64,000 nt of DNA, taken from Ehretia macrophylla (taxonomy: Eukaryota; Streptophyta; Magnoliopsida; Boraginales; Ehretiaceae). Every line of letters begins with the position of its first letter. The first letter of the stretch is position 1. Shown in pieces: positions 1 through 64,000 of the stretch. The notes beneath the pieces were generated by a model. The model had not been told where the DNA came from, did no database searches, and was given only the letters and a program-made list of their open reading frames with translations. The position numbers and the translations under genes were made by a program. The stretch lies in the NCBI GenBank assembly GCA_037974665.1, contig CM075766.1, forward strand, positions 45,993,569-46,057,568. Direction: 5' to 3'.

Positions 1-2150
1 GGACCACATTACCCCACCGTCGTCGGAATCGGTTGACATCTTATTAATTATACACCAAACGGAAAAGGAATTTATTTGTGTACCTTTCTGAGATTTGTCA
101 TTTTCTGAGTAGACAATAAGTCTAGGTTTTTATATATATATATATTTATAGCGATAGACTCACCCTAAATAAAATCACATTAAATTTATTTTAACACTAT
201 AATTCAATGGTGTAATAATACGTTCTAACGTGTGTTCTAAGTTAATTAAGAACACATAATTTTTCTTTTGAAAAGGCTAGAGATTTCGAATCTCCAATCA
301 TAACGAGCCATTAACTTTTTACTCCACTTATCCTTTAAGCCATACACCTCTATTTTCTCAACTAAATCATTAAGAAAATTGACCATTAGTTTGGTTACAC
401 TTTATTGGAAAAGAAAATCCTGGTGGAAATATATACAAGCTAATGAGCTATATAGTCGACCAAAAAAAAAAAAAATGAGCTATATAGATAACAAGTGAGA
501 TTAAGTAATCATTCTTCCATAGTTTTGGCACATTTTTGTAAGTTCTATGGCCCTAGGCATGTTGTGTGACCTTGAGTTTCAAATGAAGTCCCAAGTCATT
601 GAGAACGTAAATTTTTCCCAGCTTCGAAGACCATCTATTGCTGCAAACTTTTACAAATAAAGAAGACCTTTCTAGGAAGCCTCCGAAAAAGGTTACCCTC
701 AAGTATAGGAAGGATTCAGAGGAGGATAGGTCTTTGTTATGTACTTACATTGATGTAGTGTCTAGAAGAATATTTGTCATTAACGAACGCAATAATTTTC
801 ATTCAAATGGTAGGAAAAAAAAAACTACTACATACTCCATAATAATGATATTGAGGGTGTTTGTTAGGAAAAACTTGGATACAGTTAACGGTTTATACAT
901 TAATGGTGAACCTCACATATGTGAGACCCACTAATATGTATGGGCTAAATATTTAACTGAGTCAGATCGAATGGTTTACTATTGGTTCACTTTGAGATTT
1001 ATCAATTAATAATCAAATTTTGTCGGATAATCAGATGATCGAATTCTCTGCCAATTAAATTTTTATGTCATCCGAAAGTTTCCAAAGTATAATCCATGGG
1101 GTGGAAAAGGTTCATAAACCTTAACATATCATCTCCATAGTAACCTTAAAATATCATCTCCATAGTCTAAGACTCTAGTCTCAAGCACCGGACCACAACC
1201 AACTGCCATAACGGTGGAATTTATAACCTTATCGTTTCACATGGTTTACCCAAAAAAAAAAAAAACAAAACGGATATATCGTCCTAGCTTTTGCTAGAAA
1301 AATATCTAAACAAAAACTTCATAGTTAGTAGCTTCTCTTATACTTTGGTCATATTAATTAGAGTTTTGTGCGTTGAGTTATCTTTTAAAAATAAAAAGTC
1401 CCACTTAGTTTCTTACCTTGTTAATTCATTTGAATTCTTACCAATATTTTTGCCTCTTATTTATTTTTTGGTACAATAAAAATTAAAATTGTGATTCAAA
1501 CTTAAAACTTATATTATAATAGGCTACTATTCTATCATTCCGTCCAATTTTTGAATGTATTTTTCTGTCTCATTTTGTCAACAAATTAAAAGTACATCCC
1601 TGTTAACATTTTACATCACCTTGGATGTTGTGTAGCTATACATACTTTACTATCGTTATATATGTTTCATCAACCATCTTTATTTTACAATGAAAGTTTT
1701 CCTAAAGTCATCAGAGCTATCCATGAATTTAAAATTGAGTTATTTCATCCCTGTTCTACCACCAAACCAAGTACTCTCCATCTCTCAGTTAATTTCTGCC
1801 AACAATTAATTTACGAAGGTTATCTATCATCTTTATTTATGGTCATAATCACTCATGAATACAATGTCAAGCTTTGGTTCAAAAATATATCTACCTCTCT
1901 ACACATTCACAGTAAAGGCTTATGAGTTATTATTGTTGCTATGAACTCCACTATGTTCTGAAATAGGTCCCTATTTTGTAGATAGCATATTAGTTTAGGT
2001 TGACTTGAGCTTGTCTGAAAATAGGTCTAATTTGAACCACAAATTAAAAAATTTTCATAAGTAACTAGCCTTCCATTGACCTTGCTGGAAGGGAACCTAG
2101 GATGAGAGGCAGCATGCCCTCGACACTATCATCCTAGAAGGGAATATTTT
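1..2150. other. Intergenic, no gene recognised
   Basis: AT-rich DNA with short open frames only. A 98-codon frame at 638-934 matches no family I know and lacks gene-like context. A short imperfect direct repeat around 1105-1165 repeats a phrase ending in ATCATCTCCATAG. I see nothing else I can support. Confidence 0.5.
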
Positions 2151-2159
2151 GTTAAATTT

Positions 2160-2810
2160 CTAAAAATATTTTTTTGTTATATTTGGTTAGACTTAATATT
2201 TTTAAGAATTTTGAGTAATTTTTTAACAATGTCCTTAACTCAAAAAAAAAAACCAATAATTTTAATTTAATTTAATTTTGTTTTATTATTATCTAAAAAA
2301 ATTATTTTATTTTGCTTTTATTTAATTTTATTCTTATTATTTAATTTAATTTTTTTACTTTATCTTATTTTATTTTTATTTTATGTTATTTAATTTTTTT
2401 TTAAAATTTTAAAATGTTATTTTATTTTAAAAAATAATTATTTTTTTATTTATTTATTTTGTTTTATTTTTTATTTTATTTTTTTTAAATATTTTAATTT
2501 TTTATTTTTATTTTATTTTATTCTTATTAATTTTATTTTTATTATATCTTATTATAATTTCTAATTTAATTTTTTTTAATTTTATTATTTATTTTTAATT
2601 TTTAATTTAGTTTTAGTTTTATTTTATTTTATTTCATTTTATTATTTATGTTTTATATTATTTTTATTTTATTTTCTTTTCTTTTATTTTATTGTTTGTT
2701 TTATTTTATTTTATTTTATTTTATCTTTTTTATTTTATTATTTTATTTTTTCGTTTTGCTTTTTAATCTATTTTTTGAATTATGTTATGTTATTTGTTTT
2801 AATTTTGTAG
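2160..2810. repeat. AT-rich low-complexity tract (TTTTA/TTTAT-like)
   Basis: About 650 bases consist almost entirely of T and A in loose TTTTA, TTTAT and TTTTAT units. The open frames inside it (for example the Phe-rich one at 2648-2887) are by-products of composition and not genes. Confidence 0.85.
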
Positions 2811-2814
2811 GATG

Positions 2815-4335
2815 GATATGTGTATCTTTTGTTTTCTTCAAAACATTCCCACAATTTGGAAATGTAAGATTCTCACCCCTCACATGAGAATATTGTATTC
2901 CCAGAAATATGATATTTTCGATAATATTTTTTTATTTCGTGAACCAAACATGAGAATAACATATTCAAGACTTCACATTCATGTGAATCTTATATGATTC
3001 CGCAAACTAAATACCCCTTTAGGGTTTTCCTCATAAATAAAGAATGGGGAAAGACATTTATACATCTTTTTTTATGTCTTCATAAGGGATTTGGATCTTT
3101 CATCTACTTTTTTCCTCATCTACTAAATGAATTGTATTACAGATCATTAGATTTGGTCTATTGAAATCTCAGCCATTCATTTTAAATTTTTGTAACTGAA
3201 ATTTAAAATGAATGTTTAGATTTAAAAATATCAAATCTCATAATTTATAATACATCTCATTTATTAGATGAGAGAAAAATCATTAGAGAGTATCTAAACT
3301 CCTTTATAAGACCCATGTGTATATAGGTTGTCAGCATGGTGGTCTACAAGTAATCTTAAAAGTCTTTGCCTAGTAAACGGAATGTAGCATAGCTCATTTT
3401 ACATTCAGTATAATGTTTTAACATGTCTGTTGCTGTCTATATTTTATGGTATAAATGTTCGATTTAGCCGCGCAAACATTCAAGGATTAAACCCTTGCGG
3501 TTTTCTAATAGATTTAATTATAAACAACTGATTGTTAATGATGTGAAAATATAATTGACGCAGACTATAGGCTCGAGTACAGCCAACAATTTTTCAGTAA
3601 TTTTTTTTTTAATTAAAGGGAAGTCCAAATAATATTACATCACATAAAATATTACATACAAAAATAAATTTTGAAACTGTTTGCGTTTAAAACGAAAATC
3701 ACACCACTAGACTAAAAGGCCAGTGTTCAAATCTAGATGTTGGCGGCTACGAAGAAAGAAAGAAACAACAAGAAGCCAACTGCAAGATGACCCTAGCTAC
3801 AAATGATCGCTTACTAGCTACTAACTCAATTTTCCCAACTTATTTGATGAATATTCATTTATATATACTCTTAGCAGTTATATCATCAGACAGCAAGATG
3901 AGAATGAAACCCTTCAAAGCTTCTTTTAATTTTTCTTCTTCGCTAACTCCAAAAAAAAGAAAAGAAAAGAAAAACACTTTTTTTCTTTTTGTTTGGATTT
4001 TTTTTTAAAGAAAAGAAAAACACTTTTTTTCTTTTTGTTTGGATTTTTTTTATAAAAAAAATGATTATATTAGACACTTTTGTTGTATGATAGTACATTT
4101 TGACCTCTCTCACTGCAACTCAGGTGCCTAAGTCCGCCAGTGTGTGTGTGAGAGAGAGAGAGAGCAAAAATTGCAGGATTTTTACGGTAATTGTTTACTA
4201 GCAATTTGCTGAGAGTATAATACCTTACCATCCCGTTTCATAAGATATAATCTCCGTGGTCATGATAACTAAAGTCTCAAGCTTCACATGTTGGCAGATT
4301 GTGCCTTAACGGCTGAGTATTCAAGTTGATTCACC
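2815..4335. other. Intergenic, no gene recognised
   Basis: Nothing gene-like is visible. It contains a short tandem duplication at 3961-4052 (period 46, A/T-rich) and a (TG)n(AG)n microsatellite at about 4140-4165. Confidence 0.5.
3961..4052. repeat. 46-bp tandem duplication
   Basis: The string beginning AAAGAAAAGAAAAACAC at 3961 starts again at 4007, giving two near-identical copies with a period of 46 bases. It sits outside any gene. Confidence 0.8.
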
Positions 4336-4698
4336 TAAGGGTATCTCTAGTAGAGTATCTAAAATCAAGGTCTTTATCTCTAAATATAGAGACCTTGAGT
4401 ATTTTAGAGACTCTACATAAGTCTTATGTGTTTTTTTGAGTCTCTAAAAAAAAAAAAAACTCCAATGAGGGTCTTAACTAAGTTGAGTCTCTATATTATA
4501 TTTATTTTTATTTTTTTTGGCTTGGCAATATTATGTTTAATTTAATTTTGTATACTAATTTGATTACTCGTTATTTTTCGCGCCGGTTATTTTTTAAAAA
4601 ATATTATTTATATTATCTTTTTTTTTTAACGAATATTTCGACCAAAAAATAAATTAATTCTGACGACGGTGAAATTTTTGGAAATGGATGACGTTCAA

Positions 4699-4842
4699 TT
4701 ACATTCGATTACATTGGAATATATTATTTTCAATCTCATATGTCCGTTCTTCTTCACTAATTGCGATATAAGCGTGACATAAAGCAATATCTTCTTGAAT
4801 TATGAAATTACGACCCCTGAAACCTTCTTCTGCATTCTCCAT
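4699..4842 (-). pseudogene. Remnant of Harbinger ORF1 (Myb/SANT-like) N-terminal region
   Basis: Read on the minus strand from an ATG at 4842, 47 codons are open before a stop at 4699-4701. The start contains RGRNFIIQEDIALCHAYIAI, which resembles the 'F-x-x-E-E-D-x-x-L-C-x-A' opening of the Myb-like partner protein of plant PIF/Harbinger transposons. Such proteins are often mis-annotated as 'glutathione S-transferase T3-like'. The rest of the protein is missing. It lies inside the TAA-flanked element and reads inward from its left part. Recognition is by motif memory, with no alignment. Confidence 0.5.
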
Positions 4843-5334
4843 AGCTGAAAAGGAAAAAAAAAAAAAAAGTTAATATTAAATTATGTATTAAAAAAATATA
4901 AAAATAAATTAAGCATTAAAAAATAATTAAAAAATTAAATTAAGTATTAACTTATCTATTCATAATAAATTTTCCATAGCTTAAAAGGAAAAAAAAGATA
5001 TAAAAAATTATAAAAAATATATTATGAATATAAAAAATAATTACAAAATTAAAGTAAGTATTAACTAAAATATAGAAATTAAATTTTATGAATAATTAAA
5101 GTAAGTATTAACTAAAAAAATAATTAATGAATAAAAAAAATGTGACATATTATGAAAAAAAAAAATTAATGAATAAAAAAAATTATGTGACATATTATGA
5201 ATATAAAAAATAATTAATAAATAAAAAAAATTAGGTAACATATTATGAATATAAAAAATAATTAATGAATAACAAAAAAAGATTACAACCTATATAAACC
5301 CCCACCTCCTTTTTCTTGTATAAAAAAAATTCTT

Positions 5335-5590
5335 CCATTGCCACAGCTACCCTATCCCCCACCCCTTCTTCCCCATGCGCCACCCCTTCCCTTCCCTTTC
5401 CGGTACCCTTGTGACCCCCCTCCCTCACCCAACGCCACCCTCTCTTCCACCCCTTCCCCTCCCTTCCTTTCCCTTCCATTTCTATCACACCCATGACCCT
5501 CCTCCCCCACTCCCTGCCACCCCCCTCACCTATCCCTGCCACCGCAATACCCCTTTCCCCACCCTCCTCCCCATGTGCCACCCCACAAAA
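5335..5590. repeat. Pyrimidine-rich (CCCTTCC/CCACCC) tract
   Basis: A strongly strand-biased C/T stretch made of irregular CCACCCC, CCCTTCC and CCATGCGCCACC-like units inside the Harbinger element. It opens long Gly/Arg-rich (minus) and Pro-rich (plus) frames that are composition artefacts. Confidence 0.7.
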
Positions 5591-6111
5591 GATTGGATCT
5601 GTTGAGATGGAAATACCTTTTGTTTTTTTTTTGTGTATATCTTTTGTATGCTTTTTTTTTTTTTTTTTTTGATGTTGGATCTACTGCGAATTGTTGGTTG
5701 TATATATAGAAGATTTTATTTTTTTACTGTTGTAGGTTTTTTTTTTTTGTTTTTGTTGCAATGTTCAGATCTAAACGTTGATTGAAATTTTTTTTTTTTT
5801 TGCAACATTCATTTGTCCGTTGCAACTTTTTTTTTTTTTTTTTGTCAAATCATCAGATCTGACGATCTGATGCCTCAAGTCCAATCCAAAAATGGAGTCC
5901 CGTTTGTCTTCTTCCTTGATCTCTATTTTGGGTCTCTATTTTTATTGAAAAAAAATGGAGCTCAAGCTCTATTTTTACACAAAGTCTCTAAATTTTATTT
6001 CAAAACCATGTTTTGGGTCTTTATTTCAGCCATTGATGTTGAAATTTTTTTGCCAAAATCTCTAAAAAGGATAATTATTGCATTTTACTCACTCCATTAG
6101 AGATACCCTAA

Positions 6112-6545
6112 GTATGACATGTTAGAAACTATTGTATTCAAAGTTGTTAGATATAGTGACCTAATACACACGTTAATTTAATTTTTCTTCAACTACATCT
6201 CCTCACATACAAATGAACTTCTTTTTTAGTCTTGCATGTGTGGAGAATTTTTCTTTGGCACATGCAATAGATTCAATGAGATTCTCAATGAAAGAAAGGA
6301 AAGGTAAAAACTAAAAGGTGTAAAGATTACTTGGAAGAAAACCAAAATGCAAATTGGTAGCATCCACCTCAAAATTATACATCCCGTTGTGTACGTCGCA
6401 CCTTAACACATATAAATTCGTCACCCAGAATCCACACCCTCCATGCAGAACTGCCTGCATGCCAATATCCGACTCTATATGCAGTGATTGCGGGCGTTAA
6501 TCTAACAAGATTTAAACCTCTAGAGCGCAGTTATATATTTGTTCT
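6112..6545. other. Intergenic, no gene recognised
   Basis: Between two transposon relics. I see no coding or RNA signal. Confidence 0.5.
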
Positions 6546-7151
6546 GAGTAATGCTAGAAGTCACTCTCTTTTTATCACTTCTTAATTGACATGCCAACTA
6601 GATAAGTTTATTTTATTTCCCACTCTTCTTTTGTTAATTTTATTTTACTTCTCTCTCTTCATTTTTTCATTTTTTTCCCCCTTAATTAACGTTTCCCCTT
6701 ATTCTCTTCTCTCTCTTTCGATAGTATGCAAGAATGAAGCACATCATTGTACATAGGAGAAAGTGATTCCATTATCTTAGAATTTCTAAGACTTCACTGT
6801 TGATTTTTATTGATATTTTTTTTCTAGTCATATGAAGCTATCCGCCATAGGATGTCAGTTTGTGTCGATTTTTAAGATTTGATATTTGATTTTATGGTTT
6901 TCTGCTGAAGTTTTGTCATTGAAGAGCCAAGTAGGCATCCATTGCTAATAATATCATTGTTCCACGTGAATAAAATCAACTTTGGAGTTTATTCTTAATT
7001 AGCGGTAATGAAGGGAGAGAAAAAGGCAAAATGAAGAGAAAGAAAAATTAATAAATGAAGTGAAAGAAAAAAATAAAAATTAATAAAAGAAGAGTGATAA
7101 ATAAGAGGTAATAATTGAATGATAAAAAGAAAATGATGTTTAACATTATTC
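6546..7151. mobile_element. Inverted-repeat MITE upstream of KRP
   Basis: The left end (GAGTAATGCTAG, then CTCTTTTTATCA) is mirrored by the reverse complement of the right end (GAATAATGTTAA, then TTCTTTTTATCA). Similarity between the arms extends inward through blocks such as CACTCTTCTTTT and TTAATTTT, giving arms of roughly 120 bases. No coding capacity is visible. The flanks (ATTTGTTCT and ATTTATTTC) could be an imperfect 8-9-bp duplication as in hAT elements, but they do not match exactly, so the superfamily is left open. Its right edge lies about 470 bases upstream of the KRP start codon, so it may lie in the promoter region. Confidence 0.65.
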
Positions 7152-7621
7152 ATTTATTTCTTACTAGGACCGGCACCCTTTTTACTTCAACCGGCAATAG
7201 CCGGTCATTAATCTCACAATGCATAACGTGCACGATAATTACGTGTCAATATTTGATTAGGTAACACGATAAGCATTCTCATGATCCGCAGAAAGGCCAT
7301 CCCAGATCTTATTAACGGCTTTTCGCCGTTTGCCCCCTTGTGCCTGTCACCGTTAACGAAGTCGGGACCACATGTTACTGTTCACCCCAATAACCGCCTC
7401 ATCTAATCTTCACCGTTGGATTTCTTCCAATATTTTCACTTTTCCAAATTTACCCCTACACCATTTTCAAACTCACACTAAAAAGAGAAAGCTAGGTAGC
7501 TAAGCTCATAAGAATATATTTATACATGCACTATGCATACATAAAGGATATACATATATGTACATATAAACGCTTCTATGTGTGTGTGAGTGTGTGTGTG
7601 TGTGAAGAGAGAGGGAGAAAG

Positions 7622-8669
7622 ATGGGAGATTACCTGAGGAGCTGCGGTGTAATGGAGGTTGGAAATGGATCTGTGTGTTCAAGAGCTATGGAGATGGAGG
7701 CAGAAAGCTTGAGCTCCAGCAAGCGGCGTAAAGTTGATTCTCAGCCGTTAATTAATTCGCCGGAGAGTTGCGTTTCAGTTTCTTCAGCCGCCTCCTTAAG
7801 CTCGATTTCAGCTCCTGCGACGTCGGTTTGCTCGAACGATGTTGCCAAAGAGCACTCCAAATCGTTAGATCTAAATGCAGAGGTGAAAATTCGAATTTAG
7901 ATGACACTGTTATTTTTATAGCCTTATGCGCCATTATCATGCTTTAATGTTTTCATTTTTGAAGCTATTAGCGCCAAAATAAAATTTTGAATTTTCAGGC
8001 CAAGGGTTTTGAAACTCAATTTTCCACGTTCTTCATCCGCGCTTTGAGGTAAGAACACGTTCTTTGTATATATTATGCATATTGTGTGTGCACACATACA
8101 TGTATATATATACATTCCTTCATGTAGCGTTTATATATATTTTTTGTTATTCTCTTTGCGAATTTCAAGCAATTGTGTGTGTTTGATTTTCACTATATAT
8201 CAGTAGAGAAACAACGCCGATAAGCGAGCTTTGCAGAAACTCTCAAGCAATGGAATCGTCAACGGCGACAGACAAGAAGACCTCGATGGCGGCGGTGAAT
8301 TCTCGCCGGAAACCTTCAGCGGCGAAAATGCCATCAGCTGAGGAGATCGAAGAGTTTTTCTCAGTAGCTGACAAGTACCAGCAAAAGCGATTCGCAGAAA
8401 AGTAAGCAAACTATCACGTGTTCAAAATGCTTCCTATTCTGTATCCAGTAGTGGTGCTCACGATAACAATCATTGCTCCACAAGCTCATTTTAGAGCATA
8501 AAAGTTCGAAAATCTTTCTCTTTTTTTTTTTTTTCGTTTCGGGATAAATAAACGAGTGAAATAATCTGATGATTTGTTGTTTGGTGGTTGTACGTACAGG
8601 TACAACTACGATATAGTGAAGGACGTGCCATTGGAAGGACGGTACCAGTGGGTTCGTATGAAGCCTTGA
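7622..8669 (+). CDS. KRP: Cyclin-dependent kinase inhibitor, KRP/ICK family (full-length copy A)
   Basis: Four exons read in frame: 7622-7882, 7999-8048, 8207-8401 and 8600-8669, all with GT-AG borders, giving 191 codons plus stop. Plant KRPs bind CDKA and D-type cyclins in the nucleus and restrain the G1/S transition and endocycling. The C-terminal block, from about residue 145 (EEIEEFF) through FAEKYNYD to PLEGRYQW, is the conserved kinase/cyclin-binding domain. The splice from exon 2 to exon 3 restores RETTPISEL, a family-typical phrase, which supports the model. A basic SSKRRK stretch near residue 35 is a likely nuclear signal. The N-terminal YxQLRSRR-like motif of some KRPs is absent, as in shorter KRPs. 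The upstream in-frame ATG at 7526 lies in a GT/GA-repeat leader, so I prefer MGDYL at 7622. An ABRE-like ACGTGTC lies at 7241-7247. Confidence 0.92.
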
Positions 8670-9027
8670 CGGGAAGTCTCGTGTATAAAACTCAAAATTC
8701 AAAGAAGTATCGGATTTACTTTGACATCTATTAATGGTTCATTTTTTGATGCATGTTGCATTTTGGATATGAACTAAGATAAAAAAAAGAAGGCGGCTAA
8801 AGTTACACGCAGAAAGGCTTCTTTTCTGTTTTAAGCGGTAGCTTTATATGTGTACAGTTTATTTTAATTTCTCTTTTTATGTAAAGAGGCTTTCATATTA
8901 ATTAGTACTATGAGCGCAACATTTTCAGAAGCTTCTTGTGCAATTGGATGCAACCTATAATAGCAGTTTACACATTGTGAGCTTGCCTGAAGTTGAGATT
9001 TTACTGTGAGAAATAGTTGTAAGTGTT
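8670..9027 (+). other. 3' flank of KRP copy A
   Basis: Non-coding. The first ~165 bases (to about 8835, ending near AGGCTTCTTTTCT) are shared with the downstream flanks of the two KRP pieces at 28.4 and 45.5 kb. Beyond this the copies diverge until 11604. This marks one edge of homology in the tandem array. Confidence 0.6.
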
Positions 9028-9037
9028 GTAATATTAA

Positions 9038-9495
9038 GGGTGAAGTGCACCAGATCCCCTTGTACTTTAGCGAAAGTGCACAACACCCCCCTATAGTTTA
9101 AAAACCCCCTGAACTAGTCCCTATGTTTTTTAAAAGTGCACAATACCCCCCTACCGTTAAAAAATCCGTTAAATTTAACGGAGAGTGTACTTCACACTCG
9201 TTAAGTGATATTTTTTTTTTAATTTTTAACGAATTTATTAATTAAATAATTATATGAATTGACCAAATTACTTTTTTTTTTTTTGGCCTAAACAAAACAA
9301 AAGAGAGAAATGAAAAAAAAAATGAGGGTATTTACGTCTTTTTTACAAAATTCGTTAAATTTAACGGATTTTTTAACGGTAGGGGGGTGTTGTGCACTTT
9401 TAAAAAACATAGGGACTAGTTCAGGGGGTTTTTAAACTATAGGGGGGTGTTATACACTTTCGCTAAAGTACAAGGGGGTCTGGTGCACTTCACCC
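9038..9495. mobile_element. MULE-type MITE with long terminal inverted repeats
   Basis: About 150 bases at the left, beginning GGGTGAAGTGCACCAG, recur as the reverse complement at the right, ending GGTGCACTTCACCC, with only scattered mismatches. The element is flanked by a perfect 9-bp direct repeat GTAATATTA (9028-9036 and 9496-9504), the target size typical of Mutator-like elements. The interior is AT-rich with no open frame of note. It lies between the KRP gene and the tandem array and is absent at the equivalent place after the other KRP pieces. Confidence 0.85.
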
Positions 9496-9504
9496 GTAAT
9501 ATTA

Positions 9505-11603
9505 ATACCTTGCATCTTTATTTTTGGGAAATCAACAGTGTGTTTTGTTTGGTCTTATTTTTGGCTGGTTTTGGGAGGTCCAATCGTTTGTAATATTCGC
9601 GTTTCTTCAAATATCATTTGGAAGTGCGTTTGAATTTAGTTTTTGACATGTGAGGAGTGTCTTAACTTGCATGAATGAACAATCGACATGACTATATTCA
9701 TGTGGGACCATCCATGAGCTTCATTGAAGAAGATTTTGTCTTTGTTTCTGGAAAATAAGTTTCAAGAGGAAGAAAATAGTATTACCCGGTGGGTTTTAGT
9801 TTAATGGTATTTGCTGTAATTACGAGAGGTTATTATATCAATCTCTTATGTAATATCGTTTAATATATATTATACGGTTTTGACCTCCTTTGAATAAAAA
9901 AAAATGAGAATAGAATTAGATTATCACATAAGATAATAAGTAATCAAATAAATTCATTTATTACATTCTAGTCTTATCTTACACAATTTTCTCCTTCTAA
10001 TAGTTTAAGTTCGAAATTTTATACTGTTGTTGTAGACCTCAAAATGAGTATGACCATTTCTCCAACTTCGTGTACATATAGTGTCAGTTTTTTAAATAGT
10101 GTTTTATCCAAAGGAGGCAAAAAATCAACTTACACTATTACAAATTTAGGATATATTTTACTTCTTTTATCTTTCTCCATATATAAGGATGATTTCATCA
10201 AAATATATATATATATATATAATGATGCAAAGCGCCCCAGAGATGGTCCCAACTATAGTTTCCAATAGGCAGTATAAAATCGAATTGTGGATCCAGTCCC
10301 AACTATAGTTTCCAATAGGCAGTATAAAATCGAATTGTGGATCCAGTCAACAATTTCACTATACGCAACTAGTTTCAACATCTATACTCAGGTGGGAATC
10401 AAAGAGTTATAAGTAAATCATATATATAAGAATAGAAAAGTTCTCACCTTCAAGAATATATATATACAATGTATCCATTTGACTTAATGATGCAAACATG
10501 CAAAAAAAAGCTGGACTTCACAAGAGTCAACCAACTATTTACATTCCCGACATGAGGCATAACTCTGAAAGTGAAAGACAACAGATGGTTCCAGCTCAAA
10601 AGAAGCCAATACAAAGTGAAAACTGTGAAAAAAGTCACACAATACAAAGATCCAAAAGCTGGCCATGCACAGCAAAGGCAACAATGACCAACATGACAAT
10701 GAACACTGTTGACCTGTCGTGGGTTAATAATGTTCAGAATTTAGGAAAAGAAACAATTACAGTTCAAATTGATCAAGACAAATTCATGGATTACATGTGA
10801 AGTTCAATTACAGTACTGTTTCTATCTTTTATGAGTATTAAATAATTTGTTGAAGATACACTGAATAGTATATACACAAAAAGAGGAGTGGTGCACGTGC
10901 CGTGTTGAATTAGTGGTGGTCGTCTGACTTCCATGTGCTTTGGATCTGATGCCATGGTTTGACACCAACGAGAGAAAGAAGGGAAGAGAGAATGTTGCTT
11001 ATTTATTAAAGTAGTGAGGAAGGTTGGTCTTACTTTTTTTAACACTTTCTTACCGCTTTCCCTCATCACGATTTGATTAAGATGCTCACCGACAATTCAG
11101 TACGTTTTGCACTCTTCTAGATGGTTGATCGTTGTGCTACTTTTGTTTTACTAACCCACTTTTTTACTTTTTTTTCTATAATCAAATGATCTCGTTAAAA
11201 AATAAAAATATATTTTATCCATATCTCACATTCAACTGAATCATTTGATTCTTAATTTACTTACTTACCTTTACGGAGGTTTATCAGCATTTAGTATTGT
11301 AATTAGTGCTCATTTCTATACGGTTGAACATTAGCTTCAAGAAAGTAATTACAGATTTTAAATTTGATAGAGTGTGAATAGACTTGGGGGTAATTTTTTC
11401 TCTGATCTTGTCCTTATCAGGCAAATGTTGAAAATATTCTGAAATTCCATTGAAAATACCCATAAATATGGGCTTGGATCCTTATGTTTACATAGGCCCC
11501 ACGTTTGGGCCTGTCTATTGGGTCTCTTCTTTTTCTGTGTTTGTAGCGTTCTTGTTAATAGATGTTAATCATTGCCAAGAAAAAAAAAAGTTTTTACCTC
11601 AGG
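9505..11603. other. Intergenic, no gene recognised; unique to the left edge of the array
   Basis: This stretch separates KRP copy A from the first DUF829 gene and has no counterpart in the shorter KRP-DUF829 spacers of units 2 and 3. A 100-codon plus-strand frame at 10498-10800 has no recognisable motif, no intron signals and no family resemblance that I can name. A 50-bp tandem duplication lies at 10246-10348. Confidence 0.5.
10246..10348. repeat. 50-bp tandem duplication
   Basis: GTCCCAACTATAG at 10246 starts again at 10296. The two 50-bp copies look identical, including AATTGTGGATCCAG at their ends. It is probably a recent replication-slippage product in intergenic DNA. Confidence 0.9.
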
Positions 11604-12355
11604 CATCATTTTTGTACACTTTTTTTTTTTTTTTTTTAGCCATTGTATTCAAGAGTTGCGAGTTTATTGAGAAACTAAATGTGATAATCTTGCCACATCA
11701 CTAGAGAAATGTCTAAGCTAATTAATTAAGACTTTAATGATATGACGTGATAGAAAATTAGTCAATAATGAATACTCCTTATCATGTGAAATATTTTTTT
11801 TTTGCATTAACACATTTGATATGCTCGCAAGGTTTAAATGGAGTATTGAGAGTGAAAAGTTTTAAATGTAAATTTATGACTTTCTAGCACAAAAAATATT
11901 TGGCTATTTACTAAAGTAAAACATATGTTGAGTTATATTATTATACAACAAAATTTAATTAAATGATATTTTTATATTTAAAATGAGTTACTCATTATAA
12001 AATAAAAATAAAAAAAATAAAAAAAAATTTGAGTACTTGTAAAACAGTGTGACCAGTATTTGAATCCCTGCAATAATAACAACTAATTCGACCCAACAAT
12101 GAGAACGACAACCGTTGAAATTCACGGTGCGATAAGGTGGCGCAGGATAAGGAATAAATCCTAAAATGCGCGTGGAGCGTACGCATCTGAGCTGGCAGAT
12201 ATGCGATCCCACTCGACGATCCCCCACCAAGAGACAGCTCGTTGCACACACCCTTGGTACCTCAACCGATACTCACCTCTCACACCCTTTACTCTCTTCT
12301 TCTTCAAAATTGAATTTTAATTTTCCCTAATTTCAGCTCTTAATTTAAGCTAGGG

Positions 12356-12364
12356 TTAGGGTTT
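12356..12364 (+). promoter_or_regulatory. Telo-box in the 5' leader of DUF829 copy 1
   Basis: TTAGGGTTT, the reverse form of the plant telo-box AAACCCTAA, sits 15 bases before the start codon. It is repeated at the same place in copies 2 (29420-29428) and 3 (46938-46946). Telo-boxes are common near transcription starts of plant housekeeping genes. Function here is inferred. Confidence 0.55.
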
Positions 12365-12378
12365 TTGAACCAATTGAT

Positions 12379-12636
12379 ATGTTCAGAAGTAGTTGTAGTA
12401 GTAGTAGTAGTGGTATCGTAGCAGCAGCTGGTGGGGGTGGAAGACATTACTGGGCACGAAACGATGAAATCACCAAAGCAGAAGTGAAGGGCATAGTTGT
12501 AATATTCGCTTGGGTCTCAATTACAGAAAGCCAGTTGACCAATTACGTTAATCTCTATGCCTCTCTCGGTTGGGACTCTCTTGTCTGTTTCGCCGATTTT
12601 CTCAATCCGTAAGCTCACTACACTCCATTATATAAT

Positions 12637-12686
<50 letters not shown>

Positions 12687-15466
12687 TAATATACACATTA
12701 TACATGTGACATGTTTTTTAAATTGGGTAGTAGTGCTCTAAAATTGGAATATTTGTGTTATTGGATGTCGAAAGGTTGGTTTTGCGTATTTGTCTGTGTG
12801 TGTTGAGCTTCTTGTGTATGTTAGATATGCATTGGTGTTGCTGATTATATTAGAATGAGGGCATTGAATCAGCTTGTAAATTTCAAGGCTCGACACGAGC
12901 TGACAGAGTAATTGGTGCTATACATGGTTTGAGGAGTCACTGATATGATACTTCTGCTAGTTAGGGTATAGAGGTTGTCTTAGATGATATAAATATGTAG
13001 AGGATTAAGATTGGGATAGATAGATATTTTATTTAGGAGATTGAAATTAAAACAATGAATTGAATTGCCATTTTATCAGCAAATATAAATGAATATGGGA
13101 CTGGTTTGCCTATAGCGCGGCGAATTGGAAGTTCAAAAGATTAACTGTTAGCAGCTAAGATGGGATCGTGCAATGCAAAATTTTCCATCGTATATGGGTT
13201 ATATAGTTTAAATTTTCCATGTGTTTCTGGAAGATAGTGAATTAATCTGGGAATAGTTGCCATTTTCTTATGGATAGCTAAACCAATAAAAAAGATCACT
13301 AGCACAAGCAAATATATGCTATAATACATTTAATTTGTATTTTTCAGCTGTAACTTTTGATGATCTTTGACTGATTGAGTTTGCATATCTCTTGTTGCTG
13401 CATGTGGAAAAGGATCAGTCAAGAAAGTGTTTTGTTGGTTCCTTTTTCTTTACAAGTTTTAAACTCGCGTGAATCGTTCGTGCAGATTCGTACCTGAGAA
13501 GGCCACAACATTGGCATTTTCTCTTTTAAATGAACTAGCTGAGGTTAGATATCTACTGAGTTTCAAATGATGTTCATCTTCAGCTTGTATGTTTTGGCAC
13601 CTCTCAATTCAATCCACTGCCTTGCTTTTGGTATCCAGGAGCTTAGGCGCAGGCCATGTCCTTTAGTCCTAGCGTCTTTCTCTGGTGGTTCAAAAGCCTG
13701 CTTGTACAAGTTCTTTCAGGTTAGTGAACACGAGCATTTGAAGGAATTTTCTATTGTGCAATAGTTTACATCACTGTATCAGTACTGTCTTTCTTCCTGA
13801 ATGTAGTCGTATAAAGATCCCAAGCATACTGAGCACACTTTTACCTCTATGGCCCTGTTGCTGATGATTTAACATCTGATGCAGATTATTGGAGGATGTG
13901 AAGGACAACTCAATCTGGTATGCGTTGACATCTAACTGATGCTTTGTGTATTGAAATTGGTACCCGTCCTTGAAATGACATTAATTTTTGTTTACTACAG
14001 GAGAAGTTTAAAGTGCTTTCTATTATTTACGTGTACTTTCTTTTCTTTTGAAGGAGGATAGTCAGCTGGTTGCAAGTTGCATTTCAGGTCATATTTATGA
14101 TTCCTCCCCTGTTGATTTTGCGAGTGATTTGGGTGCACGATTTGCTCTGCACCCTACCATTCTCAAGATGCCTGGTTCAGGAAAGCTAGTATCATTGGTT
14201 GCCAGAGGTGTCTCGTCTGGTCTGGATGCTTTATTCCTGACTAAGTTTGGACCCCAACGTACAGAGTATTGGCAAACTCTTTATTCCTCCGTCGTAAGTT
14301 TTAATTGCCAGTGACATTCACAATTGAACTTGTTATTTTCTTTTATTGATTAAAGGCTTCTCTCTTTTGTAGAGTTTAGGGGCCCCATTTCTCATTTTAT
14401 GCTCAGAGAGCGACAATCTTGCTCCATATCCAGTCATATGCAATTTTGCTCAGCGTTTGCAACATCTCGGGGGAAATGTAAAACTTGTGAAATGGATCAA
14501 CTCTCCTCATGTGGGTTAGTATTAGTTTATTTCTTGTTTGTCTATACTGCCACACCGTACCATCTCATTTAGTTTTTAGGGAACATATTTCTGTTTTGTT
14601 GTCATTGTATTTTGCATTTCTGTTTGAGCAGCCTGCCTCTAAAATTTTCAAATATCCAATTAGAATGTGCTGCAACCTCCTTTGCCTTGGTGTATCTTTT
14701 GTCTTACCGCTATTGGCATCTCTTAGTCACCTGTACCATTTGGTAACTCAGTTCTATATTTTTGAAAAAGTTGAAGTTGATATACTCTTGCGTGGTTTTC
14801 TTTGTAACTCCGGAAATGCATTTGGTACTGGAAAATGTCATCTTTGGCCTTGACTTAGAAAATAAATTTTTTATTTGAAAATGAAGGAAATCGGTAGGCA
14901 CTGAAAGGAGTGATTATTAGCTTAGCTCCATTGTTGTTAGGTTATTCATATTATTATATGGTTGCTACATTGTTGCAGATCACTTGAGATGTTATCCATA
15001 CGAGTACAGAGCTGCTGTAACCGAGCTGTTTGAGCAATCAGTTTTAGTTTTTACCCATAAAATTCAGAAACTCAGGGAGACAACTGGCAGGGATTACAAG
15101 CATGATGAAATATCTAACTTGATTTGTGACCTTCAGAATGCAGCAGTTGACTCAACTGAGAGCCTCAGAAGAGTAGCACTTGGACCTAATGACCATTTCT
15201 TCATGCCAAGTTCAGTGGATGACCAAAATGACAAGGATTCAGGGATCTTACAAGAGGAGCGGAAAGAGAGATCACCTCATCGGCCTAACCCTAGTATGAG
15301 TGCACATAGTGTCCTTGGCCAAATCCTGTTCGATGCATGTGTTCCAAAGAACATTGAAGGTTGGGATATTAGATTTTCTGGTTCCTTGAATGGGCAGCCA
15401 TTTGCTTCTGCTCGCAAGTATTCTGGCTTGAATGCTATCAAACGCATTGGGCGCTCAAGATTATGA
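12379..15466 (+). CDS. DUF829/TMEM53-like alpha/beta-hydrolase, copy 1
   Basis: Seven exons in frame: 12379-12608, 13486-13543, 13639-13719, 13885-13917, 14054-14293, 14373-14514 and 14979-15466, giving 423 codons plus stop. The fold-defining features of DUF829 (PF05705) are present. An N-terminal strand GIVVIFAWV is followed by a nucleophile-elbow region LVLASFSGGSKA. An acidic-residue strand LILCSESDNLAPY and a histidine segment NSPHVDH follow. This order fits a serine alpha/beta-hydrolase; substrates of plant members are not established. The Ser-rich start (MFRSSCSSSSS) varies in length between copies. The last exon adds about 130 residues past the hydrolase core, rich in charged residues, ending KRIGRSRL. 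A telo-box precedes the ATG. All splice sites are canonical. Confidence 0.9.
12638..12684. repeat. (AT)n(TG)n microsatellite in DUF829 intron 1
   Basis: A compound AT/TG repeat at the start of intron 1 differs in length at the same position in the three tandem copies (here, about 29700-29740, and about 47218-47272), where the AT part is longest in copy 3. Confidence 0.85.
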
Positions 15467-17466
15467 GGCATTTTGGCATAAATATGAGGAGCTTAACTAT
15501 GTTTCCTGACAATGGCTCGCCCCGAGATGCCTAGGAAGAGTTCAGAAGATGGCATGAGGTGATTTTGATAGTAAAACTGACAAAAATGTCTGCAATGGCT
15601 TGAGCTTCTGACTTAAAAGTGTGCAGGTAGCACAAAAGAACGTGTACAGGTTATGCCCTTGGATCAGTTTGTTTTATTGACTACCAAATCTGTATTTAGA
15701 GGCTTTTCAAGATATTATAACTTTACATGTATAGAGACATGGTATAAGCAAGGAGTAACCTCATTTTGTATATTTGTGCAGCTAAATCTTGTGGTCTCTA
15801 TTCACGCTCTTTCTTTCAGGAAGGGAGGATTAGGCTAATCCTACTCATTGCAGCTCTTTTCAGTATTGAGCGATCAATTTGGCAAAACAACTCAAAAGAA
15901 GATAAAAGAAGTATCGTTAATCTATAAATTATAGTATATCCTCATCTTTGACTTTTTGTTCTTTTTATGAACGTTTCTTTGAGCAATAATTTGTAGCCAT
16001 TTTTTCATTTTGGGAAGAGTTTTTCATATGATGCTAGCAGGCTATTCAGAAAATGGTACCATGTCGTAGGCTATTGAGATTAATTCGAATTTTATGGGAG
16101 TGGGAGACAAAAAGAAAAAAATACAAAAAATAAATAAATACCACACTAGGAAAATGAATAAAAAGAATCATTTGGACGATTTTTTTTATAAAAAAAATAA
16201 AAGATTGAGATTAATTCAATTTTGAGGGACTTGATTATGAAAAGCGAATCATCCACCAATTTAAATGAAATGTTTTCATTTAAATAATTCTCGTTTTAAA
16301 TGTGAGATGTCTCGAGTTTAAATTTGTGTATAACATATTACGTGATGCATAATATTTTAGACCTTTTTTAAATCATATATATATATTCCTCCCACGATTT
16401 AGCTATTAACTTTGAAAGTTACTTTGATCATATCTTTTATTTTTTCTTAATTTCGTTGAGGAATTTATAAAATCTAGGAATTAAAGGATAATGAAGCTAG
16501 TACATATTTTTAAGATAATAAAAATTATAAATAAACAAATAATACAATAATTTTTTTTTTTTGGCAAAAGGCGCTTTAGAATTATTTTCTTCTATTTCTA
16601 AATGAACTATAGCTTAACAGATTTCTTTCTTTTTTCCTTTCTTCTTCTTCTTTTTATGTATTTTTTTTATTATTTGGAATTAGGAGCAGATGGTGGATGT
16701 CAAAGAGTCCCCATTACATCAACACGATAGCATCGTGTAGCAATCACACTAAAAATCTTTTTGTCTTTTTTTTTTTCTCTTTTTAAAAACAAAATACATT
16801 ATCATATTACAATATGTTCCTCATTTTTAAAGCCTGTTTCTTTATAACTCGACTGAAATTTTATAAACATTGAATGGACTTGTATAACATTTATACGATC
16901 CACATTATTGAATTAAAAGCCTATGTAAACCATATTGAAAGTCAATTAAAAAATATATCTACACATGATATGTTATAAATCTTTACCAATTGTGCTTATC
17001 TCAATGTTCTTTATTTTTCGTTTTTCCCTTTTCCCTTTTTATTTGATTAAATAGTAACAAAAAGGTTGTCATCTCACAAAGATATATCTTTGTCTAATAA
17101 TCAAATAGTTTAATAAAAACATAAAAATAGTGATCCACCTCTTACACGAAATCGGACCATCCGGTCTTATCCTTACGGACGAAAGACTTGTTACCAAATG
17201 AAGCAATTTTGACCAACTGGCCAATTTGTAGCAGCGCCCCCATGCAGTTTTTTTCCTTAGCTTTCCCTCTCTGGCCACCCACCCCCTCCTTATCTACAGT
17301 TACAAGACACGAACAAGTACTAGAGATCTTTTCGCGTCAAAGTCTCTTGATCAGATTAAATCTTCATGAAACCTCATATAATCAATAACCCATCAACACA
17401 TCCACAAAAACCACCCTTCTCCATCTGCATGGAACAAAAACATAACTATCCTGCCAATCATCAAGC
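15467..17466. other. 3' flank of DUF829 copy 1 and AT-rich spacer
   Basis: Untranslated and intergenic sequence, closely matched in the other units. Short open frames at 15653-15838 and 17188-17388 recur with changes in the copies and show no family motif. The segment from about 17300 may be the promoter and first exon region of the small X exon set. Confidence 0.5.
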
Positions 17467-18493
17467 CTCTCTCTCAGGGTCGATTCAAATAATTTGGGGA
17501 TGTTGGGTGATCATCTAAATAGAGGCCTAATAATTAGATTTTTTCTCAATAAAAAAAACTCTAAATTTCATACTAAAATAATCACAACAAATAAAAGGAC
17601 ATTTCTCTAATGTTCTTTCTCATTATTAAGTCTTTCTTCAGTATATTTATTGGGCCTTAATAATTAAGCTTTATTAAATCTATTGTATATAAGAACAATT
17701 AATAAAAAAAATGAATATAAGTAAAAAAATTAATTATTTCAAGTTAAGATATATAGAAGTATGTAAACAATATCAAAATTTATTACATAAAAAAAAATTA
17801 AAAAAAAAGAGTTGAATGTATACCTCTATTTTTTTTTTTCTTGGGACAGCCTTACTTTCTTATATTATATGTAAAATTAATATCTTAATAAATAAAAATC
17901 GTTTAAATACTGACCTTCAATAGTTGGACCTTCAATAATTTAAAAATCGATTAAATACTAATCGTTTGGTATTCTTTTATTAAATTAAGATATATATTTT
18001 TTTAACTTGGGGCGCCAATCTAAGGGGGCCTTGGGGCAGCTTGGGCCGGGTCTGCTCTCTCTATAAGCCGAAACCTAATCTTGTTTGGTCTTTTCTTTTC
18101 CTTTTTCAGCAAATTATCTTTTACTTGTTTATATCTTTCTATGTTAATTTTTCTTTTTTCTTTTTTTGATTCAAAGATGGTTTAAACCATTTTACATCAC
18201 TTTCAACCTACGTGTGTCGCATTTGTATGTAAATCTTTTATTCATATATGTTAAGAAAAAATTATTTTTTTTGGCAGAATAAGAGGAGAAAACGATTTGA
18301 GTCGATGAAAAAGCTGTTGGACACCAATAACACGCCATGGAGTCGTCAATTTATGCCTGACCAAGTATGTTTTTTTCTTTTTTTCTTTTTGGCTTTTCTT
18401 CTTAAGCATTTTATTCTATTATTATAAATCTGACGTTTATGTTAGATTGGAAAGGGCGATTTGCACAGAAGAAGACGATGATGATGACGAAAC
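17350..18493 (+). pseudogene. X exon set, unit 1, first exon split by hAT insertion
   Basis: An uncharacterised small gene-like structure. A first open segment starts at an ATG near 17367 (MKPHIINNPSTHPQ), a second at 18279-18365 reads from NKRRKRFESMKK to RQFMPDQ, and a third begins at an acceptor AG before 18446 and ends after four arginines. Splice borders look canonical. In this unit the first segment is broken at 17475 by a hAT-like insertion, after which the frame stops. I do not recognise the product. The intact arrangement is in unit 3. Confidence 0.3.
17475..18054. mobile_element. hAT-like nonautonomous element, unit 1
   Basis: A 580-bp AT-rich insertion starting CAGGGTCGATTCAA and ending TTGGGCCGGGTCTG. 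Reading inward, the ends compare as CAGGGTCGATTCAA and CAGACCCGGCCCAA, imperfect TIRs with the 5'-CAG of hAT elements. It is flanked by 8-bp CTCTCTCT (17467-17474 and 18055-18062). Unit 3 carries the uninterrupted site with a single CTCTCTCT at 52059-52066, so the insertion and its target duplication are seen directly. Confidence 0.85.
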
Positions 18494-19882
18494 ATGTTTA
18501 TTTATTTAACTGCACGACTTGGACATAGGATTGAAGAAGAGAAGCAACTTTCTTTTTCCTTCGTGTTAATTCGACGTTGGGTGGTGGTGGTTTTGGATCT
18601 GGGTTTGGTGGTGTGTTCGGTGGTAGAGCTGGTGGGCGGGTGGCGAAGGATGCTGTGATTGATTTGGTGGTGGCGGATCCTTTGGTAAGGGTGGGGGAAT
18701 TGGAATTTCAATCATCTCATATCATTATAACATTCGCGATCATTATATATCATTATATATCATTATAACGATAAGTAATTGGTAAACATTCGCTATAATT
18801 ATATATCATTATAACGATAAGTAATTGGTAAACATTCGCCCAGATCTAGTCACTACAACCCCTTTTGTGAGGAGGCGATAATATGTCCATATAAAGATTT
18901 AATAGTTGTGATAGGCTCATGTAATTATGACAAAATTGTCACATGGAATTCAATGGTGGTGATAAACTAATGTAATTATGAGAAAATAATTTAGATATAC
19001 CATTAATATTGTATCTCTCTTATAATATTATATGATATGAGATAATCCAAATCTGAGAATTGATGGTGGCATTGAAAAAGGTTTAGTACTGGTTGGATAA
19101 GAAACGGCGTTTGTGGTGGTAGAAGGTGGCAGAAAGAGAAGCGAAGAAGGAGGAGGAAAAATAAAATAAAAAGGGGAAGTGAAAATAAAATTAAAAAAAA
19201 AAGTTATAGAATGAGAGTGAAGGGACACTTTATACGGGTATCGAACGGTACTGAGGGCATTAATGGCTTCTCCCCTTAAGGGCATCCCCTTGAAAAGTCT
19301 GAAAAGTCTATATTAAGACATCGATTTTCGTTGAGAGTGAAGTAATAGACTCATAGACCTGTCCCGAATGCCCTAAAAAGCGTAGGGGCATCAGCAAAAC
19401 CAAATTAAAACTTTAGACCCCACAAACAACTAACGACGAAGGTAAGAAAATAAGTATTATATATATATATTTTTTTTAATACACGAAAGTATAATTAAAT
19501 TGAGTCCGTCTTAAAATTATAAATTTTGTAAGAAAATTGTGCGTTTTAAGTATACAGTTTAAGATAGTCAAAGATTAATAATATTAATAATGAGAGGGTA
19601 TAAATTTAATTTTTTAAATTTTTACAGGAAATTGTTATTTGTATTCTACTCGACCATGAGACATTATATTTTATGAGAACATGACCAAAAAAATTCACAA
19701 ATATGAGATTACTTGTCTTCTTCCCTGAAATGCTTGTTAATGTCTTATGAATTATACTTTATTAATTATAAAAAATTATGAAATTATTATGATATCATAA
19801 AATCTTATGCATTACTCAATAGTTAATATGAATTTTTTTTTGGCTAAGTAATAATTAATGTGAATTTTGATGTTGCCAACTG
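18494..19882. other. Spacer between X exons and PreP pseudogene, unit 1
   Basis: Contains a short GGT-repeat (about 18575-18600), a direct-repeat cluster (18719-18840) and AT-rich DNA. The Gly-rich plus frame and Pro-rich minus frame around 18500-18770 follow from the GGT-repeat. I see no gene. Confidence 0.5.
18719..18840. repeat. Direct-repeat cluster (CATTATAACGATAAG...), expanded in unit 1
   Basis: Three phased occurrences of AACATTCGC (near 18729, 18784 and 18831) separate repeats of ATCATTATA and CGATAAGTAATTGGTAAAC. Unit 2 has the same expanded cluster at 35811-35930. Unit 3 has only one copy at about 52835-52871. This groups units 1 and 2 against unit 3. Confidence 0.85.
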
Positions 19883-20045
19883 TTAATTTGGGTGCGGTGC
19901 GGACCACTAAGGCCTTTGTGGTTGGGATTATGCAAAAGTTTCACGCCTTTTGGTTCATATTGGAGCTCTCTTGGCTTTTTACTTTTATTTTTTCCTTTTC
20001 TTCTCCATTAATTTGGGTGCGGTGCGGACCACTAAGGCCTTTGTG
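19883..20045. repeat. 38-bp direct repeat at the PreP truncation edge, unit 1
   Basis: A 38-bp string starting TTAATTTGGGTGCGGTGC lies at 19883-19920 and again at 20008-20045. PreP homology begins directly after the second copy. The pair recurs in unit 2 at 36970-37007 and 37095-37132. It probably records the rearrangement that cut off the 5' half of the gene, before the tandem duplication. Confidence 0.8.
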
Positions 20046-20047
20046 CT

Positions 20048-23000
20048 TTGGGTTTTCTGGATCATCTGCTATTGGGAACTCCTGCTTCTCCTTTGAGGAA
20101 AATACTGCTGGAAAGTGGTTTAGGAGATGCTATTGTTGGAGGTGGCGTTGATGATGACCTTCTTCAGCCACAGTTTAGCATCGGATTGAAGGGTGTGATG
20201 AAAGATAACTTCCAGCAAATAGAAGAGTTAATCATGAGTAGGCTAAAAAAGTTAGCAGAGGAAGGTTTCGATTCTGATGCTGTGGAAGCGTCAATGAATA
20301 CAATTGAGTTCTCTCTTAGAGAAAACAACACTGGCTCATTTCCGCGGGGTCTGGCCCTAATGCTGCGCTCAATTGTAAGAATTGTTCTACTTTTGTGTTT
20401 TTACTTGATTTGTTCCCTTTTTCTTTTCTACTTCTCTTTCTCTTCTCTATATTTAATTATGCTGTTTCCTGGATTTCTAGGGAAAATGGGTCTATCACAT
20501 GGATGCCTTTGAACCGTTGAGATATCAGGGACCTCTAAAGACCTTGAAAGCCAGAATTGCTGCAGAAGGCTCAAAAGCTGTTTTTGCTCCTTTAATAGAG
20601 AAGTTCATCTTAAATAACCCTCACTGTGTAACTGTAGAAATGCAGGTTATCATCCTACCACTGCGTTCTTATATTTTGAGTGATATATCTCTTTGACCAT
20701 AAAGTTGCCAATGAACTTACTTTAGCAGCCTGACCCGGAGAAGGCTTCACTTGATGAAAAGGCTGAAAGAGAGCTTTTAAATAAAGTTAAAGCTAGCATG
20801 ACTCAGGAGGATCTTGCTGAGCTGGCACGTGCTACACATGAACTGCAGTTGAAGCAAGAAACTCCTGACCCTCCAGAAGCTTTAAGGAGTATACCAAGCT
20901 TAACTCTCCAAGATATTCCCAAAAAACCTGTATATGTTTCTACTGAGGTAAGTATTATTTTCTTCTTGAATTCTTTTATTGCTCTATGTTTCTCTTCTGA
21001 ATCAAACTATACCGAGCTTCTAGTTGTAGGTTGGGAATATCAACGGAGTAAAAGTCTTGCAGCGTGATCTTTTCACAAATGATGTTCTTTATACTGAAGT
21101 TGTGTTTAATATGAAGCCTTTGAAGCAAGAGTTACTACCTTTGGTGCCACTTTTTTGGTGCGTTGCCAACTTTATGTCTAGCTATTACTGGTCTGAAATT
21201 TCAGCTACTGGTACTTCTCTCCCTGCTACACCTGTCAGCTTGAGCCCTGCCCTCCTCCCGCCAGTAACTAGTAATGTGATCTAGACCATTATCATCTAAC
21301 TTGGCTGACATTGTGATTGTCCCTCATAACTTTTATCATTGGCAGACCATACCCTTTATCATGTTATGTGAGACAGCGCTTGTTTTGTTTCGGTTTATCT
21401 TTGTTTATAGACCTTATAATGGCTTTTTTTTTTTTCTTCTGGAAAGCACGTTGCTCTTTGCTTGTGAAGAACCCTCCTTTGAAACATATTTTGTTCGTAT
21501 AGCCCATTACAGATGTACTAATTTTGTAAATACTGTCTCCTTACTGGTCATTCATCTTGAACATCTATGTCTAGCCCATTCATTAGCATTGATATTCAGG
21601 CCATATGCCTAAGGTGTGGGTCTGTCATGCCTAGCTAGTTCTACTTATGGATAAGGAACCAAGTTGTCGAATTTCGTACCCTTGGGAAATTCTAGACCTT
21701 CAATTTCCAATGTGTTTCCAGGTCCAAAGTATGCGATGCTCACTGCTGGGGAATACAATTGTGAGGAAAAAGGAGGAGTGACAATTCTACTTTCAGTCTT
21801 TACTTCATTGTGTTTAATTAAGTAACTATTTCAGGGAATTTCCTTCGATAATTTTCTTTGATAGCACTCTTGTAAACGAGAGGTGGTTCTTGTTTCTTGG
21901 TAAAATTGTGTAGAGGGCATGAGTTATATTAGTCCCTACTGAATTCTCGAACTTCGATGCCCCAAGCTTCCTCATAAGGAAAAAAGTGAAATCGCTTCTC
22001 TCTCAATCTTTGCTTCCCCTTTATTCTAGTAACAAACTTAAGGAGAATTTCAGTTCCCATTGTCTTTGATTACTTCTGTCATTTTCCTCCCAAAAGATAA
22101 GAAACAGAAAGAGATGAGGTCCTCGACATCACCTTGTCCCCTTCTCCTTGTTTTTACTGATGCAATCACATTGATACCTTTGAATAGGCACTGTTATTGG
22201 TCGTGTTTGCTTTCTTTTTCTTCAATCTGTTAATGTTTCCTTTGCCCATTTCTCATTTGTTTCCATTGCCAATTTTCCTATGCGGTGTCAATACCTGATT
22301 GTCTTCTTCACTTAGTGCTTCCTAGTTCCTGGGGTGTTGAAAGAGGTTCAGTGAGATGCAGTCCTCTTAAAAGTAGCAAATATAAGAGGACATAGTATAA
22401 ATATTGAAGGGTATTGGGGTGTCAAAAGAAAAAGGAATGTTTATTATTTGACTTGAAAGACAACTTAAAAAATACTGGCCAAAAAACAAAAAGATCATTT
22501 CTAATCCTGCATGTTTTTGGCTCAACAGTTAGTCACTGCTTGAAACGGGCACAAAGGACATGGATTTTGTACAACTGAACCAGTTGATTGGAAGGAAAAC
22601 TGGTGGAATTTCAATATATCCGTTCATATCGTCTAGACGTGGCGAGAAGAGTCCATCTAGCCATATAGTTGTTCGAGGCAAAGCTATGTCTTCACGGACC
22701 GAAGATTTATTTAACCTGGTAAAGTACTGTATTCTGCTTAGCAACTGGCTAGTAATTAATATGGTTCTTCAAGTTACATGTGGCATTTAGTAGTTTTAAC
22801 TGAAAATTGGTGTTTTCAGGGAGATTTTTTTTTGGGTAAATTTCACACTTAGCCTCTATTGTTTAAATATTATTTCAATATAGTCTTTAATATTTTAAAA
22901 GATTCATAGAGGTCCCTAATGTTTACAAAAGTTATTCAAAATGGTCCCTATTATTCAAACTTAGCCAATTTGGTCCTTATTATTTTTCAAAAAATTCAAT

Positions 23001-26000
23001 TTAGTCCCTATTGTTTCTTAAAAAAATTCAATTCAATCCATGAATGTTTTCCCTATTTGGGGATTAAATGAAATTTTATGGGAAACAATAGGGACTAATT
23101 TGACTAGTTTTAAACAATAGGGACCATTTTGAATCACTTTGTAAACATTAGGGACCTCTATGAATCTTTTAAAACATTAAGGATCAACTTGAAAAAAATA
23201 GCAAACAATGGGGACTAAGTGTGAAATTTACCCTTTTTTTAATTTCTTTTTCCATTTTTAAGTTCAGGGATTTCTTAATTATACTCTATTACATTTTCTT
23301 TTTTGTTATGCACATAACACATTTCATTCCACTTCAAATACAATTACAAAAAGGGTGAAATCAGTTCGTACTAATACACCATTCTGTACACAAAATACTA
23401 TTTTCAAGACTGTTACTATATTTTCGTTGAATACAAATTTTCCCTCTAACATCCACAAACTCTATTACATTTTTAAGAACCAAAGCTTTTTTGCTTCAGC
23501 TGTAAATTGACATAGCAGTTCTCAACTTCCATGCTTAGCTATTAACAATTGTAGCATGTGTTTAGTTCTTTTCTTAGCCTACAAATGCCTATGGATATAT
23601 TGGAGTACAGAGTTGGGCTTTCATGTGATCTCCAGCGGGCTCTCATTTATAAATAAAACCCTGAGTGTTGATAGACTTTTCAAACAATCAAACAGAACCA
23701 GGTATCAAACACTGGGAATTGTCTCATCATAATTATTGGGCTACTTGCACCAGTTATTACCTTGAAGGTATACTGTGCTTAAGCCCCAGTAGGAGCAGTA
23801 TTTCTGGGTAGGGAGATTTACTATATGGCCTTCCTCTACTTTACCTGTCCTTATCTTTCTATTAAGTTATTCATGCTTCTTAACATTAGAGTGGTGTTAT
23901 GCATTTTCTTTGGAAGTTCTGGATGAGGACCTTGTACGTAGTTGTTTCATCAATTGAGAGTTTTAAATTCGCCTTGTCAAGATTCTGACATGAATTTCGC
24001 CAATATGGTTGTGTGTTTGAGCTATTCCCTGATATTCTTATTGGAAGATTGATATGCTGTGTATCTCCGTAACAGTCTTTGGCAAAGGATTAACTGAACT
24101 GGCAAAACTTGCTCGATTGTAGGTAAATTGCATTCTTCAGGATGTCCAGCTTACAGATAAACAACGTTTCAAGCAGTTTGTTTCTCAAAGCAGAGCTGGA
24201 ATGGAGGTATCTATTGAAATTTCAAGTGAACAAATCGTAAGAAGAATACTTTAGATTTCTCTAGTATATTAATTCATAATATCTTCAATTTTAGAACCGA
24301 TTAAGAGGCAGTGGTCATGGCATTGCAGCAGCCAGGATGGATGCCAAGCTTAATGTTGCAGGATGGCTCTCTGAACAGATGGGAGGTGTCAGGTTAGGCT
24401 ATTTCTTTTGTTGACATAGGTTGGTTTGCAAGATGGTAAAAATGACTTTACGTATACAGTCAACGTTTAGTACGCTGTTGCTGTTCAGCAGCCCAAGACA
24501 TTGGTCTGTAGTATGGAGATATGTCTGATTAATTAGCTCAAACTAAATTGTATCTTCCATTGTATTTTTATCAAATCGTTGAAGTTAACTCTTCCAACAT
24601 AATTGTAAAACATATCACGTTCTACATTAATATTTTGATGTTTTAACTTCCATATTGGGGGGTTGTCATATCGACACTTTTTGGGAGCTGTAAATTTCAT
24701 CACACTTCCTTCCATAATTTTCTCATCTTGCCTACTTACTAATAGTTGAGTTGCTAATTTGAAATGACCCTTTCTGTACCTCACCCTAGTAGGAAAAGAA
24801 CAGATAAAAAGATGAAAAAGCAAAAGAAGTTTTTAAGTTTTGGTTGGAAGTAACATAGTTTCTTTTTGGCGTTCTTGCAGTTACCTTGAATTTCTACGAG
24901 ATCTTGAGGAGAAAATAGACAAAGACTGGCCTCAAATTTCATCATCTTTGGAGGAGATCCGCAAAGCTCTAATTTCAAAAAATGACTGCCTAGTAAATCT
25001 GACTGCTGATGGGAAAAATCTTATGCATGCAGAGAAACATGTTAGCAGATTCCTTGATTTGCTCCCTAGCTGAACCAGCTGCTTGGGATACACTGCTTCC
25101 TAAGACAAATGAAGCTCTTGTGGTACCTACTTATGTTAGCTTGTTAATCTCCTGTTAAATTTGCTTCTGCATTTCAATTATTCATTCTCACTATGGAACT
25201 TTGCTAATATTTATTTGCTGTTATCTACCCAAGGAAATTAAGCAGCTAATGTTTATGAAGGTGGTTATAAGCTTCATGGCAGTGCATATGTTATTTCAAA
25301 ACATATAGGCAATACATGGTTGTGGGATCGGGTAAGAGTTAGTGGTGGAGCTTACGGAGGGTTTTGTGAGTTTGATACGCATTCTGGTACAGTTTTTCTC
25401 CATAATTTGTTGCTGCATACTGTTGGTTTCTTAGCTCAATCTTCCTTGACGTTGTAAGCTTCTGTTCAGGAGTGTTCTCATTTCTCTCGTATCGGGACCC
25501 CAATTTGTTGAAGACACTTGATATATATGATGGAACACGTGACTTCCTTAGAGAACTTGAAATGGATGATGATACTCTTACAAAGGCAATAATTGGGACG
25601 ATTGGAGATTTGGATGGCTACCAACTACCTGATGCAAAAGGTTATAGTAGGTAAGTTAAAATGCATGCCTATGTTGTGGAGTCATTCTTCATTGCTGTGA
25701 GAGCTCATCCATGAATAATTGTAGATTGGTTCACATTGTAGTCAAGTGAGTTAGTTAATTGTTGCTGAGAGGAACAAGTGGAAGAATAAGGTGGATTCAT
25801 TCTGTTGGGAGGGGGTGGAAGATTATTTTATCCAATGATGCGCGGAAATACAATTACGCAAACAGTTCTATATTTCCCACTCCCGTTCTAGCCTTCTAGG
25901 AGCTCCTTTTTGTTCCTAGAGTTACGTAGATGCCTTAACGAAGAGCAGAAGTGCGTTAGGTTTTGTGTGCCAAATTTTTCAGCGTGGTATATTGTAACTC

Positions 26001-26872
26001 TTGCTTCTCGGATTAGCTTTGTATAGAGGAGCTCTTGGTAAACTGCTTCAGTATTAGGAGTATACTGCAAGGATGAACCTTGCCAAGCCTGGGAGTGAGG
26101 TTTTCGGTTTCTCTACATTGCTAGTCTTTGCCTCTGAATCATCTAAATAGTTTGACCAATAGTTCATACAACTTGGCGATTCATTTAATAGTATTCTTTT
26201 ATACTTAATGTTCAGTTTTAGTCCTTGACATTTGTTCTACTTGCCCTTTTAACAGTGCTAATTCTAGCATGATATACTTGATACGCCTCAATTAATGATC
26301 TCTATTGTTAATTTCAGTTTGGTGCGATACTTACTTGGAGTAACTGATGAGGAAAGGGAAAGGAGACGTGAAGAGATACTATCAACGAGGTAAAATATTG
26401 ATCTCTTATTGATGTGAAATCTAACAAAGTCCTAAATTATCTGTGCCTTGACCTTCATTTCACTCGTGTCATCTCATCTATCTTGCATGTAGCTTAATAT
26501 TTGACTATCTTAAATTGCTTGAGACTTCGTCATATAGGCTATTATTACGATAAAACTGCTAGAAGAATCAAAATTTGGCCCTTATTTTGGACGCTTGCAT
26601 CTGCTGGGTTCTATTGTCTTTGCACATATGTAAGATGTATGGTGTTCTTTTCTGCAATAATGCAATCTGTTTGAGTCGGTTTATTTAGTTGATCCAATCT
26701 GTGATCTAACTTTTATGTTTTACACTGAAGATTGAAAGACTTCAAGGAATTTGCGGATGTAGTCAAGGCGGTTAAAGACGGAGGAGTTGTGGTTGCTGTG
26801 GCATCTCCAGATGATGCTGTTGCTGCCAACAAGGAGCGCTCCAACTTTTTTGAAGTCAAAAAAGCACTGTAA
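20048..26872 (+). pseudogene. PREP: Presequence protease (PreP, M16C) 3' half, copy 1, decayed
   Basis: Homology to plant PreP, the mitochondrial/plastid zinc protease that degrades cleaved targeting peptides, starts abruptly at GFLDHLLLGTPASPLRK. It runs to the usual C terminus FFEVKKAL over 12 exons: 20048-20374, 20481-20645, 20729-20947, 21030-21157, 22529-22718, 24123-24206, 24295-24392, 24881-25134, 25234-25386, 25470-25650, 26318-26389 and 26731-26872. The first ~400 residues, with transit peptide and the inverted zinc motif HxxEH, are missing, and no ATG opens the first exon. Lesions: TAG at 22530-22532 where unit 2 has CAG (family phrase FCQSLLE); a frameshift giving TGA at 25071-25073; a damaged start of the exon at 25234. 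It cannot encode an active protease. Confidence 0.92.
22834..23233. mobile_element. Inverted-repeat MITE in a PreP intron, unit 1
   Basis: Exactly 400 bases from GGGTAAATTTCACACTTAG to its reverse complement CTAAGTGTGAAATTTACCC. The arms continue inward as AGGTCCCTAATG/CATTAGGGACCT and TAGTCCCTATTGTTT/AAACAATAGGGACTA. T-runs on both sides could be a target duplication but are ambiguous. The same 400-bp element sits at the same intron site in unit 2, so it predates that duplication. Confidence 0.85.
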
Positions 26873-27964
26873 GACCTCATATCTTTCTGTTAGTACTTCA
26901 TGCTAGGCTCTATATTGTAATGCTCAAAGAGTTATGTTTTTATAGTTTTTCTCTTTCCTCATCCCCAAGCAACACGAAACAGAGGCAGGACATATGCTAA
27001 AGCATCGGCATTCAACCTCGGATCTCTCAAGAGTTATGAGAAACAATTCTCCGAGTTAGATTTCTCTGAGCACCACTACCTGTCTAGTATGTCGGCTCCA
27101 CGAAACCACACCAAATTAAGCCTTATCTTATTAGGTTGCATTAATTATGTGGATCTGACAACACTCTTTACTCTTGTTGAGGCTATAGGCTTAGGGTAGT
27201 TTGGAATATGATTCAGATGTTAGTCTTTTCTGGTAAATTTTTAACTTGTGAGAATAGGGAAGCAAAGCATATTTCAGTGCTGTTGCTATATTATTTAAAT
27301 GTATCTTATTTGATTTTTATAGAAATAAAAAAATTTGATTTAAGGGAGGTTTAAGTTATTTTAAATCACTTAGTATGTTACACACAAGACTTGATCTCAC
27401 GATCTCTCGTATTTATGGATATAAAAATTTAATTGGCTCTTGGTGCATTTGTAAATTTAGTGCGTCGCATACATGGAGTCCTTTTGATTTATTTTCCTCC
27501 TAATTCCGACAATCTGCGCAGCAGAACACAATAAATGGAAATTTCTTGTACGGCAATCTGCTGCCATGTCATATGTATATAATTTAGTGTCATCTGCGAC
27601 TTCAATGCAGAGATTATTTCCATGTATCCCACGGATATATGGGGGATATTTTTTTATTGGTGAGTTATTTCTTTGGGGACTATAATTACTGGGGTTATAG
27701 CACTGGCGTTAAAAATTTTATTTAATTTTTTAAAGTATAAATATTTATGTATTTGATTTTAAACTTGTACATATCTCGTCAATTATTCAATCATATCATT
27801 TAGTATGATTTTCATATCAGTTATGATTCTTTGTAATATCCTACCATATTTAGTATGATTCTCATATTCTTTGTATCTCTTTGCATGTACTATAAAAGTA
27901 GGCTTACATATTGTACAACGTACATCACTTTAATAAACATTTTTTAACAACGCCGATAAGAGAA
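26873..27964. other. PreP 3' flank and junction to KRP piece B
   Basis: About 900 bases of PreP downstream DNA, then about 170 bases with promoter-like or LTR-like features, then direct entry into KRP exon 3 near 27948 (AACAACGCCGATAAG). This is the duplication junction. The same junction is at about 45051. Confidence 0.6.
27891..27897 (+). promoter_or_regulatory. TATA-like box upstream of KRP piece B
   Basis: TATAAAA lies 74 bases before the ATG at 27965, a plausible distance for a core promoter with a leader of about 40 bases. AATAAA follows at 27932-27937, and the segment ends TTTAACA before the KRP sequence. This order (TATA, AATAAA, end in CA) is what an LTR 3' end looks like, so the promoter may come from a retroelement. 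The unit 2 counterpart is at 44994-45000. Confidence 0.45.
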
Positions 27965-28383
27965 ATGGAATCGTCAACGGCCACAGACAAGAAGACCTCG
28001 ATGGCGGCGAAACCTTCAGCGGCGAAAAAGCCATCAGCTGAGGAGATCGAAGAGTTTTTCTCAGAAGCTGAAAAGCTCCAGCAAAAGCAGCTAAAGCAAT
28101 TCGCAGAAAAGTAAGCAGAGACTATCACGTGTTCAAATTGCTTCCTATTCACTATCTAGTAGTAGTGGTGCGCACGATAACAATCATTGCACCACAAGCT
28201 CATTTTAGAGCATAAAAATTTCGAAAATTTTTCTTTTTTTTCTTTTTTCTTTTCGGGATAAATAAACAAGTAAAATAATCTGATGATTTGTTGTTTGGTG
28301 GTTGTACGTACAGGTACAACTATGATTTCGAGAAGGACGAGCCATTGGAAGGCCGGTACGAGTGGGTTAAGTTGAAGCCTTGA
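27965..28383 (+). CDS. KRP copy B: CDK-inhibitory domain only (71 aa)
   Basis: Two exons, 27965-28110 and 28314-28383, give 71 codons plus stop. The frame opens at MESSTATDKKTS, an internal Met of full-length copy A, and keeps the whole C-terminal kinase/cyclin-binding domain (EEIEEFF, FAEKYNYD, PLEGRYEW). Exons 1-2 and the start of exon 3 are absent, so the N-terminal regulatory half and the KRRK nuclear signal are lost. Compared with copy A it carries a 9-bp in-frame insertion (QLKQ for R around 28085-28096) and lacks the VNSRR segment, with no frameshift. The intron is retained, so it is not a processed copy. It could be a transcribed microprotein or a fragment not yet decayed. Expression is unproven. 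Confidence 0.6.
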
Positions 28384-29442
28384 CGGGAAGCCTCGTTTAT
28401 AAATTATCGGATTTAATAATCCATCTATTAATGCTTTATTTTTTGTTGCATGTTGCGTTTTGCATATGAACTAAGGGAAAAAAAAAAAAAAGAAGGCTAA
28501 AGTTACACGCAGAAAGGCTTCTTTTCTAAAGTTACACGCAGAAGCCTCGGGCACATCTTGTACAAATTTTGGCCTTTATTCACAAAATGAACTAAATCAT
28601 AATGATAAGATCACTTTCCTTTTCTCTTTTCTCGGTCCAAGGTACACCTCATCATTTTTGTACACTTTTTTTTTTTTTTTTTGGCGTTTGTATTCAAGAG
28701 TTGCGAGTTTATTAAGAAACTAAATGTGATAATCTTGCCACAGCACTAGAGAAATGTCTACGCTAATTAATTAAGACTTTAATGATATGACGTGATGGAA
28801 AATTAGTCAATAATGAATACTCCTTATAATATGATATATATTTTTTTGCATTAACACATATTTGACATGTTCACAATGTTTAAATGGAGTATTAATATGT
28901 AGTGACTTGACATAATTAAAAGTTTTAAATATAAATTTATGATTTTTTAGCACAAAAATTATTTGACTCTTTACAAGGATAAAATATGTATTGAGTTGTA
29001 TTATTGTATTATAAAATGTATTTAAAATATATTTTTATATTTAAAATGAGTTACTCGTTATAAAATAAAATTAAGAAAAATAAAAAGATATTTTGAGTAC
29101 TTGTAAAACAATGTGACCAGTATTTAAATCTCTGCAATAATAAGAACTAATTCGACCCAACAATAAGAACGACAACCGTTGAAATTCACGGTGTGATGAG
29201 ATGGCGCAGGATAAGGAATAAACTCTAAAATGCGCGTGAAGCGTACGCATCTGAGCTGGCAAATATGCGATCCCACTCGACGATCCCCCAACGAGAGACA
29301 GCTCGTTGCACACACCCTTGGTACCTCAACCTATACTCACCTCTCACACCCTTTACTCTCTTCTTCTTCAAAATTGAATTTTAATTTTCCCCAATTTCAG
29401 CTCTTAATTTAAGCTAGGGTTAGGGTTTTTGAACCAATTGAT
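28384..29442. other. KRP-B to DUF829 copy 2 spacer
   Basis: KRP 3' flank (to about 28540), then the unit 2 start at 28650 and the upstream region of DUF829 copy 2, including the telo-box at 29420-29428. The minus-strand frames at 29071-29315 correspond to similar frames before copy 1 and look like shadows of conserved promoter DNA. Confidence 0.5.
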
Positions 29443-29697
29443 ATGTTCAGAAGTAGTTGTAGTAGTAGTAGTGGTATCGTAGCAGCAGCTGGTGGGGGTG
29501 GAAGACATTACTGGGCACGAAACGATGAAATCACCAAAGCAGAAGTGAAGGGCATAGTTGTAATATTCGCTTGGGTCTCAATTACAGAAAGCCAGTTGAC
29601 CAATTACGTTAATCTCTATGCCTCTCTCGGTTGGGACTCTCTTGTCTGTTTCGCCCATTTTCTCAATCCGTAAGCTCACTACACTCCATTATATAAT

Positions 29698-29739
<42 letters not shown>

Positions 29740-32525
29740 AGAGTAATATACACATTATACATGTGACATGTTTTATAAATTGGGTAGTAGTGCTCTAAAA
29801 TTGGAATATTTGTGTTATTGGATGTCGAAAGGTTGATTTTGCGTATTTGTCTATGTGTGTTGAGCTTCTTGTGTATGTTAGATATGCATTGGTGTTGCTG
29901 ATTATATTAGAATGAGGGCATTGAATCAGCTTGTAAATTTGAAGGCTCGACACGAGCTGACAGAGTAATTGGTGCTATACATGGTTTGAGGAGTCACTGG
30001 TATGATACTTCTGCTAGTTAGGGTATAGAGGTTGTCTTAGATGATATAAATATGTAGAGGATTAAGATTGGGATAGATAGATATTTTATATAGGAGATTG
30101 AAATTAAAACAATGAATTGAATTGCCATTTTATCAGCAAATATAAATGAATATGGGACTGGTTTGCCTATAGCGCAGCGAATTGGAAGTTCAAAAGAGTA
30201 ACTGTTAGCAGCTAAGATGGGATAATGCAATGCAAAATTTTTCATCGTATATGGGTTATATAGTTTTAATTTTTCCATGTGTTTCTGTAAGATAGTGAAT
30301 TAATCTGGGAATAGTTGCCATTTTCTTATGGATAGCTAAACCAATAAAAAAGATCACTAGCACAAGCAAATATATGCTATAATACATTTAATTTGTATTT
30401 TTCAGCTGTAACTTTTGATGATCTTTGACTGATTGAGTTTGCATATCTCTTGTTGCTGCATGTGGAAAAGGATCAGTCAAGAAAGTGTTTTGTTGGTTCC
30501 TTTTTCTTTACAAGTTTTAAACTCGCATGAATCGTTCGTGCAGATTCGTACCTGAGAAGGCCACAACATTGGCATTTTCTCTTTTAAATGAACTAGCTGA
30601 GGTTAGATATCTACTGAGTTTCAAATGATGTTCATCTTCAGCTTGTATGTTTTGGCACCTCTCAATTCAATCCACTGCCTTGCTTTTGGTATCGAGGAGC
30701 TTAGGCGCAGGCCATGTCCTTTAGTCCTAGCGTCTTTCTCTGGTGGTTCAAAAGCCTGCTTGTACAAGTTCTTTCAGGTTAGTGAACACGAGCATTTGAA
30801 GGAATTTTCTATTGTGCAATAGTTTACATCACTGTATCAGTACTGTCTTTCTTCCTGAATGTAGTCGTATAAAGATCCCAAGCATACTGAGCACACTTTT
30901 ACCTCTATGGCCCTGTTGCTGATGATTTAACATCTGATGCAGATTATTGGAGGATGTGAAGGACAACTCAATCTGGTATGCGTTGACATCTAACTGATGC
31001 TTTTTGTATTGAAATTGGTACCCGTCCTTGAAATGACATTAATTTTTGTTTACTACAGGAGAAGTTTAAAGTGCTTTCTATTATTTACATGTACTTTCTT
31101 TTCTTTTGAAGGAGGATAGTCAGCTGGTTGCAAGTTGCATTTCAGGTCATATTTATGATTCCTCCCCTGTTGATTTTGCGAGTGATTTGGGTGCACGATT
31201 TGTTCTGCACCCTACCATTCTCAAGATGCCTGGTTCAGGAAAGCTAGTATCATTGGTTGCCAGAGGTGTCTCGTCTGGTCTGGATGCTTTATTCCTGACT
31301 AAGTTTGGACCCCAACGTACAGAGTATCGGCAAACTCTTTATTCCTCTGTCGTAAGTTTTAATTGGCCAAGTGACATTCACAATTGAACTTGTTATTTTC
31401 TTTTATTGATTAAAGGCTTCTCTTTTTTGTAGAGTTTAGGGGCCCCATTTCTCATTTTATGCTCAGAGAGCGACAATCTTGCTCCATATCCAGTCATATG
31501 CAATTTTGCTCAACGTTTGCAACATCTCGGGGGAAATGTAAAACTTGTGAAATGGATCAACTCTCCTCATGTGGGTTAGTATTAGTTTATTTCTTGTTTG
31601 TCTATACTGCCACACTGTACCATCTCATTTAGTTTTTGGGGAACATATTCTGTTTTGTTGTCATTGTATGCTGCATTTCTGTTTGAGCAGCCTGCCTCTA
31701 AAATTGTCAAATATCGAACTAGAATGTGCTGCAACCTCCTTTGCCTCGGTGTATCTTTTGTCTTACTGCTATTGGCATCTCTTAGTCACCTGTACCATTT
31801 GGTAACTCAGTTCTATATTTTTGAAAAAGTTGAAGTTGATATACTCTTGCGTGGTTTTCTTTGTAACTCCGGAAATGCATTTGGTACTGGAAAATGTCAT
31901 CTTTGGCCTCGACTTAGAAAATAAATTTTTTATTTGAAAATGAAGGAAATCGGTAGGCACTGAAAGGAGTGATTATTAGCTTAGCTCCATTGTTGTTAGG
32001 TTATTCATATTATTATATGGTTGCTACATTGTTGCAGATCACTTGAGAAGTTATCCATACGAGTACAGAGCTGCTGTAACCGAGCTGTTCGAGCAATCGG
32101 TTTTAGTTTTTACCCATAAAATTCAGATACTCAGGGAGACAACTGGCATGGATTACAAGCATGATGAAATATCTAACTTGATTTGTGACCTTCAGAATGC
32201 AGCAGTTGACTCAACTGAGAGCCTCGGAAGAGTAGCACTTGGACCAAATGACCATTTCTTCATGCCAAGTTCAGTGGATGACCAAAATGACAAGGATTCA
32301 GGGATCTTACAAGAGGAGCGGAAAGAGAGATCACCTCATCGGCCAAACCCTAGTATGAGTGCACATAGTGTCCTTGGCCAAATCCTGTTCGATGCATGTG
32401 TTCCAAAGAACATTGAAGGTTGGGATATTAGATTTTCTGGTTCCTTGAATGGGCAGCCATTTGCTTCTGCTCGCAAGTATTCTGGCTTGAATGCTATCAA
32501 ACGCATTGGGCGCTCAAGATTATGA
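29443..32525 (+). CDS. DUF829/TMEM53-like alpha/beta-hydrolase, copy 2
   Basis: Seven exons: 29443-29669, 30544-30601, 30697-30777, 30943-30975, 31112-31351, 31433-31574 and 32038-32525, giving 422 codons plus stop. It is one Ser shorter than copy 1 in the N-terminal serine run. The hydrolase signatures (SFSGGS, SESDNLAPY, SPHVDH) are all kept. Substitutions visible against copy 1 include His for Asp in FAHFLNP, Val for Ala in ARFVLHP, and Arg for Trp in TEYRQT. The acceptor before exon 3 reads TCGAG where copies 1 and 3 have TCCAG; it still ends in AG but may splice less efficiently. The frame is open throughout, so the copy is probably functional. Confidence 0.88.
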
Positions 32526-34529
32526 GGCATTTTGGCATAAATATGAGGAGCTTAACTATGTTTCCTGACAATGGCTCGCCCCGAGATGCCTGGGAAGAGT
32601 TCAGAAGATGGCATGAGGTGATTTTGATAGTAAAACTGACAAAAATGTCTGCAATGGCTTGAGCTTCTGACTTAAAAGTGTGCAGGTAGCACAAAAGAAC
32701 GTGTACAGGTAATGCCCTTGGATCAGTTTGTTTTATTGACTATCAAATCTGTATTTAGAGGCTTTTCAAGCTATTATAACTTTACATGTATAGAGACAAG
32801 GTATAAGCAAGGAGTAACCTCATTTTGTATATTTGTGCAGCTAAATCTTGTGGTCTCTATTCACGCTCTTTCTTTCAGGAAGGGAGGATTAGGCAAATCC
32901 TACTCATTGCAGCTCTTTTCAGTATTGAGCGATCAATTTGGCAAAACAACTCAACAGAAGATAAAAGAAGTATCGTTAATCTATAAATTATAGTATATCC
33001 TCATCTTTGACTTTCTGTTCTTTTTATGAACGTTTCTTTGAGCAATAATTTGTAGCCATTTTTTCATTTTGGGAAGAGATTTTCATATGATGCTAGCAGG
33101 CTATTTAGAAAATGGTACCATGTCGTAGGCTATTGCGATTAATTCGAATCTTATGGGAGTGGGAGACAAAAAGAAAAAAATACAAAAAAATAAATAAATA
33201 CCACACTAGGAAAATGAATAAAAAGAATCATTTGGACGATTTTTTTTATAAAAAAAATAAAAGATTGAGATTAATTCAATTTTGAGGGACTTGATTATGA
33301 AAAGCGAATCATCCACCAATTTAAATGAAATGTTTTTATTTAAATAATTCTCGTTTTAGATATGAGATGTCTCGAGTTCAAATTTGTGTATAACATATTA
33401 CGTGATGCATAATGTTTTAGACTTTTTTTAAATCATATATATATATTCATCCCACGATTTAGTTATTAACTTTGAAAGTTACTCTGATCATATCTTTTAT
33501 TTTTTCTTAATTTTGTTGAGGAATTTATAAAATCTAGAAATTAAAGGATAATGAAGCTAGTACATATTTTTAAGATAATAAAAATTATAAATAAACAAAT
33601 AATACAATAATTTTTTTTTTTTTTTGGCAAAAGGCGCTTTAGAATTATTTTCTTCTATTTCTAAATGAACTATAGCTTAACAGATTTCTTTCTTTTTTCC
33701 TTTCTTCTTCTTCTTTTTATGTATTTTTATTATTATTTGGAATTAGGAGCAGATGGTGGATGTCAAAGAGTCCCCATTACATTAACACGACAGCATCGTG
33801 TAGCAATCACACTAAAAATCTTTTTGTCTTTTTTTTTTTCTCTTTTTAAAAACAAAATACATTATCATATTACAATATGTTCCTCATTTTTAAAGCCTGT
33901 TTCTTTATAACTCGACTGAAATTTTATAAACATTGAATGGACTTGTATAACATTTATACGATCCACATTATTGAATGAAAAGCCTATGTAAACCATATTG
34001 AAAGTCAATTAAAAAATATATCTACACATGATATGTTATAAATCTTTACCAATTGTGCTTATCTCAATGTTCTTTATTTTTCGTTTTTCCCTTTTCCCTT
34101 TTTATTTGATTAAATAGTAACAAAAAGGTTGTCATCTCGCAAAGATATATCTTTGTCTAATAATCAAATAGTTTAATAAAAACATAAAAATAGTGATCCA
34201 CCTCTTACACGAAATTGGACCATCCGGTCTTATCCTTACGGACGAAAGACTTGTTACCAAATGAAGCAATTTTGACCAACTGGCCAATTTGTAGCAGCGC
34301 CCCCATGCAGTTTTTTTCCTTAGCTTTCCCTCTCTGGCCACCCACCCCCTTCCTATCTACGGTTACAAGACACGAACAAGTACCAGAGATCTTTTCGCGG
34401 CAAAGTCTCTTGATCAGATTAAATCTTCATGAAACCTCGTATAATCAATAACCCATCAACACATCCACAAAAACCACCCTTCTCCATCTGCATGGAACAA
34501 AAACATAACTATCTTGCCGATCATCAAGC
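32526..34529. other. 3' flank of DUF829 copy 2 and spacer
   Basis: Matches the unit 1 spacer at 15467-17466 nearly base for base. Open frames here (for example 33665-33910) are not conserved in length in the other copies. No gene is supported apart from the possible first X exon near 34430. Confidence 0.5.
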
Positions 34530-35557
34530 CTCTCTCTCAGGGCCGATTCAAATAATTTGGGGATGTTGGGCGATCATCTAAATAGAGGCCTAATAATTAA
34601 ATTTTTTCTCAATAAAAAAAACTCTAAATTTCATACTAAAATAATCACTACAAATAAAAGGACATTTCTCTAATGTTCTTTCTCTTTATTAAGTCTTTCT
34701 TCAGTATATTTATTGGGCCTTAATAATTAAGCTTTATTAAATCTATTGCATATAAGAACAATTAATAAAAAAAATGAATATAAGTAAAAAAATTAATTAT
34801 TTCAAGTTAAGATATATAGAAGTATGTAAACAATATCAAAATTTATCACATAAAAAAAAATAAAAATAAAAAGAGTTGAATATATACCTCTATGTTTTTT
34901 TTCTTGTGACAGCCCTACTTTCTTATATTATATGTAAAATTAATATCTTAATAAACAAAAATCGTTTAAATACTGACTTTCAATAGTTGGGCCTTCAATA
35001 ATTTAAAAATTAATTAAATACTAATCATTTGGTATTCTTTTATTAAATTAATATATATATTTTTTTAACTTGGGACCCCCAATCTAAGGGGGCCTTGGGG
35101 CAGCTTGGGCCGGGTCTGCTCTCTCTATAAGCCGAAACCTAATCTTGTTTGGTCTTTTCTTTTCCTTTTTCAGCAAATTATCTTTTACTTGTTTATATCT
35201 TTCTATGTTAATTTTTCTTTTTTCTTTTTTTATTCAAAGGATGATTTAAATCATTTTACATCACTTTCAATTTACGTGTGTCGCATTTGTATGTAAATCT
35301 TTTATTCATATATGTTAAGAAAAAAATTATTTTTTTTGGCAGAATAAGAGGAGAAAACGATTTGAGTCGATGAAAAAGCTGTTGGACACCAATAACACGC
35401 CATGGAGTCGTCAATTTATGCCTGACCAAGTATGTTTTTTTCTTTTTTTCTTTTTGGCTTTTCTTCTTAAGCATTTTATTCTATTATTATAAATCTGACG
35501 TTTATGTTAGATTGGAAAGGGGGATTTGCACAGAAGAAGACGATGATGATGACGAAA
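34413..35557 (+). pseudogene. X exon set, unit 2, first exon split by hAT insertion
   Basis: The same arrangement as unit 1: ATG near 34430, hAT interruption at 34538, second exon about 35343-35429 (NKRRKRFESMKK to RQFMPDQ) and third exon from 35511. Product unknown. Two of the three tandem copies of this structure are therefore broken at the same base by the same insertion. Confidence 0.3.
34538..35118. mobile_element. hAT-like nonautonomous element, unit 2
   Basis: A 581-bp copy of the unit 1 insertion at the same site, flanked by CTCTCTCT (34530-34537 and 35119-35126). It starts CAGGGCCGATTCAA and ends TTGGGCCGGGTCTG. The identical site shows that it was copied by the segmental duplication and did not transpose independently. 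Confidence 0.85.
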
Positions 35558-36969
35558 CATGTTTATTTATTTAACTGCACGACTTGGACATAGGATTGAA
35601 GAAGAGAAGCAACTTTCTTTTTCCTTCGTGTTAATTCGACGTTGGGTGGTGGTGGTGGTGGTGGTGGGGGTGGTGGTGGTTTTGGATCTGGGTTTGGTGG
35701 TGTGTTCGGTGGTAGAGCTGGTGGGCGGGGTGGCGAAGGATGCTGTGATTGATTTGGTGGTGGCGGATCCTTTGGTAAGGGTGGGGGAATTGGGATTTCG
35801 ATCATCTCATATCATTATAACATTCGCTATCATTATATATCATTATATATCATTATAACGATAAGTAATTGGTAAACATTCGCTATAATTATATATCATT
35901 ATAACGATAAGTAATTGGTAAACATTCGCCCAGATCTAGTCACTACAACCCCTTTTGTGAGGAGGCGATAATATGTCCATATAAAGATTTAATAGTTGTG
36001 ATAGGCTCATGTAATTATGACAAAATTGTCACATGGAATTCAATGGTGGTGATAAACTAATGTAATTATGAGAAAATAATTTAGATATACCATTAATATT
36101 GTATCTCTCTTATAATATTATATGATATGAGATAATCCAAATCTGAGAATTGATGGTGGCATTGAAAAAGGTTTAGTACTGGTTGGATAAGAAACGGCGT
36201 TTGTGGTGGTAGAAGGTGGCAGAAAGAGAAGGGAAGAAGGAGGAAAAAATAAATAAAAAGGGGAAGTGAAAATAAAATTTTAAAAAAAAGTTACAGAATG
36301 AGAGTGAAGGAACTCTTTATACGGGTACCGCACGGTACTGAGGGCATTAATGGCTTCTCCCCCGAAGGGCATCCCCTTGAAAAGTTTGAAAAGTCTACAT
36401 TAAGACATCGATTTTCGTTGAGAGTGAAAAAATGGACTCATAGAGCTGTCTCGAATGCCCTAAAAGGCGTAGGGGCATCGGCGAAACCAAATCAAAACTT
36501 TAGACCCCACAAACAACTAACGACGAAGGTAAGAAAATAAGTATTATATATATATATTTTTTTTAATACACGAAAGTATAATTAAATTGAATCCGTCTTA
36601 AAATTATAAATTTTGTAAGAAAATTGTGCGTTTTAAGTATACAGTTTAAGATAGTCAAAGATTAATAATATTAATAATGAGAGGGTATAAATTTAATTTT
36701 TTAAATTTTTACAGGAAATTGTTATTTATATTCTACTCGACCATGAGACATTATATTTTATGAGAACATGACCAAAAAAATTCACAAATATGAAATTACT
36801 TGTCTTCTTCCCTGAAATGCTTGTTAATGTCTTATGAATTATATTTATTAATTATAAAAAATTATGAAATTATTATGATATCATAAAATCTTATGTATTA
36901 CTCAATAGTTAATATGATTTTTTTTTTTGGCTAAGTAATAATTAATGTGAATTTTGATGTTGCCAACTG
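35558..36969. other. Spacer between X exons and PreP pseudogene copy 2
   Basis: Includes an expanded GGT trinucleotide run, which gives a poly-Pro frame on the minus strand, and the direct-repeat cluster at 35811-35930. The 80-codon frame at 36298-36540 is not kept in unit 1 and is not supported as a gene. Confidence 0.5.
35811..35930. repeat. Direct-repeat cluster, expanded, unit 2
   Basis: The same three-phase arrangement of ATCATTATA, CGATAAGTAATTGG and AACATTCGC as in unit 1, against a single copy in unit 3. Confidence 0.85.
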
Positions 36970-37132
36970 TTAATTTGGGTGCGGTGCGGACCACTAAGGC
37001 CTTTGTGGTTGGGATTATGCAAACGTTTCACGCCTTTTGGGTCACATTGGAGCTCTCTTGGCTTTTTACTTTTATTTTTTCCTTTTCTTCTCCATTAATT
37101 TGGGTGCGGTGCGGACCACTACGGCGTTTGTG
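36970..37132. repeat. 38-bp direct repeat at the PreP truncation edge, unit 2
   Basis: Copies at 36970-37007 and 37095-37132. The second carries substitutions (ACGGCGTTTGTG for AAGGCCTTTGTG) that unit 1 lacks. Confidence 0.75.
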
Positions 37133-37134
37133 CT

Positions 37135-40100
37135 TTGGGTTTTCTGGATCATCTGCTATTGGGAGCTCCTGCTTCTCCTTTGAGGAAAATACTGCTCGAA
37201 AGTGGTTTAGGAGATGCTATTGTTGGAGGTGGCGTTGATGATGACCTTCTTCAGCCACAGTTTAGCATCGGATTGAAGGGTGTGATGAAAGATAACTTCC
37301 AGCAAATAGAAGAGTTAATCATGAGTAGGCTAAAAAAGTTAGCAGAGGAAGGTTTCGATTCTGATGCTGTGGAAGCGTCAATGAATACAATTGAGTTCTC
37401 TCTTAGAGAAAACAACACTGGCTCATTTCCGCGGGGTCTGGCCCTAATGCTGCGCTCAATTGTAAGAATTGTTCTACTTTTGTGTTTTTACTTGATTTGT
37501 TCCCTTTTTCTTTTCTACTTCTCTTTCTCTTCTCTATATTTAATTATGCTGTTTCCTGGATTTCTAGGGAAAATGGGTCTATCACATGGATGCCTTTGAA
37601 CCGTTGAGATATCAGGGACCTCTAAAGACCTTGAAAGCCAGAATTGCTGCAGAAGGCTCAAAAGCTGTTTTTGCTCCTTTAATAGAGAAGTTCATCTTAA
37701 ATAACCCTCACTGTGTAACTGTAGAAATGCAGGTTATCATCCTACCACTGCGTTCTTATATTTTGAGTGATATATCTCTTTGACCATAAAGTTGCCAATG
37801 AACTTACTTTAGCAGCCTGACCCGGAGAAGGCTTCACTTGATGAAAAGGCTGAAAGAGAGCTTTTAAATAAAGTTAAAGCTAGCATGACTCAGGAGGATC
37901 TTGCTGAGCTGGCACGTGCTACACATGAACTGCAGTTGAAGCAAGAAACTCCTGACCCTCCAGAAGCTTTAAGGAGTATACCAAGCTTAACTCTCCAAGA
38001 TATTCCCAAAAAACCTGTATATGTTTCTACTGAGGTAAGTATTATTTTCTTCTTGAATTCTTTTATTGCTCTATGTTTCTCTTCTGAATCAAACTATACC
38101 GAGCTTCTAGTTGTAGGTTGGGAATATCAACGGAGTAAAAGTCTTGCAGCGTGATCTTTTCACAAATGATGTTCTTTATACTGAAGTTGTGTTTAATATG
38201 AAGCCTTTGAAGCAAGAGTTACTACCTTTGGTGCCACTTTTTTGGTGCGTTGCCAACTTTATGTCTAGCTATTACTGGTCTGAAATTTCAGCTACTGGTA
38301 CTTCTCTCCCTGCTACACCTGTCAGCTTGAGCCCTGCCCTCCTCCCGCCAGTAACTAGTAATGTGATCTAGACCATTATCATCTAACTTGGCTGACATTG
38401 TGATTGTCCCTCATAACTTTTATCATTGGCAGACCATACCCTTTATCATGTTATGTGGGACAGCGCTTGTTTTGTTTCGGTTTATCTTTGTTTATAGACC
38501 TTATAATGGCTTTTTTTTTTTTTTTCTTTTTCTTCTGGAAAGCACTTTGCTCTTTGCTTGTGAAGAACCCTCCTTTGAAACATATTTTGTTCGTATAGCC
38601 CATTACAGATGTACTAATTTTGTAAATACTGTCTCCTTACTGGTCATTCATCTTGAACATCTATGTCTAGCCCATTCATTAGCATTGATATTCAGGCCCT
38701 ATGCCTAAGGTGTGGGTCTGTCATGCCTAGCTAGTTCTCCTTCTGGATAAGGAACCAAGTTGTCGAATTTTGTACCCTTGGGAAATTCTAGACCTTCAAT
38801 TTCCAATGTGTTTCCAGGTCCAAAGTATGCGATGCTCACTGCTGGGGAACACAATTGTGAGGAAAAAGGAGGAGTGACAATCCTACTTTCAGTCTTTACT
38901 TCATTGTGTTTAATTAAGTAACTATTTCAAGGAATTTCCTTCGATAATTTTCTTTGATAGCACTCTTGTAAACGAGAGGTGGCTCTTGTTTCTTGGTAAA
39001 ATTGTGTAGAGGGCATGAGTTATATTAGTCCCTACTGAATTCTCGAACTTCGATGCCCCAAGCTTCCTCATAAGGAAAAAAGCGAAATCGCTTCTCTCTC
39101 AATCTTTGCTTCCCCTTTATTCTAGTAACAAACTTAGGGAGAATTTCAGTTCCCATTGTCATTGATTACTTCTGTCATTTTCCTCCCAAAAGATAAGAAA
39201 CAGAAAGAGATGAGGTCCTCGACATCACCTTGTCCCCTTCTCCTTGTTTTTACTGATGCAATCACATTGATACCTTTGAATAGGCACTGTTATTGGTCGT
39301 GTTTGCTTTCTTTTTCTTCAATCTGTTAATGTTTCCTTTGCCCATTTCTCAGTTGTTTCCATTGCCAATTTTTCTATGCGGTGTCAATACCTGATTGTCT
39401 TCTTCACTTAGTGCTTCCTAGTTCCTGGGGTGTTGAAAGAGGTTCAGTGAGATGCAGTCCTCTTAAAAGTAGCAAATATAAGAGGACATAGTATAAATAT
39501 TGAAGGGTATTGGGGTGTCAAAAGAAAAAGGAATGTTTATTATTTCACTTGAAAGACAACTTAAAAAATACTGGCCAAAAGACAAAAAGATCATTTCTAA
39601 TCCTGCATGTTTTTGGCTCAACAGTCAGTCACTGCTTGAAATGGGCACAAAGGACATGGATTTTGTACAACTGAACCAGTTGATTGGAAGGAAAACTGGT
39701 GGAATTTCAATATATCCGTTCATATCGTCTAGACGTGGCGAGAAGAGTCCATCTAGCCATATAGTTGTTCGAGGCAAAGCTATGTCTTCACGGACCGAAG
39801 ATTTATTTAACCTGGTAAAGTACTGTATTCTGCTTAGCAACTGGCTAGTAATTAATATGGTTCTTCAAGTTACATGTGGCATTTAGTAGTTTTAACTGAA
39901 AATTGGTGTTTTCAGAGAGATTTTTTTTGGGGTAAATTTCACACTTAGCCTCTATTGTTTAAATATTTTTTCAATATAGTCCTTAATGTTTTAAAAGACT
40001 CATAGAGGTCCCTAATGTTTACAAAAGTTATTCAAAATGGTCCCTATTGTTCAAACTTAGCCAATTTGGTCCTTATTATTTTTCAAAAAATTCAATTTAG

Positions 40101-43100
40101 TCCCTATTGTTTCTTAAAAAAATTCAATTCAATCCATGCATGTTATCTCTATTTGGGGACTAAATGAATTTTTATGGGAAACAATAGGGACTAAATTGAC
40201 TAGTTTTAAACAATAGGGACCATTTTGAATCACTTTGTAAACATTAGAGACTTCTATGAATCTTTTAAAACATTAAGGATCAACTTGAAAAAAATAGCAA
40301 ACAATGGGGACTAAGTGTGAAATTTACCCTTTTTTTTATTTCTTTTTCCATTTTTAAGTTCAGGGATTTCTTAGTTATACTCTATTACATTTTTTTTTTA
40401 AAATTTTATTTTATGCAAGTAACACATTTCATTCCACTTCAAATACAATTACAAAAGGGGTGAAATCAGCTCGTACTGATACACCATTCTGTACACAGAA
40501 TACTATTTTTAAGACTGTTACTATATTTACGTTGAGTACAAATTTTCACTCTAACATCCAAAAACTCTATTACATTTTTAAGAACCAAAGCTTTTTTGCT
40601 TCAGCTGTAAATTGACATAGCAGTTCTCAACTTCCATGCTTAGCTATTAACAATTGTAGCATGTGTTTAGTTCTTTTCTTAGCCTACAAATGCCTATGGA
40701 TATATTGGAGTACAGAGTTGGGCTTTCATGTGATCTCCAGCGGGCTCTCATGTATAAATAAAACCCTGAGTGTTGATAGACTTTTCAAACAATCAAACAG
40801 AACCAGGTATCAAACACTGGGAATTATCTCATCATAATTATTGGGCTACTTGCACCAGTTATTAACTTGAAGGTATATTGTGCTTAAGCCCCAGTAGGAG
40901 CAGTATTTCTGGATAGGGAGATTTACTATATGCCCTTCCTCTACTTTACCTGTCCTTATCTTTCTATTAAGTTATTCATGCTTCTTAGCATTAGAATGGT
41001 GTTATGCATTTTCTTTGGAAGTTCTGGATGAGGACCTTGTACGTAGTTGTTTCATCAATTGAGAGTTTTAAATTCGCCTTGTCAAGATTCTGACATGAAT
41101 TTCGCCAATATGGTTGTTGTGTGTTTGAGCTATTCCCTGATATTCTTATTGGAAGATTGATATGCTGTGTATCTCCGTAACAGTCTTTGGCAAAGGATTA
41201 ACTGAACTGGCAAAACTTGCTCGATTGTAGGCAAATTGCATTCTTCAGGATGTCCAGCTTACAGATAAACAACGTTTCAAGCAGTTTGTTTCTCAAAGCA
41301 GAGCTGGAATGGAGGTATCTATTGAAATTTCAAGTGAACAAATCGTAAGAAGAATACTTTAGATTTCTCTAGTATATTAATTCATAATATCTTCAATTTC
41401 AGAACCGATTAAGAGGCAGTGGTCATGGCATTGCAGCAGCCAGGATGGATGCCAAGCTCAATGTTGCAGGATGGATCTCTGAACAGATGGGAGGTGTCAA
41501 GTTAGGCTATTTCTTTTGTTGACATAGGTTGATTTGCAAGATGGTAAAAATGACTTTACGTATACAGTCAACGTTTAGTACGCTGTTGCTGTTCAGCAGC
41601 CCAAGACATTGGTCTGTAGTATGGAGATATGTCTGATTAATTAGCTCAAACTAAATTGTATCTTCCATTGTATTTTTATCAAATCGTTGAAGTTAACTCT
41701 TCCAACATAATTGTAAAACATATCACGTTCTACATTAATATTTTGTTGTTTTAACTTCCATATTGGGGGGGTTGTCATATTGACACTTATTGGGAGCTGT
41801 AAATTTCATCACACTTCCTTCCATAATTTTCTCATCTTGCCTACTTACTAATAGTTGAGTTGCTAATTTGAAATGACCCTTTCTGTACCTCAACCTAGTA
41901 GGAAAAGAAAAGATAAAAAGATGAAAAAGCAAAAGAAGTTTTTAAGTTTTGGTTGGAAGTAACATAGTTTCTTTTTGGCGTTCTTGCAGTTACCTTGAAT
42001 TTCAACGAGATCTTGAGGAGAAAATAGACAAAGACTGGCCTCAAATTTCATCATCTTTGGAGGAGATCCGCAAATCTCTAATTTCAAAAAATGACTGCCT
42101 AGTAAATCTGACTGCTGATGGGAAAAATATTATTCATGCGGAGAAACATGTTAGCAGATTCCTTGATTTGCTCCCTAGCTGAACCAGCTGCTTGGGATAC
42201 ACTGCTTCCTAAGACAAATGAAGCTCTTGTGGTACCTACTCAGGTTAGCTTGTTAATCTCCTGTTAAATTTGCTTCTGCATTTCAATTGTTCATTCTCAC
42301 TATGGAACTTTGCTAATATTTATTTGCTGTTATCTACCCCAGGAAATTAAGCAGCTAATGTTTATGAAGGTGGTTATAAGCTTCATGGCAGTGCATATGT
42401 TATTTCAAAACATATAGGCAATACATGGTTGTGGGATCGGGTAAGAGTTGGTGGTGGAGCTTACGGAGGGTTTTGTTAGTTTGATACGCATTCAGGTACA
42501 GTTTTTCTCCATATTTTGTTGGTGCATACTGTTGGTTGCTTAGCTCAATCTTCCTTGACGTTGTAAGCTTCTGTTCAGGAGTGTTCTCATTTCTCTGTAT
42601 CGGGACCCCAATTTGTTGAAGACGCTTGATATATATGATGGAACATGTGACTTCCTTAGAGAACTTGAAATGGATGATGATACTCTTACAAAGGCAATAT
42701 TTGGGACGATTGGAGATTTGGATGGCTACCAACTGCCTGATGCAAAAGGTTATAGTAGGTAAGTTAAAATGCATGCCTATGTTGTGGAGTCATTCTTCAT
42801 TGCTGTGAGAGCTCATCCATGAATAATTGTAGATTGGTTCACATTGTAGTCAAGTGAGTTAGTTAATTGTTGCTGAGAGGAACAAGTGGAAGAATAAGGT
42901 GGATTCATTCTGTTGGGAGGGGGTGGAAGATTATTTTATCCAATGATGCGCGGAAATACAATTACGCAAACAGTTCTATTTCCCACTCCCGTTCTAGCCT
43001 TCTAGGAGCTCCTTTTTCTTCCTAGAGTTACATAGATGCCTTAATGAAGAGCAGAAGTGCGTTAGGTTTTGTGTGCCAAATTTTTCAGCGTGGTATATTG

Positions 43101-43975
43101 TAACTCGGATTAGCTTTGTATAGAGGAGCTCTTGGTAAACAGCTTCAGTATTAGGAGTATACTGCAAGGATGAACCTTGCCAAGCCTGGGAGTGAGGTTT
43201 TCGGTTTCTCAACATTACTAGTTAACCTCTTTGCCTCTGAATCATCTAAATAGTTTGACCAATAGTTCATACAACTTGGCGATTTATTTAATAGTATTCT
43301 TTTATACTTAATGTTCAGTTTTAGTCCTTGACATTTGTTCTACTTGCCCTTTTAACAGTGCTAATTCTAGCATGATATACTTGATACGCCTCAATTAATG
43401 ATCTCTATTGTTAATTTCAGTTTGGTGCAATACTTACTTGGAGTAACTGATGAGGAAAGGGAAAGGAGACGTGAAGAGATACTATCAACGAGGTAAAATA
43501 TTGATCTCTTATTGATGTGAAATCTAACAAAGTCCTAAATTATCTGTGCCTAGTCCTTCATTTCACTCGTGTCATCTCATCTATCTTGCATGTAGCTTAA
43601 TATTTGACTATCTTAAATTGCTTGAGACTTCGTCATATAGGCTATTATTACGATAAAACTGCTAGAAGAATCAAAATTTGGTCCTTATTTTGGACGCTTG
43701 CATCTGCTGGGTTCTATTGTCTTTGCACATATGTCAGATGTATGGTGTTCTTTTCTGCAATAATGCAATCTGTTCGAGTCGGTTTATTTAGTTGATCCAA
43801 TCTTTGATCTAACTCTTATGTTTTACACTGAAGATTGAAAGTCTTCAAGGAATTTGCGGATGTAGTCAAAGCGGTTAAAGACGGAGGAGTTGTGGTTGCT
43901 GTGGCATCTCCAGATGACTCTGTTGCCGCCAACAAGGAGCGCTCCAACTTTTTTGAAGTCAAAAAAGCACTGTAA
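37135..43975 (+). pseudogene. PREP: Presequence protease (PreP, M16C) 3' half, copy 2, decayed
   Basis: Same truncation point and 12-exon layout as copy 1: 37135-37461, 37568-37732, 37816-38034, 38117-38244, 39625-39814, 41231-41314, 41403-41500, 41990-42243, 42343-42495, 42579-42758, 43421-43492 and 43834-43975. The CAG codon at 39626-39628 is intact here where copy 1 has TAG. The frameshift giving TGA at 42180-42182 is shared with copy 1 and so is older than the duplication. Private lesions are TAG at 42477-42479 (Glu in copy 1, in GGFC-E-FD) and a 1-bp deletion near 42597 that leads to TGA at 42617-42619. The catalytic N-terminal half is absent. Not functional as a protease. Confidence 0.92.
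39930..40329. mobile_element. Inverted-repeat MITE in a PreP intron, unit 2
   Basis: A 400-bp duplicate of the unit 1 element at the same intron position, with terminal GGGTAAATTTCACACTTAG and its reverse complement. Several substitutions separate the two. Confidence 0.85.
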
Positions 43976-45067
43976 GACCTCTTATCTTTCTGTTAGTACT
44001 TCATGCTAGGCTCTATATTGTAATGCTCAAAGAGTTATGTTTTTATAATTTTTCTCTTTCCTCGTCCCCAAGCAACACGAAACAGAGGCAGGATATATGC
44101 TAAAGCATCGGCATTCAACCTCGGATCTCTCAAGAGTTATGAGAAACAATTCTCCGAGTTAGATTTCTCTGAGCACCACTACCTGTCTAGTATGTCGGCT
44201 CCACAAAACCACACCAAATTAAGCCTTATCTTATTAGGTTACATTAATTATGTGGATCTGACAACACTCTTTATTCTTGTCGAGTCTATAGGCTTAGGGT
44301 AGTTTGGAATATGATTCAGATGTTAGTCTTTTCTGGTAAATTTTTAACTTGTGAGAATAGGGAAGCAAAGCATATTTCAGTGCTGTTGCTATATTATTTA
44401 AATGTATCTTATTTGATTTTTATAGAAATAAAAAAATTTGATTTAAGGGAGGTTTAAGTTATTTTAAATCACTTGGTATGTTACACACAAGACTTGATCT
44501 CAAGATCTCTCGCATTTATGGATATAAAAATTTAATTGGCTCTTGGTGCATCTGTAAATTTAGTGCGTCGCATACATGGAGTCCTTTTGATTTATTTTCC
44601 TCCTAATTCCGACAATCTGCGCAGCAGAACACAATAAATGGAAATTTCTTGTACGGCAATCTGCTGCCATGTCATATGTATATAATTTAGTGTCATCTGC
44701 GACTTCAATGCAGAGATTATTTCCATGTATCCCACGGATATATGCGGGATATTTTTTTATTGGTGAGTTATTTCTTTGGGGACTATAATTACTGGGGTTA
44801 TAGCACTGGCGTTAAAAATTTTATTTAATTTTTTAAAGTATAAATATTTATGTATTTGAATTTAAACTTGTACATATCTCATCAATTATTCAATCATATC
44901 ATTTAGTATGATTTTCATATCAGTTATGATTCTTTGTGATATCCTACCATATTTAGTATGATTTTCATATTCTTTGTATCTCTTTACATGTACTATAAAA
45001 GTAGGTTTACATATTGTGCAATGTACATCACTTTAATAAACATTTTTTAACAACGCCGATAAGAGAA
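43976..45067. other. PreP copy 2 3' flank and junction to KRP piece C
   Basis: Counterpart of 26873-27964, ending in the same promoter-like or LTR-like segment (TATAAAA at 44994-45000) and the same entry point into KRP exon 3. Confidence 0.55.
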
Positions 45068-45483
45068 ATGGAATCGTCAACGGCCACAGACAAGAAGACC
45101 TCGATGGCGGCGAAACCTTCAGCGGCGAAAATGCCATCAGCTGAGGAGATCAAGGAGATCGAAGAGTTTTTCTCAGAAGCTGAAAAGCTCCAGCAAAAGC
45201 GATTCGCAGAAAAGTAAGCAGTGATTATCACGTGTTCAAATTGCTTCCTATTCACTATCTAGTAGTAGTGGTGCGCACGATAACAATCATTGCACCGCAA
45301 GCTCAGTTTAGAGCATAAAAATTTGGAAAATCTTTTTTTTTTTTTTTTCTTTTCGTGATAAATAAACGAGTGAAATAATCTGATGATTTGTTGTTTGGTG
45401 GTTGTACGTACAGGTACAACTACGATATAGTGAAGGACGAGCCATTGGAAGGCCGGTACCAGTGGGTTTTATTGAAGCCTTGA
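45068..45483 (+). CDS. KRP copy C: CDK-inhibitory domain only (71 aa)
   Basis: Exons 45068-45213 and 45414-45483 give 71 codons plus stop. The start MESSTATDKKTS and the C-terminal inhibitory domain match copies A and B. A private 9-bp in-frame insertion turns EEIEEFF into EEIKEIEEFF. The last residues read GRYQWVLLKP, closer to copy A than to copy B. The intron and both splice borders are intact. As with copy B, the N-terminal half and nuclear signal are gone. Open frames maintained through in-frame indels in both copies argue mildly for selection, but short frames can survive by chance in young duplicates. Confidence 0.6.
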
Positions 45484-46399
45484 CGGGAAGCCTCGTTTAT
45501 AAGAATTATCGGATTTAATAATCCATCTATTAATGCTTTATTTTTCGTTGCATGTTGCGTTTTGCATATGAACTATGGAAAAAAAAAAGAAAAAAAAAGA
45601 AGGCTATATTACACGCAGAAAGGCTTCTTTTCTAAAGTTACACGCAGAAGCCTCGGGCACTTCTTTTACAAATTTTGGCATTTATTCACAAAATGATATA
45701 AATCATAATGATAAGATCACTTTCCTTTTCTCTTTTTTGGGTCCAAGGTACACCTCATCATTTTTGTACACTTTTTTTTTTTTTTGGCGATTGTATTCAA
45801 GAGTTGCGAGTTTATTAAGAAACTAAATGTGATAATCTTGCCACAACACTAGAGAAATGTATAAGCTAATTAATTAAGATTTTAATGATATGACGTGATG
45901 GAAAATTAGTCAATAATGAATACTCCTTATCATGTGAAATAATTTTTTTTGCATTAACACATATTTGATATGTTCACAAGGTTTAAATGGAGTATTAATA
46001 TGTAGTGACTTGATATACTTAAAAGTTTTAAATATAAATTTATAATTTTTTATCACAAAAATTATCTAATTCTTTACTGATGTAAAACTTGTGTTGAGTT
46101 GTATTATTATATTACAAAATTTAATTAAAAGATATTTTTATATTTAAAATAAGTTATTTGTTATAAAATAAAATTAAAAAAATAAAAAGATATTTTGAGT
46201 ACTTGTAAAACAATGTGAACAGTATTTAAATCCCTGCAATAATAAGAACTAATTCGACCCAACAATGAGAACGACTATCGTTGAAATTCTCGGTGCAGGA
46301 TAAGAAATAAATCCTAAAATGCACGTGGAGCGTACGCATCTGAGCTGGCAGATATGCGATCCCGCACCAAGAGACAGCTCGTTGCACACACCATTCCTT
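45484..46399. other. KRP-C 3' flank and start of unit 3
   Basis: KRP 3' flank, then the unit 3 start at 45756 and the distal upstream region of DUF829 copy 3, which matches units 1 and 2 up to about 46400 apart from small deletions. No gene is seen. Confidence 0.5.
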
Positions 46400-46488
46400 C
46401 TATTATTCTTTGTATATTTCCTCCACCTGTTTACATTTCAAAGCACACACACATCGCAACACCCAAGACCAAACTCGAAGCTCACACG

Positions 46489-46529
<41 letters not shown>

Positions 46530-46893
46530 ATGGAAGGTACGAAGTTGGACAAATGGGGTTATGAAGTCAAGACTTGTTCTGACGCCTGCATCTCTGCTAT
46601 CAACGCTTACTATCACCAGGTTCTTCATAAATTCCCGAACTTAGCTAGACTTGGAGTAATTCTCGTCTCGTAATCTTACGTATATGTAATTTTTATTTTT
46701 TTTTACTATTCTATAGGAAAAGAATTTATATTCTTTGTCTAGCCTAAAGAACACTTCATGGGATATATTGTTTCGAGCAATGTTATATGTTGCGCTCGTA
46801 TATCTTTATAGTAATAAAATCATACCATTTGCTTTTTTCAAACAAATGGTACCATTTATATGTGACACTGGCAATTCTATTTACATGTGAATA
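46400..46893. other. Foreign insert replacing the DUF829 copy 3 proximal promoter
   Basis: Up to GACAGCTCGTTGCACACACC the sequence follows units 1 and 2. It then departs for about 490 bases and rejoins at TTTTAATTTTCCCTAATTTC. About 70-80 bases of the original leader region, present in units 1 and 2, are gone. The insert carries a (CA)n microsatellite and the 5' end of a TTC38-like gene. I see no terminal inverted repeats or clear target duplication, so end-joining with filler DNA is as likely as a transposon. Confidence 0.75.
46530..46673 (+). pseudogene. 5' fragment of a TTC38-like (tetratricopeptide repeat protein 38) gene
   Basis: After a (CA)n leader an ATG opens MEGTKLDKWGYEVKTCSDAC and continues ISAINAYYHQ. 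This closely resembles the N terminus of plant TTC38-type proteins (At1g27150-like), which begin with a similar KWGY-VKTSSD-CISAIN-YYHQ string. After YYHQ the resemblance stops at a GT, a possible donor of the first intron, and the frame closes at 46671-46673. Only promoter, first exon and some intron appear to have been captured. Identification is from memory of the family. Confidence 0.55.
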
Positions 46894-46960
46894 GTATTTT
46901 AATTTTCCCTAATTTCAGCTCTTAATTTAAGCTACGGTTAGGGTTTTTGAACCATTTGAT

Positions 46961-47214
46961 ATGTTGATAAGTAGTTGTAGTAGTAGTAGTGGTTTCGTAG
47001 CAGCAGCTGGTGGGGGAGGAAGACATTACTGGGCACGAAACGATGAAATCACCAAAGCAGAAGTGAAGGGCATAGTTGTAATATTCGCTTGGGTCTCAAT
47101 TACAGAAAGCCAGTTGACCAATTACGTTAATCTCTATGCATCTCTCGGTTGGGACTCTCTTGTCTGTTTCGCCGATTTTCTCGATCCGTAAGCTCACTAC
47201 ACTCCATTATATAA

Positions 47215-47271
<57 letters not shown>

Positions 47272-50056
47272 AGTAATATACACATTATACATGTGACATG
47301 TTTTTTAAATTGGGTAGTAGTGCTCTAAAATTGGAATATTTGTGTTATTGGATGTCGAAAGGTTGATTTTGCGTATTTGTCTGTGTGTGTTGAGCTTCTT
47401 GTGTATGTTAGATATGCATTGGTGTTGCTGAGATTATATTAGAATGAGGGCATTGAATCAGCTTGTAAATTTGAAGGCTCGACACGAGCTGACAGAGTAA
47501 TTGGTGCTATACATGGTTTGAGGAGTCACTGATATGATACTTCTGCTAGTTAGGGTATAGAGGTTGTCTTAGATGATATAAATATGTAGAGGATTAAGAT
47601 TGGGATAGATAGATATTTTATTTAGGAGATTGAAATTAAAACAATGAATTGAATTGCCATTTTATCAGCAAATATAAATGAATATGGGACTGGTTTGCCT
47701 ATAGCGCGGCGAATTGGAAGTTCAAAAGAGTAACTGTTAGCAGCTAAGATGGGATAATGCAATGCAAAATTTTTCATCGTATATGGGTTATATAGTTTTA
47801 ATTTTTCCATGTGTTTCTGTAAGATAGTGAATTAATCTGGGAATAGTTGCCATTTTCTTATGGATAGCTAAACCAATAAAAAAGATCACTAGCACAAGCA
47901 AATATATGCTATAATACATTTAATTTGTATTTTTCGGCTGTAACTTTTGATGATCTTTGACTGATTGAGTTTGCATATCTCTTGTTGCTGCATGTGGAAA
48001 AGGATCAGTCAAGAAAGTGTTTTGTTGGTTCCTTTTTCTTTACAAGTTTTAAACTCGCGTGAATCGTTCGTGCAGATTCGTACCTGAGAAGGCCACAACA
48101 TTGGCATTTTCTCTTTTAAATGAACTAGCTGAGGTTAGATATCTACTGAGTTTCAAATGATGTTCATCTTCAGCTTGTATGTTTTGGCACCTCTCAATTC
48201 AATCCACTGCCTTGCTTTTGGTATCCAGGAGCTTAGGCGCAGGCCATGTCCTTTAGTCCTAGCGTCTTGCTCTGGTGGTTCAAAAGCCTGCTTGTACAAG
48301 TTCTTTCAGGTTAGTGAACACGAGCATTTGAAGGAATTTTCTATTGTGCAATAGTTTACATCACTGTATCAGTACTGTCTTTCTTCCTGAATGTAGTCGT
48401 ATAAAGATCCCAAGCATACTGAGCACACTTTTACCTCTATGGCCCTGTTGCTGATGATTTAACATCTGATGCAGATTATTGGAGGATGTGAAGGACAACT
48501 CAATCTGGTATGCGTTGACATCTAACTGATGCTTTGTGTATTGAAATTGGTTCCCGTCCTTGAAATGACATTAATTTTTGTTTACTACAGGAGAAGTTTA
48601 AAGTGCTTTCTATTATTTACGTGTACTTTCTTTTCTTTTGAAGGAGGATAGTCAGCTGGTTGCAAGTTGCATTTCAGGTCATATTTATGATTCCTCCCCT
48701 GTTAATTTTGCGAGTGATTTGGGTGCACGATTTGCTCTGCACCCTACCATTCTCAAGATGCCTGGTTCAGGAAAGCTAGTATCATTGGTTGCCAGAGGTG
48801 TCTCGTCTGGTCTGGATGCTTTATTCCTGACTAAGTTTGGACCCCAACGTACAGAGTATTGGCAAACTCTTTATTCCTCCGTCGTAAGTTTTAATTGGCC
48901 AAGTGACATTCACAATTGAACTTGTTATTTTCTTTTATTGATTAAAGGCTTCTCTTTTTTGTAGAGTTTAGGGTCCCCATTTCTCATTTTATGCTCAGAG
49001 AGCGACAATCTTGCTCCATATCCAGTCATATGCAATTTTGCTCAGCGTTTGCAACATCTCGGGGGAAATGTAAAACTTGTGAAATGGATCAACTCTCCTC
49101 ATGTGGGTTAGTATTAGTTTATTTCTTGTTTGTCTATACTGCCACACTGTACCATCTCATTTAGTTTTTAGGGAACATATTCTGTTTTGTTGTCATTGTA
49201 TGCTGCATTTCTGTTTGAGCAGCCTGCCTCTAAAATTGTCTAATATCCAATTAGAATGTGCTGCAACCTCCTTTGCCTCGGTGTATCTTTTGTCTTACTG
49301 CTATTGGCATCTCTTAGTCACCTGTACCATTTGGTAACTCAGTTCTATATTTTTGAAAAAGTTGAAGTTGATAAACTCTTTCGTGGTTTTCTTTGTAACT
49401 CCGGAAATGCATTTGGTACTGGAAAATGTCATCTTTGGCCTTGACTTAGAAAATAATTTTTTATTTAAAAATGAAGGAAATCATTAGGCACTGAAAGGAG
49501 TGATTATTAGCTTAGCTCCATTGTTGTTAGGTTATTCGTAGTATTATATGGTTGCTACATTGTTGCAGATCACTTGAGAAGTTATCCATACGAGTACAGA
49601 GCTGCTGTAACCGAGCTGTTCGAGCAATCATTTTTATTTTTTACCCATAAAATTCAGAAACTCAGGGAGACAACTGGCATGGATTACAAGCATGATGAAA
49701 TATCTAACTTGATTTGTGACCTTCAGAATGCAGCAGTCGACTCAGCTGAGAGCCTCGGAAGAGTAGCACTTGGACCAAATGACCATTTCTTCATGCCAAG
49801 TTCAGTGGATGACCAAAATGACAAGGATTCTGGGATCTTACAAGAGGAGCGGAAAGAGAGATTACCTCATCGGCCAAACCCTGGTATGAGTGCACATAGT
49901 GTCCTTGGCCAAATCCTGTTCGATGCATGTGTTCCAAAGAACATTGAAGGTTGGGATATTAGATTTTCTGGTTCCTTGAATGGGCAGCCATTTGCTTCTG
50001 CTCGCAAGTATTCTGGCTTGAATGCTATCAAACGCATTGGGCGCTCAAGATTATGA
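46961..50056 (+). CDS. DUF829/TMEM53-like alpha/beta-hydrolase, copy 3
   Basis: Seven exons: 46961-47187, 48076-48133, 48229-48309, 48475-48507, 48644-48883, 48965-49106 and 49569-50056, giving 422 codons plus stop. The first residues differ (MLISSCSSSSG against MFRSSCSSSSG). The hydrolase motifs persist with one change beside the nucleophile region (LASCSGGS against LASFSGGS) and Ser for Ala in the strand before LILC (SLGSPF against SLGAPF). Its distal upstream DNA is ancestral, but the proximal promoter is replaced by the TTC38-bearing insert, so its expression may differ from copies 1 and 2. A telo-box at 46938-46946 survives just before the ATG. Confidence 0.87.
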
Positions 50057-51957
50057 GGCATTTTGGCATAAATATGAGGAGCTTAACTATGTTTCCTGAC
50101 AATGGCTCGCCCCGAGATGCCTAGGAAGAGTTCAGAAGATGGCATGAGGTGATTTTGATAGTAAAACTGACAAAAATGTCTGCAATGGCTTGAGCTTCTG
50201 ATTTAAATGTGTGCAGGTAGCACAAAAGAACGTGTACAGGTTATGCCCTTGGATCAGTTTGTTTTATTGACTATCAAATCTGTATTTAGAGGCTTTTCAA
50301 GCTATTATAACTTTACATGTATAGAGACATGGTATAAGCAACTTGTAACCTCATTTTGCACATTTGTACAGCTAAATCTTGTGGTCTCTATTCACGCTCT
50401 TTCTTTCAGGAAGGGAGGATTAGGCAAATCCTCAGTTTTGAGCGATAGATTTGGCAAAACAACTCAAAAGAAGATAAAAGAAGTATCGTTAATATATAAA
50501 TTATAGTATATCCTCATCTTTGACTTTTTGTTCTTTTTATGAACGTTTCTTTGGGCAATAATTTGTAGCCATTTTTTCATTTTGGGAAGAGATTTTCATA
50601 TGATGCTAGCAGGCTATTTAGAAAATGGTACCATGTCGCAGGCCATTGAGATTAATTCGAATCTCATGAGAATGTGAGACAAAAAGAAAAAAATACAACA
50701 CTAGGAAAATGAATAAAAAAGAATCATTTGAACGAATTTTTTTTAAAAAAAAATAGAAGATTGAGATTAATTCAATTTTGAGGGGCTTGATTATGAAATG
50801 TTTAAAGCGAATCATCCACCAATTTAAATGAAATATTTTTATTTAAATAATTTTTGATTTAGATGTGAGATGTTTCAAGTTTAAATTTGTGTGTAATATT
50901 TTATGTGATGTATAATGACCAAAACCTTTTTAAAATCAAAAATATATATATATTCCTCCGACGATTTAGCTATTAACTTTGGAAGTTGCTCTGATCATAT
51001 CTTTTATTTTTTCTTAATTTCGTTGAGGAATTTATACAATCTAGAAATTAAAGGTTAATGAAGCTAGTACATATTTTTAAGATAATAAAAATTATAAATA
51101 AATAAATAATACAATAATTTTTTTTTTTGGCAAAAGGCGCTTTAGAATTATTTTCTTCTATTTCTAAATGAACTATAGCTTAACAGATTTCTTTCTTTTT
51201 TTCTTTCATCTTCATCTTTTTATGTATTTTTATTATTATTTGGAATTAGGAGCAGATGGTGGATGTCAAAGAGTCCCCATTACATGAACACGATAGCATC
51301 GTGTAGCAATCACACTAAAAATCTTTTTGTCTTTTTTTTTCTCTTTTTAAAAATAAAATACACTATCATATTACAATATGTTCCTCATTTTTAAAGCCTG
51401 TTTCTTTATAACTTGACTGAGATTTTATAAACATTGAATGAACTTGTATAATATTTATACGATCCACATTATTGGATTTAAAAACTTGTGTGAACCATAT
51501 TGAAAGTCAATTAGAAAATATATTTACACATGATATGTTATAAATCTTTACCAATTGTGCTTATCTCAATGTTCTTTATTTTTCCTTTTTCCCTTTTCCC
51601 TTTTCCATTTTTATTTGATTAAATAGTAACAAAGAGGTTGTCATCTCGCTAAGATATACATTTGTCTAATAATCAAATAGTCTAATAAAAACATAAAAAT
51701 AGTCATTTACCTATTACATGAAATTGGACCATCCGGTCTTATCCTTACAAACAAAAGACTTGTTACCAAATCAAACAATTTTGACCAAACGGTCCTGACA
51801 CGCAACCTGAACCAATTTGCAACAGCGCCCCCATGCAGTTTTTTTCCTTAGCTTTCCCTCTCTGGCCCCCCACCCCCCTCCCAATCTATAGTTACAAGAC
51901 ACGAACAAGTACCAGAGATCTTTTCGCGGCAAAGTCCCTTGATCAGATCAACTCTTC
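50057..51957. other. 3' flank of DUF829 copy 3 and spacer
   Basis: Aligns with the unit 1 and 2 spacers with more substitutions and small deletions than those show to each other. No gene is supported. Confidence 0.5.
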
Positions 51958-52526
51958 ATGAAACCTCGTATAATCAATAACGCATCAACACATCCACAAA
52001 AACCACCCTTCTCCATCTGCATGGAACAAAAACATAACCATCTTACCGATCTTCAAGCCTCTCTCTATAAGCCAAAACCTAATCCTGTATGGTCTTTTCT
52101 TTCCTTTTTCAGCAAATTATCTTTTACGTGTTTATATCTTTCTATGTGAATTTTTCTTTTTCTTTTTTTCTTTTTTGATTCAAAGGATGGTTTAAACCAT
52201 TTTTCATCACTTTCAACCAACGTGTGTCGCATATGTATGTGAATCTTTTATTCATATATGTTAAGAAAAAAATTATTTTTTTTGGCAGAATAAGAGGAGA
52301 AAACGATTTGAGTCGATGAAAAAGCTGTTGGACACCAATAACACGCCATGGAGTTGTCAATTTATGCCTGACCAAGTATGTTTTTCTCTTTTTTTCTTTT
52401 TGGCTTTTCTTCTTAAGCATTTTATTCTATTATTATATGTAGCTGAGATCCTTTAACATAGTAATGTTATGAATCTGACGTTTATGTTAGATTGGAAAGG
52501 GGGATTTGCACAGAAGAAGACGATGA
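51958..52526 (+). CDS. Putative small gene X, uninterrupted copy (83 aa), unknown product
   Basis: Three open segments join in phase: 51958-52086 (43 codons, MKPRIINNASTHPQ to YKPKPNP), 52289-52375 (29 codons, NKRRKRFESMKK to QFMPDQ) and 52491-52526 (ending in four Arg, then TGA). Introns begin GT and end AG. The product would be small and basic. I know no family with this sequence. This is the only copy not split by the hAT element. Support is limited to open phase and conservation between recent duplicates, so it may be non-coding. Confidence 0.3.
52059..52066. other. Empty hAT target site
   Basis: A single CTCTCTCT between CTTCAAGC and ATAAGCC marks the unoccupied site that is duplicated around the 580-bp element in units 1 and 2. 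Confidence 0.85.
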
Positions 52527-53227
52527 TGATGACGAAACATGTTTATTTATTTAACTGCACGACTTGGACATAGGATTGATTGTTGACTTCTTGTTATCTC
52601 TTGTATTCCTGCCTCTTTTCTGTTAACCCGATATTGAATTTCCATAGAAGATGCCCCTAGAAGAGAAGCAACTTTCTTTTTCCTTGGTGTTAATTGGACG
52701 TTGGGTGGTTGTGGTGGTTTTGGAGCTGGGTTTGGAGATAGAGCTGGTGGACGGGGTGCCGAAGGAGGCTGTGATTGATTTGGTGGCGGCGGATCCTTTG
52801 GTAAGGGTGGGGGAATTGGGATTTCGATCATCTCATATCATTATAATGATAAGTAATTGGTAAACACTCGCCCAGGTCTAGTCACTACAACCCCTTTTGT
52901 GAGGAGACGATAATATGTCCATGTAGAGATCTAATGGTTGTGATAGGCTCATGTAATTATGACAAAATTGTCACATGGAATCCAAAGGTGGTGATAAACT
53001 CATGTAATTATCATAACTTGATTTGGACATACCATCAACAATATTGGATCTCTCTCATAATATTATATGATAAGAGATAATCCAAATCTAGGAATTGATG
53101 GTGCCATTGGAAAAGGTTTAGTACTAGTTGGATAAGAAACGGCGTTTGTGGTGGTAGAAGGTGGCAGAAACAGAAGGGAGGAAGGAGGAGAAAGAAAAAG
53201 AAAAAGGGGAAGTGAAAATAAAATTAA

Positions 53228-54291
53228 GAAAGGATAATAAATTCATTTGAGATGCTTAAACTTTTAACCTCTCTCTTAGGTTTTTTGATGTCATCTAACA
53301 GAATGATTTGAATGAAATCATTTTAAAAAGATTTTGACCCTTTTGCTGTTAAATTTTTTTCTATTATATCAAGACTTGTTGGATAGTTTAGTGGCCTCTG
53401 AAGTAATTTACACAAAAAATAAAAAATAAAAAAATCAAGGAATATGAGATCTTTCTGAATATGCCGTTCTGTAGAAATTAAATGACTTGGTCCAAATATT
53501 GCTACAAATGGTGTCCCATGTCTTGTGCACATTGCTTCTTTCTTGGAGTCTCGCCAAACTTCCTTGTTAGCTTTTCTTGCTTTCTCTTTTTTTTTTTTTT
53601 TTGCTTAAAGCCCCCGGTGTCCGGGACCACAATGGCCCGACTAATCCGGAGTTTGGTCCAGGTAGTGCTCGCAGAGTCTGACTCTTACTTGGGGAGAAAG
53701 ACCTAACTCAGAACTGTTTAACCTTAGCTTTTCTTGCTTTCTTAATCAGGATGAATATTCTTTAATAGAAAAGTAGGGTCCCCCACTCAAGGACAAGATG
53801 AGGTAGAACTTTTGAAATTATATGGAAATATGAGGAGGTGAGAAAGAGGTTGTACGGTAAAAAGATGGGTGGAGGAATTCTTAACAAGAGTTCAATGTAA
53901 ACACTTAGATGAGATCTCATGTGTTTCTAACTAATAAAGAAAATGATTCTCAATAGAACTTCGATACCGCCTAGTGAGATAAGAGTTGGTTTGATTTGAT
54001 TTGGTTAGGTAATTCTTATGAGATGGCCTGCTACAAAAACAAGTGGCACTGATAAATCTATATAGCTGCCCCATGGGATAAGGGTTGATTTAATTTTGGT
54101 TTGATTTAATCATGTGAGATGTTAAGAGTTAATCTTGTGAAAAGTGCTACAAGATTCTTTAAGTAGACATTTGCCAGTTTAAATTCCAAGATAATATTCT
54201 GTATTTGGAAAGCTAATTGAACATATTTAAGTAGTTTGAATTCCCTTTTGTGTGTATGGCTTTCTTATATATAATCCTTTTTCTTATGCAG
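53228..54291. other. Right edge of the array to B3 gene 1
   Basis: The first B3 exons expected here (MVVSKKK-type exon 1 and MKKVK-type exon 2) are not found. A segment at about 53600-53700 (CCCCCGGTGTCCGGGACC, then CCCGACTAATCC) resembles a dispersed plant repeat I cannot classify. A probable LINE tail lies at 53820-54110. Confidence 0.45.
53820..54110 (+). mobile_element. Probable LINE 3'-end remnant
   Basis: The end phrase TATAGCTGCCCCATGGGATAAGG, followed by TTTAATTTTGGTTTGATT, resembles the 3' tail of plant LINEs (a 'TAGCCGACCCCA...GGGATAAGG...' type ending). No coding part is readable. A better-preserved relative lies at 59867-60185. Confidence 0.4.
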
Positions 54292-56314
54292 GTGGTTTCA
54301 CTACAGTCCAACAAACCTAGAAGGTTGGTCGTGCCTTAATTCCTATGGCTTCTTTATTTTCATATTTTCTTTCAATTTTTGGAGATTAATCATGTCGGAA
54401 TTCGGATTCTCTAATGTTGTTAAAGCTGGAAAGGGAAGAGCGCAATAAGTCATGATCTTTATGGAAAAACTGAGGTCACATCATCTGTTATGGAGCGAGC
54501 TCAAGCTGTACAAGCAAATTTGGATGCTAACTTTCCCAGCTTCATCAAACCAATGATCAGATCAAATGTCACTAGAGGTTTCTGGCTGGTAATTATTTGA
54601 TCATTATTTATTTGATGAAACTTGACACGGTCGACATTTTTTTCCTAATATTATGGACTATCTTCCCTCTTGGCAGTCTCTTCCGAACCTATTCTGCAAA
54701 CTGCATTTACCAAGGCGTGATTCAACAATTACTCTGATAGATGAAAGCCAGAGGGTGCATGATACAAAATATCTTGTAGAAAGGAACGGGCTCAGTGCCG
54801 GGTGGCGGGGGTTCTCGATTGCACATAACTTAGTCGAAGGAGATGTACTTGTTTTTCATCTGGTTGGAGTCTGCAGAATGAAGGTAGCAATGTAAACCTT
54901 TTACTTCACATTTGCATATGTGCAAATCTACTTTAGGCATTGTGAGGGGACTTTAGGCTAGACGCTCACCCACCCCACAGAATGCTTGAAAATACTTCCA
55001 AAATATATCATTTACAAACCATTTAGCTCCATAGGCTACTAAATTGGTCACCAAAAGTGCATAGCCCCCACTGATTTACCAAAATTTGATGATCAGAAAC
55101 TGTTAATCCAGATGTTAACATGCAAAAATATAATCCGTGATTGAGAATTTTTAGAAAGTTATCTTTGAGTTTGATATCATGCATTTTCTGTTTGGGTGTT
55201 TTTACTGGATTTTGTAGGTATATATAGTTCGAGCCAATCACTTGGGAGAAGTAGATGCGGCACTTAGCCTTCTCCACTTAGATGCTCGAGCAAGACAAAT
55301 GGACCATGGTCAGCTAGTTCCTTCATTTTCCAGCTGCACAACTTTGATATTGTGATTCTAGGTATATGTTTTCACTGTCACTCTTTACCTGCTATCTTGA
55401 TTTTCGACAGCAGAGCAACCAAGCCAGGATAATAGACACCTCAAAGAGTCCCCTGAAAAGTGTCTAAATCCTTGTCTGCAACAAGTTCCTTCTGAACAAT
55501 GGGTGGTAAATGAGAATGTCCATGAAGATCTTAGCCTAGCTCTGGAAGGTACCATAGCCTTGATGTTAGAGAAACACTCGTTTATCTTTTTCCCTTCCCT
55601 TTTTGCTTTTAATGGTCTCATTGCCGGCAACTCCTATAACATAAGTTGCTTTGAAAATTGGATTTGGATCATCTCATAATGTTATGCTATTATAGGAAGA
55701 TCTATTTTGTTGATTATTTGATCAAACGGTGATAAATTAATGACAATAAAAAGGTATTGGTTGTCATTTCATTGAAGTAACCAATACTTCATCACCGTTA
55801 TATCAAACAATCCAATGGTCCAAATTCTATCTCATAAGGTTATGACTTATAAGAGTGTCATTGTTATGAAAGGATCCAAATCCTCAAGAATTGTTAGGCC
55901 TACTGTACTTCTAATCATTTCACACGAAGATATCCTCAAGTACATTGGTTTGCATTGGTTGTAGGACTTATCACTGAGACCCTCAGTATCGCCGATGTTG
56001 TTAAAGCTAACAAGATTATTATCTCTCCACAAGATTTTGCTGGCTGGAAGAAGCGATCAAGATGCTTTGAGCATCTGCATGATAGTCTGGGTTGGATACG
56101 TGCTCGACTAGACCATCTTGTTTTCTGTATTCTTGAATCAAATGAAGCTGTGTGTAGAAAGCGTAGTAGAGAAGCTGGTTACAAATGGGATCATGGAAAA
56201 GAGATGAGAACTTTCAAGGTGAAGATGTTAGAGTTAAAAGAGGCAACAGAAAGGCTTAATGCCGAAATTGAAGTTCTCAAGATAAATGCTGAGATGCATA
56301 AGATCACACTATAG
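54292..56314 (+). CDS. B3-domain protein (At5g42700/Os01g0234100-like), 5'-truncated gene 1
   Basis: Exons in phase: 54292-54323, 54426-54588, 54677-54883, 55218-55308, 55411-55548 and 55965-56314 (TAG). The B3 DNA-binding domain spans FPSFIKPMIRSNVTRGFWL, FCKLHLPRRDSTITLIDE, GLSAGWRGFSIAH and VEGDVLVFHL, then KVYIVRANH. After the domain come a variable linker (QPSQDNRHLKESPEK) and a C-terminal region (FAGWKKRSRCFEHL to ERLNAEIEVL) with a coiled-coil look, as in the longer members of this subfamily. The acceptor at 54425 restores KPRSWKGKSAISHDLYG; other frames there stop. The two upstream exons with the start codon are missing between the array edge and 54292, so the gene probably lost its 5' end. 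The remaining frame is intact. Confidence 0.75.
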
Positions 56315-57047
56315 TTTAAGGGAAAAACATGGTGTCCGTTAATGATGGACTACATCATTATGAGAGTCTAATGTCCGTCAATATCATTATAAGAGCCTGA
56401 CATTCATCATTGGCGGATGAAAGAGTAATCCGTAGTTAAGAAGTCATGGCAAATGTGAATGCTGGGGGATTTTAGGCACCATTTGACTTTGTATAGCTTT
56501 TTGATGTAGCTCTGCACCCACTTTTGGTATTGGTTAAAAGCACTTTTAAAGTAACAGTGAAATCTTTAACCAACAAAACTAGTTTTGCAGTTTTATTGCC
56601 TATTTCCCGTTGTCTTTGCAAAATGTTCTCTTAATATTTCTTGATATTTTTAGAAGGTTTATTCCTCTCAAACTTGCAAAGCAGTTTTAGAAACGATTTA
56701 TAGTGGATTTGAATTCTCTACAATACAATACCATTGTAATACACATTCATCATTGTATTTACCGCAAGAATCACCACTTTAACTTAGTATTCTTTAATAC
56801 AACTTGCTTATTTAGTACATGTTTTATTTAAAATTAATAGATTCTTATTTAGTAAATTAGTATTCTTTAGAATGGGTACAACAAGAACTCCTTTACAATC
56901 TTTTGTAATTTCTAGCATACACCTATTGCATTGGCTAATGTACTTGAAATTTGACCAAAAACAATATATATTCTTTTTATATTCAAAATAGATTTAAGTA
57001 CCAAAATTGATCTCGAGACTTCTCGCATCTAAGTGAAAATTATACCA
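56315..57047. other. 3' flank of B3 gene 1
   Basis: Non-coding. A degenerate repeat around 56330-56420 (TGTCCGTTAATGATGG, TGTCCGTCAATATCATT) may be part of the 3' untranslated region. Nothing else recognised. Confidence 0.5.
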
Positions 57048-57242
57048 TTATATCAAATGCGTATCACTCATAGTGTTGTCCACCTGCCTATCTCCTGTGT
57101 CAGCTGCGTCCACTTGCACCTCATTATAGTTTGGTCCATCTCGATCATCTGTAACTTCTTGATGAGAGCCTGGGCAACTGTTCTTGTAATGGCCACCTTT
57201 CTTGCATAGCTTACACTTTCTGTCTCTTCCCAACTTTTCCAC
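57048..57242 (-). pseudogene. CCHC zinc-knuckle fragment, probably transposase-derived
   Basis: A minus-strand open frame of 64 codons contains RKCKLCKKGGHYKNSCPG, a zinc knuckle of the form C-x2-C-x4-H-x4-C. It is followed by an acidic tail. This C-terminal arrangement is seen in plant MULE/FAR1-type transposases. No SWIM or transposase core is present next to it. It lies between B3 gene 1 and the inverted B3 exons, near a possible MITE. Confidence 0.5.
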
Positions 57243-57265
57243 AAAAAAAAAAAGAAAAACATTAG

Positions 57266-57705
57266 CAGCTTGTTTGGATTGGTTTTTTTAAAGGAAAATA
57301 AAGGAAGGGTTCCCTGTTTGGATTGCATTTTCAGTTTCAATAAAAAAATTGGAGGGGTTCTAAAATCCCTCCATTTCATTTAATGAGAAGGATTTTACAA
57401 TTCTTTTAATTTGGGATAAAATAAAGAGAAAGGAAAGAAAAATAAATTAAAAGACTAATTTATCTTTAATTCTTTCTATGACTATCTTATAAGAAAGGAT
57501 AATAAAGTAATTTTTTATCTAAAATTATCCTATCCTTTCCTTTCCTTTACTTCTCCAATCCAAACAACAAATTATAAATTTCTTTCATTTCCTTTCCCTT
57601 ATTATTTTTTTGCAATCCAAACAAAAGATTTATTTTCCTTTCCTTTCCTCTATTTTTCTTCCTCTACTTTACTTTCCTTTCCTTTCCCATGTGCAATCCA
57701 AACTG
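57266..57705. mobile_element. Possible MITE with TTGTTTGGATTG/CAATCCAAAC ends
   Basis: TTGTTTGGATTG near 57272 and TGTTTGGATTGCA near 57317 are mirrored by TGCAATCCAAAC near 57610 and 57693. The interior is rich in GGAAAGGAAAG on one side and CTTTCCTTTCC on the other, as an inverted-repeat element would be. The exact ends and target duplication are not clear. Confidence 0.45.
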
Positions 57706-57797
57706 GGGGTAGAAGTCTCAATCATAAACAAGTAAAAAATCAAGATATGTATACAACAAACAGGACCATTTCCTAGTCTTCGCATGAAAGCACATAC

Positions 57798-58138
57798 ATC
57801 CTTATAGCTAACAGGAGGCTTGCCAGCAACACGAGGAGACTTCCTTACAGGCAGCAATGGCTGCTTGAGTGTTCTGGGCTTCACCTTCTTCATTTGCAAA
57901 AGATAAAAGTAAAAACCAAAGAAATTAACCTCTGTGAAAATCAAAGCCATTTATATAGATCGATAAAGAATGAAAGATGGGTGGTGAAATGGTAGACCGG
58001 AGAAGGCTTGAGAGTGGTGGGGGTTCGGAGAGCTAGAGCAAGCTTGTTGAGGTTAAGCTCTTCCATTCTCTTCTTGTTCTCTTCCAATCTCTTCAGTCTG
58101 CACTCTTCATAACCCAACTTCTTCTTTGATACCACCAT
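57798..58138 (-). pseudogene. Inverted orphan exons 1-2 of a B3 gene
   Basis: On the minus strand, exon 1 (58138-57998, MVVSKKKLGYEE to TLKPSP) and exon 2 (57893-57798, MKKVKPRTLKQP to SYKD) match B3 gene 2 exons 1 and 2 in length (141 and 96 nt) and splice sites. No B3-domain exons follow in this orientation. Upstream (58190-58270) it also keeps the gene 2 leader and promoter, including GACAATTTGAATTCAAAT in inverted form. It is therefore an inverted partial duplicate with start codon and promoter. It could be the displaced 5' end of gene 1. Confidence 0.8.
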
Positions 58139-59866
58139 TTTCTTTTTCTTCTTCTTCTTCTGCTGCTGCTGTGTGCGTGCGTGTTTTTGCGCCCCTGTTT
58201 ATGTGAAGAAAGGTGGTGGAACACCAGTGAGGATATTTGAATTCAAATTGTCGCCTTGGGTTTTGCAATGCTATAGCTCTAATAATAATCTTTAGAGCTA
58301 ATGGCAGACTAATTTACACTATAAAAGATTGTACTTTTATGTTTTCATGGTAAATTAAATTAAAAGATTATGCTTATTCCTAAATGTTGTGTATGTCAAT
58401 TAACTTGCCAGTACCGAATTAATGTCTACCTTTGTTTCTACTTTGGGGTTAATAGTGGGCCGACCCAACAGTGGTCATTAATAATTGTGTGTGCTGGATT
58501 ATTATTAGGGTTGTATGTGCTAGATTATTATTAGGGTAACTTTTAATATATGTGAATAACATTTCAAATTTTCAAAAATTAATTATTTATGAAATTTTAA
58601 TTTTACATTTATAATTGACACTATGTCCCAACTCTACCGTCACATTGGACGACTTTTCTCTTCTTTCCTACATATTTTCCTCTTTTTTTCTTCTTTTTTC
58701 TTGTCCCTTTCTTTCTTTTAGTTTTCCTTTGTTGGCATGCTCTCATCCTTTTCACTCAGTCACAATCACCTCAACATAGTCATAAATGCCCATACACAAT
58801 ACCTAATTCACTACCATTTCCACCGTATAAGTCGCTTGCTACAGATCCATACCAGAGATATATTGAACGACTTGAGTTAATCCTCCTCTAAATAGGGTAT
58901 GCTCCACAAAGAATGACATATTAGACTAGTCGTGCGAGGCTTGTGAATCTTGATATAAAGTCAGTAATATTTCCTCATATGCTATGTTTCGCTGAGCTAA
59001 GGTTTGCTAATAGTCTAAATTTCTATTTAGTGGCAACTGAAAAATATTGCATTTAACAAATTAAGGACAAGCTCTGAAATTCCAAAGTTACTCCTATGAT
59101 ATCTTTTAGATCAATAGCACAAATGAAATTTTAGTCAAACTTGGATTATGATAAATCAACCATCTTGCAAACTATTAGAAATGAAAAACAATGCTAAGAA
59201 TAGAGCTATCTGTAGAGTTTGGTGTATTGTGGATAACATCTTAGTTTAGCTCTTTTTTTGTGAGGGTTTGTTGTTCCCTCTTTCATGTTTGTAAATCTTT
59301 TTTGGTTGTGAATAATATTCAAACTTACTTGCCTAATAAAATTTTTTTTTTAAAGTATACTCAAATATATCATCCTTTACAGTTGGAGAATACTCTTTTA
59401 TATATTCATATTCCAAATGCAACATGGTCTATCCAAACTTTCTTTATGTTGCTTCATGAATATACATGCTTATTAAACAAACTTTTAACACCATTTTCTT
59501 TGACAAAATAGTTAAAGAAAGACTAAACATTATGATTTTGTTGAAAACTTAAATGCCGACCCAACATCAAACAACCACTATAATGTATATGCATATTATG
59601 ATTGCATTGATATATAGAGAGAAGAGAAGCCAATAGACTAAAATATATAAAGAATAAAGGATGAGAGAAAAAGAAAGATCGCTAGGTTATTAATTTGGAT
59701 ATGTCTCGTGATGTCTTGTTTTGCTTTTTTTCTTTTTTACTAGTTAATAATTTTTAAACATTGTTTAGCCTTTTCTTTAACAGAAAATGTAACGACATCT
59801 TAATAAAAGACATGATTAGAAGGTGCAGTGCAATATTAACATGTTTATAAAAAGTCGGTGGCTGAA
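58139..59866. other. Spacer of the B3 inverted repeat
   Basis: The first ~140 bases are the inverted copy of the B3 gene 2 promoter. The rest is AT-rich with no gene recognised. Confidence 0.5.
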
Positions 59867-60185
59867 ATGAGAATGTTGAGGTGGATGTGTGACAAAATTA
59901 GAAAAGACAGGATTAGAAACAAAATGGTACGTGAAATAGTGGCCCAAATTGAAGATAAGATGAGGGAGAATCATTTGAGATGATTTTGCTATGTCAGGAG
60001 ACGACCTTTCGAGGCTCCTATTAGAAGGTACCAAAGTTTAGAAATAGTATACTAAAAGAGGGGTATAGGAAGACCTAAGATAAACTTGGATCGAAACAAT
60101 TAAATGAGACTTTGCGTATATGAAGTTTATAGATGAAATAACTATCGACATGAACGAATAGTGTCACATAATTTATATAGCCGAC
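59867..60185 (+). mobile_element. LINE reverse-transcriptase 3'-end remnant
   Basis: Reading from 59867, the frame gives MRMLRWMCDKIRKDRIRNK, then IEDKMRENHLR, then RRRPFEAPIRR after an in-frame stop, and further on RKT. This is the recognisable C-terminal stretch of plant non-LTR retrotransposon polyproteins (the 'MLRWMCG-TR-DRIRN...LRWFGHV-RRP' region). Stops and frame changes interrupt it, and it ends near ATAGCCGACCTTATAT, a typical LINE tail phrase. It lies just upstream of the B3 gene 2 promoter. Confidence 0.75.
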
Positions 60186-60469
60186 CTTATATAGAAACAA
60201 AATGGTACGTGACTTAGTTTCGTTTGGTTTGATTTAGTTTGTATCCTAATAGAAGACATCTCAGTCATATATTCTAAAAAGTTTGGGGTCTAACTCTCAT
60301 TTACAAAAAGTCGAAGGGATGTGAAGCAAAATTATCCTTATTATTAGTGTTATAACATTGCAAAACCCGAGGCGACAATTTGAATTCAAATATCCCCAGT
60401 GGTGCTCTGACCAGGCCATTAGACGCTTCATCTTCACATTCTCTACCTTTCTTCACATAAACGGGGGCA

Positions 60470-60502
<33 letters not shown>

Positions 60503-60523
60503 CAGCAGCAGCAGAAGAAGAAA
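60186..60523 (+). promoter_or_regulatory. Upstream region of B3 gene 2
   Basis: Shares an inverted copy with 58139-58280. A (CA)n microsatellite (about 60474-60500) and CAGCAGCAG lie directly before the ATG, in the presumed leader. No clear TATA box was picked. Confidence 0.4.
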
Positions 60524-60868
60524 ATGGTGGTATCAAAGAAGAAGTTGGGTTACGAAGAGAGCAGGCTGAAGAGATTGGAAGAGAATAAGAAGAGAATGGA
60601 AGAGCTTAACCTCAACAAGCTTGCTCTAGCTCTCCGAACCGCCACCTCTCCCAAGCCTTCTCCGGTCTACCATTTCACCACCCATCTTTCATTCTTTATC
60701 AATCTATACAAATGACTTTGATTTTCACTAGAGCTTTTTTTGGTTTCTGCTTTTGTTGTTTTTGCAGATGAAGAAGGTGAAACCAAGACCGCCCAAGCAG
60801 CCAGTTTCTCCTGTACGGAGGTCTTCTCGGGTTGCAGACAAGCCTCCTGTTAGCTATAAGGAAGTCTG

Positions 60869-60901
<33 letters not shown>

Positions 60902-63021
60902 CATACATACATATATATCTATAATTGACATGAGATGTGCCTGCAACTAGAAAAAAAAAAAAGAATATTTTTTTTTTTGGTAAAAAAATCTGTTATATTG
61001 AATTGCTCTTATTGTAGAAGTACATTCTTTGACCCCTCATACTGTGAACTTGAGGTTCTTGCTCGGACTATAAGGTGATTCAATTTTTTGATTGCTTCCA
61101 CCAACATTTGTCATCTTGCTTAGTAGTATGGGGAATTCTAATGTGCCACGTGGACATGAGACCTTATGACAATGTTTTATAAATTATTTCCTGTGGGATT
61201 ATGTAATGACTCAAGTTAATTATTTTAAATCAACATACACTTGATTCACTGCAGTTATTTTTAAATTTATGACACTATTTTCGCATGCAAACTTGTGGTT
61301 CTGGTCCTGAACCTTACAGAAATGGCTAAGCGATGACCTTGGATAACTATATAAACGTTTAGATGAGTGTTAAATACTCATGTATACAATCTCACAAATG
61401 TAAAGATATTTGCTGCCCAAAATGTGGTTTTTGATCAAAACATTTCTTTTGTTGTTTGATACACTTCTCTTTTGTCAGCACTGGAAAGAAAAAGCTTTTT
61501 ACTTGCAAAATGGGAACAAGAAACTAATAAGAGCCTCTTCAATATGAGAACACTAAAGACCTGTTTAGTATTGGAAAATTAAGTTTCTGTAAATTGTAAC
61601 TATGTACAATTTCAAGACAGATTGTAAAAGAGTATATTGGAGTCGATTTCGTGATTTCTAAAACTATTCTGCAAACAGATTTGCCTGTTGAAGCCTTCAC
61701 TGACACTAGTGTAATCTCCAGAATTGAATAAAGTGAGTTGGAATTTAAGAGTAGCAAAAAAAATGAGCTGAGGGTTGAACTTGTTACTCAACACATTGGG
61801 AGCCACCATCAACGATATCTCTAAAAGAGATGAAAAAATAACAACTACATCTTGATTAATTCATTTTTATTGGAATAGAATAGATGTTGTAAAATAACAA
61901 CTACAATAAGTTGTGGTTTCCATTTATAATGTGTAGCTTTATGTTACTCAAACTATTCATCTCCAGTTTGCATTGAGACATATATCTCCTGGTTCTTGAC
62001 AGGTTCCAGTTGAACCCAAGGGCAGGCCTAGAAGGTTGATGCATAAATTAAACTTGTGTTTTCGATTCTTAGTTTATGCACAAGCTGATGTTTGCACAAG
62101 ATTCTAATGTGCTTTGCTCATATTCAGTTATAGCTATAAGAGAAGGGACTTGTCGAATAGAGTTTATGCTTCAGATGAAGACAGAGAGTATGCTATTGCA
62201 AGAGCTGATGAATTACAAAACAGTCTAGATTCTGATATTCCAAGCTTTGTAAAACCAATGCTTCAATCTCATGTTACTGGTGGCTTTTGGCTGGTAAGTT
62301 CATAAACAGGTCTTGATACAATGTAAAGTTACCACCTCCTGAAAAATATTAAGCTGTTAGCGGCGAATTTGTTTTATTTATTTATTATCTTCAATGAGGT
62401 GTAGGGTCTTCCTATCCAATTTTGCAAGACACACCTTCCAAAGCGTGATGAAACAATTACCCTGATCGATGAAGAAGAGGAGGAATTTCCAACAAAGTAC
62501 CTTGCCCTGAAAACAGGACTTAGTGGTGGATGGAGGGGTTTTGCCATTGATCACGAGTTAGTTGATGGGGACGCATTGGTATTCCAGTTAATTGAGCCTA
62601 CAACATTTAAGGTGATCTTTTAAGCAGAAGATTTATGTTTCATTTGTAACCTAACCAACGTGGAAGAGCATTGGAGGCATTCATATGGAAAAATAATTTA
62701 ACTTGGCAAATCTATTTGAGAAAATCCAATTCCCATACTTCTGAACTGCTATTCCAGATTATTGCACAGTTTTTAAGATACAATAGACCCAAAATGGGTT
62801 TAACCTGTTCCCAAATGCCCTGCATAGCAGGAGTGTCAAATGAGCAATAAAAAAACGGAACCTCAATGAATAGAAAGGTATCAAGAATCAGTTACCTGGC
62901 AATAAATATTGATTGATTCACCTCTCTTCAGATGTATATTATATCTTTCTATTTACTGCCTAACTTGGGATTCCAGGTGTACATTGTAAGAGTAAATCAA
63001 GTTGAAGAGGGTGATAGTTGA
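60524..63021 (+). CDS. B3-domain protein (At3g19184/At5g42700-like), complete gene 2
   Basis: Six exons: 60524-60664, 60768-60863, 62003-62034, 62128-62293, 62405-62611 and 62977-63021, giving 228 codons plus stop. The N terminus (MVVSKKKLGYEESRLKRLEE) is a charged helix typical of this plant B3 subfamily. It is followed by a basic segment (MKKVKPRPPKQP, RRSSRVADKPPVSYKE). The B3 domain runs from about residue 118 (DIPSFVKPMLQSHVTGGFWL, FCKTHLPKRDETITLIDE, GLSGGWRGFAIDH, VDGDALVFQL) to KVYIVRV. B3 domains bind DNA, and targets of this subfamily are little known. The protein ends soon after the domain (VEEGDS), unlike gene 1, which has a long C-terminal extension. A (CT)n(AT)n microsatellite follows the exon 2 donor. 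Confidence 0.9.
60870..60920. repeat. (CT)n(AT)n microsatellite in B3 gene 2 intron 2
   Basis: A CT run, then an AT run and ACAT units, begins 7 bases after the exon 2 splice donor. The 1.1-kb intron that follows contains no other recognised feature. Confidence 0.85.
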
Positions 63022-64000
63022 TTTGACTCTGAACATCACACAAACTTTAACTTAATGGTGAATCAATTAGTACAGGTAAGAATCTTGCTTAACATTGTCT
63101 GATCTTTTATCTTTTAAATCTTGATGTATATGTAACATAATAAGTGGATATGAAGACCTCTCTACAGAAAGAACTTTATCCACTAAAAAAGCAAATTAGT
63201 TTACTATAAGAATATGTTGTTTCAGAAACATCTCTTCAGCTTTATAATATCAATCTGACACCGTAAAATTTGGATTGCTTTATATCAATGCCAAAAAGTT
63301 TTGATTTTAAGGACGTAGATGAGATGGCCCTAGGCACATAATTTTTGTGTACTGTCATGTACCAATATAATCTTACTGTCAGCAATACTGTTTCTAGTTT
63401 TCTTTGTATATCAGGCCAATAAATCAGTAACATTCTATTGTCGAAGAAATAATCCTATATTCTCATACAAAGAATGTTGTTTCTTACTAATGGCAACTTT
63501 TATTTTCCAAAGAGGAGTTATTTATTTTTTTGAAGCATTGATGCTTTTATCTCTTTTCTGTTTAGCAGGCAAGAAGCGGCAGCATTTGGCTTGACTGCAT
63601 TTTGGTTGTCCACATTTTCGCATACGAAGCTTCCAACATGATCTTTTAGTTCTTAAATGTATCAAGGAATACTCAACATTTTGTACTTGTAAAGTTGCAG
63701 ATCTTTCAACTATTCCTTGCCTTATCTGTGTTATCTTTATCAGTGATAATTTTATTAAAATTAAGACTGTAAAAGCCAGCATGCCTCATGCAAGTCGTGT
63801 ATCATAAGGCCTAGATTATGGCCTCTAGTAGTTCTGATACATTAGCATTATATAAATCGATGTCTTCCAATTACATCTTTTCTCTATTCTTCTGCCATAA
63901 TCTCTGTGAAACTTTGTTTTCCACTGCAATTATGGTTTCCTGCTTCTCTTATATTGTTTGTGTGCATAGATCTAAATAATTTTGTTATGATATTAAAGGC
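63022..64000. other. 3' flank of B3 gene 2
   Basis: Probable 3' untranslated region; a GT-AG pair (donor near 63075, acceptor near 63566-63569) could define a 3'-UTR intron. No further coding exon is recognised to the window end. Confidence 0.45.

Follow-up and report, generated by a model that had tools for sequence, protein, structure and literature searches.

KRP1(109-191), an engineered form of KRP1 from which the first 108 residues have been removed, is described as more stable, with stronger CDKA;1 and CYCD3;1 binding in the yeast two-hybrid system and a stronger effect in Arabidopsis trichomes than the full-length protein (accessible part of PMC2891705). In ICK1 the C terminus matters for the binding of CDKA, whereas binding to D-type cyclins depends on a region lying upstream of it. 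Most ICK/KRPs of group A hold motifs 1 and 3 only, both of which are C-terminal (accessible part of PMC5338338). As far as that text goes, KRPs that consist of the domain only thus have a precedent. The KRPs of soybean measure 168-224 aa (accessible part of PMC9911667).

The 64,000-nucleotide stretch of Ehretia macrophylla DNA analysed here (the window; C3:45993569-46057568) contains three KRP genes, KRP-A, KRP-B and KRP-C. KRP-B shares with the KRP/ICK family a C-terminal CDI domain (PF02234), and its last intron interrupts the same codon as in KRP-A, but it encodes 71 aa against 192, lacks the N-terminal half and has sequence from a long terminal repeat (LTR) directly upstream. Like KRP1(109-191) it comprises the C-terminal part alone; that protein, however, is engineered and has 83 residues, whereas KRP-B is natural, shorter and carries a three-residue insertion. 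The group A proteins are likewise natural KRPs with C-terminal motifs only, but they form a phylogenetic class (according to the part of the source available), whereas KRP-B derives from a longer gene, of which it is one truncated copy in a tandem set. Human p27Kip1 (1jsu chain C) is a distant homolog, to which residues 16-69 of KRP-B can nevertheless be aligned, including KYNYDFEKDEPLEGRYEW against KWNFDFQNHKPLEGKYEW. No solved plant KRP was found in the PDB with four KRP-type queries (E<=1), which returned p27 and p21 chains together with 8bct and 3oco, and a literature search, with most subscription journals outside its coverage, found no paper on a truncated KRP associated with an LTR or retrotransposon and, for microproteins among Kip-related proteins, a single paper whose title concerns flowering time. 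We propose, with a confidence that falls barely short of even, that KRP-B is a truncated, chimeric LTR-KRP gene and as such a natural likeness of KRP1(109-191).

Structure of KRP-B and its neighbouring copies

Table 1. Features of the KRP copies and of the DNA around KRP-B (window positions)
Feature	Position	Strand	Remark
KRP-A, 4 exons	7622-7882, 7999-8048, 8204-8401, 8600-8669	+	full length, 192 aa, intact
Spacer 5' of KRP-B	27469-27754	+	in the A locus downstream of PreP0 (C3:45991661-45992723); 85.8-91.5%, three pieces
Ty1/copia LTR fragment	27750-27945	+	196 bp; candidate promoter; from genome matches and LTR borders
TATAAAA	27891-27897	+	74 nt upstream of the ATG
Remnant of KRP exon 3 with the 4 nt preceding the ATG	27946-27964	+	possible 5' UTR; from comparison with 8210-8249
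KRP-B first coding exon	27965-28110	+	146 nt; from former internal Met
KRP-B intron	28111-28313	+	GT..AG; position of the last intron of KRP-A
KRP-B second coding exon, including the TGA	28314-28383	+	70 nt
KRP 3' flank common to copies A, B and C	28384-28527	+	
LTR fragment before KRP-C	44853-45048	+	same fragment as before KRP-B
KRP-C, 2 exons	45068-45213, 45414-45483	+	same truncation as KRP-B, 71 aa

The two-exon reading frame of KRP-B is intact from the ATG at 27965 to its TGA. The initial annotation had described a 71-residue frame that opens at a former internal Met, with intron and stop preserved, and that differs from copy A by the loss of VNSRR (15 nt) and a gain of three residues (9 nt); all of this was verified. 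The CDI match spans residues 23-69 of 71 (Pfam, E = 1.1e-15) and is the sole Pfam domain reported for KRP-B at E<=1; as in KRP-A, it is C-terminal and split by the last intron. Its 57.9 bits lie above the curated cut-off of 25, compared with 64.6 for KRP-C, 65.4 for KRP-A and 67.5 for the corresponding part of the KRP gene on the homoeologous contig C13, and the lower whole-domain score is probably caused by the three-residue insertion. Small CDK inhibitors of the SIAMESE-related (SMR) kind have SMR motifs in place of a CDI. The N-terminal half found in KRP-A, including a KRRK basic stretch, is absent, as it also is from some other KRPs (group A). KRP-B would thus encode a single-domain protein derived from a larger one, which agrees with the structural side of the term microprotein, and the lone 71-residue product is probably disordered.

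Descent from a full-length KRP is supported by gene order (see below) and by an alignment with the region of KRP-A that spans 602 columns, the intron among them, at 84.2%. In a genome search with the 567 bp of KRP-B, copy C was recovered with E = 3.3e-233 and copy A with E = 4.9e-182. Within the reading frame 11 of the 68 aligned residues are replaced relative to KRP-A, and 21 nt of KRP-A are absent just 5' of the ATG. An origin as a processed retrocopy is ruled out because the intron has been retained. At least nine exon-level matches to PF02234 were found in the genome (1.58 Gb, 20 contigs), three of which are the KRPs of the window.

Tandem block and origin of the truncation

Repeat units of about 17 kb were detected within the window by blastn. 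The repeated block consists of part of a PreP gene, a KRP and a third gene, and is present once on C13 and three times on C3. Since C13 holds a single ordered block, with one copy of each gene (PreP from ~20682570, KRP to 20698559, third gene to ~20705794), the order PreP, KRP, third gene can be taken as ancestral. PreP was identified by its match to PDB 2fge (E = 1.1e-53) and by the Pfam domains Peptidase_M16_C and M16C_assoc. A further PreP with its flank, here PreP0, was found in the 30 kb upstream of the window, the matching part being C3:45984924-45991665. The two PreP copies of the window (20044-20509 and 37131 onward) are 5'-truncated: they resemble the upstream PreP and that of C13 only from 20044 and 37131 on, respectively, the 2fge match runs from residue 318 onward, and the zinc-site motif HILEH, present in the PreP upstream of the window, is absent from 15000-20500 and 34000-37600. 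The repeat unit therefore seems to begin inside PreP. The third gene, which we take to be DUF829-like, gave no Pfam match among the pieces scanned.

An insert at 46363-46890, before the third copy of the third gene, does not align to the other two units and contains an ATG near 46531 whose product starts with MEGTKLDKWGYEVKTCSDACISAINAYYHQ, presumably resembling exon 1 of a TPR (TTC38-type) gene. Each PreP copy contains an imperfect palindrome (22834-23233 and 39930-40329), the two matching each other in inverted orientation, and an inverted repeat with 161-nt arms, 94% complementary, lies downstream of KRP-A (9029-9504). The divergence between the B and C units (24000-29250 versus 41103-46340) increases from ~1.6-1.8% in PreP and the spacer to 9.4% at 28801-29250, which suggests uneven exchange between units.

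The spacer 5' of KRP-B can be aligned with the A locus as far as 27754 (C3:45992723), and similarity to KRP resumes within exon 3, where 27946 corresponds to window position 8210. In the KRP-A locus these two points enclose 9,054 bp, in which lie the promoter of KRP, its first two exons and the initial 6 bases of exon 3, so that ~9.05 kb are missing in B and C; the figure of 9,054 does not give the loss exactly, because the A spacer may have grown since. The idea that a duplication breakpoint inside KRP cut B and C directly was dropped, since the B spacer matches DNA that separates PreP0 from KRP-A and lies immediately beyond the edge of the window.

The LTR fragment at this junction has matches at ten places outside the locus at 78-81%, including four pairs spaced 4.6-4.7 kb apart; the remainder of the 38 matches listed are 26 shorter pieces and the copies before KRP-B and KRP-C. 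The element L036 has LTRs of 229 bp, and the reading frames that they enclose have matches to RVT_2 (E = 1.1e-65), to gag_pre-integrs and, with a score under its cut-off, to copia gag. An LTR on C16 starts with TGATGAAG, ends with ACTTACA and is bordered by ATGTA on both outer sides, whereas the piece at KRP-B misses ~14 nt at its start and 11 at its end. Because both ends are trimmed, a simple insertion of an intact LTR is not supported, and the junction resembles the outcome of end-joining in which an LTR fragment was captured, or else an insertion that was trimmed later. The ~48 bp adjoining the fragment (27707-27755), which match many contigs at 82-91%, are probably a small repeat.

The structure and origin of the KRP-B locus are well supported. 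The block, made up of the 3' end portion of PreP together with KRP and the third gene, was duplicated in tandem; comparison with the A locus shows that a common ancestor of B and C lost the promoter of KRP, its first two exons and the beginning of exon 3, with 196 bp of copia LTR now at the junction, and a later unequal exchange may have left the truncated gene in both units. In addition to what the initial annotation had noticed, copy C is an equal case and the DNA directly 5' is LTR-derived; the ancestral gene order, the possible LTR promoter and the non-random replacements in KRP-B (see below) are further additions.

Rates and direction of sequence change

KRP-B and KRP-C differ at 2/137 positions in the exon 3 part, 8/70 in exon 4, 10/200 in the intron, 24/414 in the 3' flank, 14/874 in the spacer and 8/206 in the LTR. 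The exons together (10/207) are not distinguishable from the noncoding parts (spacer, LTR, intron and 3' flank; 56/1694, Fisher P=0.23), whereas exon 4 alone has changed faster (Fisher P=0.003). Nine of the exon differences, read by eye, are nonsynonymous and one is synonymous. A codon model of four sequences (A, B, C and the C13 gene; 68 codons) yielded an omega of 0.30 for A and the C13 gene and of 0.72 for B/C. Two omegas fitted no better than one ratio (lnL -487.521 vs -488.241, not significant), and the B/C value did not differ significantly from 1 (lnL -487.521 vs -487.643). The dN/dS comparison with copies A and C, proposed earlier as a check, thus gave no sign of amino-acid constraint on B/C over these 68 codons, and purifying selection on the protein is not demonstrated, since omega is indistinguishable from 1.

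These rates are what one would expect if B and C were relics, that is, 5'-truncated pseudogenes that are open only because too little time has elapsed, an explanation to which we give somewhat less than an even chance. It agrees with the loss of the promoter and the first two exons and with neutral simulations, in which one copy was still intact since the B-C split in a fraction of 0.30-0.31 at 2.75% divergence, falling to 0.11-0.13 per lineage at 5% and 0.02-0.03 at 8%. The PreP copies in these units have lost their 5' ends as well, so truncation alone is no sign of function here. It is less easily reconciled with the fact that both KRP copies are open and that the coding length changes (-15 in B and C, +9 in B, +9 in C), as well as the -21 just 5' of the ATG, are all multiples of three; the corresponding share is 15/89 indels, or 15/43 without one-base indels, in two long repeat-unit alignments that include some coding DNA and have one unit in common. 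The LTR-borne TATA and the clear first ATG of KRP-B, together with the nature of its replacements, speak against a relic too.

Within the 46-residue domain compared, which starts at PSAEE, KRP-B is replaced at five sites. Three of these hold R, I and Q in A, C and the C13 gene, a fourth V in A and C, and a fifth R in A and the C13 gene; KRP-B has Q, F, E (from Q), E (from V) and K, respectively. At four of the five, the new residue is also present in two or more of five other KRPs encoded in the genome (one residue being dropped each from the C7 and C1 proteins for equal columns), the exception being the V to E change, which departs from the paralogs. The M to K change just before PSAEE, which departs from A, C and the C13 gene, lies outside the comparison. 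Relative to the same ancestor, a parsimony guess that uses the C codons without the C insertion and CGT or CGA at one codon, the corresponding numbers of family-matching sites are 0/5 for A, 1/6 for the C13 gene and 0/1 for C.

Nine base changes were counted in KRP-B, one of them a silent T/C change of unclear direction. Random sets of nine base substitutions, with stop-containing sets excluded, gave four matches with P 1.25e-4 to 3e-4, reached the family score of KRP-B with P 0 to 2.5e-5 (40,000 trials) and reached its p27 score with P 4.5e-4 to 6.75e-4; five residues drawn at random gave P 5e-6 to 1.5e-5. All these values are post hoc and optimistic, since the simulations were designed after the pattern had been seen and treat clustered changes as independent. 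In phmmer searches of the PDB, KRP-B matched p27 (1jsu) with E=7.3e-5, whereas the values were 0.02 (C), 0.069 (A) and 0.083 (C13 gene) for the others; KRP-B is closer to human p27 than its relatives because its replacements move towards paralog residues.

As judged from the sequences, the pattern may reflect selection or conversion from a KRP not seen here. That gene conversion from another KRP supplied the consensus-like residues of exon 28314-28383 is plausible, though we regard it as distinctly less than an even prospect. The changes are clustered at 28327-28331 and 28369-28371, in line with the elevated rate of this exon noted above, but no donor emerged from a whole-genome search with 28310-28390 (E<=10), which returned B, C, A and the C13 gene only, nor was a matching tract seen by eye in the last exons of five other KRPs; a very short tract or an unassembled donor is possible. 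Conversion would make the residues of this exon uninformative on selection on B, and it is compatible both with KRP-B as a chimeric gene and with KRP-B as a relic.

Putative promoter and predicted product

The copia LTR fragment with its TATA box is a possible promoter of KRP-B. In aligned LTR relatives the TATA is kept as TATAAAG or TATAAAA. Since the piece carries the TATA region of the element, the KRP Met at 27965 would be the first AUG of a transcript starting near 27920, from which the old last intron would be spliced; no ATG occurs between TATAAAA and this codon, around which both -3 and +4 are G. The predicted 71-aa protein would bind and inhibit CDKA/cyclin complexes, yet lack the N-terminal regions for instability and localisation. 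B may subsequently have been returned towards the family consensus, either by selection or by copying from a different KRP, the direction of change being observed and its cause proposed.

That KRP-B is a chimeric LTR-KRP gene is favoured by the C13/C3 block, the junctions, the two open reading frames, the in-frame indels, the replacements in B, the p27 match and the parallel of KRP1(109-191). It is opposed by the omega of 0.72, the near-noncoding rate of the exons, the neutral survival of ~0.3, the lower Pfam score and the V to E and M to K changes. On these sequence grounds we rate a function of KRP-B as close to evenly balanced. Of the domain-only inhibitor suggested in the initial annotation, the domain-only part holds (position of the CDI, laboratory parallel KRP1(109-191)), whereas the part that presumes a working gene is weakened by an omega indistinguishable from 1 and the reduced Pfam score.

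By analogy with KRP1(109-191), KRP-B would act as a small inhibitor that is changed in its stability and localisation, but of uncertain strength because three residues have been added. These residues fall in the p27-aligned part upstream of KWNFDF, and in ICK1 it is the region upstream of the C terminus that matters for D-type cyclin binding (PMC5338338, accessible part), which would fit a decoy or assembly factor that binds CDKA or cyclin D, inhibits poorly and blunts full-length KRPs. We consider this quite improbable, the truncated KRP1 acting more strongly than full-length KRP1 in Arabidopsis trichomes (PMC2891705, accessible part). Unlikely as well, though less so, is the far-reaching scenario of a new gene born by deletion and LTR capture, driven by the copia fragment, equivalent to the hypermorph known from the laboratory and with a kinase-binding hairpin that was selected back to the ancestral KRP/p27 consensus once the truncation had occurred, that acts as a small dominant brake under transposon-type (e.g. 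stress-responsive) control.

If expressed, KRP-B would be nature's version of a well-known engineered truncation and would illustrate how a deletion, together with a borrowed LTR, can free a cell-cycle inhibitor from its regulatory half. With copies A, B and C at a single locus, full-length and domain-only forms can be compared directly, and the consensus-ward change in B would make it possible to test whether a truncated duplicate has regained binding residues. KRP-C has an upstream ATG at 45021, absent from KRP-B, which is followed after nine codons by a stop and lies near the expected transcription start, 27 nt past the start of the KRP-C TATA.
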